Positions 1 through 64,000 of a DNA stretch of 64,000 nt are shown in pieces. Position 1 is the stretch's first letter. The number at the start of each line of letters is the position of its first letter. The stretch is from contig NC_092563.1 of NCBI RefSeq assembly GCF_037975245.1, forward strand, positions 14,186,001 to 14,250,000. The letters run 5' to 3'. The stretch is from Apostichopus japonicus (taxonomy: Eukaryota > Echinodermata > Holothuroidea > Aspidochirotida > Stichopodidae). A program made the position numbers and the translations under genes. The notes beneath the pieces were generated by a model. The model saw only the letters and a list, made by a program, of their open reading frames with translations, did not search any database and was not told the origin of the DNA.

Positions 1-296
1 TAGCCTATGGGCCACTCAGGGAAAATAAATTTCAGACTTTGAAATGGTGCATTCTAATGCATACGGAAATATACGCTATAAATATATATTACGCCTATAA
101 AATACGGTATACACGCAGGTGGAAGCGTTAATTCGGACTAAAAGTCACAATTACGAACACCATTAGGGGTTTCCAGTCTAAAGTTCAACAAGATAGTTTC
201 AAATATGGCCAGGTAGGCTCTGAGCTTGTGTCAGGCGTATACGTACTGTGTGTGAGATATTTAGAATGTTTGTATACCATGAGGTTGTCGTTTATC

Positions 297-300
<4 letters not shown>

Positions 301-353
<53 letters not shown>

Positions 354-362
354 ATATATATA
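301..362. repeat. (TA)n microsatellite
   Basis: Nearly pure alternating TA of about 60 bases with one phase slip near 342. No gene lies on either side in the first 2.4 kb. Confidence 0.95.
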
Positions 363-2493
363 CTGGTTGGGGAATATGCGGTTCTCTGTAGTTATTAACT
401 CCCCTCCAATATAGAGGTAATATATTCCACGCTCAAGTCATAAGCACATATCATTCAATTCAAACTCGATGCTATATATGAACCACCCCTGTATAACATC
501 CTTATAGATGGCACATGGAACCCTGAACATGTTCGGAGCTGTATACCGTGAGATACTCTTTTTTATAAAGAAAAGTTACCTAAGAAAGAACATGGGCTCC
601 TAACCAAACAACGAACGACTGATCCGCTGTCAACCCCAGTCCCCTTGCGTCAAGACTATGACTGTGTGATCATCTTCAGGTGTGTATTATGATTCCCTTA
701 GGATGGGAGCATATATTACACATGACCGAGAAAAGATATACGGGGTCTGTTCACGTTTCTATTCTCATCTCTGCTCACGTTCTTTAAAATACGGCTAAGC
801 CAAAGTTCTATTGAGAGCGCCCTCTCTTTGGCACGAAACTGATGAACTGTAAAATATTTGAGACCAACAATATACCGTATAACTGTTCTGGATATATTGT
901 CTTTATTTCAAAGACTTTAGTATGATACTCATAACTGTAAAAACAAATCTGACATGTGCATAGCCTATCTTTTACATTAATGTATCCTAACAGCCGACCT
1001 ACCTACGTTAGCCATTGAAAGATCGATCGACATTCCAAATGACCGTTCATTAACTATCATCGTTTCGGAACGATCCCTGCGACATTGCTGGAGTAAGAGC
1101 CTGTTTGATCTATATTTTACTGAGACCGAGAAGATATTGAATGTAACAACTAAAGGCAATTATACGAAGCACTTACCTCTCCTTCTCCCAGTTCTATTAA
1201 AAAATGCCACGTATATTATATTACAAAAAGAAGTCGGCATCTACATGTAACTTTGGTTATATTGATTCCCCTTTAAATTAATGTTACCTTGTTCATTAAC
1301 ATCGTCTTGAAAATAAAGTGGCATCCAAACCAAATTTAGGGAGTCAATGAGCCATAAATTGCTACACCGGGTCAGTGATCTAACCAGCGACGTTTATGAT
1401 GGCATTGACACCATTGGAAAGTGCATTTGGCACCGTCCTGGACGAACCTAGCATCTTCCGCGACCCAGTGTATAAATTGGTACGTTAGACAGCACACCTT
1501 GGCGTTACAATCGACGTCTCAACGAATTGGGACGCAGTTCTACTGAGCCTGTCCATCCTTCTGATTAATTAAGAAAGAATGGATTTTGATAAAGAAAGAC
1601 AAGATTTTGCAAATACATGCATGGTGCTGTTCTGCTGTTCTTTTTAATGCAACAAAACGTTATCATGAATTATGGAAATAATTAAAGGACCAGCGGTAAG
1701 TTAATTTGCCGTGTAATGAAACAAATATGTTTTCCATCCCCATCAATGACTCTAGATGCATAAACATCACTTTCATGTCCTCTTCTGGCGGGGAGGGGGG
1801 GGGGCGGCTATGACCATTTTAATGTCAATATCTAGAAATTGGCCTGCATATTCAATGTATGTGTGACAGAATGCAAAGTTTCAACAGAATTCTTCATACT
1901 ATAGGTATCAATTCAGTTTATAAGATTATTGCTGAACTATTCCATTTTAGGATGCGCGACTATTGCCTGCCATGGATTGGGGGTGGGGATGGGGTGGGGA
2001 ATGTCATATCTGAGTAAGCAAACTATAAACTCCAAACTTAGAAACTTAGATATGATGCTTCAGTGCATATAAGTTGTATGTTTGGAATATATATATACTA
2101 CATCACTGTATATATAACATATGGGCAAGTTATATCATGTGTACATGGACATATAGGCCTATACTATAGGTTGCTGAAAACTTCCAACTGAGGGATTTCA
2201 GGAGGGCGAACACACCCGCCCCCCCCCCCGCACCCCCCCGCACCCCCGCCTTTCATAGCTAAATTTAAAAAAGTGAAGGGGGATTTTATATCAACTGACT
2301 TTTCGCTAACTTACCTGTTATGAATGTTCATGTTAGAAATATTTTTTCTTTTATTAATAATTTGGCAGGATTATGGGACTATATAAGAGATTATGAAAAG
2401 TATAGCAAGTTCAAATTTGAAATCCATAATAATGTAAATTCGTATTTCCTATCTTTGTCACAAGTCGACAGAATTTCCAATACCATTTTTACC
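363..2493. other. non-coding stretch, no gene recognised
   Basis: Only short, unsupported reading frames are present. The stretch holds a SINE-like repeat copy (585-715), a G-run near 1,790-1,806 and C-runs near 2,216-2,250. The remainder is AT-rich DNA in which I recognise no coding exon. Confidence 0.5.
585..715 (-). repeat. SINE-like dispersed repeat, copy A
   Basis: This segment aligns with 27,360-27,500. The shared blocks include the AAGAAAGAAC start, CGACTGATCCGCT, CAGTCCCCTTGC, GACTGTGTGAT, a CAGGTGT block and GATTCCC. Copy A stops where copy B continues into a U2-like segment, so it looks 5'-truncated if the - strand is the sense strand. Two related but diverged copies 27 kb apart indicate an interspersed repeat; calling it a SINE is inference. 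Confidence 0.6.
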
Positions 2494-2501
2494 TATATAC
2501 A

Positions 2502-2891
2502 CAGGGGGTATAGCCGGGGGGGCACTATGGCCCCCACTTTTTTCCAAAATAGCAAATGCCCTACTGGCAAATAAAATGTGCCCCTTTGATGAAGAACTGT
2601 CTTTTGGATATCTTAAGCCTTTGCTAATTTTAATATTTTATTTTAATCATTTATTTTTAGTCTGTACATGCTATTTTTAAAATGGCATCCCATATCTTTT
2701 GTAGCACGGTTAACAAAAAACAATCTCAAGAAATAGTATTGATAGCATATAACACATCATATATATTTAAGTGATATGGCCGGTGTGTATCGGTTTATAG
2801 CATAACGAGTGGCGGTTGTGGAATGAGAAAGTGCCCCTCTGATGTTGCCCCCCCCCCCCCTCTCCCACTTTTGGAAGATTCCTACCCCCTG
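2502..2891. mobile_element. hAT-type MITE, 390 bp, 8-bp TSD
   Basis: The ends are inverted copies of CAGGGGGTA. The flanks carry a perfect 8-bp duplication, TATATACA, at 2,494-2,501 and 2,892-2,899. The interior is rich in G/C runs and has no transposase. CAG-type termini with 8-bp duplications are the signature of the hAT superfamily. The flank is itself AT-rich, which slightly weakens the TSD evidence. Confidence 0.75.
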
Positions 2892-2899
2892 TATATACA

Positions 2900-4745
2900 T
2901 ATATTCAACTATTGGATTTTGTTGCCAAGTCCCAGCATACCGTTAAGCTTTTTGAGAACAAGCCGTACATAAACTTGAGAGGAAAATATTTGATATCAGA
3001 GACAACAGATCTATAAAGTCGCATAATTTGTGATATTCTGGTAATATATGCTGATCCATCTTTTAGAAGTCTTTTGGCTAGTCCAATTTAACGCTCAGTG
3101 TTTTTATTTCGTATACAGTTATTAAAAATTCTTATATCATATTTCGTGTACTAATTGGCTTTCGAATAGCTGTGGGACTGTTGCATATATAACTGCAGGT
3201 ATATGTGTTATTACGTGGAGGATTTATTTAGAGATTCCCTTCAAAAGTAAGGTTGACGCCGTCCATCATACTTTCTTCTTGTCAATAATCCATTTTTTTT
3301 ATTATGTCATTGCAAGTGCATGCTAACACTTAGATAGTATCCATTATATGCAATGCAGTTCGGGAACTATAGACTTCATTTGATGAGTTTGATCACGTGA
3401 TATAGGCACCAGTACAAAGGTGTCCACCGTGCAACATGTTGGTGGTGTTTTCATAATAACTTCCCTTACCATGAAATAGGCTTTAGTGGAACCTATATGT
3501 CTTTGCTATAATTTGGTGGGAAGAGTTGAACTTTTATAATTATAGAAATTGGCTAATATGTCCGTCCTTTTTTTTTTTTTTGGTTTCAGTTCACGACTCT
3601 TATTCGCATGGAATCTCCAGTGACAAATCCATGCACAGTTCCTGCTTGTTCCTGCTTGCAGGAGGATCTAATATACATACATACATATACACATACACAG
3701 TGCTTAACCGCTAGTGACTTTTTTTTCTAGACCTAGGCCGACGAAAATGGCAAATAAAAGAACAGTTGATGACATCGACTTGTTTGTAAATGATGATGGT
3801 CAGTGACGCAGATTAGTCTATTGTGTTTCTCTACTTGGGACCCTCACTAAGATGAGGGGCCATGCATGGGTTCAATTATACAGCAGAGGTTTTGGTATAA
3901 TTGCAGGTGATTGGGATCAGTCATGCGTAGCCTAAGTACCAATTTTACTCTGCTGTTATCAACATCATTAAGAACCATTTTGCCAATAGTGATTCAACAA
4001 GGATACCCGTGGCGTATACAGAGGTGACCGGGGAGGACTGGAGAGGGGCACAGTGCTCCCACAGAAAGTTTGGGGAAGATGCACGCACGCGGCACGTGAA
4101 ATATATCCGTTGGTAAGATAAGGTTGCAGCCTACTACAAAAATATGGTTAATATAATGGGGATATGATGGCCACATTTTGCTTATAGGCCCCTTACCGAA
4201 AGAACACAAAATTAGCAAAGGGGAGGGAAACCCTCGCCAAAAGGCGTCTAAAGGAGGGGCGTGAGGTTGTGTTACACCCTAGTGAAGATCAAAAGTCGAT
4301 CTCATTACAAACCAAGTATATTTCCCTCCTAAATAATTTCCCCCCTCCCCTAAAAATATCCCTCTTTCTGACACGACTGTCGTGTTCGAAAGTAAGTTGG
4401 AGAGAACACCACTAAATATCTCAAAACGTTGAACTGAACATGAATCTGAGTCAACATATTTTAATTTTAATTATGAAACAAACTGTAGCGTGCTAAGAAT
4501 ACGAATTACCCTTGTCCCTCCCCGACCCCGTCCTTTCCCTACATTGTGTCCAACCCCCTTTCTACCTCAGTCAGTCACTATAATTTGTCTCGAAATCGAT
4601 CAACACGGTATAGGAAATACGGGGCTTTTCGAACAGTTTCGATTTTGCAAGCGAACAGCCAAGGGATTTAATTTCAACCATCGATACATATGTTCGCAAG
4701 TCGAGTTGAAGAGTACCGCGCAGATTTGCACCGCCAGTGTCTATT
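2900..4745. other. non-coding stretch upstream of the CTCF-like promoter
   Basis: No convincing coding exon is visible. About 4,005-4,260 has the GTGGCGTA and G-rich look of a degraded hAT MITE, but I could not find a matching end or a target duplication. Confidence 0.4.
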
Positions 4746-4749
4746 TGAA

Positions 4750-4823
4750 ATGCAAATAAGGTTGTGACAGCATTGACGCATGCGCAGAAGTTAACTCAAG
4801 TCAGACGCCCTGTCGCCATTTTG
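4750..4823 (+). promoter_or_regulatory. probable promoter of the CTCF-like gene
   Basis: Within 75 bp there is an octamer ATGCAAAT (4,750-4,757), an NRF1-type core GCATGCGCA (4,778-4,786) and a YY1-type CGCCATTTT (4,815-4,823). NRF1 and YY1 motifs are typical of TATA-less housekeeping promoters, and YY1 sites often sit just downstream of the start. A strong splice donor follows at 4,971. Assignment as a promoter is inference from motif clustering and position. Confidence 0.5.
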
Positions 4824-4970
4824 ACGAAAAGCTCACCAAGCAGCAGACGAAATATGCCAGAAATGTGCTGATATTTATGTACATTGGGTTTCCAGACGTT
4901 GGTAGTAACAAACAACTGGTTTTCAAGATTTTTTTGGGACCATTTCGGAAAAATATTGAAAAAGATAGAG
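4800..4970 (+). other. predicted non-coding first exon (5' UTR) of the CTCF-like gene
   Basis: The segment downstream of the YY1-type motif ends in a consensus donor, GATAGAG|GTAAGT, at 4,970/4,971. The next usable acceptor (TTATGGTGCAG, ending 7,320) begins the exon that holds the ATG at 7,351. The 5' boundary is approximate because no transcription start can be read from sequence alone. The intervening intron (4,971-7,320) shows no other gene. Confidence 0.45.
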
Positions 4971-7350
4971 GTAAGTACTGAGCGCGCCCCCTTTTTTGGC
5001 TTTGTTTAGGAATCATGCCCTCAGTCGTTTTACTTTCAACCTTATGTAGTTTTTTACATTGAAGAAAATGATCAAATTTTGACGGCGCTAAGCATGTTCT
5101 CGTCAATAATTTTCCTTCCGAGAACTAGCGTAAGATATGTGATAGTTCAGGTCGCTAGATCTGCATCGATTGTCCTCTAAGCTGAAATGTCTCTACAATC
5201 AAATTCACTGGGAAAACTAGCGAGGGAATTGAAATGCACACCTACAGAACCTGTTCTGCCGTGTCTTTTCGTTAGCAGGTTGGCTTCGAATGCGCTTCGA
5301 CGTTCATTTTGAATACATAATATATCAATTATTACACGTTTACATTCAAAGTACATAGCTGCTGGTACACTGTGTTTTATTTACTAACACACTTTTAAGT
5401 TACCGTAGTGTTTTGAACTGTAAATGGTAGGCTTACGAACATTATAGAGTAAGGAATAACTTAGCATTTGCTGAAGTCTGTTCTCTAGTAAGTATTTTAT
5501 TTTAGTAAGCTAAGTTAATGAGTACATAAATCAAGACCTAGGCCTAGTTAGAGTAAGGTGATCATATTTTTCCAGGTAATTGGAGCATGATAAATTTATG
5601 TTGACCACCCCAGTTCCCACCATGTTGACATCAATTCAAGGGCCACTAACTACACTATACTTTTAATTGATAGCATTTTGAGGATCTCGCTGTGTGTTGG
5701 TGGTTCTAGTTTTACAAATACCAATGTAAGAACACCCCATCCAGAACAAGTATGTGTCTAAATCCTAAACTAAAATCCAATGAATCCAATGCTAAAACCT
5801 TGAGGGTTGTTGGAAGCCTTATTATTCATCACAATGTTCATGGTCCATGTGAGTTGCAGGCTGTATGAAATAATTTGATGATCTGGGTTGCCCTTTTCTT
5901 TGAGCCATGAGTGAAATTTACATTCATAGCATATGAACAATCATAGCTTAGCCTAGGGTCAATCTGTTTGTACGAATGGAAGCCCTAACAGCCTTTTAAC
6001 AGATATTCCATTGATGGTACATAAAATCCAAGGACACTCTTTTAATCCATGGATGGTACATAACCAGTGGTGTCGCCAAGAGGAGGCCTTTTGGGGCACA
6101 TGCTCTCCAAACAAAATCGTGACCCCCCCAAGTGCCCCCAAATGCATGTTGTAGTGTTAAAAAATACTCAAAACAAGAACTCTTTTTACAAAGGACGAAA
6201 CATATTAGGTTCATCAGTTAAACTTCTTTCCCCTGACCATCACAAGAACCAGTTGTTTTCTCACTAACAAGGACACAGTGGCCCCGGCGTGAACCGCTAG
6301 TGCTTAAACTTCACTAAGTACCCTCCCTGCATGAATTTAAATTTTCAACTCTCTTCTTCATGTTGTAAACTTTCCCCAAATCCTCTTGAGATGGAGGAGC
6401 TTGCTGAATGACTTGTCATTCAGTCTGTGAAGAAGATCCTTCTAGGATCGAAATGTCAGGCCCACTTACTATTACACTGGAAGCATCAATTTCACTAGCC
6501 TATCATTTCCAATTTGTTTGGCCTTGCTGCTGTTACACTTACTCTTAAAATTGCTTTGGCCTTGGTGACTACAGTATATAAAATAATGCCCTCGAAAAGA
6601 AGAAAACATGAAAGCTAAATAGCCTTGACCTAAAAACTGACTCACATAGTACTATTTCCAGGCCCAATTTAATTTTTGTTTATTTTAGAATATGAATTAC
6701 CTCATTTTGCAACTACATAGCAGTTTCTAGTTCCAGGTACAGTACATGTATAAGTATTAAGTACAGTACAGATTTTTTGTGTGTTTTGGAGTCAGCTGTA
6801 TGTTATGCTCTAAAAGTGAAAGCTACTACAGTCACTTGGTTGCAAAGTGTATTGTGACGTTACTGTCGGAACCAAGTCATCCAGCACCATATTGAATTGT
6901 TGATACATTAGCGAAAACTGCAGCTTGTTCATGTTTCTACGTATTTCATGAAGAAGGTACATCTTGTAATAATTAATGAAGATAGATTGATAGTTCCTGG
7001 AGATGATCAATATATAAATATATATATCGATAATGTCATATCGCCTCAACTGTACAGTAAACCAGAGAACATTTGGCATTTTCTAAGACCCTTCTGATAC
7101 ATGTACATAAAGAACTGTCTTGCAGCAACAAGGTATAGCCTCTGTGACTTATTGTCACTTGGTGGAAGAATTGAGGATTTTTTCATTGCATTGGGCACTG
7201 CATGGAGCAACAATTTTCTTCATTGAACTGGACCTAGGATTTTGTACTCATTTGGTAATGAAATGGTCATGAAAATGGTCATGGAAAAGTCATGGAATTT
7301 TATTTTCCTTTATGGTGCAGGAACCCTGAAATTGGTTGGCACGGAGAGGA

Positions 7351-10300
7351 ATGGAAACTGTAGAAAAACCAGCAGGAAGTGATCCTGCATCGCTAGATGT
7401 TTTAGAGACCTACCTGCAAAATTTTAACGAAGAATTGTCAACGACGACCACCCCAGCGGTCGGTCCCGGAGGAAAAGGTGGAGCAGCTTTACAAGTTTCT
7501 GGTAAGGGTCCCCAAGAGTGCCAGCCTCTACCAATTCTTTGTTTCTGTTTTGGGGGCTGCGAGTAGGGAAATTTGATTCGCATTTTCTTTTTAATGTCTG
7601 TGTTTTTCTTTCTGAACTCGTTTCCTGCTATCATTTCTATCATTTCAAATACTCAAACAGTAAGTTTTGTTTGTCTGTTAAAAAACATGATATGGCTTGC
7701 AGTACGTTAAATTTGGACTTCGGTCATTGGTGTTCATGAAGTTATTTGAACTTATACTTGTACAAGTCTTTTGCAGCAGAGGGAAAAGTTCATTGACTTT
7801 CTACTGTAGAGTAGAATTTGAAGCACAGCATGTTGGTCAGATAGCCAACAACTCTCTGCTCTTTCAAAAGTTGTAATTTCCCATCCGTTTGCTTTTGTAC
7901 TTGTTCAGGAAGTCAGTAGTGTTGTACTGTAAATTTGCTGGCTTTCCTGTCAACTTTACTGTTGAAGAAGTTTATGAACTTTAACATTTTTTGAAGAGCT
8001 GACCACATGGTACAGTATATTTGTTGCTTAATTTCATTATTCAAAAATTCAAAACCACTTTTTGCCCAGGGGAACTGTTCAAACCACATTTTCTTGAAAA
8101 CAAGCTCTGACCCAATCTCCCCCTGTTCAGCAAAATGCCACACAGTATGACCATATTGATCATTTTCCATAGTTGGTAAGTACCGTTTCAAGAGCCACAG
8201 ACTCACTTTTATAAAAATGTATCATATTTTGTCTTGTAAAGATAATGCTTCAAAGCCAAGAGGAGTTGTAAAATTGGAGCCAGCTGAAGTACAAATGGAG
8301 GATAAACAACAAATAAAACCGGCTGAAGAAGTCAGGGAAGATGCCAGTCAGGCAGTGACTACACTATCAGGTAAATGTCTTGATCTGTTGGGACTATGTT
8401 CAGGTTCTGTTCTCATATTAAAAACTACTAAGCTACTGTATTCAAAAACTGTATTATACATTAATACATTTGCATAACCATTTGGGCCAATATAACATAG
8501 CATTTTGCTGTGCTATGCGTGATTAATTATTCCCTGAACTGAAATAGTGGGTTAGGTTTCCTCTCATTTTCAAATTTGCAGCATAGTTAAAGCAATATAT
8601 GTGGTATTCGTCAGTTTTAGGAATTGCTCCAAGTAACCACCAAAACTTTAAACAAAATCAATGTGAGAAATTCCCATATATAATTGACTACAGTAACATT
8701 GGTATAAGACTGGCAGAGTTTTTACATACAACACTCTGAAACTTGAAAGTCTGATATGTATTTATGCTCTTAGTGTTGCTCTTTTAGGTGCTTGTTTAAG
8801 TTAAGCGAGCAGGTCTATTTTTAGCTGGTACAGCATATAGTAATATGATTCCGTTCTGAAACTTTCTCAAACATTCTGAAACTTGAAAGTCTGATATGTA
8901 TTTATGCTCTTAGTGCTGCTTTTTAAGTTGCTTGTTTAAGTTAAGCGAACAGGTCTATAGTAAGCTGGTACAGTATATAGTAATATGATACCTTTCTGAA
9001 ACTTTCTGAAACATTCTGAAATTTGAAAGTCTGATATGTATTTATGCTCTTAGTGCTGCTTTTTAAGTTGCTTGTTTAAGTTAAGCGAGCAGGTCTATAG
9101 TAAGCTGGTACAGTATATAGTAATATGATACCTTTCTGAAACTTTCTGAAACATTCTGAAACTTGAAAGTCTGATATGTATTTATGCTCTTAGTGTTGCT
9201 TTTTAAGTTGCTTGTTTAAGTTAAGCGAGCAGGTCTATTTTTAGCTGGTACAGTATTTTTAGTGCTGCTTTTTAAGTTGCTTGTTTAAGTTAAGCGAGCA
9301 GGTCTATAGTAAGCTGGTAGAGTATAAAGAAATATGATACCTTTCTGAAACTTTCTGAAACATTCTGAAACTTGAAAGTCTGATATGTATTTATGCTATG
9401 AGTGTTGCTTTTTAAGGTGCTTGTTTAAGTTAAGCGAGCAGGTCAATAGTTAACTGGTACAGTATATAGTAATATGATACCTTTCTGAAACATTCTGAAA
9501 CTTGAAAGTCTGATATGTATTTATGCTCCTAGTGTTGTGCTTGTTTAAGTTAAGCGAACAGGTCTATAGTAAGCTGGTACAGTATATAGTAATATGATAC
9601 CTTTCTGAAACTTTCTGAAACATTCTGAAACTTGAAAGTCTGATATGTATTTATGCTATGAGTGTTGCTTTTTAAGTTGCTTGTTTAAGTTAAGCAAGCA
9701 GGTCTATAGTAAGCTGGTACAGTATTTTTAGTGCTGCTTTTTAAGTTGCTTGTTTAAGTTAAGCGAGCAGGTCTATAGTAAGCTGGTACAGTATAAAGAA
9801 ATATGATACCTTTCTGGAACTTTCTGAAACATTCTGAAACTTGAAAGTCTGATATGTATATATGCTATTAGTGTTGCTTTGTAAGTCGCTTGTTTAATTT
9901 ATAATGCGAGCAGGTCTCTGGAACGGTACATAGTAATATGAAACCAGAAATCTAAAGTTTCCTTGATCATTACCTTTGGAATTACACAATGTGTAGGCCA
10001 TGCATGCCAACAGTTCGGTAACTACAGTAGTCGTCGACGAAACCATTCATTCTGCTAGAGGCTGCCACGAAAATTATTTCCCCTCCTGTGACATATTCTT
10101 CCTTTTCGTTCTCATCTAACCAGTGGGAGAAGCTGTTGCTGCAGCTACGGTTCAACAGCCTACCACTGTGGTGGAGGCCGCTGATGTCGTCCAGCAAGCA
10201 CATACCAGCATGGATATCACAGAGACTCTGCAGCTGCTTGCAAATGCCTCTGCTAACATGAGCACCACGCAAGGGGTTGCTACGCAAGGAGCTACCATTG

Positions 10301-13300
10301 TCCAAACTAGCAACGGTGGGCAGCAACTCTTGACCACTACGGTGTCAGGTGCCGGTGGTACGTAATAATACAAAGATTGGTTGATCATCATCGATATTCT
10401 TGGTGGAGAAATTGAGATGGGAAAAGAGGGGAAGGGGGGGGGGGTAGAAGTTGAAAGAATGGTAGCTTGCATGGTTTAAAAGAAATGTATGAATAATTGT
10501 CCAACGATGGCACCTTCTATTTGAAAGAGACAGAAGTCAGAATTGAGCACATCATCTACTTGAGCGGTGTTCATTCGTAAAACTAGGGATATGGGCGGAT
10601 TATGGTACTGTTGACAAAAAAAATTAAGCTAGCAATATCTTTAAAAAATGGACCTCGAAAGTAAGGGTCTTGTCACACGGTGGCAAAATTGGAGAGTGAT
10701 GAGCTGTTTTTGTGATCACACTGGACAAACTTTATATCCCTGCCTAGGCTGCCTCAGTGATTTTTTTATGTATAATGCACAGGCTTTGGTTAGTGATGAA
10801 GAATGCATGTGGAGCAGAGGAGGTGGAAAAGCTGATAAATGGGGCAAAAAAATGTAATAAAATGTGTTCTTAGAAAGCTGGAAATAAATGATGTAACTCT
10901 CATTGATCTTCAAGAAATTAGGGCAGAATAACTCTTATCAAGCCAAAAACATTTGGTGTGATCCATGTAGGTTTAAAGCAGCAGTCGGTCTGCAGAAATA
11001 TTGTATAATCCTTGTTTGACAGTAAAGATTGTAGATAATAAAAAAGGCAAAAGAGCAAGCTGAGGATAATGGCATGAATGGAGGCTACCGTTTGAGTATC
11101 ACAGTCAAAATGTGTAATAGCTGCAATGATGTAATAGAACACACAGTGATGTAGAATGATAAAAGGTTCTACAAGGTAACCCAATATGTCAGAAAGGTTA
11201 GTAGAACAGTGAATTAAACTAGGTGACTGCATATAGCAACTGCCATCATAAGTATGGTTTTTGGTACAGTAGTTAGAAACAGTTGTAGAGCATTCTCCTG
11301 TCTTTACTTGATATGTAGTTTTATGATGAAAGGTACTTAAAAGAATAGTCCAGGTCAAAATTTCTTTTTGATATGTTAAAGAGAAACATAATCTAAGCAT
11401 TCTGGTGAAATTTGCATTCAATTCCTATTTACCGTTTTTAGGGGAAACACAATATGTCAGAAAGGTTAGTAGAGCACATCCTGTTTTTGGTGCACAGAAT
11501 TGTACTCGGTCTGCCCGTTTCCAAGGTTTGAATGACAATATTTGATTATGTTAATAACTGGGAAGAGAACTTAGTAAACTTAAGAAAATTTAAATGATTC
11601 TGTTAACCCTCCCCACCCCCCCCCATCCCCTTCCTGTACATTCAACAATGAAGTCACCTTCATCTTTAATGCTTCTTGTTTGGCAGATATTGGGGCACTA
11701 CAACATGGAGAGCAACAGGTTGTCATGGTTACCCAAGCTGATGATGGCAGTAGTGGACAACAGCAGCAGGTTCTCATGGTTCAGATGCAGGAAGATGGCT
11801 CCGTTCCTCTCGATGGTCAAGGCGTCACCTCCATCTCCTTGGCAGGTCAGTCAAATGTCTGCAAGTGTGTCATTTACACAGAACCAAACTATTTATAAAT
11901 CTAAGATGTAAGTGATATATGTATGAATGGAACTATATGAAAACTGTGCTACTTGGGTGGAATCAGAGGATTTAAGTTCTGCTCAGATAGGGAGGTGATT
12001 GTTACCACCCCTTGGAAATGTGACGTGCAAAAATTTACTAGTCATAAAATTAGACAATCATGTTGTGTGGAGTCAGCAAATGGTACAGTAAAACCTGTCC
12101 AAGCAGGTTTGGTATTTGCCCTTACAACATAAGCAGCTTTTATACAGGTTCTGCCGGGGAACATTATTTCCATGTGTGCTGTGTTTGTAAACAAAGGCAT
12201 CTACTTGAAGGGATATCTATTGGTAGACAAGTCTTTTCAACTAACTCAATACATCTTGTCCTTAACTGGAATTTAACCTACTACGACTGGCTAAACCTTT
12301 ATGAAAGATGCAATTCTCAGTCGGTAAATGATTCAAATATTACAAAAGAGATGAACATTTGAATTTGCTCATTTGCCCTGATGACATTCTTTCTGCTGAT
12401 GAGCTTATTAACGGTACTACATCAAATTTTCTCTCAAATCAATTCTGTAGTACTGTTATTTCCATTGCGTGCATTGTGGAGACAGTGCTTGATGTTTACA
12501 GTAGTGTCCATGACAGAATTTTATGTCAGGTCAGGTCATGTCAGGTCAGGACATTTTGTGTCATGTCAGGTCTCTCCATGAAGCAATAAATAATGACCAT
12601 TGGGCAATGAGAGAACATTATCTCGGGACTAATGTTAACATTGATTTAGACTATTGTTGGTTTTCACTTTACAAGTGTTTACAAGTGTAGTATAATGAAA
12701 TGGGATTGCCTGTTGTTATATTCTTTTGTCTCCTTTCTTGCAGGTGCACCAGTGAACCTTGTTGGTAATAACAACATTGTCTATCAGACTTCTAACTTAC
12801 CCCAGCTGGTCCCAGTGTCTCAAGATGGCTCCATCTCTGTCCCGCAGGTAAACAGTTCGATCTTAAGGAACGATAAGGTGCCATTAAAATGTTGCAACTT
12901 TTCTTGTAGAAAAAAAAGGTCAGCTTTTGTAAAAATCTGCTACTCACAAACTATGGATGATTGTCATACTGGTATTTTGATGGTCATGACAATTCTTCAT
13001 GTTGCTAGGAAGCGGTTGTTTTCTCTGTACTTTACAAACTGGCACAGTTATCTTCAAAGATGTTCAGTAGAACTCTCAGAAGTTTGTGATTTGACACTCT
13101 GTGGTTGAAACTGGTATCACTCTGCAAATATTGTTGCATAGTGAGATTTCACATCTGTAGAGAAGTTAGAGAGTGATATTAACATTTTGTTACTTTCAAG
13201 CTGATGAGATCCAAATAATCACATATTTCTAGAAGGACTGTAATTAATTATTGACTTCACCTATAAGGGAATAGGTAATCACTGAATTATCAACTGTTGA

Positions 13301-16300
13301 ATAAATGAAATCAGGATGGTTTGGAACTTTGACGTCAGTTTTGGTGATAGGTTTAGTTTCTAGCCAAACAATTTGTCTATATTGTTGAGAATTTAGATTC
13401 TCAGTTGCACCTCACTGCTTGCATCTCACTTCATGGTAAAAATTATGGCTGCAAAGGACATTAGGGCTGTGCCGTTTACACGTTTAAACGTGTAAACCAA
13501 CGAAACATCGTTTAAACGTTTAATAAAACCTGATGAACGTTTAAACGAAACTATGATATCAACTGAAAATTAAATTATTGGCAAAAATCGCGTATCCATT
13601 CCCGTGTTTATTTTGTCTACTACGCGAAATAACAAACAACTTACGATCAGTCGAATCATAAACCGCGAAAGTAATCCTACTTTTGTCCCCCCCCCCCCCC
13701 CGATGTATCCGGCGATATGAATGGCTTAAACTTGAACGCTGTTATCCTTTGTGAAAACTTCCTGATTCGCGGCACAAGTGTACTTTATATCGAGCCGACA
13801 GCGGCGGCGCAGATAATCCAGTCAATGCATGTTCGATGGAAATGATTACAATCCCTGTCCATCACGTTGAACTCTCCGACCAGACAATACCGGGTCGAAT
13901 ACTCGACTTGGTAATAGTTGTTCAAATACATGGTCAAAGGAAATTTATCAACTGGAGATCGTAAAAAAAAAAACTCTGAAAATCAGTAGAGAAATTACCA
14001 ATTGTGTACGAAAAGTAAGTTGGTACACCTTTCAAATTTTACGAAAGATCCAGCAAAACACTTTCGAAAAATTCACGCGAAACTGGCAAATCGTGCTAAA
14101 TGCAACTAATGTCATGTAAACAAGGCTCTAGTACACCCATTTATGAATAAACCGTAAGACCACATCTGGTGTTAAGCGGGGGAAAAGAAAGTATTTTCTA
14201 GAATTTCCAAAAATACGGAAAAAATAATGTCCTACCACAGTTAAGTGTATAGCAAATAGCCTAACCACCTCGTCTGTTACGGATCTCACGTAACTACAAA
14301 AACACAACCAATTGTATTTTGCGAACTTGACGTTTTCTACAAGAACATGGAAATAATGTTTAGCATTAGTTAATCATGCCGTGTGGCCTAAAACATATTT
14401 TATTACAAGGTTTACTTTCATAAAGATGACCATAGCTTGATATCTTAAGTGTGCTGCATGTATGAACTGTGCCTCGTGTATCATGGGGAATACTCTATGA
14501 AACGTTTCTTGGAAACGTGCCAAAAACGTTAACAAACAGGTGTTAGACAGGGGATGAGCGCGCAGTTGTTTGGCAATGTACCTGGGTAAATTCTGAGAAC
14601 ATATACAGTATCCTACCGTAGTATTTAAGTTAGGTTAAACCGTACTGCAGTTGTAAATTGATGTACGTTTAGTGTGCGCTATTCATTGTTCGGCTTTGCC
14701 GAACGTTTTTTGTTTCATAATATCAGAGGTTCTGTAAGTTAAACTTTTTAAAGATTGTAAAACAGATTAAATCTCTTTTCATTTTATAACATAATACAGC
14801 TACTCTAACTTGTCATTTAAAATTTTTCATCAGCTTTGTGACAATTTAAATTCAAAAAGTTGTCAGTATTTTGCATCCTCAACTGCAAATTTTTTTATCG
14901 CCAGACACGCAAAAAATTCCCTTTCCTTTTCCGGGGTCTTCGCCCCACCAGGGCCCTAGGGCGGTCCCCTGGACCCCACGCCTTTATACTCGGCGTTTTC
15001 TCGCGATATCCGTTTAAACGTTTAAACGAACGAAAAATCGGCCGTTTAAACGTTTAGGTCTTTAAACGAAAACTCACAGCCCTAAAGGACATGAAGAAGA
15101 CTCGAAGCATTTGCCAATTATACAGTGTATATTCTACTGATTCAATAGCAGCAATATATCAGAGTTTTATAACATTTGTCAGATTTTCTGCTATGTCAAC
15201 TACATATGGGGCAATGTGTAACACCTGTTACCTTAGCTAACCAGCACCACAAGGAAATTAAGCATTGCATCTCAAAAACTTGGGAATGGAAAAAAAAAAT
15301 CATAATTATTACATGTCATTTGTGGGACACAGGGTTTTCTGTATTAGGCTAAACAGTCAATAAATTGTTGATAATAAAATAAAGATTCGGAGCGTGAAAG
15401 TTATAGAGATTTAGTCAGAGTGACACATACAACCCAATACAAACTTAAGGCTGAGAAAAAAGTTGTGACTTCTTGCATAGTAATCATAAGGTTTGGGAAC
15501 TCAAAAGATGTTTTTCCATCAGCAGAAATATTGTGAGAATGATGTAGGAAAATTACTGGTTAAATGATGACGACCAAAGTTTAATGTATTTTGTCCCAAC
15601 AGGAAGCTGGTGTGGAAGGTGGCACGCAGATGTATACCATCATTCAGACAGTGGACGATAACGGTACTCCAGCTCAAGCAGTACAGTTAGGTGGAGAGTC
15701 CACCCAGGGTCAGCTCATCCTCTCTCAGCAAGGGGAAGATGGGCAACTGCAGCTACAGATGGTGGAGGACCCAGAGATCAAAGGTGATCAAGAACAATCC
15801 GTAGCTGTCAAGCAGGAAGAGGCCCAGATCGTCATCGTGCAGGAGATGAGCAGTAGCTCTAAGAAGGTGTCGCTGGGAGAGGGCAGCTCCATGCAGGATG
15901 CAGGTTCATCGGTTTACGACTTTTACGCCGGGGAAGACGATACAACTCCTTTTAAAACCACCATTACCAAGCAGGAAGAGAAACCAGTCATAGAGGTGCC
16001 CCGTAAGAAGACTCGGTACGTCGTCCCAAAGTTTGACGACGGTCACCTGAATCAACAAGGTACCAAAAAGAAGGGTGGACCCGTCGGCAGGAAGCCCAAG
16101 GTCCACGAGTGCTACCTGTGCGGAAGGATCTTCCGTACGTCGACGTTGCTCCGAAACCACATCAACACCCACACGGGCACCAAGCCGTACAAGTGCGAGC
16201 TCTGCACCAAAGCGTTTGGCACCTCCGGTGAGCTGGGCCGGCATATGAAGTACATACATACCCACGAGAAACCCCACAAGTGCCCCTTGTGTGATTACGA

Positions 16301-17345
16301 GAGTGTGGAAGCCAGCAAGATTAAGCGCCACATGAGGTCACATACGGGAGAGAAGCCATACAAGTGCACTTTATGCGATTATTCCAGCACCGACAACTAC
16401 AAGCTGAAACGGCACATGAGAGTGCACACGGGGGAACGGCCATTCAAATGCCCAGATTGCGATCAGGCGTACTCCCAGAAGACCTGTCTGAAGGAGCACA
16501 TGTGGAAACACCGAGAGGACAGGCCCTGCTTCAAGTGCGACCAGTGTGATACATCCTTTGGTCGACTGGCCGACATGAAGTCTCACATTAAGAGTATGCA
16601 CACCGTATGCGACCCGCCCATCAAATGTAAGGTCTGCAGCGAAGAGTTCGAAGACCGATACGCCCACACCAAGCACATGGTAGTCCACAAAGTCCAGAAG
16701 GTATTCCGATGTGGCGAGTGCCACGAGTCCTTCTGGAAGAGACCGGAGCTCATGAGCCACATCCAGATCCACGCCGGACTGAAACGGAAAGCCGCTGGTG
16801 ATTCACCCTCCAGACCTCAGACCAGACGGCAGAGGATGCTGCTACAGGAGGAGAGCCTCGGTGAGAGCACGACACTGACGGTGGATGGAACCCCCGTCCA
16901 GGTGGAGATGCAACAAGGAGGGACGGTCCAGATCATGCAGACAGCGGAAGGCAACTCTGTCCCGGTGACCATCCTATCGGTTGCAGAGGGGGACGATAGT
17001 CCGGGTGGAGAAGGAGCCCTCCAGATAGTGAACGGGACCATCGTACAGAGCGACGGCAGCAGTCAGGAGGCAGGAGAGCTCATCATGCAGGCATCGCTAG
17101 AGGCGTCCGATGCCATGGAGCAGATAACTCAGCCGGAGACGAGCGGAGATGCGGAGGATGGCAAGGGTGGGTTGACGATGCAGATAATGGCAGAGCAACA
17201 AGATGAGGAGGGCCAAGCCACAGCATCGCAGAGCGAAGTAGTAGAAGCACAGGACGATGGGAACGACAAAGCCGAGGAGGTGATCCAAGCGGAGGAGCAA
17301 GAGGAAGGAGATGGGACTATCTACCTGTTTGTGGAAGAGCAATAA
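7351..17345 (+). CDS. CTCF: CTCF-like zinc-finger protein, 839 aa, six coding exons
   Basis: The model joins 7351-7501, 8242-8370, 10124-10357, 11687-11845, 12744-12847 and 15603-17345. All junctions are GT-AG, phases agree (1,1,1,1,0), and the total is 2,520 nt ending in TAA. ATG 7,351 is the first start in an exon that begins at 7,321. The N-terminal ~360 residues are acidic and rich in Gln, Thr and Val. Residues 364-366 read YDF within SVYDF, as in the CTCF segment that contacts cohesin SA2-SCC1. Eight C2H2 fingers follow (about 428-649), then an acidic tail. CTCF is a nuclear DNA-binding insulator and chromatin-loop anchor. Fingers 1, 10 and 11 of vertebrate CTCF have no counterpart, so this may be a divergent orthologue or a CTCFL-like paralogue. 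The third coding exon could instead end at 10,348 using a weaker donor. Confidence 0.82.
8738..9950 (+). repeat. ~140-bp tandem satellite in an intron of the CTCF-like gene
   Basis: At least eight copies of a unit carry ACTTGAAAGTCTGATATG, a GCTTGTTTAAGTTAAGCGA block and AGCTGGTACAGTATA. The anchor ACTTGAAAGT recurs near 8,741, 8,881, 9,021, 9,161, 9,370, 9,500, 9,630 and 9,839. Spacings are 140, 140, 140, ~209, 130, 130 and ~209. The two long units contain an extra partial copy. The array lies in the intron 8,371-10,123. Confidence 0.9.
10358..11686 (+). other. intron of the CTCF-like gene
   Basis: No exon is recognised between the donor at 10,358 and the acceptor ending 11,686. A ~25-base block around AATATGTCAGAAAGGTTAGTAG occurs twice (about 11,182 and 11,450). 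The 12,522-12,575 part of the following intron contains short GTCAG/GTCATG tandem repeats. Confidence 0.5.
13462..15084. mobile_element. hAT-type non-autonomous element, 1,623 bp, in the last CTCF-like intron
   Basis: The ends are TAGGGCTGTG and its inverted copy CACAGCCCTA. They are flanked by a perfect 8-bp duplication, AAGGACAT (13,454-13,461 and 15,085-15,092). Both subterminal regions are packed with AAACGTTTAAAC-type palindromes. No transposase is found; the 65-aa frame at 14,860 is not recognisable. Termini and duplication length place it in hAT. It sits in the intron 12,848-15,602 and does not disturb splice sites. Confidence 0.88.
15603..17345 (+). CDS. CTCF: zinc-finger exon of the CTCF-like gene
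   Basis: This one exon encodes residues 260-839, including the YDF motif (15,915-15,923) and all fingers. The first finger (CYLC, then LLRNH) matches CTCF finger 2. The next three keep the recognition stretches SGEL.RH, VE.SK.KRH and Y.YKLKRH-like NYKLKRH of fingers 3-5. Fingers equivalent to 6-9 keep their Cys/His ligands, but their helices differ (SQKTCLKEH and GRLADMKSH). A basic linker (about 390-425) stands where finger 1 would be. The stop codon lies inside CAATAAATTT, so an AATAAA overlaps it; whether it works as a poly(A) signal is unknown. Long open frames on the opposite strand here are shadows of the G/C-biased third positions. Confidence 0.88.
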   Translation, partial: EAGVEGGTQMYTIIQTVDDNGTPAQAVQLGGESTQGQLILSQQGEDGQLQLQMVEDPEIKGDQEQSVAVKQEEAQIVIVQEMSSSSKKVSLGEGSSMQDAGSSVYDFYAGEDDTTPFKTTITKQEEKPVIEVPRKKTRYVVPKFDDGHLNQQGTKKKGGPVGRKPKVHECYLCGRIFRTSTLLRNHINTHTGTKPYKCELCTKAFGTSGELGRHMKYIHTHEKPHKCPLCDYESVEASKIKRHMRSHTGEKPYKCTLCDYSSTDNYKLKRHMRVHTGERPFKCPDCDQAYSQKTCLKEHMWKHREDRPCFKCDQCDTSFGRLADMKSHIKSMHTVCDPPIKCKVCSEEFEDRYAHTKHMVVHKVQKVFRCGECHESFWKRPELMSHIQIHAGLKRKAAGDSPSRPQTRRQRMLLQEESLGESTTLTVDGTPVQVEMQQGGTVQIMQTAEGNSVPVTILSVAEGDDSPGGEGALQIVNGTIVQSDGSSQEAGELIMQASLEASDAMEQITQPETSGDAEDGKGGLTMQIMAEQQDEEGQATASQSEVVEAQDDGNDKAEEVIQAEEQEEGDGTIYLFVEEQ

Positions 17346-19589
17346 ATTTAAGAACAGAATTAGAGGAGGAAAATGAAATACGTGATTCTCTGATCAGGGC
17401 AGAGAGGAAGAGAGATCCAGAGAGATTGGAAAATACGACAGTAAACTCAAATATTTTTAGATGGAGGATGTACTACATAGAGTTAATGCTCATGGAAATA
17501 AGGTGAACAAAATGAAGCAGATACTTATCTCTTAATGGGAATCTAAGAAGATGTGAACTACTGAGGATGGTTTAGAAGTAGAGATAACAAATTATATCGA
17601 TGCTTCGTTAAGAAGGTTGACGGTTGGATACCGGCCATTCCTGTGACATTCAGAACATTATTACCAACAGCTGTTTTCCTGGCGGCATTTTCTTGGATTT
17701 CTATGTCAGACAATTTGCAGTTAATCTTTTTACCTGTCTCAGTGACATGTGTATTGATGAGCAGCAATGTGATGAAAGGTACTTGGAAAAGGAATCAGGC
17801 CATGTACAGGCTTACATGCATTGTTAATCAATGTCTTGAGGATAGCGGTTGGGATTTGGCATGTTATTTTATCATATATTTGGTTCATTATCACAGAAAA
17901 TTTATTTCTTATTGAGAAAATGCAATTTGACATTGTACCATAAAAAAAATAACACACCAAAAAAAAAAAAAAACAACAACCCACACAAATGCACTTGTAA
18001 TATTCTGCCGATACAAACTTCCACGATGTTAACTTTCAGAGGATGAGAGGTTCAGTTATCATTTCTTCATGTGTAAAACCAATATAAATTTAATCAAAAC
18101 AACAGTAATCATCATTGTGGTGGGTTATATCTCGACCCTGTTAGAGAGCCAGTCACTGGGTATGCATTTCAGATATGTACAATGACATTGTGACATGTGT
18201 GGTATTTTACCTAGCTAAGGGTAGAGGAGAGTTGAATGGGCCCAGCTGTAGAGAAGTGATCATGTCGAGATATACTTAGACAGGTATGCATGGGACATCA
18301 ATCCGTCTTGTTAAATTCTGTAATAGTAATGGGAACTGATAACATTCTCTGATTTATTGCCTAAATGCCCTATTACTTTTTGACTGTGTTTCATTATTAC
18401 ATATTATAATAGGGTGTAAGTAGATATTATCCTGTTTCGTTTGGGGACTTTTAGTGGTAAGCTAGCTTTTCTGAGATGTATAAAACTATGATCATTGTTT
18501 AAAAGAATCTTGTACTTTTTGTTTACATTCCGATAAAAGAAGAAGATGTATTTGCACACATGTATTTGTGATGAAGATAATTGCAATGTTTTCAAGCTTT
18601 CTCCTGAAGCAATCTCTTTGTTGCCATCGATTTCACATTGCAATGATTTGATGTCAGGCTAGGTTAATAACGTTGATGGCATTAATAGGTCTTATGCTTA
18701 TAACATTGCACTTGTGGATTGCATAAGACAGTGGAATTAGTTTCATGCAGCATGTAAGGTATGACATCATGTTACATAAAGTTACACAACAGGCACGCTA
18801 TGACCAAGAAAATGTCATTGATATACAGAGCAAACGGTCAAACTTGTTCACCGTTTGGACATTCTCTGTTTTTTATTTTTGGCCGTAATTTTGGTATCGC
18901 TGCTTCCCAAAGTGGCATTTCTGGGAACCTTTCCGATAAATAATATGGTTGAATTATCAAAACAACATTTACCTTTCAGTAAGGAGATAATTAACTTTGT
19001 AAGGCACATGATACACAATACGCAGACAAAATTTTGACATAAGTGTGCGGGATAGCAGCTCACACGGTTTTGTGCACGGTTTGATACTGGGACCGCGAGA
19101 TGGATCTGATACAGTGTCCAGATCTGCGGTAATTTTAAATAATGACAGTTATAATTGAAATTTGGCTTTTCATGCATTTGGTCTAGAATTAATTCACTCC
19201 TGATAATATTCATTTTACAGCATTGACACATTTGGAATTTCAGTTTTTATTTTGAGAAGTTGATAACATTTTCGCTGAATAGAGAGTTAATACATCTTAA
19301 CTTGTTTTGTTTTGTATTTGTGTGACTTCACTTTCATTACCATGTCATTTCCAGGAAGTTGTATTGGTTACGTGAATTGCTAGCACTTGCAATACAGGGG
19401 GGGGGGGGGGTCTAAAGGACCTGGTTGAATTTGGGTCATTCGCACGGTTTGGTAGTCTTATCCATGTCGAGTTTCCCCTTACTCAGTAGAAAATGGTTGA
19501 AAACCAATTTTTGGTTTTGATGACATTGGTAACCTTTGCATTCATGATGGCGTTATTTGTGTTTGTGTGTGAGTGCGTTTGTGACGCCC
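17346..19589 (+). other. 3' flank and probable 3' UTR of the CTCF-like gene
   Basis: There is no further coding exon. The DNA is AT-rich with A-runs near 17,942-17,973. The transcript end cannot be fixed from sequence. A G-run (19,398-19,411) separates this stretch from the repeat array downstream. Confidence 0.4.
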
Positions 19590-20770
19590 AGCTTGTAAAC
19601 ACGATGTCTCAAGAAAGGAAGGTCAGACAAATTTCATATTTGGTTTGTAGTAGTACCACATTGAGTACAAGAAGCCTATTGTTTTGGTGGAGGTCAAAGA
19701 TCATTTGGGGTCACCAGAGGTCAAATTGTGAAAACCTTGTAAACACGATATCTCAAGAAGGGATGGTCAGACCAATTCATGTTTGGTTTGTAGAAGTACC
19801 ACGTTGAGTACAAGAAGCCTATTGTATTTGGTGGAGGTCATTTGGGGTCACCAGGGGTGAAATTGTGAAAACCTTTTAAACGCTATATCACAAGAAGGAA
19901 AGCTTGGGAGGACCTCATATTTTATGTGAAGAATTACCACATTGAGTACAAGAAGCCTAATGTTTTTGGTCGTAGTCAAAGGTCATTTGGGGTCACCAGG
20001 GGTCAAATTGTGAAAACCTTGTAAAAACGATATTTCATTTTGGGAAGCATGGGCAGACTTCCCTATTTAATGTGTAGAAGTACCACATTGATTCCAAATA
20101 GCCTATTGTTTTTGGTGGAGGTCAAATTTCGCTTGGGGTCACCAGGGGTCAAATTGTGGAAACCTTGTAAACACGACATCTCAAGACTGTAAGCTTGGGC
20201 AGATCTAATATTTGGGTGTGTAGAAGTACGACATTGAATGCAGGAAGCCTGTTTTTGGTGGAGGTCATTTGGGGTGATCAGAGGTCAAATTGTGAAACCC
20301 TTGTAATCATATCAATATTGGAAGCTTGGGCAAATCTTGGTATGAAGTATAAAGCATTCAGTAAAATAAGTCTATTGATTTTGGTGGAGGTCAAGGTCAT
20401 TTGGGGATAAGAGGGGTTAATGGTCATGTAGGGTATATGTGTTCATATTCAGGAAGTGGCAGCCCTGAAACAGCCTCGTGGCCTTTTGCTCTTCAGAACC
20501 TCAAAATCTTTGGACCAATCTCATATTTAGTATGTAATTGTGTCACATTAAGTACAAGAACCCTATATTTTGTGGAGGTCATTTGGGTCATTAGTGGTCA
20601 AATTTTTAAAACCTTTTAAACACGATATCTCAAGAAGGGAAGCTTGGACCAATGATCATATTTAGTATGTAGTTGTGACACTTGCAGTTCAAGAAGCCTA
20701 TTGTTTATTGTGGAGGTCATAGCTTGAGGTCATTTGGAGTCACCAGGGGCCAATTTGTGGAAACCTTGTT
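19590..20770 (+). repeat. degenerate ~150-bp tandem repeat array
   Basis: The unit carries a CACGATATCTCAAGAAGG block, a GTACCACATTGAGTACAAG block, GGTGGAGGTCAAAGGTCA and GGGGTCACCAGGGGTCAAA. About seven or eight diverged copies follow head to tail. Related units occur at 50,060-50,450 inside the large transposon. Short open frames here are translations of the repeat, not genes. Confidence 0.85.
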
Positions 20771-20799
20771 TTATAATCTACCGTATCTCCCACCGACCA

Positions 20800-21035
20800 G
20801 CCTATTAGATAGCATGTGCGTCAATTTACTACAAATTGACGATTTGCACACTTACTACTTTCTCGACTATGATCAATCGCTAGTAGCAAATATGCAACTC
20901 GTCAATTTGAAGAAACTTGATGCATTTTCTGAATTTTGTCACGTTACCATCTCGTCAACTCGTCAATTTGCAGATAATTGTCGTTTTGTCAAATCGGTAA
21001 CTCGTCAATGCAATGAATGTCCCTTCTACGCTTCC
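20800..21035. repeat. dispersed repeat rich in CGTCAATTTG motifs, copy A
   Basis: Many short motifs of the type CTCGTCAATTTG or AAATTGACGA occur in both orientations. The block ends with CTTCTACGCTTCCGTA. The same ending and motif style recur at 29,255-29,560. The two blocks are therefore members of one repeat family. Confidence 0.55.
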
Positions 21036-21343
21036 GTATGGAACAGGGAGCTGCAGAGGTAAAAGGAGGGTTGGGAAGGGGGGGGGGGTGAATTTAAGGA
21101 AGCAGCAATGTTCACCTGTGTATGAAAATTTGACCTTTGGGTCGGTTCTTTTACGTAACTTGATTGCTCGTTCAGTAAGATTTTTATTATTTTCAGTTTG
21201 GACAAAGAAGAAAATGAAAAAGAGAAGTCATGTTGCAAAGTATAAGACGTATGCCATTAATATCTTTCAAATAGCTATACACTGAGAATTGTTTATCACT
21301 TCTCAGCTGACAAGACACTAAATCCAGTGATGAGCTTTAGGGG

Positions 21344-23279
21344 ATGGGAGTTTTTAATGTTCCCTTCATACCACGAGGATACCTGGGGGAGGTTGATGAT
21401 GAGTGGGGTATGCCCATCATTCTAGGAGGAGGAGGTGGTAATGGGGCTGTACAACTGATGAGGATCAAATCTACTCAATTACTTTGTGCAGTCAAGACCC
21501 AGTACATACATCTGAATGAAGAAACTGCTGGTAAGGTCAATAAACAAAATAACTCTTTTTTTTCAAATATTAGCATACTTTATCATTATGATGTTCGTAA
21601 ACCGTAAACTTTATAACAACTTTTCAATTTATTAAATGACGTTAAAGTCGAAAATTTTTCACTTTGTGTTTTTGTGTGCATTTGACTAATATAAGTATGA
21701 ATATGTGTCTGGATGACGAAATATTCAGATCCGAATGGAATCATTGAGTACTTTCTCGATAATATCCTTGATATTTTTTATTCGTTATAAATCTCAAATA
21801 TCTCAAATGATAACGTTGGAAAACATGGAAATTTAATTAAGAAATCGGTCAAAATTCTGTCAACAACAAAACGCTCCTTTAGCGGTTGTTTTACGAAATA
21901 GACATCCTCATTCCGGTAGAAATAATTTCTGCGAGTGTCGACGCATAAGAAAGAATAGATGGACGAGGTTTGAATGGCATAAAAATGAATATTACTTTAT
22001 TCCTAAACAAACATGCCAAACTATGAAGATAAAACGAAACAGTTACTTAAATGATCGGGGTACATTAAAGGGTAAAAGTGACTTAAGACGCCAATTACAT
22101 AGATTAAAAGAAAACTTATCCGTCAACATCGACGTCATCGCTTCCTCTTATTAAAACAAAATCGCGGCTCTGAATTAAACGTAAATGAATGTTTATCGAG
22201 TCACAAATAGTTGAATCCAGCACAGACTAGGCTTGGATCACGTGACTTCACGGCGACGGCGTACATGAGTGGCAGGATGACGTCACTTAATGATGTCATT
22301 TAATAAATATTCCACAGTTAAATAAATATATTTGCATAACCGGCAGTTGCGCAAAATTGCTCATTTTCATTGAGTAATCGAAATAAATTCCCTCATCTTG
22401 CGGGTGTCTCGTAAAATATAACAATTGTATATTATATGAAAAGCAGTGTCGAACAGGAGGGAAGGTTGATATTTTTTACCAAAAAGTATTTGATTGTTTT
22501 CACATCTAAAAGTTGCATGATGTTTCTTTCTCTTCAGAACTTTGCACGTGAAATCAGAATTTTGAAAGGATTACTAGGCTTGGAGTGCATTCCAACATTT
22601 TTCGGCATCACTTTGCCCCCAGATGATGGACCTTTTCCTGCTATCGTGCAAGAGTTCGTCAGAAACGGTCAACCGTACACTGCAACGTCACTCTATGATG
22701 CCACAGACAAGCGTCTTATCACCAAAAATAATTCTTTACAGATGGCGATGGATAAATGTTTGGCTCTGAGGGACATGCACGCCAGATATTGGTTGCATTG
22801 TGAAAGAAAATCGGACAACATTCTGTTGCAGACATCGAGTGTCGCAGACGATACTGAAGACCTCTGGAATGACGTCCACAGCATTGCATCATGGGAAGTC
22901 TAGATAAATTATATATCCCACGGGGTAAAATCCAAACTTCAACTTGATTTTGGTTTGACAATCAATATGAATAATCATAGCCAACATTTAATATTCACCG
23001 ACAAAAGACAAGCCGAGGTGCGGAAGAACTCCATTCATGTTGCACCGGAAGTAATTACAGGTCAAAGGCCATTCAGCAAAGCTTCTGATGTATATATTTT
23101 CCATCGGCCTCGTCCTGAAAGACCTGAATGTCGTCGGAGACGACATTCTGTTGCGTCTTGGAGATCAATGTATGAAACCTAATCCAGATGAAAGACCAAA
23201 ACTGGATGACGTCATAGACATTATAAATGTCAGGATACAGAGTGTGAAGATACCGACATGTTACAATGATGAACCTTAA
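21344..23279 (+). pseudogene. decayed protein-kinase gene
   Basis: A first exon (to ~21,535) gives a glycine-rich loop (GGGGGNGAV) and the AVKT lysine. A second exon after a clean acceptor (TTCTTTCTCTTCAG, ending 22,537) gives the alpha-C REIRILKGL, a LHCERKSDNILL catalytic loop, DFG, an APE-type HVAPEV and a CMKPNPDERP C-lobe motif. Damage: the usual HRD/HCD aspartate is Glu, an in-frame TAG lies at 22,901-22,903 with the frame resuming directly after it, and a frameshift lies near 23,090 inside the SDVY..IGLVL segment. The order and motifs identify a Ser/Thr-type kinase; stop plus shift plus lost catalytic residue indicate a pseudogene. The 5' end is not defined. A CRE-type TGACGTCA sits at 22,278-22,285 in the intron. 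Confidence 0.8.
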
Positions 23280-23405
23280 TCACGTGAATCATGATGCTAA
23301 AGTGTGAGACGCCAACTTTTTAAGACATGCGGTGCATCCATGATTATCATGTATTTGTATTTAAACATGGGTATACAGTCCTGTCACTGAAATGTACCCA
23401 CCCAT

Positions 23406-24476
23406 CTACTCTGACACAGTAGGCCTACTATCGACCTGATGGAGCGTCATGCCAAAACAGGAAAACGTAATCAGTAGCGCACCAACGGCGGTTAACCAAT
23501 TAGAAGCAATTTTAAGGAAAAATACTTGTAGTATATAAAGCAAAGCTATTTCGAATGTTAATATCACCGCTACGTTTACCACCCGTTCTCTGCGCAGAGC
23601 GGAGTATATACAAATCTGGGCGAGAAAATTACACGCAGCATATAACACGATGATGAATAAGTAATAAAATGGATCTGGTAAAGCCCATTTCTCGAATAAA
23701 AAACACAATCCAACGTTAACGATGAAGATGAATATATTACCGACTAACATCATCCAAAGGCGATCGACACCTAAATCCGACAATTTCCTAACCCATATGA
23801 AAGAAAGCGCCAAGGAAAATGCGCCGAGAGTCGCAAATATGATACCGACCATTTCTCCGTCTGCGCGCACTGCGGTGGAATTGCGGAAGAAAAACGACGG
23901 TCTCGCGATGAGTACGACACCTACAATACACACGGTAATCAGTAGAATATCCACCACCTTCAAGAATTGCTTCAGAACGATACATCCCAAAATGGCGCTA
24001 AAAACTGGTGAACAGTTAACGATGGAGATTGCATCAGCGACAGGAGCCAGACCGACTGCCCCGACAATGAAGTTTATACATAGACACATCGACGCACCAT
24101 AGAGCAACAGTAACGCGTACGATTGTCTACCGCTTGGAGTAGGTAGTCTCAAAACCAAGATGGAAACGAACGACATTGCCGACCCTAAAGGCGAGTAAAC
24201 AGCGATGATGAATAAGGAATCCATCCGTTCGGTTAAAATCGATAGACATATATCTCCAACAGTTAAGAAGAAGACACCACCAAATGCGAATAATATTCCC
24301 TTCGTGAAAATCCTCCGGAGCATGTTCGTCACGATATATTCCTCTGTTACTGTGCAAGTTGAGTTGCTGTCGCGAAAGTCGTCACAATCGCTCATGCGCA
24401 TTGGGGATTCTTCCCCAAAGACAGAGTTGGAATTCGCGGGAAGCTCCAAGCTTGTCTCTCCTGGTTCCTCTTCCAT
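23406..24476 (-). CDS. EamA/DMT-family transporter, SLC35G-like, 356 aa
   Basis: The reading frame is uninterrupted from ATG 24,476 to the stop at 23,406. An acidic, Ser/Glu-rich cytosolic N-terminus of about 50 residues is followed by about ten hydrophobic segments. These form two EamA repeats (roughly residues 55-190 and 205-340). The GAVGLAPVADAISIVNCSPVF-type helix with a conserved proline is characteristic of this family. SLC35G proteins are multi-pass membrane proteins with poorly known substrates; SLC35G1 has been linked to STIM1 and calcium handling. Upstream of the ATG, TTTCATTGCAG looks like a splice acceptor (exon start near 24,498), so a 5' exon may exist. The single long coding exon fits this family. 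The sense-strand frame at 23,722-24,102 is a shadow. Confidence 0.85.
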   Translation of the reverse strand: MEEEPGETSLELPANSNSVFGEESPMRMSDCDDFRDSNSTCTVTEEYIVTNMLRRIFTKGILFAFGGVFFLTVGDICLSILTERMDSLFIIAVYSPLGSAMSFVSILVLRLPTPSGRQSYALLLLYGASMCLCINFIVGAVGLAPVADAISIVNCSPVFSAILGCIVLKQFLKVVDILLITVCIVGVVLIARPSFFFRNSTAVRADGEMVGIIFATLGAFSLALSFIWVRKLSDLGVDRLWMMLVGNIFIFIVNVGLCFLFEKWALPDPFYYLFIIVLYAACNFLAQICIYSALRRERVVNVAVILTFEIALLYILQVFFLKIASNWLTAVGALLITFSCFGMTLHQVDSRPTVSE

Positions 24477-25663
24477 TGCAACAACTGGTTTGCTTGCCTG
24501 CAATGAAATAACATGGGCGATAATTATGATGCCAATTAGATAACATTAGGTGGAAAACTAATTGCCTATATATACAATAAATAAATAGGATTAAATGGCA
24601 TTTCATTCGAGACAGGGGGCAGGGTTTGTTAGGAAGGATAGACGGCTGATCTCGTTACACCGCGGTGCGTTATTTTATCTTTCAATGCTATTACTTTGAT
24701 TACGTTACTATATAGGTAGAAAATGTTCGATTAAATTGAAGCAAGTCTCATTCCAAAGTAATTGTGAATGAAAAGTGGATTTTTTTAATCCTTGAAAATT
24801 TCAAAACTTTGCGCTGTATATATAATATCACTATACAAGTAAGTTTTAAATTCGGCGTTGAATATGCCGAATTGTCGCAACACGAAACCATTCGCTTTTG
24901 TAGTGTTATCAATCTAATATATAATATGTTTGCTATGTGGCTTTTTCTCATCTTTAATGTTCACCATCTTAACTCTTCGGTTGTATACCAAAACTTTTAA
25001 CTATGGCAAACAGCTTTTTAATATCATTGACAAAAGCGGCCTTCACATTATCAACACTAACACTACTGCCAGGCCGATCGTATAGGAACTACAGACAGGA
25101 ACTTTTGGACTATATTGATAGCAATAACTCTCTAGCCACAATGGCAAGTAGCCTAACCTTCAGATTATAGACGATACAGGCTTTAGTGACCACCACATTT
25201 TCTAAACTACTTCCTCACTCAGACCAATTTGTCCGACTAACAGTGACTCTGACCTTAGCATAACAACTGCAACACTTTTAAGAATGATATTGACAATGTA
25301 ATGACCGACCCTAACCATCAACTTCAACAACATCGACTCAACCTATACAGACTTGACGCCAGTCAGTAGCAGTTTCCTGAATAAGTGCCCGCTAAAGAAA
25401 GCTCAAAACAGGACGAAATTGGCGGCGTTAAACCAATACTATTCTTACACTTATCAAGGCCAGGAGAACACTATACTACTAGAAACCCCATCACCCCCAT
25501 CCATCACCAGAAAGCAAATAAATTAAAGACAACATGTAGCGAGATCGCATGCGAAAGGGATCCCTCTATTTTTGTGGAGAATAGCTAGCAGTCTCCTTTA
25601 GCCTACTCTAGATTCGAGCCTCGGAAACAAACCAGCTATCTCATAAATAGTACAGGCAAATGG

Positions 25664-26599
25664 CAGGCGCGGCGGAAGAGGGAAAATTATTGGGGGGCTA
25701 ATGTGTGGAGACTATTTAAGCGGAGCGCCACCATCGGTTGGCGCGGAGGGTACAAGAAAATTTTGGGTTTTTCAAACCCCCAGATGGCCGGAAACGGCAC
25801 TTCCCGAGTGTTTTATGCTGCGGATACCTAGCCCTAAAATATGGGTCTCAAGCCTGCAATTTCTCAGATTGCACGTAAAAATCTGTAAAAACATTGTAAT
25901 TTGTATATTCGATGGTGTTTTAAATTAAGAGAGTAGCTATTACTCGTAGTGTACTCGCAAAGATGTTTTTCAGTGTAGTAAATTACTACTTGCAATTAAA
26001 TGCAATAATTAAATAAATGTCATAAGAAAAAACAGAAAGCATTTCTTTATGTCAACAAATGGGTAATTCTAAAACCATGTGCAGTTGCCAACAAATTTCT
26101 ATATATGAACCAAGCACTGTCACAAATACATGTACCCTATACAGTACAGGTAAAATGCTATTATTGTGTTTTTGTTCGTTTAATAATTGATTGCGTTTAA
26201 ACATAGAGCCATGTTCCACGCCTTGCGTGTACTCGTAGTGTATATAATTTTAATGAGTGTAGCGTTTAGCTTATTACACTCATATTTAAAACACTAATTT
26301 TCGATGAGGCATGATACAGACAGGGGGCGTGAAGACACGGTTGGGGTGACAATGTTGTCTATAGCAAGGGAACGGGCCGAGGGTCCCCCCTGCCTTTACT
26401 AAAATTATTACACCATAGTATACGTGTGCATCGAACAGATCGACAAGTATGCATTGAAAAATGGGCAGATGTACGTTTCGGAGCCTTGGTAAATATTGGG
26501 TGGGGGGGGGGGGCTTATCATGCATTTGCCCCCTCAACTTTTTCATTGGGGGGGCTGAGCCCCCCAACCCCCCCCCCCCCCCCGGTTCCGCCGCCACTG
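25664..26599. mobile_element. hAT-type non-autonomous element, 936 bp, 8-bp TSD
   Basis: The left end CAGGCGCGGCGGAA and the inverted right end CAGTGGCGGCGGAA match at 12 of 14 positions. Perfect 8-bp duplications GCAAATGG flank the element (25,656-25,663 and 26,600-26,607). Long G/C runs and a palindromic GGGGGGCT...AGCCCCCC lie near the right end. No transposase is present. It lies inside the LINE relic. Confidence 0.88.
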
Positions 26600-27359
26600 G
26601 CAAATGGTGTTATTAACCCGTCCGCCCCAAATTGATGTCCTTTTAAAAATGTTCACACTAGCTTTTTCGACTGACATCCACACTACGATAACACCTTCGC
26701 AAACTATACATTGATATATATTTAAACCCCAACCCGAATTACTTCATTCCCAATTGTAACGACGTTCCTCTTCGAGAGAATGAAATTACCACCCCTGTTA
26801 CTATTATCGACTGGAACCTAGCGCTTGCTATATAATACATATAATAAGTCCTCTCCAGGTAATGATAATGACGGGCGTTAGCTATCTTATGCTTTTAACA
26901 CTGTCCTGTATAGTTTTAATTAAACTATTCAATATCCTCACTAAAAAAAGGATATTTTCCCTCTCCTTCGAAAAATGGCTCCTGCTATTCTCCTCCCAAA
27001 ACCAAACAAATCCCATTCAAATAATTATAAGCTGATTAGTCTACTTCAAGTCCTGGAGAAGATCTTTGAAAGAATCCTCAATATTTGTATCATCCTTTTT
27101 CGAAATTAAAGCTTGTTGCAGGTCCAAAAATTCTAACATTAAATCCCATCTTTAGAATTACGGTAAGTATAGAAATCAGCTTCCAAAACAAACAACACAC
27201 GGCCGCTCTTTATTTCGATTGTGAAAAAAAAACTTGGCACTAAAATGCTCTCCACTACAAACTTCTAAACTATAATCGTCCCAGTAAAACTATTAGACTT
27301 GTTTCCTCCTACCTCCACGGTCGTTCAATTAAAGTTAACTTCAATGGTAGTTGTTAAGG

Positions 27360-27535
27360 ATAGTCAACCAAGAAAGAACCTGGCAACGAAAAATCGACGA
27401 ACAACGAATCGACTGATCCGCTCCCAGCCTCAGTCCCCTTGCATCGATAATATGTGACTGTGTGATAATCGTCAGGTGTTTATCACGATTCCCCTACAAG
27501 GATAACACAATGCTACCGACGATCTTAGCCAAAAG
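27360..27535 (-). repeat. SINE-like repeat, copy B, with U2-snRNA-like head
   Basis: This aligns with 585-715 on the same strand. On the - strand it begins with CTTTTGGCTAAGATC, identical over 15 nt to the 5' region of U2 snRNA, followed by GTAG and TTATCC blocks that also resemble U2. It splits the LINE reverse transcriptase between the GRSIKVNFNG and GTAQGSVL blocks, so it is an insertion. The duplicated AAGCTCAAAGCT around 27,533-27,565 may be a target duplication. The U2 origin is inference. Confidence 0.55.
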
Positions 27536-28029
27536 CTCAAAGCTCGAATCCTTTTAAGCTCAAAGCTGGTACTGCACAAGGCTCGGTTCTATAATCCCCT
27601 GTTATACAGTATTTATGTAAATGCATCCTCCCACAATGTGCTTAAATCTACCCAGTGCAGTCAATTCGCCGACGACCTCAGCTATAAATTGGCACTGTAT
27701 AGTAAAAGCATTTCTTTGCGCGTTAGTTCCATCAAAGATCAGTACCTGGTGTAGTCAATGGAGAGTAAAAAATAAACCCAGACAAATATAAGCTGTGTTA
27801 TCTTTAGTTATCCTTACTCTGGAGACTTGGTTGAGAACTATAACAGCAAACTTTCTAACACTACCTCGAGTAAAAGAAGCTGTTTACCTATAGGAGTTAC
27901 CTGTGACCATAAACTTAATTTTTTTAAAACAATGGCAAGTTTGACCACGTTTTACTCCATAATGGTACAACTAATGATGTTAGATATTTGGCCGGTTGCC
28001 TCACGGGAAACTGGCAACCATTAGCGTGT

Positions 28030-29250
28030 TAGTGTTTTTGAACAAGTTTAGACACCAATGCGTCACACTGCAGGGATTGCTGGTACGTAAAGAGATAACC
28101 TTATTATCGTTTTATTTATCTACCATTTGTGTTTTTGGCTGTAGATTTGGTTTCTCTGTGATGGAGATAATCGTCTGTTGTTCGTATACTGCCTTTTTAT
28201 CTATGACATACAAAACAGCACACTTTGTTTGCCAACACATTTATCGAGTGATTTAACCTGACTAAATGCAACTCACCGTATAAGGGAGGAAATTCTGCCA
28301 CCCTAGTCGGTAAAGTCATTTGTGTGATATGTTTAGAACTAACCGGTATTATTCAAGTCAGTGTTAGAGTTAACAGAGCCATTAAGCCCTATACTGTGGC
28401 AGTATACAGTGTAAACTGACATCATAAAATATTTTTATTCCAACTCTGTTAAATGAAGATTGAAGGTCCATCTGTATGTGCTAAATATATTCGCTGGTAT
28501 AGAAACAGATGATAACACGTGCAAATGGCATAAATATGTTGCATTGAACAACGGAAATGTACACATAACATACCATACTAACAGTATTTGGGTTAAACAA
28601 CTATAGAACTACAACGCAGCTGCCTAAAAGCTATCAACAAAATAGCAATTGTATGCTTCCATTCTAGCTTTAACGGTTATATGAAAAAGGCTCGCATTTT
28701 CTCCAAAATGCTGTAAAGTGTATTTAATGCGAATAAGGTTCAAGAATTTTGTTGTATTCGGGAATACGTGTTGCTCATAAGTGATTATTGTTGTTGTTGT
28801 TCACAAAATTAAGTTTAGTTGATCGAAACGTTCTTCTGGTATTTGGCATATATATAGGCCTAATTAAGCATAGACGGACATAGTATTAATCATTGCATTC
28901 TACTATACAATTGGCGAATTAATAGGCACACACACATACTTTATCGTTCTAGTAATGAAGCACTATTAATATCAAGCAAATCTGGTAATCATTGATAAAT
29001 CGATTTGTGTCAATACTCAGTAAACGTATTATATATCAGAGTAAGATATTCGAGTATAGATTGGCAGTAGCCAGTACAAATGCTACATAGTACTATTTTA
29101 GACAGTATACGCAGTATAAAGTAATCCATTGTAATGGTTGGTTGCATTCTTGACCGATACGACTACCATCTACAATGAACTGGATCCGAAATAACTACAA
29201 CCAGCATAACTCACAAGAACTTCAACACATAGCTACGGAAGCAAGAAAGA
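28030..29250. other. non-coding stretch, nothing recognised
   Basis: AT-rich DNA without a supported gene, RNA or repeat. A short GTTGTTGTTGTTG run lies near 28,788. Confidence 0.4.
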
Positions 29251-29254
29251 GGCA

Positions 29255-29560
29255 TGTCAATTGACGTTTTGATTACATGCAACAATTCGTCAATATGACA
29301 AGAATCTGACAATTTGAAGATGTGACTATATCATACCAAGTTACCAACTCATCAAAATGGCAAAATATCTGAAAGTTTACGTTTTGCCGAGATGAATATT
29401 ACCTCGTCAAAATGTCAACAATTTGAAAACTGGCGTTTTTTCGAAATGCAATGAATTCGTTAAAATGAACAATATCTTTATATTGACGTTTTGGCGAGAT
29501 GCATCTCGACAAAACGACAATATATATGTCTCTTCTACGCTTCCGTACATAGCAGCTGCT
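29255..29560. repeat. dispersed repeat rich in CGTCAAAATG motifs, copy B, with hairpin
   Basis: It shares motif style and the ending TCTTCTACGCTTCCGTA with 20,800-21,035. It contains a near-perfect palindrome with 22-base arms meeting at GATGCATC (29,480-29,523), with two mismatched pairs. The palindrome explains why both strands show similar short open frames here. Confidence 0.6.
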
Positions 29561-30918
<1,358 letters not shown>

Positions 30919-31377
30919 AAGCATATCACAACTGTGCATCCAATAATGGGTTGGAGCTCTAACGCTGTGTTACGCAGACTTTCATCAATTACAAACCCTA
31001 TTTTCCTAAATTTAAATATAAATTTCTAGCACATTAATATTTCACTAGGAAATTATCCATTACGCATTAGTGGTAAACATGAGTTGCGTATAAAAGAAGA
31101 AATTTAGATCACCTCTTACCTCTTTATGGTTGTATGATCGACCACGGTATTACACATGCATGTGAGTGAAATATATGAAAGAGAGAGAGAAATAGATTTT
31201 ACTTGCTGCATTATGATGTACCATCATAAATGAAGCCTCGTTTTAATATAAGAACTAAAAACGTCGAACCGTTGGTTTGTAAACACTAAACAGATATGCC
31301 TCGGTTGGCACGTTATACCCTTAACTCTTTGCAATGAACGTTTGGATAAACACTGACCTATATGTGATTTGTACATC

Positions 31378-31739
31378 CAGTGGCGTAGGAAGGTACTTTT
31401 GAGTGGGGGGGGGGGGGGGCTGAAGACTGATGGCCAGCCTGGGGAGGGGTCTAAGGTAAGGGGAGGGGGTGTGGAATTTTTGCATTTCCAGGTGGCCTCA
31501 GATGCAATTTGGTGCAATATAGCACACTTCAACACCCACTCCATTTTGTAAACTTAATTTTGTATTTTCACCTGGCCTTAGATGCAATTTGGTGCTCCAA
31601 ATGAGATTTTTTTTTCTCATTTGGAAATGAAAAAGGGGTTTTCTGACTTGCGAACCGGGGGGCGGAATGATACTTCCGCCCCTCCACATTTTCACTGTGG
31701 GGGCTGGCGCCCCCCAGCCCCCCTGTTCCTACGCCCTTG
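31378..31739. mobile_element. hAT-type MITE, 362 bp, 8-bp TSD
   Basis: The left end CAGTGGCGTAGGAA matches the inverted right end CAAGGGCGTAGGAA. A perfect 8-bp duplication TGTACATC flanks it (31,370-31,377 and 31,740-31,747). The interior has a long G-run and a GGCGCC-centred G/C palindrome near the right end. No coding capacity. Confidence 0.9.
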
Positions 31740-31747
31740 TGTACATC

Positions 31748-32640
31748 AGTCTGTAGGTTGTAGTCTCGTTGAGACGAAACTTATATCCTGGACGTAATTT
31801 AAGGTTGCATGATTTTATTTAACTGCATCTTACAGAAGAGGTCAGGGAGCGGGGGGGGGGGGGGGCTGCGGAATAATAAGTCATCCTCTTCCTCCCCCCT
31901 CCTCTGCAAGAAGTATAATGAAAATTTATGTCATATACTTGCAACCTTTGAATATGAGTTCGAACCTTGAAAAAATACAAGGCCTACATAACTAGATTAC
32001 ACATCAAGATTCGTAAACAGTTTTCGAACATAAAGTACCAGTATGTTTAACATCAGGTCAGTGATTTTGTACAGTGATAGACGTGTTGATCTGATATTTG
32101 AAATAAATTTAAAGGGTCGAACTAATAAAGGCAATAAAGGAAAGGTCCAGGTCAAAAGCAGGCTCAGCGAAAGTTTGAGTCCTTGTCGGAGTAATCTTTG
32201 ACCCTTTGGGATAATCTAGATTAAAATATTACTCCTCCCTGTATTGTCTAGTATGTGATATCCACCCTCCCCACACCCACACCCACCCCACCCCAGAACA
32301 TTTTAACCGTGCAGAGATAAGTCTAATACGCCCTTCTCTGATATAGGCTAAACTTGGAACCTCAGGGAAGTTTTATGGAATAGCGTAGCCTATAGCTGAT
32401 TAAAGTTGACTATTATCTGCCATCAAAGTTATGAATCTAATAAAATTTCACAAAACGGGCAAATTATGTAGTAATATACATTTCTAAATTAAATTATTGC
32501 TAATCGATCAATTAAATGCTTCTCGTCAGTTACACAATGACTTTGACGAAAATTCATTTTTCATTTTCGTTCAGGCCAACCTGCGATAAGGATGGTTCAG
32601 AAGTTCAGATGTTACGCTAGAACAAATCTGACATCTATAT
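31748..32640. other. non-coding stretch, nothing recognised
   Basis: No exon is recognised. A G-run lies at about 31,850-31,865 and a C-rich tract near 32,265-32,295. Confidence 0.4.
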
Positions 32641-33469
32641 AGTTTCTTCAGGCGCTTAGCCAAGGGGGGGGGGGGCGAAGGGGGCAGCCGCCCCCTTGAG
32701 CATATATATATATTTGTAATGTTTTTATGATATCGCTAGTATTTTCAAAAGAGAAAATGCTAAGATGCAACTTATAAGGCCTGGGAAGTGCCATTTCCAG
32801 CGATCTGGGAGGCATTTTCAGCCAAAATTTTCTTGTACGCTTCGCGCCAACATGGTGGCGCTACGCGTAGATAGTTTGCAGAGCCGTATATAGAGAGAGT
32901 TTGGCCAACTGGCGATTTGTGACGTCACACGCAAACCATGGGCATCAAAATAGGTCCAGTTGTCGTTACCAGTTGCGCGAAACACGAAAAACACCACACA
33001 CAATATATAGCAGCTTTGCACACCGTGCTCGTTGCGAACAAATGAAGCGACTCAGAATGTCAGATTTTGACAGGCATACGAGGAACAAAATGGATATCAG
33101 GTAATGAATTAGAGTATGCGTTAGTTAGTGACATTTACGTTTATCTTCACACCTGAAATGCATAGAAAACTAGCTGAAAACCTGTCATTACACTTGTTTT
33201 ATTTTACGCCTCATACTACTAGTCCTACTTTAGTCATACAAACGAAAAGCACACATCACAGTCCTGGCTAGGCTAGATTACAGACGCACAACTATAGCAT
33301 CAGGCCAACATTAATAGATCCTTCAATTAAATAAAGTAGGCCTACACATAAAATGACAATTTATGCTTCACTGATCTTTTCAGGTTTGCCAAAAAGTAGT
33401 TGTACCAGAGGTCATTGTATTAAACTCCAGAAGTTACATAGTAGGATTAATATTCGGCATAACTTTTTC

Positions 33470-33600
33470 TCTTCAGTCTAATACAACTTATACAAGGGTT
33501 GTGAATGGATGGAATGGTTTGCCTGAGAAGGTTGAATTGCAAGTAGTGTGAATGGGTTTAAGAATACTTTGGATGAGTACAGGGTCCTTAATGGGGACTT
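33470..33600 (+). pseudogene. LINE 3' coding fragment
   Basis: The + strand reads TYTRVVNGWNGLPEKV, then after a shift NGFKNTLDEY. This is the conserved C-terminal block of many LINE-encoded reverse transcriptases (RVVN.WN.LP, then FK..LD.). It is a truncated insertion inside the P-like element. Confidence 0.55.
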
Positions 33601-34200
33601 GAATGTCTCTCCTGGTCTTTTTTTCTACTAAACTAAACTATATACTTGAGTGTAGGAGTTAGCAATAGTTGGGAGTCTGTGGGCAAACCTAAGACTGATA
33701 TTGTGGTGTTAATTTCTCAGGAATGTAGTACTAGGCTATAGTAGGTGCAACAGATTGAATGGGTCTGTCGAGAAAAAAAAAACCTGCAACAACTGAATAC
33801 TGGTGTATGTTGTAGCTTATGTATTTTCCATTAACATATATACTATACGGTCATGTCCTTAATAAGGTTTCATGGATCACACTGACATAGTGTGCCTTCT
33901 TGTCAGTGTTGTCAACTGAGCACAGGGCTGATGACATCATTCAGTTTGTTATTATGCAGACAGCAAATGGCCATAATGATAATTATTAATTGTTACTTAT
34001 TCTTCATACTGCCCTTACTGGCCTTACCTGAACAGTGATGTATAAAAATGCAAGAAGTCGTTAAGCTTTTCATTTAAGAATCGTTTCAGCCTGTCCTATT
34101 TCAAACATATGATTGGCAGGTTTCCACGTTACATAGCTTATCAAAATGGAGCTGCTCTGTAAAGCAAGAAAATCACACATATGCATGCATACAAACACAC

Positions 34201-34831
34201 TTATATATAACAATTTCTGAATATCTTTTCAGCTGCCCAAAGGTACTGGAATGCAAGCTCTGTTGGGTGAATTAAAAAACCCTCATTGTACTCTTTTATC
34301 ATGGTCAGCGTAGCTGGAACCAGCAATGATGGTGATGAGATTTGACAGGACCTAGACAAGAATTCAATAGCTGCTTTGTGTTGAAGTGGGTTCAACTTGC
34401 TCAAGGCCATGACAGGATGACGACTAGACATTAGGATGAATTATCTGTTGCAGAGCTCTATAAACCAGGCAGTTGTTAAAACATCCATTGGGTGACCCTC
34501 ACAGTCTACCAGCACTGCATCGCAGAAGCAAAATGAAGTGTGTGTGATACCTTCATCTTATGAGAGTGGAATGGTATCAGTGTGGCCTCTGTCAATTTGG
34601 CTTCAAGTCTTTGTTTTCTTGAAAGCTGAGAAGATCTTTCAGTGGTTTCACACTGACCTCTGTACTTGACAATTCATGTGTATTTGCCAGCTCAGGAGGA
34701 AGCCAGATTTTAATTACATTAACCAATGCTGACTTTTTTTTGGACATGTGGTACATCTGCAAGGAGGTGAAGGAAGCAGTTGGAGTTGCATGGATGTGGA
34801 ATCTTGTTGATAGTCTGGCAGTCTTATCCAC
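34201..34831 (-). pseudogene. remnant of P-element-like transposase
   Basis: Two open segments (34,831-34,592 and 34,431-34,201) are joined by a third-frame stretch. One stop separates that stretch, which reads TTAWFIELCNR, from the segment FILMSSRHPVMAL. P-type transposases have a comparable T.A.F...MN.WFD..NSR block. The end (GFLIHPTELAFQYLWAAEKIFRN) resembles the GGL..PS......EK.FR C-terminus. Frameshifts and the stop show it is not functional. No N-terminal THAP domain was found. The family call is tentative. Confidence 0.5.
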
Positions 34832-37185
34832 AGATTATCCCAAAGCTTCTCCACATTGCCACATTCAGAACTTATTACATTGATAAACTTGAAAATTGCA
34901 GGAATCTAACGAAGCACCCATCAAGGGAATTTGTTTGTATAATTATTGAAAGCTGTGACCTTCTAATGTGACAGACTAATGTGAAATAAAGGGCATTAGA
35001 TTACCATGTAAATGAACCTTGTTATTGTTTGATTGTATCTAATGTTTGCAAAATTTTAAGTTGCATGCTACCAATTGAAACATAATTCTTTCTCTATTAA
35101 TGGGATATAAATACTTCTCCTTAAAGGGTGTGGAGACTCCCGCACAAAGAAACGTCTCATGCCGGTTATCTGACCTAGTTTCGAATGTGGTGTAACAGAA
35201 GTGTTAGACACCACCATTGATCCCAGAAAATACATATACAGCTTGCTACCATCTGTAAATAGACATTAGTGTACAGTCAATACAAACATCACAGTCAATA
35301 CTCACAACACAGTGCACATAGCATCGTGGACATCTCAGGTCTAGATAAAAGATAACAAGGTATCAGGTTTCATTACTGTCTGCATTTTGTAGCGACACAA
35401 AAAAAACTTCACTTGCAAGCAACGGAAAGTAAACTTTTTCAGAGCGCGGCATGCGGTTTAGGGCAAGTCTTCAATACCTTTAAATATACTGCATCGGTTG
35501 TTGTCACTTGATCATTTGCTTGTGTGTGAGCTAAACAGCTCAAATAATATGTAAAAAAATAATACAAACTTTCAAATTGCCAGATATTTACTTGCTCAAA
35601 ATCATTATCCAATCATGATTTGTTGCTATCCTTGAGTCCATTATTCAGATGATGAGGCAGATTCCCTTCAACTCTCCATGATGAAGGTAAAACCTTATAT
35701 CTTAACCAACTGCCATTGAGTGTCCATTTGAAAGTTTCAAACACACAAGTGCATTGATTAAAACAAAGACTTTATTGCTGTGGTTGCAGGAACTGGATTT
35801 CAGTCTAGTAGTCACTCACCAGGTTTGTCATTATCACAGTCTGCTAACTGTGGCTTTTTATGTTAGGAGTTTTTCTTCAGAGAACATGTCATCTTTGATT
35901 TGTAAAAAAAGTCCTGAAATTCAGGGAGTTAAAATTTACTGTCTAAAGATAATTTAAAAAGATTTTTTTTAACTTCAATCATCAATGTGGGTGTCAATTA
36001 AGGGAATAAGGAGGTACTGATGCAACTTTGATAAATGATAGTTGACTGCATCCAAATTAAACCAAGGCCTAGGCTATACTTTTGAAAAAGAAAAAATTAG
36101 GCTAATTCATGTTAGCCTAAAAAGGCTAGGCCAATGCTGACAATTAACACAAACCAAGATCATTTAACAACTTGGGCACTTGTTTATGGCATACTAAAAA
36201 GGGTCTATATAATTAGGCCTGTATGTGTACACAACCCACAAGTTGCCAATGAGCCTAGACCTAGCCTAACTAGTTTAGGCCTAGGCTACTTTGTTTTCCT
36301 TAGACCTAGTTTAATTGGGCCTTATACTGTGCCATATTATGTAATGTGCTATAACAGTTGTAGTAATAGAAGGAATGGTCCAGGTCTAACTAAGCCCAGG
36401 CTTAACTTATGCTTCGGGCTTAACTAAGGATTAGGGCTTTACGTGATGCCTAGAGGCTAGCCCACCCTTTTACATTAAACTAAAAGTGATACTTTTTTAG
36501 GCTAGGCATAGCCTAGGCATACAATAACTAGGAATTAGTATAACTATATGTGCGACTGAAACTGCCATGCCTATGATTAGGAGAGCTGGCATAATGAAAT
36601 CGAATTTGTGGATCGTAAAACGAGAGAGAATAGCCATGCATGTAATTACAGAAACCAGTCTGAACGTAAAATTCTCGCATTGCTTGTACATTACTCGTAT
36701 TACACTAGGGCCTATGGCTAGTATGGGCCTAGGCTACACAGACTTTTTTTCATTAGATCTCCATCTTGTTCTTTCTACTTCCAAAAAATTCCTCTTCTTT
36801 TATGGTCAGTCGGATAATCAAACAACAATATCCATGTTCTGACCGATTGCAGCATCCCCAGCACCATTTCTTTCATAATTTCGTACTTTTTCGTGTACAC
36901 AAACGATAGTCTATACACTGTGAGTATGCGTGTCGTCTGCTATAAAGTTCTCAAGTGGACCTATTTTACCACCCTGTGTGGGCGTTTTCCCTCTCGACCA
37001 ATCCAAATCGGTTACATGGTTGGCCAAACTCTCTCTATATACGGCTCTGATAGTTTGCAATGCCGAATCTACAGTTTCGCCCCTCCCTTGGCAAATTCCT
37101 GGCTACGCACCTGAGTTTCTTTAATTTTTACCAGTCGTGTAAGCTTATCACCAATCCCTTTATAGAATACCAAAATGGGTTCTTC

Positions 37186-38211
37186 TGGGGGCCCGGGGCG
37201 AATATTTTTTTCCCAAACTGAACTGACACTGAAATTATTTCCTCGATTCTGATTGGCTGATCAAAACCGGAATGGTAGTCTGCGTTTATCAATGAATGTA
37301 TGTGACACTGCAAATGTTGATCATACCAATCCTCATGGGCCGCATCATGTCAAAAATACGTGTGTAGGCCTTATACAGGCTAAGTTAAAGTATGTAGGCC
37401 TATAAGTGTACCAGCATGTTGATACAATGTGAGGCTTCCAGTTACCAAAAGCTACTGTAAGGGCGGTAGGGCCTTTATTAGTGAATTTGAGATCTCGAAC
37501 TAATACGAATACGTATATACGGTTAATGCAGGCCTACTCCTAGGTCACCATGTACAAGAACTTCTAATGGTACCGGTAAACATCTGTGTTTCCGTACGTA
37601 TACGGTTATAAGGCTATATACAACTAGTTAACAAGTCAAAAGACACAGACATATCGTCAAATGCCACTCAATGGCTCGCGCGTCTTCATGGCCACTGCAT
37701 ATTTGACAAGGCCTATTTTGATTCATTGAATGATCGACGTATTACATTTTGAATTTATGATTATAAAACTGAAAGTATCGCAACCCCGAATGTACACAAA
37801 CACCTCGTACATTTGTAAATCGGCTACATGTATACAATTACAAATACACTGTGTTTTATTGTGTTGTATACTATACACAGTACAATAGGCTACATTACAT
37901 GTATGTGCTGTGTAGAACGGAGTCAAGCGAGTAAACAAACGACCGAGGACTGCCTATAATGGGCGCAGTAGTTGGGAATAGTTGCTCTACTATATACTTT
38001 CGTTTATACCTACCAAAAGTTCTGGGAAGTTGCTAATGTGAATATCTTAAAATTGTTCGTGTTGATCATACTGATATCGGCAGATTATGGAGGATCCATG
38101 TTGAAAACTAAAGTATATCACGTGCTCGCTGAGAACCAATCAGAATCGAAGAAATAATTTCAGTGTCAGTTCAGTTTGGGAAAAAAATATTCGCGGCCCG
38201 GGGGGGGGGGG
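37186..38211. mobile_element. ~1.03-kb element with ~66-bp inverted repeats
   Basis: 37,191-37,256 and 38,136-38,203 are inverted copies. They share a CGAATATTTTTTTCCCAAAC block, a TGAACTGACACTGAAATTAT block and GATTCTGATTGG, with few mismatches. Both outer edges run into G/C homopolymers, so the exact ends and any target duplication cannot be read. The interior has no recognisable protein. I infer a MITE-like DNA transposon of unknown superfamily. Confidence 0.7.
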
Positions 38212-38934
38212 CGAATTAGGTTGAATTGGGCATCCCTTGTGCAGATTCAGCCAAACGAGGAGATTGTATAACTAACTACGTAAAACAGGTTGGGTTATTA
38301 AGTACATGTCATTTATAGCACAATTGTTTGAGTTGACGGTCATAGAACCTTTTTTTGGACGTTCTTCAATACTTAATTACCAAAATGACTTTATTCCTTA
38401 GCTTGCAAGCTCAAATGTCTTGCAATTGACTTATTTAAATTGGATAACCGTGAAGTTTTTTTCATATCTGATGTTTGTGTGTGCACGATTAATACTGATG
38501 CAAAAAGTGTCTGGAAAAAGACAAAATTTGCCTGATCGAATGAAATTCATAATTATAAGTTCATTAACCTTCATTCGAGGGAAAATTAGGCGTGTTGTTT
38601 TACTTTACTTTGTCGCAATGTGTTTTTTGTTGTTGTTTTTTGAGTAGTTACTCGGAAGGTTTGGTCAAGTATCACTAAAGAAGGTAATTAAAACATAAAC
38701 CTGTGGCGTTCCAAACTACTCATAACGAAAGTTTCTTGCACGTCTGAACGTGTGGCAGTGTGTGGCAATTTGCCCTATAGTTATTGAAGTTCACATTGCA
38801 TACATTTTTAATACAAATATGGAACTTTCTTTACCACTTCATGAGATATTTAATGTACATTGATTTGTGACTAACAGTTAAAGGCATGTGGCAAAGTGCT
38901 TAAAGGGTACCGGTACGTGTACGGAAATATATAT

Positions 38935-39015
38935 GAGGCGGAGTGTATAGCCTAGTGGTTAACGCCGGTGTGGCAGTAATGAGTGTCCGGGCGTCCGTAG
39001 AACACTTATTACTAG
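38935..39015 (+). repeat. possible tRNA-derived SINE head
   Basis: AGGCGGAGTGTATAGCCTAG followed by TGGTTAACGC closely matches the start of tRNA-derived SINEs, including an RNA polymerase III A box (TAGCCTAGTGG). The expected B box is degenerate (GTCCGGG). The 3' end is undefined. Confidence 0.35.
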
Positions 39016-39770
39016 GAAATAGTGTCTCATTTGCGTGAATAGTGTCTCAGGGACACTCTCCCTTGCTTTCTACGCCACCGTGGAAAGTGTCCGGGTTCTC
39101 TTCAAAGAGCTTTAACGTGGTTCTGTTGAGTGACAAACATTTCTGGCCCTATCTACGTTCCCTTATTACTTAAAAGGAGATAATTTACTAGCGAAGACCA
39201 GGTTGACAATGTTATATATCGGTCAGCATGCACCCTCAAAACTCGGTTAAAGTATAACTAATACTTCGAGTGTCGACTGTTGTGGGAAGAGGCGGCAAAA
39301 TGTTATTATTATCATGATCATGGAGACTACACTCCAGAGGGACGCTGTCCGCTCTATTTCGATCGTCGACTGTCAGAAGGCTGCATAATGAATGTTAAAC
39401 TTATCTTCCGAACTAATTAGTCATGTCTGTCTGACTCTGCTGCTTATCAATCGTTACTACCATTAGGGTAGTTGTTTGGAAGGTCGGAATTTCTAAACGT
39501 TGGAGAAAGATCAACCATGTAGGTCGAATGTAAATGTATTTTAACCGATACGCGGCGGTGATAGTTCCCCGCCATCCGGAGCATGGAGGTCAAATCCGGG
39601 GTCAGAGCAGGGAGTTGTTATGGAAAAACTCCCTGGTCAGAGTCAATATATTTTATTCAGTACGCGGGAAATGTGGAAATCTCCCGCTCTACGTTCTAGG
39701 TGTGACATGCGTATTTGCATTCTACTGTAAAATGTATAGTGCTGTTTACTCATTGAAGTAAGCCGAATGT
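39016..39770. other. left flank of the large transposon, no gene recognised
   Basis: No supported exon. The pre-insertion site was ...GCCGAATGT, GCCGTC, TACGTCG..., with the hexamer duplicated on insertion. Confidence 0.4.
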
Positions 39771-39776
39771 GCCGTC

Positions 39777-39905
39777 TATGGTTGGCCGTTTGGGTCATAA
39801 CGTCTGAATGAAACGCGTACCGTTTTTTTTTACGCGTAAAGACGTCTGAACGAAACGCGTAAGGTAATTGTTTACGCGTAAAGAATTTGGCCAATCAAAT
39901 CGCAC
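39777..39905 (+). repeat. left terminal inverted repeat with internal duplication and CCAAT box
   Basis: The outer 34 bases pair with the right end. An inner module ACGTCTGAAYGAAACGCGTA plus a TTTACGCGTAAA-type palindrome occurs twice in tandem (39,800-39,841 and 39,842-39,882) but only once at the right end. A CCAATCAAAT box (39,891-39,900) follows about 60 bp before the transposase ATG. The repeat probably serves as both transposase-binding end and promoter; this is inference. Confidence 0.9.
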
Positions 39906-39957
39906 CATTCCCTGAACGTGGGAAGATATTTATATTACACGTAACAATTATGATTCA

Positions 39958-42900
39958 ATGTGTATGATGGCAAATTCACGACGAATCAATACAATTCACG
40001 AACGCCTTAATCAGACAAGACAAGAACCTGTTTTTATGAGGCGTATGTTACGTGTTGTGGATGATTGTGTGCGACTATCCTCATCTGATAATGTCCCGAA
40101 CGAGACACTAGATTACTGCATTTTAAGGTATGATACTAGGAAAAACTACGAATAACGTAAGTTTAAGCCTAGCCTAGTGTTAGGCTAGGAACCACAATGT
40201 ATAGCCTAGGCCTAATCCTAGGCTAGAACTTTTTAGCCTACTGTAGGCTAGCATAATAGTTGACTGATATGTATATTACGCACTTAACAAATGATTCATA
40301 CTAAAGTTAGGCTCTGGACATTAGGCATACAGCCCTAGGCTATCATATTCATAGGCACAAAGTAGAACTAGCCAACAGTTACCTTAGGCCTAGACTGAAA
40401 TAGCCAGTACGATGCTGCATTAATTGGTGTTAAAACTGTTATATTGATGTTGGGTTATAAAATTAACGTAATTATCAATGACATTTTCATATATCTTTAT
40501 AAAAATTTCCTGGATCCACCCTTGTATGTACCAGTCATGATCCTTGAATCATGATCAGTGCATTAGCCACACGGCCTCCACAGTCCACACTATCACACAT
40601 ACATAATCACCCTGTTCCATAGATGCATGTTTCTTGCCAAGTTGCCAATATAATATTGATGTTGTTATGCACTGTTTATAGGGAAACAATTTTAATCTTT
40701 CTTATACATGTGATACAGTAGAATATTATTGTTAAGTGACATCAGTATCCCCTCTACATTTGAATTAATTTATTGATCATGTTTTTCATGTTGTCTTTTA
40801 AAGACTTGAAGCATTGGAGAGAAGTGTCCAGCGTGCACGTGGAACTGTTGTAGATGATAGAACGTATGATGACCTCAATGAATTACTCAAAGGACTCATT
40901 GAAGAATTTCACAAAGGGAAGCATGATAATATTGGTAAGTACATTTTCCACTACATTACATGCCCACTTCAGAATAAAAATTTTTTTTTTTTTAAATGAG
41001 CTATTTAGCATCAAAATAATTCTTCCCCTGTTCTGTGAAAAAAATAAAAAGGGAATATACACATACCAATGTATTAAATACAACAAAACAAAGATTATTT
41101 GGTTGCTAAATTCTAAGAATTTTGCTGTTGTAACTGTACACATTTCTGAAAAGTATATATCTGGTCACTATAGATGACCTACATACATGTAAGAATGAGG
41201 CATGCAGGTGTGACGTGTGCGTCAACATTCCCAACCTGACTTAGCCGGAATAAAAGGTTTTTGTGTTTGACCCTTGTTATTCTCAAATATCTTGAAAAAA
41301 AAGCAAAATAGCAAGGGTACACCTTAGTCACTTTAAGACATCTCAATAACAAGTGTTTCCTTAATTTTAACTTGACCCATGTTGATCTCAAATGACATTT
41401 GACCTCTAAAGAAAGGATTTACCTACTACGAATAACCATCTATTACCCCCAATTTTATGCAAATTGTCACACACATATGTATGCACGGAGCACACACAAA
41501 AATCAGCTACATTTCTACGTTCACCCTTTTTTAATATATTGCTTTTTGTCTTTCAGTTCACACAGGTTATCAAGCTGAAAGGACATTACAAACAAGAGGG
41601 GCTCCAAAATACAACATCAGCAGAGATCAACTTTCATTTCTTCTCCATTGTGGCTTTGGCACATCAAGGATATCAGAACTGCTGGGAATTTCAGTGAGCA
41701 CAGTAAAAAGAAGAATAAGGTACCATGTTGTGTTTTTTCACAAGTTTATAATTTAAATTTTTTTTTGATGATTAAGGAAAAAGGTCCTGTCCAGAATAAG
41801 GCTTTATATATCTTGCTTGGTGGGCAAATTATAGCATATGTGTGTGCCTGTCTGTGTGTGTTTCATTGGCTAAATTACATAATTTATGAATCTGAAGCAA
41901 TGAAGCTTTTTAGCATGTTATGATCAGAACTATGTGACTGCTGATGGCAAAACCTTCTAGCAAAGCTAGTAGTTCTCGAAACTGACCACTCTTTGTCCAT
42001 AAAATATGCCAATTAATTCGGCTAATTTTGCATAATTTGTGAAGGTTAAATGGTACCTATACAACTACACTAAATCAGCTATATGCTTAGTTTCTCACCA
42101 TGTTGCACCTTTTCCCCTAATTCCATGGGATGGGGTTAAGGCAAACGTTGATTGGCTAAGTTTCATTACTGATGATGTAAATGAACTTGACATCTTGACT
42201 AGACAAAATTTCGCCCATAATGGTGCAATATTTCAGTTTAACAGAGAGTTAAAAAGATGATACTTGCATTGGTGATGACCTTTTAGTACAATAGCATTGA
42301 TGTTTATATTTTATTTTATTCTCAGAACATTTGAATTACAATCTCAAGCTGAATATAGTGCCATCGGTGATGATGAACTTGACAACTTTGTACGGCAGGA
42401 GATAAGTAGCAACCATAGGATAGGTCCAAATGCTGTGAGAGCCAGACTCTTCTCACACCAACATAGAATTCAGAGATGGAGAGTTCGTGAAAGCATGTTA
42501 CGAGTTGACCCTGGTGGAGCAGCATTAAGAACAGCTCCATCAATGCAGCGCCGAACATATAGTGTTGCTGGGCCCAATTCCCTTTGGCATATTGATGGAA
42601 ACCATAAACTGGTTAGGTGAGTTCAAAGATAAGGTATCATGTTTCGATAATTATTAGTGTTTGCACCGGGTAGCAAAATTGGAATAATCCAAGAAACTGA
42701 TAATGAAACTGTTCGAACATCTTCACATCATGTGACAGCTTGTACACTAGCTCATTAATATACAAGTTATGAACACAAGAAAGCAAAGTGCAAATATTCA
42801 TGAGGCATACAAAATTGATCTAATATATCATTTTGATATACCATCTTTGACAGATTGTCATAACATGCACACACTACTATATAAATGAATCTGCCTTTGA

Positions 42901-43884
42901 CATTGTAACCGAAAAGATAAATACATTTATCATTGCCGATGATATGTGGTATGTGTAGCCAAATCCATTTTAGTATGCTACATGTCGCTAACATGGCCAC
43001 AGATATTGACTTTACATATGTGATTTACCCCAAACTCCCATCTTATACTCCTGCTACTAATGACCAGCACATACACAAGCATGACTTCCAGTGTTCCTGT
43101 CTTGACATATATGACATATTTTTGCATGTTTATTTTCAGGTGGAAGATGGTTATCCATGGAGGTATAGATGGATTTAGCAGGCTAATTGTTTTCCTGCAT
43201 GCATCTAACAACAACAGAAAAGAGACGGTGTTTGAACATTTTGTCACTGCTACAACTCTCTGTGGTATTCCTTCTCGAATTCGAGTTGATCATGGAGGGG
43301 AAAATAATGATATCTGTGATGCTATGGAGCTACTCAGAGGACCCAACAGAGGTTCTGCAATACGTGGTCGTAGTGTCCACAACCAACGAATCGAGCGGAA
43401 CTGGGTAGATCTTTGGAATGGAGCTACACATTTTTTCTATGATTTATTTCACTTCATGGAACAGAGTCACCACCTAGATGTAGATAACCATACACACATG
43501 TGGGCATTACATTACATTTTTTTGCCTCGTCTAAATGCAGAGCTCAAAGCATTTGTAGACCAGTGGAACAACCATGGTCTACGTACAGAAGGTCATCAAA
43601 CACCAATGCAGCTTTTTGTTGGCCATGCTTTGGAACTTAGTAATGCAAGATTAACTGCAATGGAGGATATATTTAGATCCACAGATACTCAAGCAGTGTT
43701 GTTTGATGGTGAAGAGTGGGATGATCAAGGAATTGTGGCTGTTGATGAGCTTTGGTGTCCACTGGAAGAGGAAGCCGTGCAGAGATTGAGAGAATCAATC
43801 AATCCACTTTCTGAAAATGACCAACTTGGAATTAGTTCATACTTGAATGTGCTAACATTTATTCACGAACACATGCAAAGATAA
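39958..43884 (+). CDS. DDE transposase (HTH plus integrase core), 499 aa, five exons
   Basis: Exons are 39958-40127, 40804-40934, 41557-41719, 42326-42616 and 43140-43884. All introns are GT-AG, phases match (2,1,2,2), and the total is 1,500 nt. ATGs at 39,964 and 39,967 are alternatives to 39,958. Residues ~118-152 form a helix-turn-helix (SRDQLSFLL.. then ISELLGISVSTVKRRI). The integrase-like core has D245 (LWHIDGNHKL), D302 (RVDHGGEN) and E337 (NQRIERNW), with 34 residues between the last two. It would bind the inverted repeats in the nucleus and carry out excision and insertion. The HGGIDGFSRL block is typical of animal integrase-core proteins of this group. No stop or shift is present, so it may be active. 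An AATAAA at 44,510 is a candidate poly(A) signal. Confidence 0.92.
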
Positions 43885-46800
43885 AAATGAATTCCTAAAC
43901 AAAACACAAATGTGTGTCAAGATTCCTTGTCCTAAAGTATACAAGAAATCAATGTGGGTGACACAGACCAATAACCCCCCCCACCAATTGGCCACCATTG
44001 ACCCCCCCCCCCATATGACCACATCAGACACTATTAAGCCCCAGTATGCATGTGTCCAGGTTATTAATCCCACCAAAATATTTAATACTTTATTGATCCC
44101 TTTCTGACCCCAGAAACTTTATGACATTATTTATGTCATGAGGTATGTAATTCACCCCCCCCCCCCAAAAAAAAAAATTGACCAAAACAAGTTACCAAAA
44201 AAAATTGAACACAAAAATTGATTTTGTTCGGTTTTTAACAAATATTTGTGTATGTTCAGTGGAAATTTGACTGTCTCTTTTTACAATGACTTTTTCTTGG
44301 GAGATGCTACTCTTATCTGTAATTGTTTTGCTTTCTAAAACCACAAAATTGCCTAGCCAGCCCATTTAAGGATTAGTCTAGTGACAAATTAAACTGGACT
44401 GAAAAAAAGTAACCTATGCAATTAAGTTGGAATATGCAATGTATTTGTTGCGATGATTTGGCATGTTTGTATGTTGTGATCGAGTTGGCATGTGTGTATA
44501 TGTATGTTGAATAAATAGCTGACTCAGACAATTAAAGGGATAGTCTATAGTGAAAATAGGTAATGAACTAAATCTGGTATTACATGTACCTATAGAGTAT
44601 AGGGAAATCTTATGTGAGTGGGGTATGATTAATGTGTTGATAGTAAGGTGTGAAGCTGGTAAAATGTGATGGGTGGGGGGTGGGGGGGGGCAGGTGGGTA
44701 GGGTGATGTCGGGGTTGTATGATGGTAGGTAAGGCTGCAGGTGGTATGATGGTAAGGGTTGCCTCTGAGTTGGGGATATGGGTTGTGCTGTATACTGATC
44801 CCCAGGTGGTTGTCTCGAGAGGGGGGGTGGGGTGGTGAAATGCCTTTAGTCAACTATATCACTTTCTTCAACTTTAATATGTTTATCAATTGAGGCATTA
44901 ATTTTTGGTTTTGTTCATGATGGCCAGGTAACCTACAGGTTAGCATGTTTGCAAGTGTATGTGTACTTTTAAAATATCTGTAAATATATTGAACAACTGG
45001 TAGATATGCTCCATGATTATTACATGGACCTCATTGTTTTTGTTGTCCATTACATGAATATGTGGATGGGGCTTGTAATCAATTTCTTAAAATGTCAATA
45101 TTTTTTCAAATATATGTCTGATCACCTTCATACTTGGTGGGTTGGTAGTGCCACATGATAATGAAATTTCATTTATATTCATGAGTGCAACTATGTCTGA
45201 TCAGCTTCAGTTTGGGTTCAGTTGTCTGGCAATAAGTACAATAAAGATATTTACAACAAAAAATCTGACTTAAATTATTTCACAAAACTCTCATCGGAAC
45301 CACTAAACCTTTGGGTTTTCTAGAGAAGACATAATAACTACTGTCCAGTAAATTCAAAGATCAGACCTTGTGGATTTTTTTAAATGAATATATACAGTCC
45401 TGCATGTATCAAGTATTAAATTAATAACTTGTAATGTTTAACTGATCTTTTATTTTAGACCACTATAAATTGCAGTTTTCATCTAAGTAATGCACTCAAT
45501 ACCACAAACAATATTAATAGTTGGTTAATAGGCTGTTTGATCGTAATGACTCACATTTGTAATGAAGTAGGTTTAGCCCACCACCTTAAGATTGTTTTGA
45601 TGCATGTTGTTATTTTATAGTCTGTTCAGGATTTTTAAACTTATTTTCATTATGACTTATTTGGTAGATGAAAAGATAATATAATTCTTGAACAAAATTC
45701 TTGCATTTATATGCATCAACATGTCACATCCTATTATATGGGGCTTTGACCACTCTCATTTCATGTAAAAGGTTGGCAAGGTTTAATATATTGAAATCAT
45801 ATAGAAAGAATTCAAGATGCAAAGTTTCTGGTGTAGTGGAAATATATGATGGACTGGTAATTAACAATGATGAAGAGACACATTTCAAGGTTTTTGTAAA
45901 AACTTGGCTTTTATAAAATACCATGGATAAAGAAAAATTCATATGCAAATCTACTATATATGTTACACAAACAGCATGAGTTAAAATTGTACTGCTAGAC
46001 AACGATTGGTTTTTTAAGAAATGTAATAAAAGTCTGCCTAAAATAAAACGTCATGGAGGGATAGAATATTGTTCAAGCATGGCATTGGATGAGTTGAAAA
46101 TAGCAATTGCAAACACATTGCTGTTCTGGTCATGACGCTTTTGCATATACCAGTTTAACCTACTATATGATATATATGGTAATATTCCATATGTATAAAT
46201 ACTGCTTATGAAAAATGTACATGTGAAACTTTATGAAATACTATGGACGGATAATAGTTCATATTACACAAACAGAGCACAAGTTAAAATTGAGCTGCTA
46301 GATGACTGTGGACTTTTTAAGAAATATAATAAAAGTCTGCCTATAATAAAACATCATGGAGGGATAGAATATTGTTTAAGCATGGCATTGGATGAGTTGA
46401 AAATAGCAATTGCAAACACATTGCTGTTCTGGTCATGAAGCTTTTGTACATACCAGTTTAACCTACTATATATGTATAAATACTGCTTATGAAAAATGTA
46501 CATGTGAAACTTTATGAAATACTATGGACGGATAAAAGTTCATATCACACAAACAGAGCACAAGTTTCTATGTTAAAATACTGCTTTTCCATGGATGGAT
46601 AATAGTTAATATCTACTATATATGTTACACAAACATACCTTCAATGAAAGTATATAGCAGTTAATAAAGCTAAAAATGAAAGTGTAACATGAGCATGTAA
46701 ATATATTTAAAAATGAAGGCAACTCACCAGCATTTTCATTTTTTTTTAACAACAGAGTAAAGGACATTTTTAGTGGAACCACAGGAGCACTAATGGTGCA

Positions 46801-47128
46801 TTAGATCATATAAAACTATGAAATGTACGGTTCTAGCCAGTATTTTGTTTAAACCAGGCAGAATTGAATATTTACTACCCAATCCAATACCACTGGCTTA
46901 TAGTACTGATAACAAAACATAATCACTACTTCTGATTCTAACTGCAATAAATTCTGCAGGCTTTTAAGGTGTTTCAGAAAATTACCAAAAGAATGTTCAA
47001 CAAAGAATTTTGAAAGTGTGTAGGCAGACAGTGAGAGTGAGACAGCACAATCTTTTAGGCTCTACTGGTATGATTAAGAGCCAAAAAATTACATGAGTGC
47101 TGTGTATTAAGGTTATTGCACATGGCAT
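43885..47128. other. non-coding spacer between the two convergent transposon genes
   Basis: Contains probable 3' UTRs, a GGTGGG-rich tract (44,665-44,850) and a tandem duplication (45,885-46,570). No third gene is recognised. Confidence 0.5.
45885..46570 (+). repeat. ~290-bp tandem duplication, two copies plus a partial third
   Basis: CATTGCTGTTCTGGTCATGA ends copies near 46,134 and 46,438 (spacing 304). The block AAATGTACATGTGAAACTTT starts copies near 46,211 and 46,493 (spacing 282). Copy 2 contains a 76-codon open frame (46,208-46,438). Copy 1 has the corresponding sequence but not the same intact start. The frame has no recognisable domain. Confidence 0.8.
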
Positions 47129-48110
47129 TTACACAAAGCCAATTTCCCAGAAGTCTGAGTTTAACTGGCGTACCAGTTCATTCTTAAACTCCTTGTAACT
47201 GGTGTAACTCACAGGTACCTCAAGAGTGCTGGTACATGTATGAGCGACAAACCGTCGCTGAAGACCAACGAATGAATTAAAATAAACCTCTATATTTGGC
47301 ACTGCCATAGCATCACTCCCTGTACAAAATCTCAGAAACTTCATGAGAAGTTCCCCTTCAAAAGATCTTACAGCTCTGATGAGGTACTCCAAAACCTTTT
47401 GCTGTAGGCTGTTCTCAGGCTCAGCTTTCAGGGACTTTGCTACACTCTTACCAGTCGGTTGTAGAGAGTTGTATAAATCAATAATGCCAGAAATTGTTCT
47501 GAATTCTTGAATTTCAAACAAAATTTCAAGATCCATTGAAGCAAGGGCAAAACTGGGCTTCTGGATAAGTTCAACCTTTGCACATTGTAATGTGATGGCC
47601 GAAAGTGTTTCTGGTGTGATTTGGCAGGTGACACCCAGCCTTCCAAACAACACCAACAATGTTTCAAGGGTGTCTTCATCAAATGCATGCATGTCAAGTG
47701 CCTTCCTCAAAACATCACCTTCATTCCTACTGAGAGTTGCAACAAAGCCCTCCATCAGCAGATCATCACAGACTTCATTATCGCCATAAATTGCAGATAT
47801 GAGGCATGCTTTGCTAAACTGTATGGGGAAGTACCCCACACTATTAAATCCAATATACAGGATTTTCCCCATAGTTTTAAAATCTCTTGGGGTAAGATGT
47901 GGGTGAACTGTGGGTATAAACTGACCATCACCTACAAAGTATCTAGCAGAAACTGTCTGCCAGAACTCTGTCAGTGCATCCCTAAATATGCCTTTAGCAT
48001 CCACACCCTCTTCTCCAAAAAATTTAATTCTAAATATGCACTCCACATCGGCATCTCTGAACAATTCCAGCATATCTTTTTCAATGTAATTTCTTCTCAC
48101 AGTGAAAAAC
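47129..48110 (-). CDS. HECT catalytic domain exon
   Basis: This last exon encodes the entire HECT domain. It starts at an FFTVRRNYIEKDML block, as in HECT N-lobes. It contains the GVDAKGIFRDALTEFW segment and ends with the C-lobe: LMKFLRFCTGSDAM, then VAHTCTSTLEVP. The active-site Cys codon is 47,234-47,236. The C-terminus FWEIGFV keeps an aromatic residue near the end, as HECT ligases require. The frame is fully open. The HECT is compact and resembles G2E3-like and transposon-associated HECT proteins more than NEDD4-type ligases. Confidence 0.92.
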
Positions 48111-51100
48111 CTGAAAGGTCAATAAAAAAGAAAGTCTCTAATGAATATAGAAAGTATACCTCTTCATATAAAGGTGAGACATGGTAATTGTAAAAGTGAG
48201 TAAACAATAAATCCCCTTAAAAATTATTGTGCATCGCACTTTGACTTATATGCCAAGCCCTTTTAATATATAAATCTGGTTATATCGGTCAATAGGCCAT
48301 GTTTGTTTTGAACATTAGGTGACCTTTGACCTAAAAATAGTATCTGTTCAATTTTGGAGTATGCAACTCATTTATATACTAGCTTAATTTAAGTTTTACT
48401 TATTGAGTTAACATGATAACAATATTTTTACTATTTGACCTCTGGTGACCTTTGACCTCTTGTAAAACAAATAGCGATTATATACTAATTATGGGCCTAT
48501 GTGCCATCTATCAGATTTGTCCCTGTTTCTCCTAATGAGAAAGCATTCTTTGAGGATTTGGGAATAAACATTTACAATACATTAAATTCAAATTTTTGCT
48601 TACCTTGGGGTTGGTACCCATTCTGGTGGTGGTGATGGAGATCTTGGTGAGGATGGTTGTCTTGGTGAGGGTGGTGGTCTTGGTGAGGATGGTGGTCTTG
48701 GTGAGGATGGTTGTCTTGGTGAGGATGGTTGTCTTGGTGAGGGTGGTTGTCTTGGTGAGGGTGGTTGTCTTGGTGAGGATGGTTGTCTTGGTGAGGATGG
48801 TTGTCTTGGTGAGGATGGTTGTCTTGGTGAGGATGGTTGTCTTGGTGAGGGTGGTTGTCTTGGTGAGGATGTTGGTCTTGGTGAGGATGGTGGTCTTGGT
48901 GTTGAGTATATCAATGCATGAGTTTGTGACCTTAAGAGGGAATAGAAAACTGATATGAAAACTCTCTATAGGAAACATACATATGAGAATGAGACATTCA
49001 ATAAGCTAGTTCGTAGATAGCCTATGGACATTATACGTATAGAGGTCACTGGTCCGTCTGTGAGAATTTTCTCTTTGGCACACGACTCGCAAGCACCATA
49101 TATGTGTACACACTATTTTGCATTAACGAAAACAAAACAAAGAAATGTAACATTCCCGAAATGGATGGAATTGGATCCTACATACATCCATGAAATACAG
49201 CTATGGAATGTCACGACACCCCAGGAGTTCTTGAGGGAACATTTTCGTAGAGCATATCCTAGCTGCGTTTGATAGGCCTAAGAACTACTTGCAAAAGGTA
49301 AATCAGATTTATTGGTGCAGAGATTGGGGTTAGGATATACATAATATTGGTCCAAACGTTAGGATACAATATAGGCCTAGGAAATGTAACGATGCGGTGA
49401 TTGACCGTGGATTATCAATTTTAACCGTGAGGTTATCATCGATTAACTCATGGTCAGCTGACTATAATGGACCAATCAGATTGTAGAATTGTAACTAGGT
49501 ATGAATTAATAAAACTTTAACACCCAAATTTAACGTCAATGACCAATAACTCACGGCGGGTTCGACGTCAAGACTGGTGGCGTCGATGTGACACTTGGTG
49601 CAGGCCTTTGAATTGTTGGGAGGACTCCAGCTTGTGCTGATTTGAACTGGACCTTCAAAAGAAATAGTAATTTGTATGTTGGTATTTGAACTATTTTAAA
49701 TAAGATTACAAAATACAAAGAATGTCTGCATACAAAAAAAAAAACAGAAACATCGAAAACAATGAATAACGAAGTGCTCAATAGCTCTTAAGTGCACCAA
49801 TGACAACAAATGATCCACTATTATCCAATGTTAATTGCATTCCATTAATTGCATTGTGGCCAGACTCCATGACCATCAATAACACTTGATCTAAAATATC
49901 TATACCACTGGAGTTTCTTGAAAATCTATGAAAGACTGAATTCAATTTTTTTTAAATGAAACATTTTAATTTGCACATTCTGATAAATTTATTTTTGTTG
50001 TACAAGCCCCAATTTTATTCCTTGTTGGAGGTGTAAGGAATCTATGCAGTCATGCATGTGTGTCTGTCTGTACATATGTCTGAGACACTTCTTTTAAACA
50101 CGATAAGTGGAAGACGCAAGGTCGGACATGGCTCATACTTGGGTGGTAGATTACCCATAGTGAGTAGATGATCCCAATTGTTTTGGTGGAGGTCAAAGGT
50201 CAGCAGAGGTTAAAAGATGAAAACATTGTAAACACCATAGCTTCACTAAGGAAACTTCAATTGAGTTCATACTTAGTATATATGTTAGCCATGGTAGATG
50301 ATCCCTATTGTTATTGGTAGGGGTCAAAGGTAATATGAGGTCACCAGTGGTCAAACACTGAAAACATTGTAACTTATCAAAGTAAACTTCAATGAAGTTC
50401 ATATTAGGCATATATGTTAGTCGTAATGAGTATATGGTCCCTATTATTTGAGAAATAATTAATCGACCTTCACTTATCTGATGATTTTAATACCAAAGAC
50501 AAGGAATCATGTAGCCCTCAGCTCTTGTCTCTATAGTGCTACATGTTTTCATGCTGAATCTGCCATGTGTATTTTCTATATTTGAGAATGAAAATCAACA
50601 AAAACAATTGTAGCAATACCACTGTTACATATAACCATACTTACACTTGGTGTTCCTGCATCAACAAATGTACTTCCCTCTTCATCAGTGGAATTATTTT
50701 CCTCCATCTCTCCATCCTGTAAACAAGCACAAATTGTATGTGCATGTTGTCATTCCTTGTCAAAGTACCTGTACACCTTTATTATAAATTCATTGTCAAT
50801 GTCTTGACATGTACCATATATATTTTTGCCATTACAATGTTTTTGATGCTTATATCTTGTATATGTTGTCCTCATGTTATCTCTGACCAAAAGCAATATG
50901 GCTCTTGTACTCATGGCCAACCTACATACATGCTAAATATGCACTTCATGTTCACCTTATTGAGTTATGTTTATGCATAACTTACATCATCAATCCATGA
51001 TACTGTAAAAGTTGTAGGCCTTGTTATTCCAAGATCCTTCAGCTTTTTTTTATTGCTGGGAATATCCTCCACATTTTTGAAGCTTGGTTGTCCCCCAGGG

Positions 51101-54100
51101 CAGGCTATTGTGAAGGCCTTCGTTGCAGAGGATTGACACCCTACAAATAGCATCAGTTCCTGAAAGAAGGAGTATTATGTAATATACATTCAAGTTGTTA
51201 TTCTATTGATGAATATTGTACAAAATTTGTTTGAGACCTGGCCACCATCTCAACTTCAATCCTGTTATTTTCCCTCATTTGTTTGTGACTCAATGATTGT
51301 GACTCTCAGTTTGACTACATGGGTCTTAGTTAAAAATGCCACATTTATTAAGACATTTGTAGCAAAGGTGTTTCCACTGGCTCAGATGGGATGAAGGATT
51401 CAGATAATCATATCCATCACCATATTCTATCAAGGTTTTTGGTTACGATGCCAAAGACCAAGTAACCTATGCGATCATGTTTAGGAATTCACAAAATCTT
51501 GGAAACTATAGTCCAACTAGTGGCTGCCCATGATGATTAGAATGGCCCTATTTTTTGTATCTACAGTCCTTGCCAAAAATGTTTGGCCCAAACAGTCATT
51601 AAACAGCATACTGTTAATTTGCCATCAGTGCCCCCCCCCCACCCTTTCTTCCTGATATTGTAGCAAAATCCTTTCAGAACATGCAAGACTGATATGGGGA
51701 GTGGTTTTGTCAAGGATTGTATGGATGTATTGTACCAAGGATTGTCTGAAGCCTGTACAAAAGTATAGGTTACATATTTAATATTCCTGACAAGCCTAGT
51801 TGCATTAGCCAAATGAGACATTTTGAAGCAGTTCTGTTGATTTCATGTTAAATGAGGGATGCTGTTATACAAAAATGATAAAAATGATAGTATAAATTTC
51901 TTTTTGCATAATACATTAATTAGGTAATAAAATCCCTATTCAATTCATGTTCCTACTTCTACAACTGTTTCTATTTTCTACAACTATGTGCCAGTGCAGG
52001 GCTAATAAGGACAAAGGAAATAATAACATTAACTCACATCAACAGTGCTGTCCTGAGTAACTCTTCTTAATCTGTGGGTACCACTTGGCAGTATAAACTT
52101 AACTGGGAATCCAAATGGCGATTCATCCTCTGGATCGAGCATTTGTGACCGTCTCTGCAGCAGGTTTGCCTTTATAAATAAAACACAAATGTTTGTAGCG
52201 ATGCAATGGGATACAAATAATATTGTCTGGATAATTTCATCATGACTTATAGTGTAATGGCAACAAAGAAGCAGAATATGAGGCAGAACTATTATACTAT
52301 GAGATTCATCTTAGTTTCCCCCACTGAGTTAGCCTGATTACAATGTTTTCAGTGTTTGACCCATGGTGACTTTAAATGACCTCTTATAAAATACTCAATA
52401 TGGCTGACCTACATACAAAATTTGAATTTCATCCACCTTTCCTCTTCATTGGGCAAGGTGTCATACAAACATATTACATACACAGGTGAGCATTACATTC
52501 ACTCAGTGTGAGGAATTCATTCAAATATCCAATATCCTAACCTAGTAGGATAATAGAAATGGATAACCTTGACACTACCATAAACTTTGTTTATCTAGAG
52601 AGGACTTGGATGTATTGTATTCCTTCTGAGGACTTAAATTTCCTTTGACTGAATACCCACACACACATGCTGATGTGATTACATAGATCCCTTTTACCTT
52701 TGGCAAGGAATACAAAATTGATGAATCGTCTTAATGCTTACAAGCTGATCTCGATTTTGGTGTTCTTCTTTTGGCAAAGGATCCCCTGTTTCAAGTACAT
52801 CTGGAAGCTATATCAGAAACAGATTAAACAAATATTTTTTATTATACTAGTTTGTGTTTAGTTCTAAAGAGTTCTTATAGTTCTTCTTACATAATACATA
52901 TGTAGCAGAGTGCTATTTTAGCCACTGTTACTATTTTCCCCCCATGTGGTCAAACTCCCCCATTTGTACTGGTAACTATGTCATGTACATAGGGCATTGA
53001 CTTCTAATACAATTGATGTCTGTTGGGAGTAAGTAGTGGTTAACTAGAGAGAGACAAGGAGTCTATCTCTGGCCTGATTGTTTATCTTTTATCCACTTTT
53101 CTTTCTTTGTTTCCCTTTATTAATTTTTTTGGCTCTGATTACTTCTGAGCTTCCTGTTCTCACCCCTTACGCATTCCTGCGCTCCCAATGTGTGTTTTGT
53201 GGTAACACCCCTTATGTTATACCTGTTAGGAAGCAGCATCTGGCTTCTCTCAACTGTAAAGGCAAAACAACTCTTCTTTGTTTGTGGTCATCGGCCACCC
53301 TATAATTCTAAGTGTGAAGTTAAGATGTTTAGGGCTTAAAAACCTAGCTACATCCAATGGATGCATCTCTCATCTGCCGACACAAACAGAGGCAACACCT
53401 TTACCACTCCTGAGAGAGAGTTGAAGACAATTTCATATGTCTTCATGATATACTGCATATTCTGATTATTCAGGTCCTACCGTATACATGTACTCTGAGA
53501 TACACACCCTGGTGATGGCCTTGGACATTTAGACGCCTGGTAATACTTATAGACGCCGGTTGTATTGAAATACCTAGGGAAGGGGCTACTCCACCCAATG
53601 GTCCCCCGAGCGGTCTAGAAACGCTGGATTGGCACGACTGCGCACATGTCCGAGTGCAGTATTTTCTAGTTTTATAGTGTCAGTAGTCGTAACAGACTAC
53701 AAGAGCGAGAGTATATTGTATATTTATCAGTTCGTAGTTGTGGGAATGCTAAAATGCATATGTATCCACACAAACTGAGTCATTATTATTATTATTTGTG
53801 TTTATGATCTCATGTGTTCATATTCAGACCATATAGTTTATAGTAGAACAGTACTGCTCCTTGATGGTATGTCGTTGCGTGGTTACTGGACTTTGCTGAA
53901 TATAGAAGCCAGTCGTTACCCTATCATAAATATTTCTGCTTATTGATTTGTGTATGTTTTTTATTAATTTCTAAGCTTCCGTCCCTATTCTAGCTGACAA
54001 TTAGAGTCATTGTAAACATCCCTAACCCCGCTGCTCCTATGTCGTAGGTACATGGCGAGTAGTCGTTACACATATGTAATACACTGATATTTGTAATGTT

Positions 54101-57100
54101 CATTCCTAAGTATATCAAGCACAAATGCCTTCTCACATAAGTAGAGGTTATCCCCTGGCAGAGATTAATCTACCATAGCACTTGAGGTTGATTGTGGGCC
54201 CATTCCTAAAATTGCCTGCCACAAGTTATTCATACTGGTCAGTCTTTATTCCGGCACCAAATACTTCACATTACAGGTTATATATAGTCAATCAAGATGA
54301 AGTATCTTGCAAGAAACACAGGTACATTGACATATAGTTCAATGAATGATAAATATGATTAATATGTACCCCTGTATTTTGATCTGCAATCAGGGATTCC
54401 TGAAACTCTGCATCCTGCTGGCAAACAAGACAAGCATCTTCAACAAATGTTCTTCCACAGTCTGAGCATATCTAAAAAAAAATATTCAACAATCATTTGT
54501 CAACAAGCAACAAATGGTATCTTCAGACGATGCCCCATGATATAGGAGGGGCATGAAAAGCTTTGAGTAAGCTTGGGTCGCCTTTGTCCAATTGATATAT
54601 CATTTCAGTGCCCCGACCAGGCCCCAGTCTATCATGACATATTATTTTTAGCTATGAACTCGGGCAGTGTGACCCTGTGAGGCTCAAACCTGATGTGCCA
54701 AGGTTTAGTGGAGAGTGGACCAGAGTGGGCCCTCAGGATGTAGGGCCCAGAAACATGCCAAGGTCCTAAGATTGTAAGTTCCGTAAGTGACTGGTCTTCT
54801 CAAACTATGGTGCTGAAAGGTCTGGGGAATTCCCCCCCCCCCCCCCCCCCCGCATGTTGAACCTACATTCGCTTAGATCTCCCTATGAAAATTAACTCAC
54901 CGTGGAGGTTCCAACTTCATCCTCATTAGTAGCCTCATCAACAGCCTCATTAGCATTATGTTGAACCTGTTATTTAAGCACAAATTGTATAGTCATTTAT
55001 TAACAGGGTAACAAAGTAAGTTTTTAATTATAAATAACAACATGAAACAACAGTAAAACATGAATTATTTTACTACAAAATGCATAAATATGTCTCAAAG
55101 GCTGTAAACAAAGTACTCCATTTAATAATCTTAAATCTTTAAAATGCACTATACCTCTGTAAGTGGTCTTATATAAATGCATGAGCGTTTAAGCCCAACC
55201 CACGTCTTGATGGCATGAGGGCAATTAACACCTTCTGGGAAAGGTTCCAGCTTTCTGCCACTGCTTGCTGGTCCACAGCGACACAATTCAAACTGAACAC
55301 CTTCCAGAGATGGAAATTCTTGTCTCAGGCGCATTAAAAAGTTTGTGCAAGACAGCTGCAAAGGAAGGCATAATTTCTTTTTATAACCTTGGCTGGTGTC
55401 AACTGTTGGAAGAAGAGATAAATACATGCAATTATTCATGAATCATTGCTTTACAAGTTAAGTCAGATGATCAAAGTTGATTTTAGTCAGTTAAAGATAT
55501 ATAGCTATAGTATAGCTATAGCTATGAGTTTCATCAAAGTTTCCCCTTTTTGAGTGAGTCAGATTACAAGGTTTTACGTTTTTTACCCATATTGATCTTA
55601 AATGACCTTTGACCTCTTATAAAAAAAATATAGTTCATCGGCGCAATATGGCTATCATACGTATGAATGTTTGAATTTCATCTAGCATTCCCCTATTGAG
55701 TTATCCTGATAACGAGCAGGCATCACAAGGTGGGTTTTGCATTTAATCTGAGAACTCCATAGAATTATTCTCTATCATAACCATGACAATAACCTAACCA
55801 TTGTTTAAATGTCCGAGGACCTTTTGTCCTATTTAATTTTTCTTCCTCGGACCTGAGGCTGAAAGTCCTTTTACAGGTCCTCAGACCTGCTGCAAAATCT
55901 GTCCACACACACATACATGCCAACGTGATGACATAGATTCATTTTACCTTGGGCAAGGAATAAAAAATTATCGCTACAATCCCTACAGCATGAGAAGGTA
56001 TTCAATTGTTTTATGATGTCCTCTAATCTCTACGATCCATGGATTATGACATTTGACCTGGTAAACTGAAGGTAGCACTACCCATGTATCATCATTTTGA
56101 CTTACATTAAAAAGAACTAAAGAAAATTATGTAGGCTTTCAATTGTCCTTTGTACTAAAATTCCCTAAGCCCAACAATGGCATACAACCCATAATCAATG
56201 GGTCTACTGCACCATCAAGATCCATGAAAGCTTAATTGCATGGTACCTATTTACACAAGTGAACAGATATATAGATAATGATAAATATTAGATAAATAGA
56301 TAAAGAAAGAGCACAGTCACAATAGCTCAACCTTGCAGCAAACTTATATCACTTACCATTTGTACCTTTGACATTGTTTTTCGTTGTGCCCGATCTGACT
56401 AAAATGTAAGTATTTGTGTAAGTTTTCTGTTTTTTCTCCGCTTGTTGTGGTCTTCTCGATACAGCTATGGGGACACGTTGGAAATTGTTGAATCTTAAAA
56501 TAGGAAAAATGAAATAAGTTTATAAGTATATATAGCTCCATAAATGTGTGATAAACATAAATTTTTAAATAAGGTATGTTTTCTGCAAAAAAAACATGAA
56601 TGACTTATTCATCAGGCTGTAAAAATAGCGAACATGCCTTGAATTATTTAAAAAGTCATGTTTAATCCTGCACGCCACTCACTGTTTCCCTATTTTTCAG
56701 CATTTACATATAGCATTTATATCTAGGCTACCAAAACATAATTGCAAAATGGATTTTCTGAAAATTGTTTACAGTATGTAAAAATACCTCAGCCCAGCTT
56801 GGGCAGAATAGGCTACACCAGAATGATCGTTTAAATAAGCAGTAAAACTCATGGGTGCAAGGGCGGCGCCAGTAGGGGAAAGGTTTGGGGGCTGTGTGTG
56901 TCCCAAACTCCCCAATCAACAAATGCTGCCCCCCCCTTGGGATTGGTCATTACCATAGTAATATAACTGATGATCAATCGAATAGGCAACGCAATAGTGA
57001 TAATTTAACTACACTCTCTAAAGTTAGGCCTTGGGGGCTTAGGCCTACTGTGCCGCATCTAATTCATGGATGATCAGTTAAAATAAACAGCATAACAGTG

Positions 57101-57956
57101 CCCATTCAACAGATGATCAGATAAATCAGCAGCAAATTCAATCATTTTGTTGTACTTTTGGACTCACACATCAATCCAACAATGCACCGTAGGCCCCTAG
57201 GCTACAAGCGATGTTTCAGGCTATAGCCTAAACCTAGGCCCCTATAGCCAAGGCCTTACATTATGTAAAAAGGTCTGGGCCTAGCCTATAGACCTTATCG
57301 CAAATAGGAGACCACAAAGCATCTTGGGAAGAAATATTCTGAATGGTCCAGCTTGGCCCCATACACAAATGGCAAATTGTAAATTTACTTTCGTCTATTA
57401 CATTCTGTGATTTTCTTAAGAAAATTGTTAGGTTTCTTTTGACTGACTCAGAAAATTTGTGGGTTTTCTTTGATCCATAGTGGTCTGTAAACATTCTTGT
57501 GGAATGATTTTACATTGCCTGGCTACGACAAGATCGATGGGACGGACAGTGTTCGTAATAATCCTCCCCAGAATGCAATTATAAAAACGCACTCTTCCAA
57601 TTTGCGATAAGGTCTAGGACCTATGCTGTTTTTAATAGGAATAGGGCCTTTTAAGTTTAGGCCTAGGGGCTGAGCTAGGATTAACCGAACTTATTATTGT
57701 GTCCTCGCCAATTCAGGCACTGTTACTGTAACGTTAGTGTTAGGCCTAGAACTATAGCCTAACTTAGAGCCTAGCTAGGCTAGGCCCTAACCAGGGGCCC
57801 TAACGTATTTACTTACTCAGCAACGAAATCGGTGGGAAAATTCCTTGAAGTTGTAGGCATAACTGATGAGTGATGTGGTGAATGAGGCCTGTTTGCCACT
57901 CGATTGGAAAGGTTATGAAGTCTTTGTTGAAATTCTTGGATCCTATTTGGGTCCAT
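47129..57956 (-). CDS. HECT-type E3 ubiquitin ligase encoded by the transposon, 847 aa, twelve exons
   Basis: Exons, 5' to 3': 57956-57817, 56493-56357, 55402-55155, 54966-54901, 54471-54370, 52807-52742, 52169-52038, 51159-50986, 50716-50645, 49652-49555, 48930-48604, 48110-47129. Every junction is GT-AG, phases agree throughout, and the total is 2,544 nt. Layout: basic N-terminus; a segment ending CIYIRPLTE (93-175), probably ubiquitin-like; a zinc-binding pair C199-x2-C202 and C211-x2-C214, followed by DAEFQESLIADQ as in UBX proteins or UIMs; a UBX-like fold (about 274-355); an acidic linker; a Pro/Arg/Ser hexapeptide repeat (412-520); and a HECT domain (522-847) with catalytic C813. The predicted role is E3 ligation of ubiquitin. 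Its target (transposase, host repair factor or silencing factor) is unknown. Confidence 0.85.
48307..48470 (+). repeat. intron repeat with TGACCTTTGACCT motifs
   Basis: GTGACCTTTGACCT occurs twice (about 48,319 and 48,447) in a region that resembles 52,320-52,500 and 55,545-55,700, all in introns of the HECT gene. Shared blocks are GAGTTA..TGAT.ACAA, TTTGACCTCT.GTAAAA and ATATGGCT. A related stretch lies in a transposase intron (about 41,265-41,410). Confidence 0.6.
48642..48900 (-). repeat. 18-bp coding minisatellite
   Basis: About 14 copies of GGTTGTCTTGGTGAGGAT or one- to three-base variants. In the HECT gene frame (- strand) they encode SSPRQP/PSPRQP hexapeptides joining the UBX-like part to the HECT domain. 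Unit length is a multiple of three, so copy-number change keeps the frame. Open frames in two other registers here are repeat artefacts. Confidence 0.95.
50060..50450 (+). repeat. two ~150-bp repeats related to the 19.6-20.8 kb array
   Basis: Shared blocks are GAAAACATTGTAAACACCATA, GGTGGAGGTCAAAGGTCA and GAGGTCACCAGTGGTCAAA. The copies lie in the HECT gene intron between 49,653 and 50,644. They show that this repeat family occurs both inside and outside the transposon. Confidence 0.7.
52320..52500 (+). repeat. intron repeat, second copy of the TGACC-rich family
   Basis: Aligns with 55,545-55,700 through GTTTTCAGTGTTTGACCCAT, a TTAAATGACCTCTTATAAAA block, CAATATGGCT and TTTGAATTTCATC. It lies in a HECT gene intron. 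Confidence 0.6.
52808..54369. other. longest HECT gene intron, no exon recognised
   Basis: The intron between the exons at 54,471-54,370 and 52,807-52,742 has no further coding match. The 75-codon + strand frame at 53,078 is pyrimidine-rich and unsupported. Confidence 0.5.
55545..55700 (+). repeat. intron repeat, third copy of the TGACC-rich family
   Basis: Contains ATGACCTTTGACCTCTTATA and the CAATATGGCT and TTTGAATTTCATC blocks of the copy at 52,320-52,500. Confidence 0.6.
56494..57816. other. first intron of the HECT gene
   Basis: Rich in TAGGCCTA palindromes (57,180-57,300 and 57,640-57,800), mirrored by the first transposase intron (40,150-40,400). A G/C-rich remnant (about 56,857-56,940) looks like a decayed hAT MITE without a matching end. 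Confidence 0.5.
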
Positions 57957-58045
57957 TTTGTGTTGCTCTGTCGTTACAGTCATTAACTGTCTTAAAACTA
58001 TACACCTTGCACTTGTATGTTGTACTAACGCGTCACAGGTGGAAT

Positions 58046-58133
58046 TGCGTGCTTTGATTGGTCAAATGTTTACGTGTAAAGGATTTACCTTACGCGTTAC
58101 ATTCAGACGTTATGACCCACACGGCCAACCATA
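58046..58133 (-). repeat. right terminal inverted repeat with CCAAT box
   Basis: On the - strand it reads TATGGTTGGCCGTGTGGGTC, then ATAACGTCTGAATG, one ACGCGTAAGG module and ACCAATCAAA. The CCAAT box (58,057-58,061 as ATTGG on +) lies about 100 bp before the HECT gene ATG. It lacks the inner duplication seen at the left end. Confidence 0.9.
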
Positions 58134-58494
58134 GCCGTCTACGTCGTTACATGTCGCAGGCCCAAAATTTCTTAGTAGCTGCATATATGCACGCACAGTG
58201 ATTGCATTAAGAGTTGAGACCGTTAACTTACTTAGCCAGATCTGATATTACAAGATGACTTCTCCTGACCTGGATACCGATGACGAGTAGGCCTACATTA
58301 TCATTGGAAAATATCTTTCGTCAGGACTGTACCCTGAAAAGTCTACGATAAATCTAGAAAGATCGATAAGGGGAAGATCGAGGAGTTTTAGACTGACGGG
58401 AGATGCCGATCTAGTTTACGTCGGCCCACATGGCAACGAAGATAGGCCCTTGGCCAAAGCCCAGAAAATTAAAGCTTACAAGAAGGGTTTGGCG

Positions 58495-61369
58495 GTAAGT
58501 GTATTATTTGTTTATTTGTATAAAACTTTTAGGAATTATTTCCACTGAAGAAAATGATTCCATAGATATGCATATTACTTGAACTAAGTGCATTGGCCAT
58601 TTGGGCCTTGCAGATTATAGGTATATTTTATTATTTGTAATCACCTAAGAGTAGAACTGAAAAGTCTAAACTTTATTAGTGGTAGAGAATATCGTAATGC
58701 ATAATTAGTCGGCAAGACACGAATAGTATTAGGCTACTATAGGCTAGCCTACTGTAGCCTAGGAGTAGGACTTCGAGAGTTAACCCTATTTGCAAATAAT
58801 TTGCTTTATTCAAATTCAAGCCACTCCGATTGGCAATCTCTGAAATAAAGCCTACTTGGTATAATTTTTGTTACTCTGGTAGCTGCCAAAACTCCCAGAT
58901 CAGCTGTCAGTTACATATCAGCTGTGTATTGTGTACCCATGCTACCATGAGTATACAAGCTTTTAATTTCAATAATGATTATGTGTTTGAAATTGCTAGG
59001 TTAAAAAAAAAGAAGAAATCTTCAGGATAGGACTTTTCAGATTTTCTGAAAGATATGTCCTGGGATTAGTCCCCTTACTAGTTAAAACACAAGGTAGCAA
59101 GGGAGAGGGGGGGGGTCCCTGTCTTGTCCATTTGGAGGATCAATTAAATTAATGAGTGTTACTTTATTATCTCTTTCTTTTTAGAGGTTTTCCCATATTT
59201 TTTTAATTTATTGGTGCCGGGATGTGCACAGACACTGCAGCAGGTCGAATATACTGTATGCTATAGTAATCGATCAGTTGGCCACCTGCCCATCACTTCA
59301 TTGTCAGAAGGTTAGCTAGCTGTTTTGGCTAATAATTTTTAATAAGTTTAATGGGCCTCTTTGCTGGTGATATTTTAATTATGCAAACATGTACATGGTT
59401 ATGGTATGAATATTCATTAAACATTCTTCCACAGTAATTAAGGTTGTTAATATATGCACAAAACAATGTTGCAATTAAATTAGTGCAGGTTAAACCATGG
59501 AGCTATAAACCTGGGATTATAGCTCCATGGACCAAGTTTATATCATTTATATTAAATTTGCAATGTATTATCACTTGTAGACACTGCTTGGTGATATACT
59601 GTAGTATTGCTAGAATAGTGACCAGAATGGACCTAAAAAACTAATATAGGCCTAGTGTAATCTCTTTGACAAATTTGAGGGTGGGTGAATAAATTTCTAT
59701 TCAGGAGGATAGCTGGTTGTTGAGAGAAACAATTGAAAAAAGAGCAAATAAAAATGCACAACAATTTGCTTTCGTTTTATCCCACATGTTATCATGAACT
59801 TATTTGACCAAATGATAGGAGTATTTTGGTATAAAACCCTAATTTGAAAGAAAGGGATCTGAGAAGGTGGCTAAATCAATAGAAATATCAGGTTCATTTC
59901 AATTTCTGTAAGAGTCCTTGTAGGATACGAGTGGTGACAATTTCACCACCTAAGTATTATTTTCATCTGCATTTCAGCAGGAGGCACATGTACACCTGAT
60001 TTTGATGGAATCTGCAATGGAAGTTGTGTAACATGTTTTTTTTTCTTTCAAATACCTATCCTAGCTCATAGGCCTTACATGTTAATGGAATACATATGGA
60101 CCACCTTATGCGTTCAGCTTATTAATGCTAGGCCTGGGTCGAAAATACTGTTCACAAGCAGCACAGTTATCACTAAATCACTTTGTTTTTTGTCATCTAA
60201 AAGCAATATTTGTTTGCATGATTGTAACTGCAAAGTCATTCACCATATGCATATCAAGTTATCAACCGATGCTTAAAGTTTGCATCCCTTTGTTGGCCAG
60301 TGCAAGAGTATAAGGAGTATGTGTGGAGATTGTCCAGAGAATGAAAGATCTAGCTCATTCATTTGTTCTTAAAGTTATAATTTACTAAGCATATATTAAA
60401 GATGATCATGATGGTGGTACATTCAGTAGACTTAATGACTCGCAGTACTGTCGGGAATTTTCATGTACTGCAGCCATAAACACAAATTTCGCTAAGAACA
60501 CATTTTGGTATTTTTTTTTAGCTGCATATAATGAAAGCAACAGGAAAACCTTTACATAGGACTTCATAATTATCTGATATGAATTTCAAAATGAAAAGTA
60601 AACTGAATTGTGATATGAAGCAAGCATGACACATGAACATAACAGAGTTCAGTACTTGAATTGTTGTCAGAAAGAAGTATCCGAGAAAATGTCCTAGGTA
60701 CGTACATTCATATGCAGTTCATAACTAAAGTACCAACAGAGCCATAGCCTTTTGTCCAAAATTCATCCCCAATGAACCCATATGCTTATTTCAACATCTA
60801 TTTAAGTAAAATTTGCTACTTGGTTAATAACCAAGAAGTCTTTCCTTCCATACTGTAACTCTACAGTGTGAATTTCTGTCATTAATATAAAAAATTCTGC
60901 AAATTCCCTTCAAAGATTAATTTGTAACATTTCTAAATGCTTACCATATATAGATATCAAAGTATAGGTTGTACCAATGTATGCTTCCTACATCAGTTAT
61001 GTGTAACCCTGTCATCTCACTGACAGATTCCAAGGCAATTTTCTGACTAACTATCAATCACTCATCCAGGTACTTATACATCTGTCCCCCCCCCACCCCA
61101 CATTCAAAGGTGATGAAAATGGTTACCAGGCCTATGATAGTCCCTAGTGACAATTACCATCTAGGTTGTCAGCTAGATCACTGCATGTGACTTGCATCTC
61201 ACTTCAGAGATCTCCCATTGGACTTCCATATAACAGCTGGGTTTGACAAGTCAGTAAGTAATAGGTTTGGTAATGAAGAAAAAAATTGGTAACAGAGTCT
61301 TCCAGTGTGAGTTACAATAAAAAATAAAAAAACAATTGAATGTTTAGCATTTTACAAAACTCAGATATA
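58495..61369. other. intron-like interval of the integrase pseudogene
   Basis: Nothing coding is recognised. An A/T-rich stretch with a G-run (59,107-59,117). The missing zinc-binding exon was looked for here without success. Confidence 0.4.
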
Positions 61370-61822
61370 CAGGCATGAGACTCTTCCGAGGAAACGCGGA
61401 TTTCCGATTTTTTTTTTTTCATTTTCCCGTTTTTTCTCGTAATTCGCGTTTTTTATTTTTTTTTTTATTTTTTTTATTTTTTATTTTTTTTTTGTTTTTT
61501 GGCCGAACATGCTGGACTGTGAAGGGAAGGAACACCGAATTTGACCAGTGGTGGAATCAAGTAGCACAAAGCAAGCAAAAAAGCCTTTTTTTGGTTAAAT
61601 AAAGCTAATGGATAAATTATACAAGCAGAAATTCCACACTTTTTTGGCGAGTTGCGTGATGTGATAGATTCCATCTAGAGTCCACCATTTTGCATCTAAG
61701 CCCTCCTTACCTGACAAAAAAATTCTAAAGGGGAGGGGGACACCCCCTCCCTTAAACCCCTCCCCCAGGACGGCGATCGATAAATTTCAGATTTTTTTTC
61801 CCCCGGCTCAGTCTCATCCCTG
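61370..61822. mobile_element. hAT-like MITE, ~453 bp
   Basis: The left end CAGGCATGAGACT pairs with the inverted right end CAGGGATGAGACT. The flanks share GATATA (61,364-61,369 and 61,823-61,828), shorter than the 8 bp expected for hAT. Long T-runs at the left and a CCCCTCCC tract at the right. It lies between exons of the integrase pseudogene. Superfamily uncertain. Confidence 0.6.
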
Positions 61823-63632
61823 GATATAAATCGCTTGAACATCAGTTCGTATGATTAGATTGTGTATGGTTCTGAATGCTATTTTACTTCTTTTTTTAGA
61901 TGGGTGTGGATATGATTGGACCCCTTCCAGAGACCATCAATGGAAATAAGTACATCATATAAACCCTATGTGACTATTTTTCAAAATGGCCAGAGGCTGT
62001 TGCTGTACAGAAACAAAACAGCAAAAACTGTTGCAAACTTCTGTTTGAAACCATGGCCAGGTAAATATCCATCTACTTTTGTTTCTACTTTACATGGAAT
62101 TAGTTATGCAGACCTGCATTTGCACTGTTTTAACTGTGACCCAGAAAGCGGCCAAATGGTTACAGGAATTTATAGAAGTTGTTTCTTAAGTTAATGTCAA
62201 TGAAATGTTAGTGGGATATGGTCAGTGCTTTTAACTTACTTTTGTTTTTAAATCAGTGCTGAAATGATTTCCTGATTAAACCATGTAGCCATTCTGCAGA
62301 TGCCAGTAGTTCATTACATTACTCGTAATCAATACTTAAACAATAGTTATTTAAATGTTTCCATTTATTTAGATTTGGGTGCATGAAAATTGTCATCTCA
62401 GACCAGAGAGGAGAATTTGTTAATGCTCTGAACAAGTCCCTGTTTGACATGATAGGGGTAGACCACAGAGAATCCTCTAGCTACCACCCACAGACCAATG
62501 GGCTTGATGAAAGATTCAACCAAACTCTGCAAAGTTCACTCATCAAGGTTGTCAATGAAAACCAACATGACTGAGATGAAATGCTGTCTTCAATTCTCAT
62601 GGGGTACCATACAGCCAAACATGGTTCAATAGGTCTTTCACCTTTTGCTGTGATGTTTGGAAGGTTTGTAATAATTTAAACCTGCCATTGCTGAATAGAG
62701 ATTTACATTTGCTAAGGCCATATACAGAGAAAAAGCAATCAGGGATAAGAGAGTTTGGACAAATCTTGCATAGCTACACCAGTCCTCTGTACGATAAAAT
62801 CTAATTTAACACATCCCAGGTCCTGGGAAAAAACGCTAAATAGAGGACCATCAATAACCCAAGTTAAGTTATAATATCTTAACAAATAAATATTAACCCT
62901 GTATATGGTACACTCTGCAGCAAGTAAAAAATATGAACATTCATTAAACTGTAAATGCATGCCCATTAACTTAAAAGATACATGCAATTAATGCCACTGA
63001 CGTTGGTTTTGTTTTTCATGTACTATATATTTATCATAATTGACTGGTATGCAAGTTGGACCTATAACAGCACAGAATATATATAAGGGTTTTATATTTG
63101 TGCTGGTTTGAGTATGTGATGTGACTCAAATTTCTGGTTCAATGGTCTTAATAGTAAAAATAAAATATATAAAAATTTATTTATTCTTCAGTCAACAAAG
63201 TGTTGTGAATAATTGAATGTTAATTTATCTTCATATATCCAGAGAGCCATTGCGACCAGTCGACATTGAAGACTCCATTGTCCAACCAGAAGCTCCTACT
63301 ACAGACTGCAGCGATGCACAGCGGGAGAGGGTTTTTCAACTCATGTCACAGTCGCGGGACATAATCAAAGGTGTTGTGAAAGAAAATATTGGCAAAGCCC
63401 AAGAACGGCAAAAAAAGAATTTGGATAATAGGCACCAAAAAAGGTAATTATATAATGCTATATTGTACATTGAAGTTGTTATTAAATGAATGGCAACATA
63501 TGCATTGTATTATGATGTTTACGTATATCTGCTGGATTTTATTTTATTCAGAGCTTCGAAGTTGGTGCCAGTGTTCTCGTACGGAATGCTAGAAAGGATG
63601 CCCGAAGAGGAGGGAAGCTCGAAAACTCTTGG

Positions 63633-63635
<3 letters not shown>

Positions 63636-63692
<57 letters not shown>
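63636..63692. repeat. (TA)n microsatellite
   Basis: Pure TA dinucleotides directly after the last recognised codons of the integrase pseudogene. Confidence 0.95.
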
Positions 63693-63695
<3 letters not shown>

Positions 63696-64000
63696 TCTCC
63701 TTTTAGGCTGCCCGAATTTTTCAGGACTTTTGCCCGAATTTCTTGTCCTCTGGAAATTTGTTTTTTAAGACTCCCCCCCCCCCCCAGGCCTATTTTTACA
63801 ATTCATGGTTAAGTAAATTTCCAGTGTGCTATGATTGTGTTCTTTGCTTTGATTCAACAGAGATCTGTTTGCAACAGTTTTTCTTCAAGTTCCACGAAGC
63901 AGTTGTATGACCAATTGAAGAAAAAAGTTTGAAGTACAGTAAGTGTTAAATATTTTATTAAAGTGGGATTATATGCACTCCATAATCATGCAGTTACTGA
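63693..64000. other. right edge, nothing recognised
   Basis: Contains a duplicated TTTTTCAGGACTTTTGCCCGAATTT-like motif around 63,708-63,745 and a C-run (63,772-63,785). No gene is supported. Confidence 0.4.

Follow-up and report, generated by a model that had tools for sequence, protein, structure and literature searches.

The window, a 64,000-nucleotide stretch of Apostichopus japonicus contig NC_092563.1, carries a complete DNA transposon of about 18 kb at positions 39777-58133. As an earlier note on this DNA had reported, the two ends match as inverted repeats at 33 of their outermost 34 bases (41/43 and 43/47 over longer stretches), and our end-to-end comparison agreed with 39777 and 58133 as the borders. 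The two ends have an exact inverted stretch of 20 bases in common; shuffling of the two 300-bp ends (n=2000) gave a shared inverted 13-mer in 2 of 2000 cases. The perfect 6-bp duplication described before was likewise found, with GCCGTC on both flanks. Six of the eight ACGCGT occurrences in the window fall inside the two terminal 150-bp stretches, and the subterminal ACGCGT(AA) repeats are candidate transposase binding sites. Two genes lie tail-to-tail between the ends, a transposase gene reading inward from the left and a HECT ligase gene inward from the right, with start codons 181 bp from the left and 177 bp from the right end, respectively. Both gene models were built by hand from reading frames and splice signals and are thus predictions; all their introns are GT-AG, and the 5 and 12 exons hold no internal stop, in line with the two fully open multi-exon genes proposed earlier. 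These observations confirm the window element as a real, complete transposon.

39771..39776, unstranded: left target-site duplication GCCGTC (sequence read)
39777..39823, + strand: left terminal inverted repeat, start TATGGTTGGCC (end-to-end comparison)
39813..39881, unstranded: subterminal ACGCGT(AA) repeats adjoining the left end (motif count)
39958..40127, + strand: transposase exon 1 with start codon (this and all following exons, hand model)
40804..40934, + strand: transposase exon 2
41557..41719, + strand: transposase exon 3, weak helix-turn-helix Pfam matches at ~aa 126-160
42326..42616, + strand: transposase exon 4, first catalytic Asp D245
43140..43884, + strand: transposase exon 5, bulk of the rva_4 integrase core (including D302, E337), stop codon
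47129..48110, - strand: HECT exon 12, HECT domain, catalytic Cys813, stop codon
48604..48930, - strand: HECT exon 11, proline/serine-rich linker
49555..49652, - strand: HECT exon 10
50645..50716, - strand: HECT exon 9
50986..51159, - strand: HECT exon 8
52038..52169, - strand: HECT exon 7
52742..52807, - strand: HECT exon 6
54370..54471, - strand: HECT exon 5, two CxxC pairs by eye
54901..54966, - strand: HECT exon 4
55155..55402, - strand: HECT exon 3
56357..56493, - strand: HECT exon 2
57817..57956, - strand: HECT exon 1 with start codon
58087..58133, - strand: right terminal inverted repeat, end GGCCAACCATA (end-to-end comparison)
58134..58139, unstranded: right target-site duplication GCCGTC (sequence read)

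Predicted proteins of the element

The transposase (499 aa, ATG at 39958, + strand) matched the Pfam family rva_4 (PF24764) with E 2.1e-85 and contains a DDE triad, D245-D302-E337 with spacings of 56 and 34 (residues assigned by eye), bearing out its previous description as a DDE transposase. Pfam additionally returned weak helix-turn-helix matches, with the integrase zinc domain not among them, and in NCBIfam IS481 was matched weakly (E 5.7e-5), well short of the cut-off. Comparison of a transposase exon with solved structures gave zero matches at E 0.1.

The second protein (847 aa, ATG at 57956, - strand) scored above the Pfam gathering threshold for HECT (E 7.9e-07, 29.4 bits versus 23.9; 32.2 bits in a further scoring), and its C-lobe AHTC motif, with Cys813, aligns with the catalytic Cys of TOM1 and HUWE1. 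The single window sequence matched HUWE1/TOM1-type structures weakly (E 6e-5 to 8e-4), and a HECT profile of seven families of this genome reached HUWE1 with E 1.1e-16. Both lobes and the catalytic Cys align with solved HUWE1/TOM1-type ligases. For the N-terminal half, the libraries searched offered no counterpart: the first ~500 aa had zero credible domain matches, and two N-terminal pieces compared with solved structures gave one meaningless match (E 1.9) and none, respectively. Single-sequence structure prediction was unusable (mean pLDDT 34). Judged by its sequence, the second gene encodes a HECT-type E3 ligase with a catalytic Cys, as the earlier note had stated; of its 'multi-domain' character, a CxxC..CxxC stretch is visible by eye, but HECT is the sole domain that the libraries recognised. 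The exon 11 linker varies among the proteins of the three full-length copies described below, with SPR counts of 14, 13 and 18. A viral source of the HECT gene was rejected, as 0 of 23 pattern matches of a HECT exon in viral contigs were confirmed.

Copies and related families in the genome

The genome holds three full-length copies of the window family (family 1), on contigs C3, C6 and C12 and including the window copy, the other two being 99.4-99.6% identical to the window element. Their 6-bp duplications are GCCGTC, ATAGTA and GTCGTC; the last sits inside a GTC repeat and, taken alone, is weak evidence. Both genes are open and lie between the repeats in all three copies (3/3), which answers the check that the earlier note had proposed, and the window transposon has been copied recently. 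Same-end copies lacking the HECT gene, which that note had named as a refutation, were found at none of the five family 1 element loci, as the two older, decayed copies also keep HECT remains. With the left 124 bp as query, we obtained at least 12 matching stretches, all within these five loci and none of them a short non-autonomous derivative with the same ends.

The pairing extends beyond the element first noticed. In nine divergent families of the genome (the window family included), HECT matches and a transposase of this type are arranged tail-to-tail. For families 2 and 7, tracing the sequence out to both termini showed complete elements, bounded by TA..TA and with HECT and transposase matches inside; family 2 copies lie at C18:1395604-1408618 (duplication CATTAA) and on C8 (TTATTT), and family 7 copies at C16:29793053-29813839 (CGCCCG) and C17:6325041-6345475 (CTCCCG). 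As for the window gene, the HECT regions of families 2, 3, 7 and 8 score above the Pfam gathering score.

Among the matches listed, a HECT match lies within 15 kb of 40 of the 83 transposase loci, and at 40/40 of these the arrangement is tail-to-tail, compared with a mean of 1.1 and a maximum of 6 in 500 random shifts, in which the last match on each contig was taken as the contig end. Matches on one strand were merged into a locus when under 6 kb separated them, and a single element may therefore count twice. The tally drew on 143 rows (150 of 224 candidates scored) and 96 rows (122/122 scored), together with 52/87 and 33/43 rows of two further match lists, whose remaining rows each lie inside a locus already listed (compared by eye). 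Outside this tally, we noted by eye one more tail-to-tail pair at C17:18.51-18.53 Mb, ~14 kb apart, and a HECT locus at C9:14.34 Mb head-to-head with a 24-residue transposase fragment at C9:14.33 Mb. The other 43 of the 83 listed loci are without a HECT match within 15 kb; many are fragments and some have open frames of 268-431 aa, and HECT-less lineages of such transposons may exist. Open transposase loci of this kind lie, for example, at C17:19.33, C20:27.73 and C12:2.80 Mb. On this distribution, the HECT gene is not a one-off capture, and because many related transposons carry it in the same place, the ligase appears to be a functional component rather than a stray passenger.

Across seven families, 17/17 HECT frames that span over 250 residues retain the catalytic Cys, which is also invariant in the seven-family alignment; a decayed copy at C17:18.44 has Leu at this position, in a poor alignment. 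Pooling young HECT pairs of five families gave a dN/dS of 0.21 (p 1e-6; 24 synonymous and 17.5 non-synonymous changes), a test based on few changes and on pairs chosen because both members are open. Individual values were 0.25-0.45 per pair for family 1 and 0.89 for family 7 alone, and inclusion of the truncated pairs of families 4 and 6 (0.52 and 1.11) lifts the pool to 0.38. The transposase differs among the three full-length copies by 4 synonymous and 1 non-synonymous change. For both genes of the two old family 1 copies, dN/dS was 0.72-1.43, the pattern expected of dead copies.

Relation to IS3EU and other systems

Families 1 and 7 have TATGG..CCATA ends and family 2 TACGATGG..CCATCGTA. 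TA..TA termini are thus present in families 1, 2 and 7, as are 6-bp target-site duplications in 7/7 copies with both ends read. The stricter TAYGG..CCRTA pattern with repeats longer than 30 bp holds for families 1 and 7, whereas family 2, with its TACGA ends, conforms to TA..TA only. The rva_4 match and the D245-D302-E337 triad indicate an integrase-type DDE transposase, and PF24764 is a family that we take to cover IS3EU transposases.

The accessible parts of Kojima 2023 (PMC10045372) describe IS3EU/GingerRoot elements with TA..TA ends, usually 6-bp duplications and an integrase-type DDE transposase. Ends, duplication size and transposase type are shared with the window element, in agreement with the IS3EU label suggested in the earlier note, and our weak IS481 match agrees with the relation described there for IS3EU. 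The window element, which by these features fits the IS3EU superfamily, differs in its large second gene and its 18-kb length; 'hect' and 'ubiquitin' have 0 occurrences in the accessible text of that paper. Fungal IS3EU elements, as excerpted from PMC12730594, share the TAYGG..CCRTA ends, the repeats longer than 30 bp and the 6-bp duplications, and their alpha-kinase gene lies opposite to the transposase, as HECT does here. Their accessory genes encode a TET/JBP dioxygenase and the alpha-kinase, in a fungal host, and the excerpted text again contains 'hect' and 'ubiquitin' 0 times. Another fungal system has IS3EU ancestry and extra conserved genes in common, the proteins being unnamed in the passage available. 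Ginger1 elements of 2.6-7.1 kb, according to the accessible parts of Bao et al. 2010 (PMC2836005), carry an OTU or Ulp1 protease domain at the transposase C-terminus: both systems tie an integrase-like transposase to the ubiquitin/SUMO pathway, there through a protease domain within the transposase and here through a separate ligase gene.

Among the papers listed by our searches of the open PMC literature, none coupling IS3EU with HECT was found. In the accessible text of PMC3520738, which contains IS3EU, the letters 'hect' are part of another word; PMC8965078, on buffalo mastitis methylation, was also listed as containing both 'IS3EU' and the letters 'hect'; and PMC4255032, apparently relevant by wording, was in its accessible content unrelated and set aside.

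Proposed role of the ligase

We consider it very likely that the window element belongs to the IS3EU type and has kept a functional HECT gene, and likely that it is a cut-and-paste transposon of this type with HECT as a retained working part. The DDE transposase would cut at the TATGG..CCATA ends and attach these to the target DNA at positions staggered by 6 bp. In the mechanism that we favour, the ligase, as the second working part, would ubiquitinate a host protein that limits transposition, such as a silencing, checkpoint or repair factor, with its N-terminal half picking the target. Given a retained functional HECT, we place a host target of this kind at somewhat under an even chance because the greater divergence of HECT relative to the transposase, seen in families 3 and 9, fails for family 2.

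It is rather unlikely, on the same premise, that the ligase instead acts on its own transposase, capping the dose or disassembling the post-cut complex and so keeping copy number low. The five family 1 element loci found are few, though three are intact, and the start of the two genes near opposite ends makes separate control possible. Low copy number, however, has many causes, and families 1 and 9 share 65-69% identity in the transposase but only about 25-37% in HECT, a pattern more readily expected from a host target that keeps changing than from a partner that stays constant. As a counterpoint, both proteins are near 32% identical between families 1 and 2.

HECT ligases act in ubiquitin/SUMO-controlled repair pathways, and the ligase could recruit or remove proteins of repair, either where excision leaves the donor site empty or where the new joints form. 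A related role was proposed, in the accessible parts of PMC2836005, for the Ginger1 OTU and Ulp1 domains via ubiquitin/SUMO-controlled repair. Library and solved-structure searches, however, recognised no repair-specific domain, and we regard a repair function as similarly improbable, some other function of a retained HECT being less probable still.

Transposons pick up genes, and a host HECT gene trapped between the ends might merely be carried. Fungal TET/JBP genes are said, in the excerpts of PMC12730594, to pass passively between transposon families, and the identity gap of family 9, which speaks against strict co-inheritance or else for very fast HECT change, could point to an exchange of HECT genes or to their rapid drift. 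Passive carriage was nevertheless rejected as very unlikely on the common orientation at the 40/40 neighbouring loci listed, the spread over nine families, the conserved catalytic Cys, the pooled dN/dS and the gene's presence in all five family 1 copies. An assembly artefact or chance neighbourhood, finally, has a negligible probability; nothing was found in its favour, and it was dismissed on the differing duplications of three near-identical units at three loci and on the random-shift control.

Returning to HECT as a retained working part, a more far-reaching and tentative reading is an ancient animal IS3EU lineage that would depend obligately on a dedicated HECT ligase as its second protein for transposition, with the ligase diversifying, as viral ligases do, in opposition to factors of host defence or repair. 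Genome annotations may count such transposon genes as host HECT ligases, and the intact copies make the role of the ligase directly testable. Use of the ubiquitin system by transposons was raised in 2010 from protease domains (accessible parts of PMC2836005), and the open PMC literature searched held no clear ligase case. A ligase whose active site has been kept across divergent families would indicate that steering the protein-tagging system of its host can be of benefit to a transposon.

Structure and copies of the window element

Re-reading the window sequence bore out the ends, the 6-bp duplication and the two genes that the earlier note had described for the transposon at 39777-58133, which carries a DDE transposase gene and, tail-to-tail to it, a HECT ligase gene. 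The transposase gene begins 181 bp in from the left end, and the HECT gene 177 bp in from the right; each of the two end regions therefore probably contains one gene's promoter. In addition, the ACGCGT motif clusters at the ends (6 of its 8 occurrences in the window are no more than 150 bp from an end), which suggests candidate transposase binding sites. Between the two genes, at about 45960-46566, lies a tandem duplication of roughly 306 bp with indel differences among copies. Three host-like frames neighbour the element:

15585-17345, + strand, C2H2 zinc-finger protein
22415-22903, + strand, kinase-like exon, score under the Pfam cutoff
23406-24545, - strand, EamA-type transporter

Searching the genome (671,581,487 bases, 35 contigs) with the element's left 124 bp revealed at least 12 matching stretches at five element loci, including two full-length copies, B and C, besides the window's copy A.

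Full-length copies, with identity to A at aligned positions
B, C6:9733116-9751790, 18,675 bp, duplication ATAGTA, 99.6%
C, C12:10474482-10492955, 18,474 bp, duplication GTCGTC (inside a GTC repeat), 99.4%

In all three, neither gene has internal stops, internal splice sites are GT-AG, and the transposase is 499 aa long. The HECT proteins of A, B and C measure 847, 841 and 871 aa, a difference lying in the repeat linker encoded by exon 11 (48604-48930, - strand). The tandem repeat of this proline/serine-rich linker has an SPR count of 14, 13 and 18, respectively, and the frame stays open. Substitutions among A, B and C amount to 0.22-0.32% in exons versus 0.46-0.68% outside them. Contig C17 has two older, decayed copies, at 18.41 and 16.10 Mb, each still with remnants of the transposase and HECT genes; the ends of the 18.41 Mb copy are about 49.5 kb apart, apparently stretched by insertions, its middle having been read in part. 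Copies with the same ends and no HECT gene, which the earlier note had named as evidence against a two-gene unit, were looked for and found at none of the five element loci.

Recurrence of the transposase-HECT pairing

A genome search with the HECT exon (exon 12, 47129-48110, - strand) gave 43 matching stretches at 33 loci, all 52 candidates being scored. Twenty-one of these loci lie less than 10 kb from a transposase match, tail-to-tail in every case. The loci were grouped into nine families, within which the DNA sequences retrieved are for the most part 83-100% alike; family 1 is the window's element. Full comparison of the HECT proteins of seven families showed 23-58% identity between families.

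Loci of families 2-9 (contig:Mb)
Family 2: C18:1.40, C8:13.96, C19:16.33
Family 3: C16:42.96, C17:3.93
Family 4: C7:2.36
Family 5: C1:19.50
Family 6: C17:16.85, C17:21.14
Family 7: C17:6.33, C16:29.80, C12:27.83, C12:28.16, C17:20.49
Family 8: C16:5.80, C1:12.27
Family 9: C17:23.45

Complete elements were delimited in families 2 and 7; families 3, 4, 5, 6, 8 and 9 are known from the neighbourhood of the two genes alone.

Complete elements of families 2 and 7
Family 2, C18:1395604-1408618, 13,015 bp, CATTAA on both sides, inverted repeats about 500 bp
Family 2, C8 copy, 13,189 bp, duplication TTATTT
Family 7, C16:29793053-29813839, 20,787 bp, duplication CGCCCG, inverted repeats about 525 bp
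Family 7, C17:6325041-6345475, 20,435 bp, duplication CTCCCG

The family 7 copies, read in part, have both transposase and HECT matches between their ends.

Adding Pfam profiles for both domains (transposase, 143 rows, 150 of 224 candidates scored; HECT, 96 rows, 122 of 122 scored) brought the totals to at least 83 transposase and 74 HECT loci. A HECT match lies within 15 kb of 40 of the 83 listed transposase loci and within 30 kb of 43, the nearest one being tail-to-tail every time, whereas 500 random shifts gave on average 1.1 and at most 6 pairs at 15 kb. The other 43 listed transposase loci have no HECT match within 15 kb. Contig C17 carries 21 of these, and elements of this sort may accumulate or persist there. 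Four loci (C17:19327331, C20:27732746, C21:12249102 and C18:14910806) have open transposase frames of 306-431 aa and no HECT match within 15 kb; these may be HECT-less relatives or host-adopted genes. No transposase match lies within 15 kb of 35 of the listed HECT loci; these include the strongest Pfam HECT matches, presumably ordinary host ligases, and others are decayed copies.

HECT identity is 38-43% among families 2, 4 and 5 and 38-58% among families 6, 7 and 8. The match to rva_4 (PF24764), the Pfam domain of the transposase core, is unbroken in three families (positions 2-153 of the profile in family 2, 2-154 in family 4 and 2-179, with stops, in family 5). In families 1, 3, 6, 7 and 8 it opens with a short match set apart from the rest (2-21 to 2-49); we read the gap as an intron, as in the window. 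Because HECT and transposase show the same deep division, the pattern is in line with long joint descent of the two genes. Family 9 (C17:23449281-23452341) is discordant, its transposase being 65-69% identical to that of family 1 and its HECT only about 25-37% over alignable parts; HECT exchange between families or very fast HECT change could account for this.

Conservation of the ligase

The seven-family HECT profile aligned with both lobes of HUWE1 (E 1.1e-16) and, chiefly through the C-lobe, matched E6AP, RSP5 and NEDD4. The catalytic Cys is invariant in the HECT alignment and present in all 17 frames covering more than 250 residues, from copies of seven families; in the decayed C17:18.44 copy its position aligned, poorly, to Leu. 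For young copies of families 1, 2, 3, 7 and 8, in pairs chosen with both members open and frames taking in some sequence upstream of the HECT domain, pooled dN/dS was 0.21 (24 synonymous changes in 1799 sites against 17.5 non-synonymous ones in 6197, p 1e-6). Ratios of single pairs ran between 0.05 in family 8 and 0.89 in family 7, the latter with four changes, and adding two pairs with one truncated member (families 4 and 6; 0.52 and 1.11) raised the pool to 0.38. Family 1 alone has too few changes for dN/dS to decide, and its old copies, at 0.72-1.43 across the two genes, are close to neutrality.

Possible role and relation to known elements

What the sequence shows directly is the element's anatomy, its recurrence and its conservation. 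In the mechanism we propose, both genes would be expressed, the DDE transposase would cut at the element ends with a 6-bp stagger, and the HECT ligase would act on a host target. A host protein is favoured because, in families 9 and 3, divergence from the window's element is greater for HECT than for the transposase (in family 3, 31% against 43-47% identity); since both proteins are near 32% in family 2, this argument is only suggestive. The stretches on which families were compared contain little of the ligase's N-terminal half. Alternatively, the ligase may control transposase dose, or it may help in repair.

By four features, namely TA..TA ends, a 6-bp duplication, TAYGG ends with repeats of more than 30 bp and an integrase-type DDE core, the window element is classed from its sequence as IS3EU, a group for which Repbase listed 45 families in 2022, 17 of them autonomous (PMC10045372). 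For fungi, published IS3EU elements with accessory enzymes include some with TET/JBP and alpha-kinase, as well as the 'Intons'. Ginger1 elements are described as linked to the ubiquitin pathway too, there through proteases and here through a ligase. Among the open PMC papers listed by our searches, we found no report coupling a HECT ligase with IS3EU or another cut-and-paste element.
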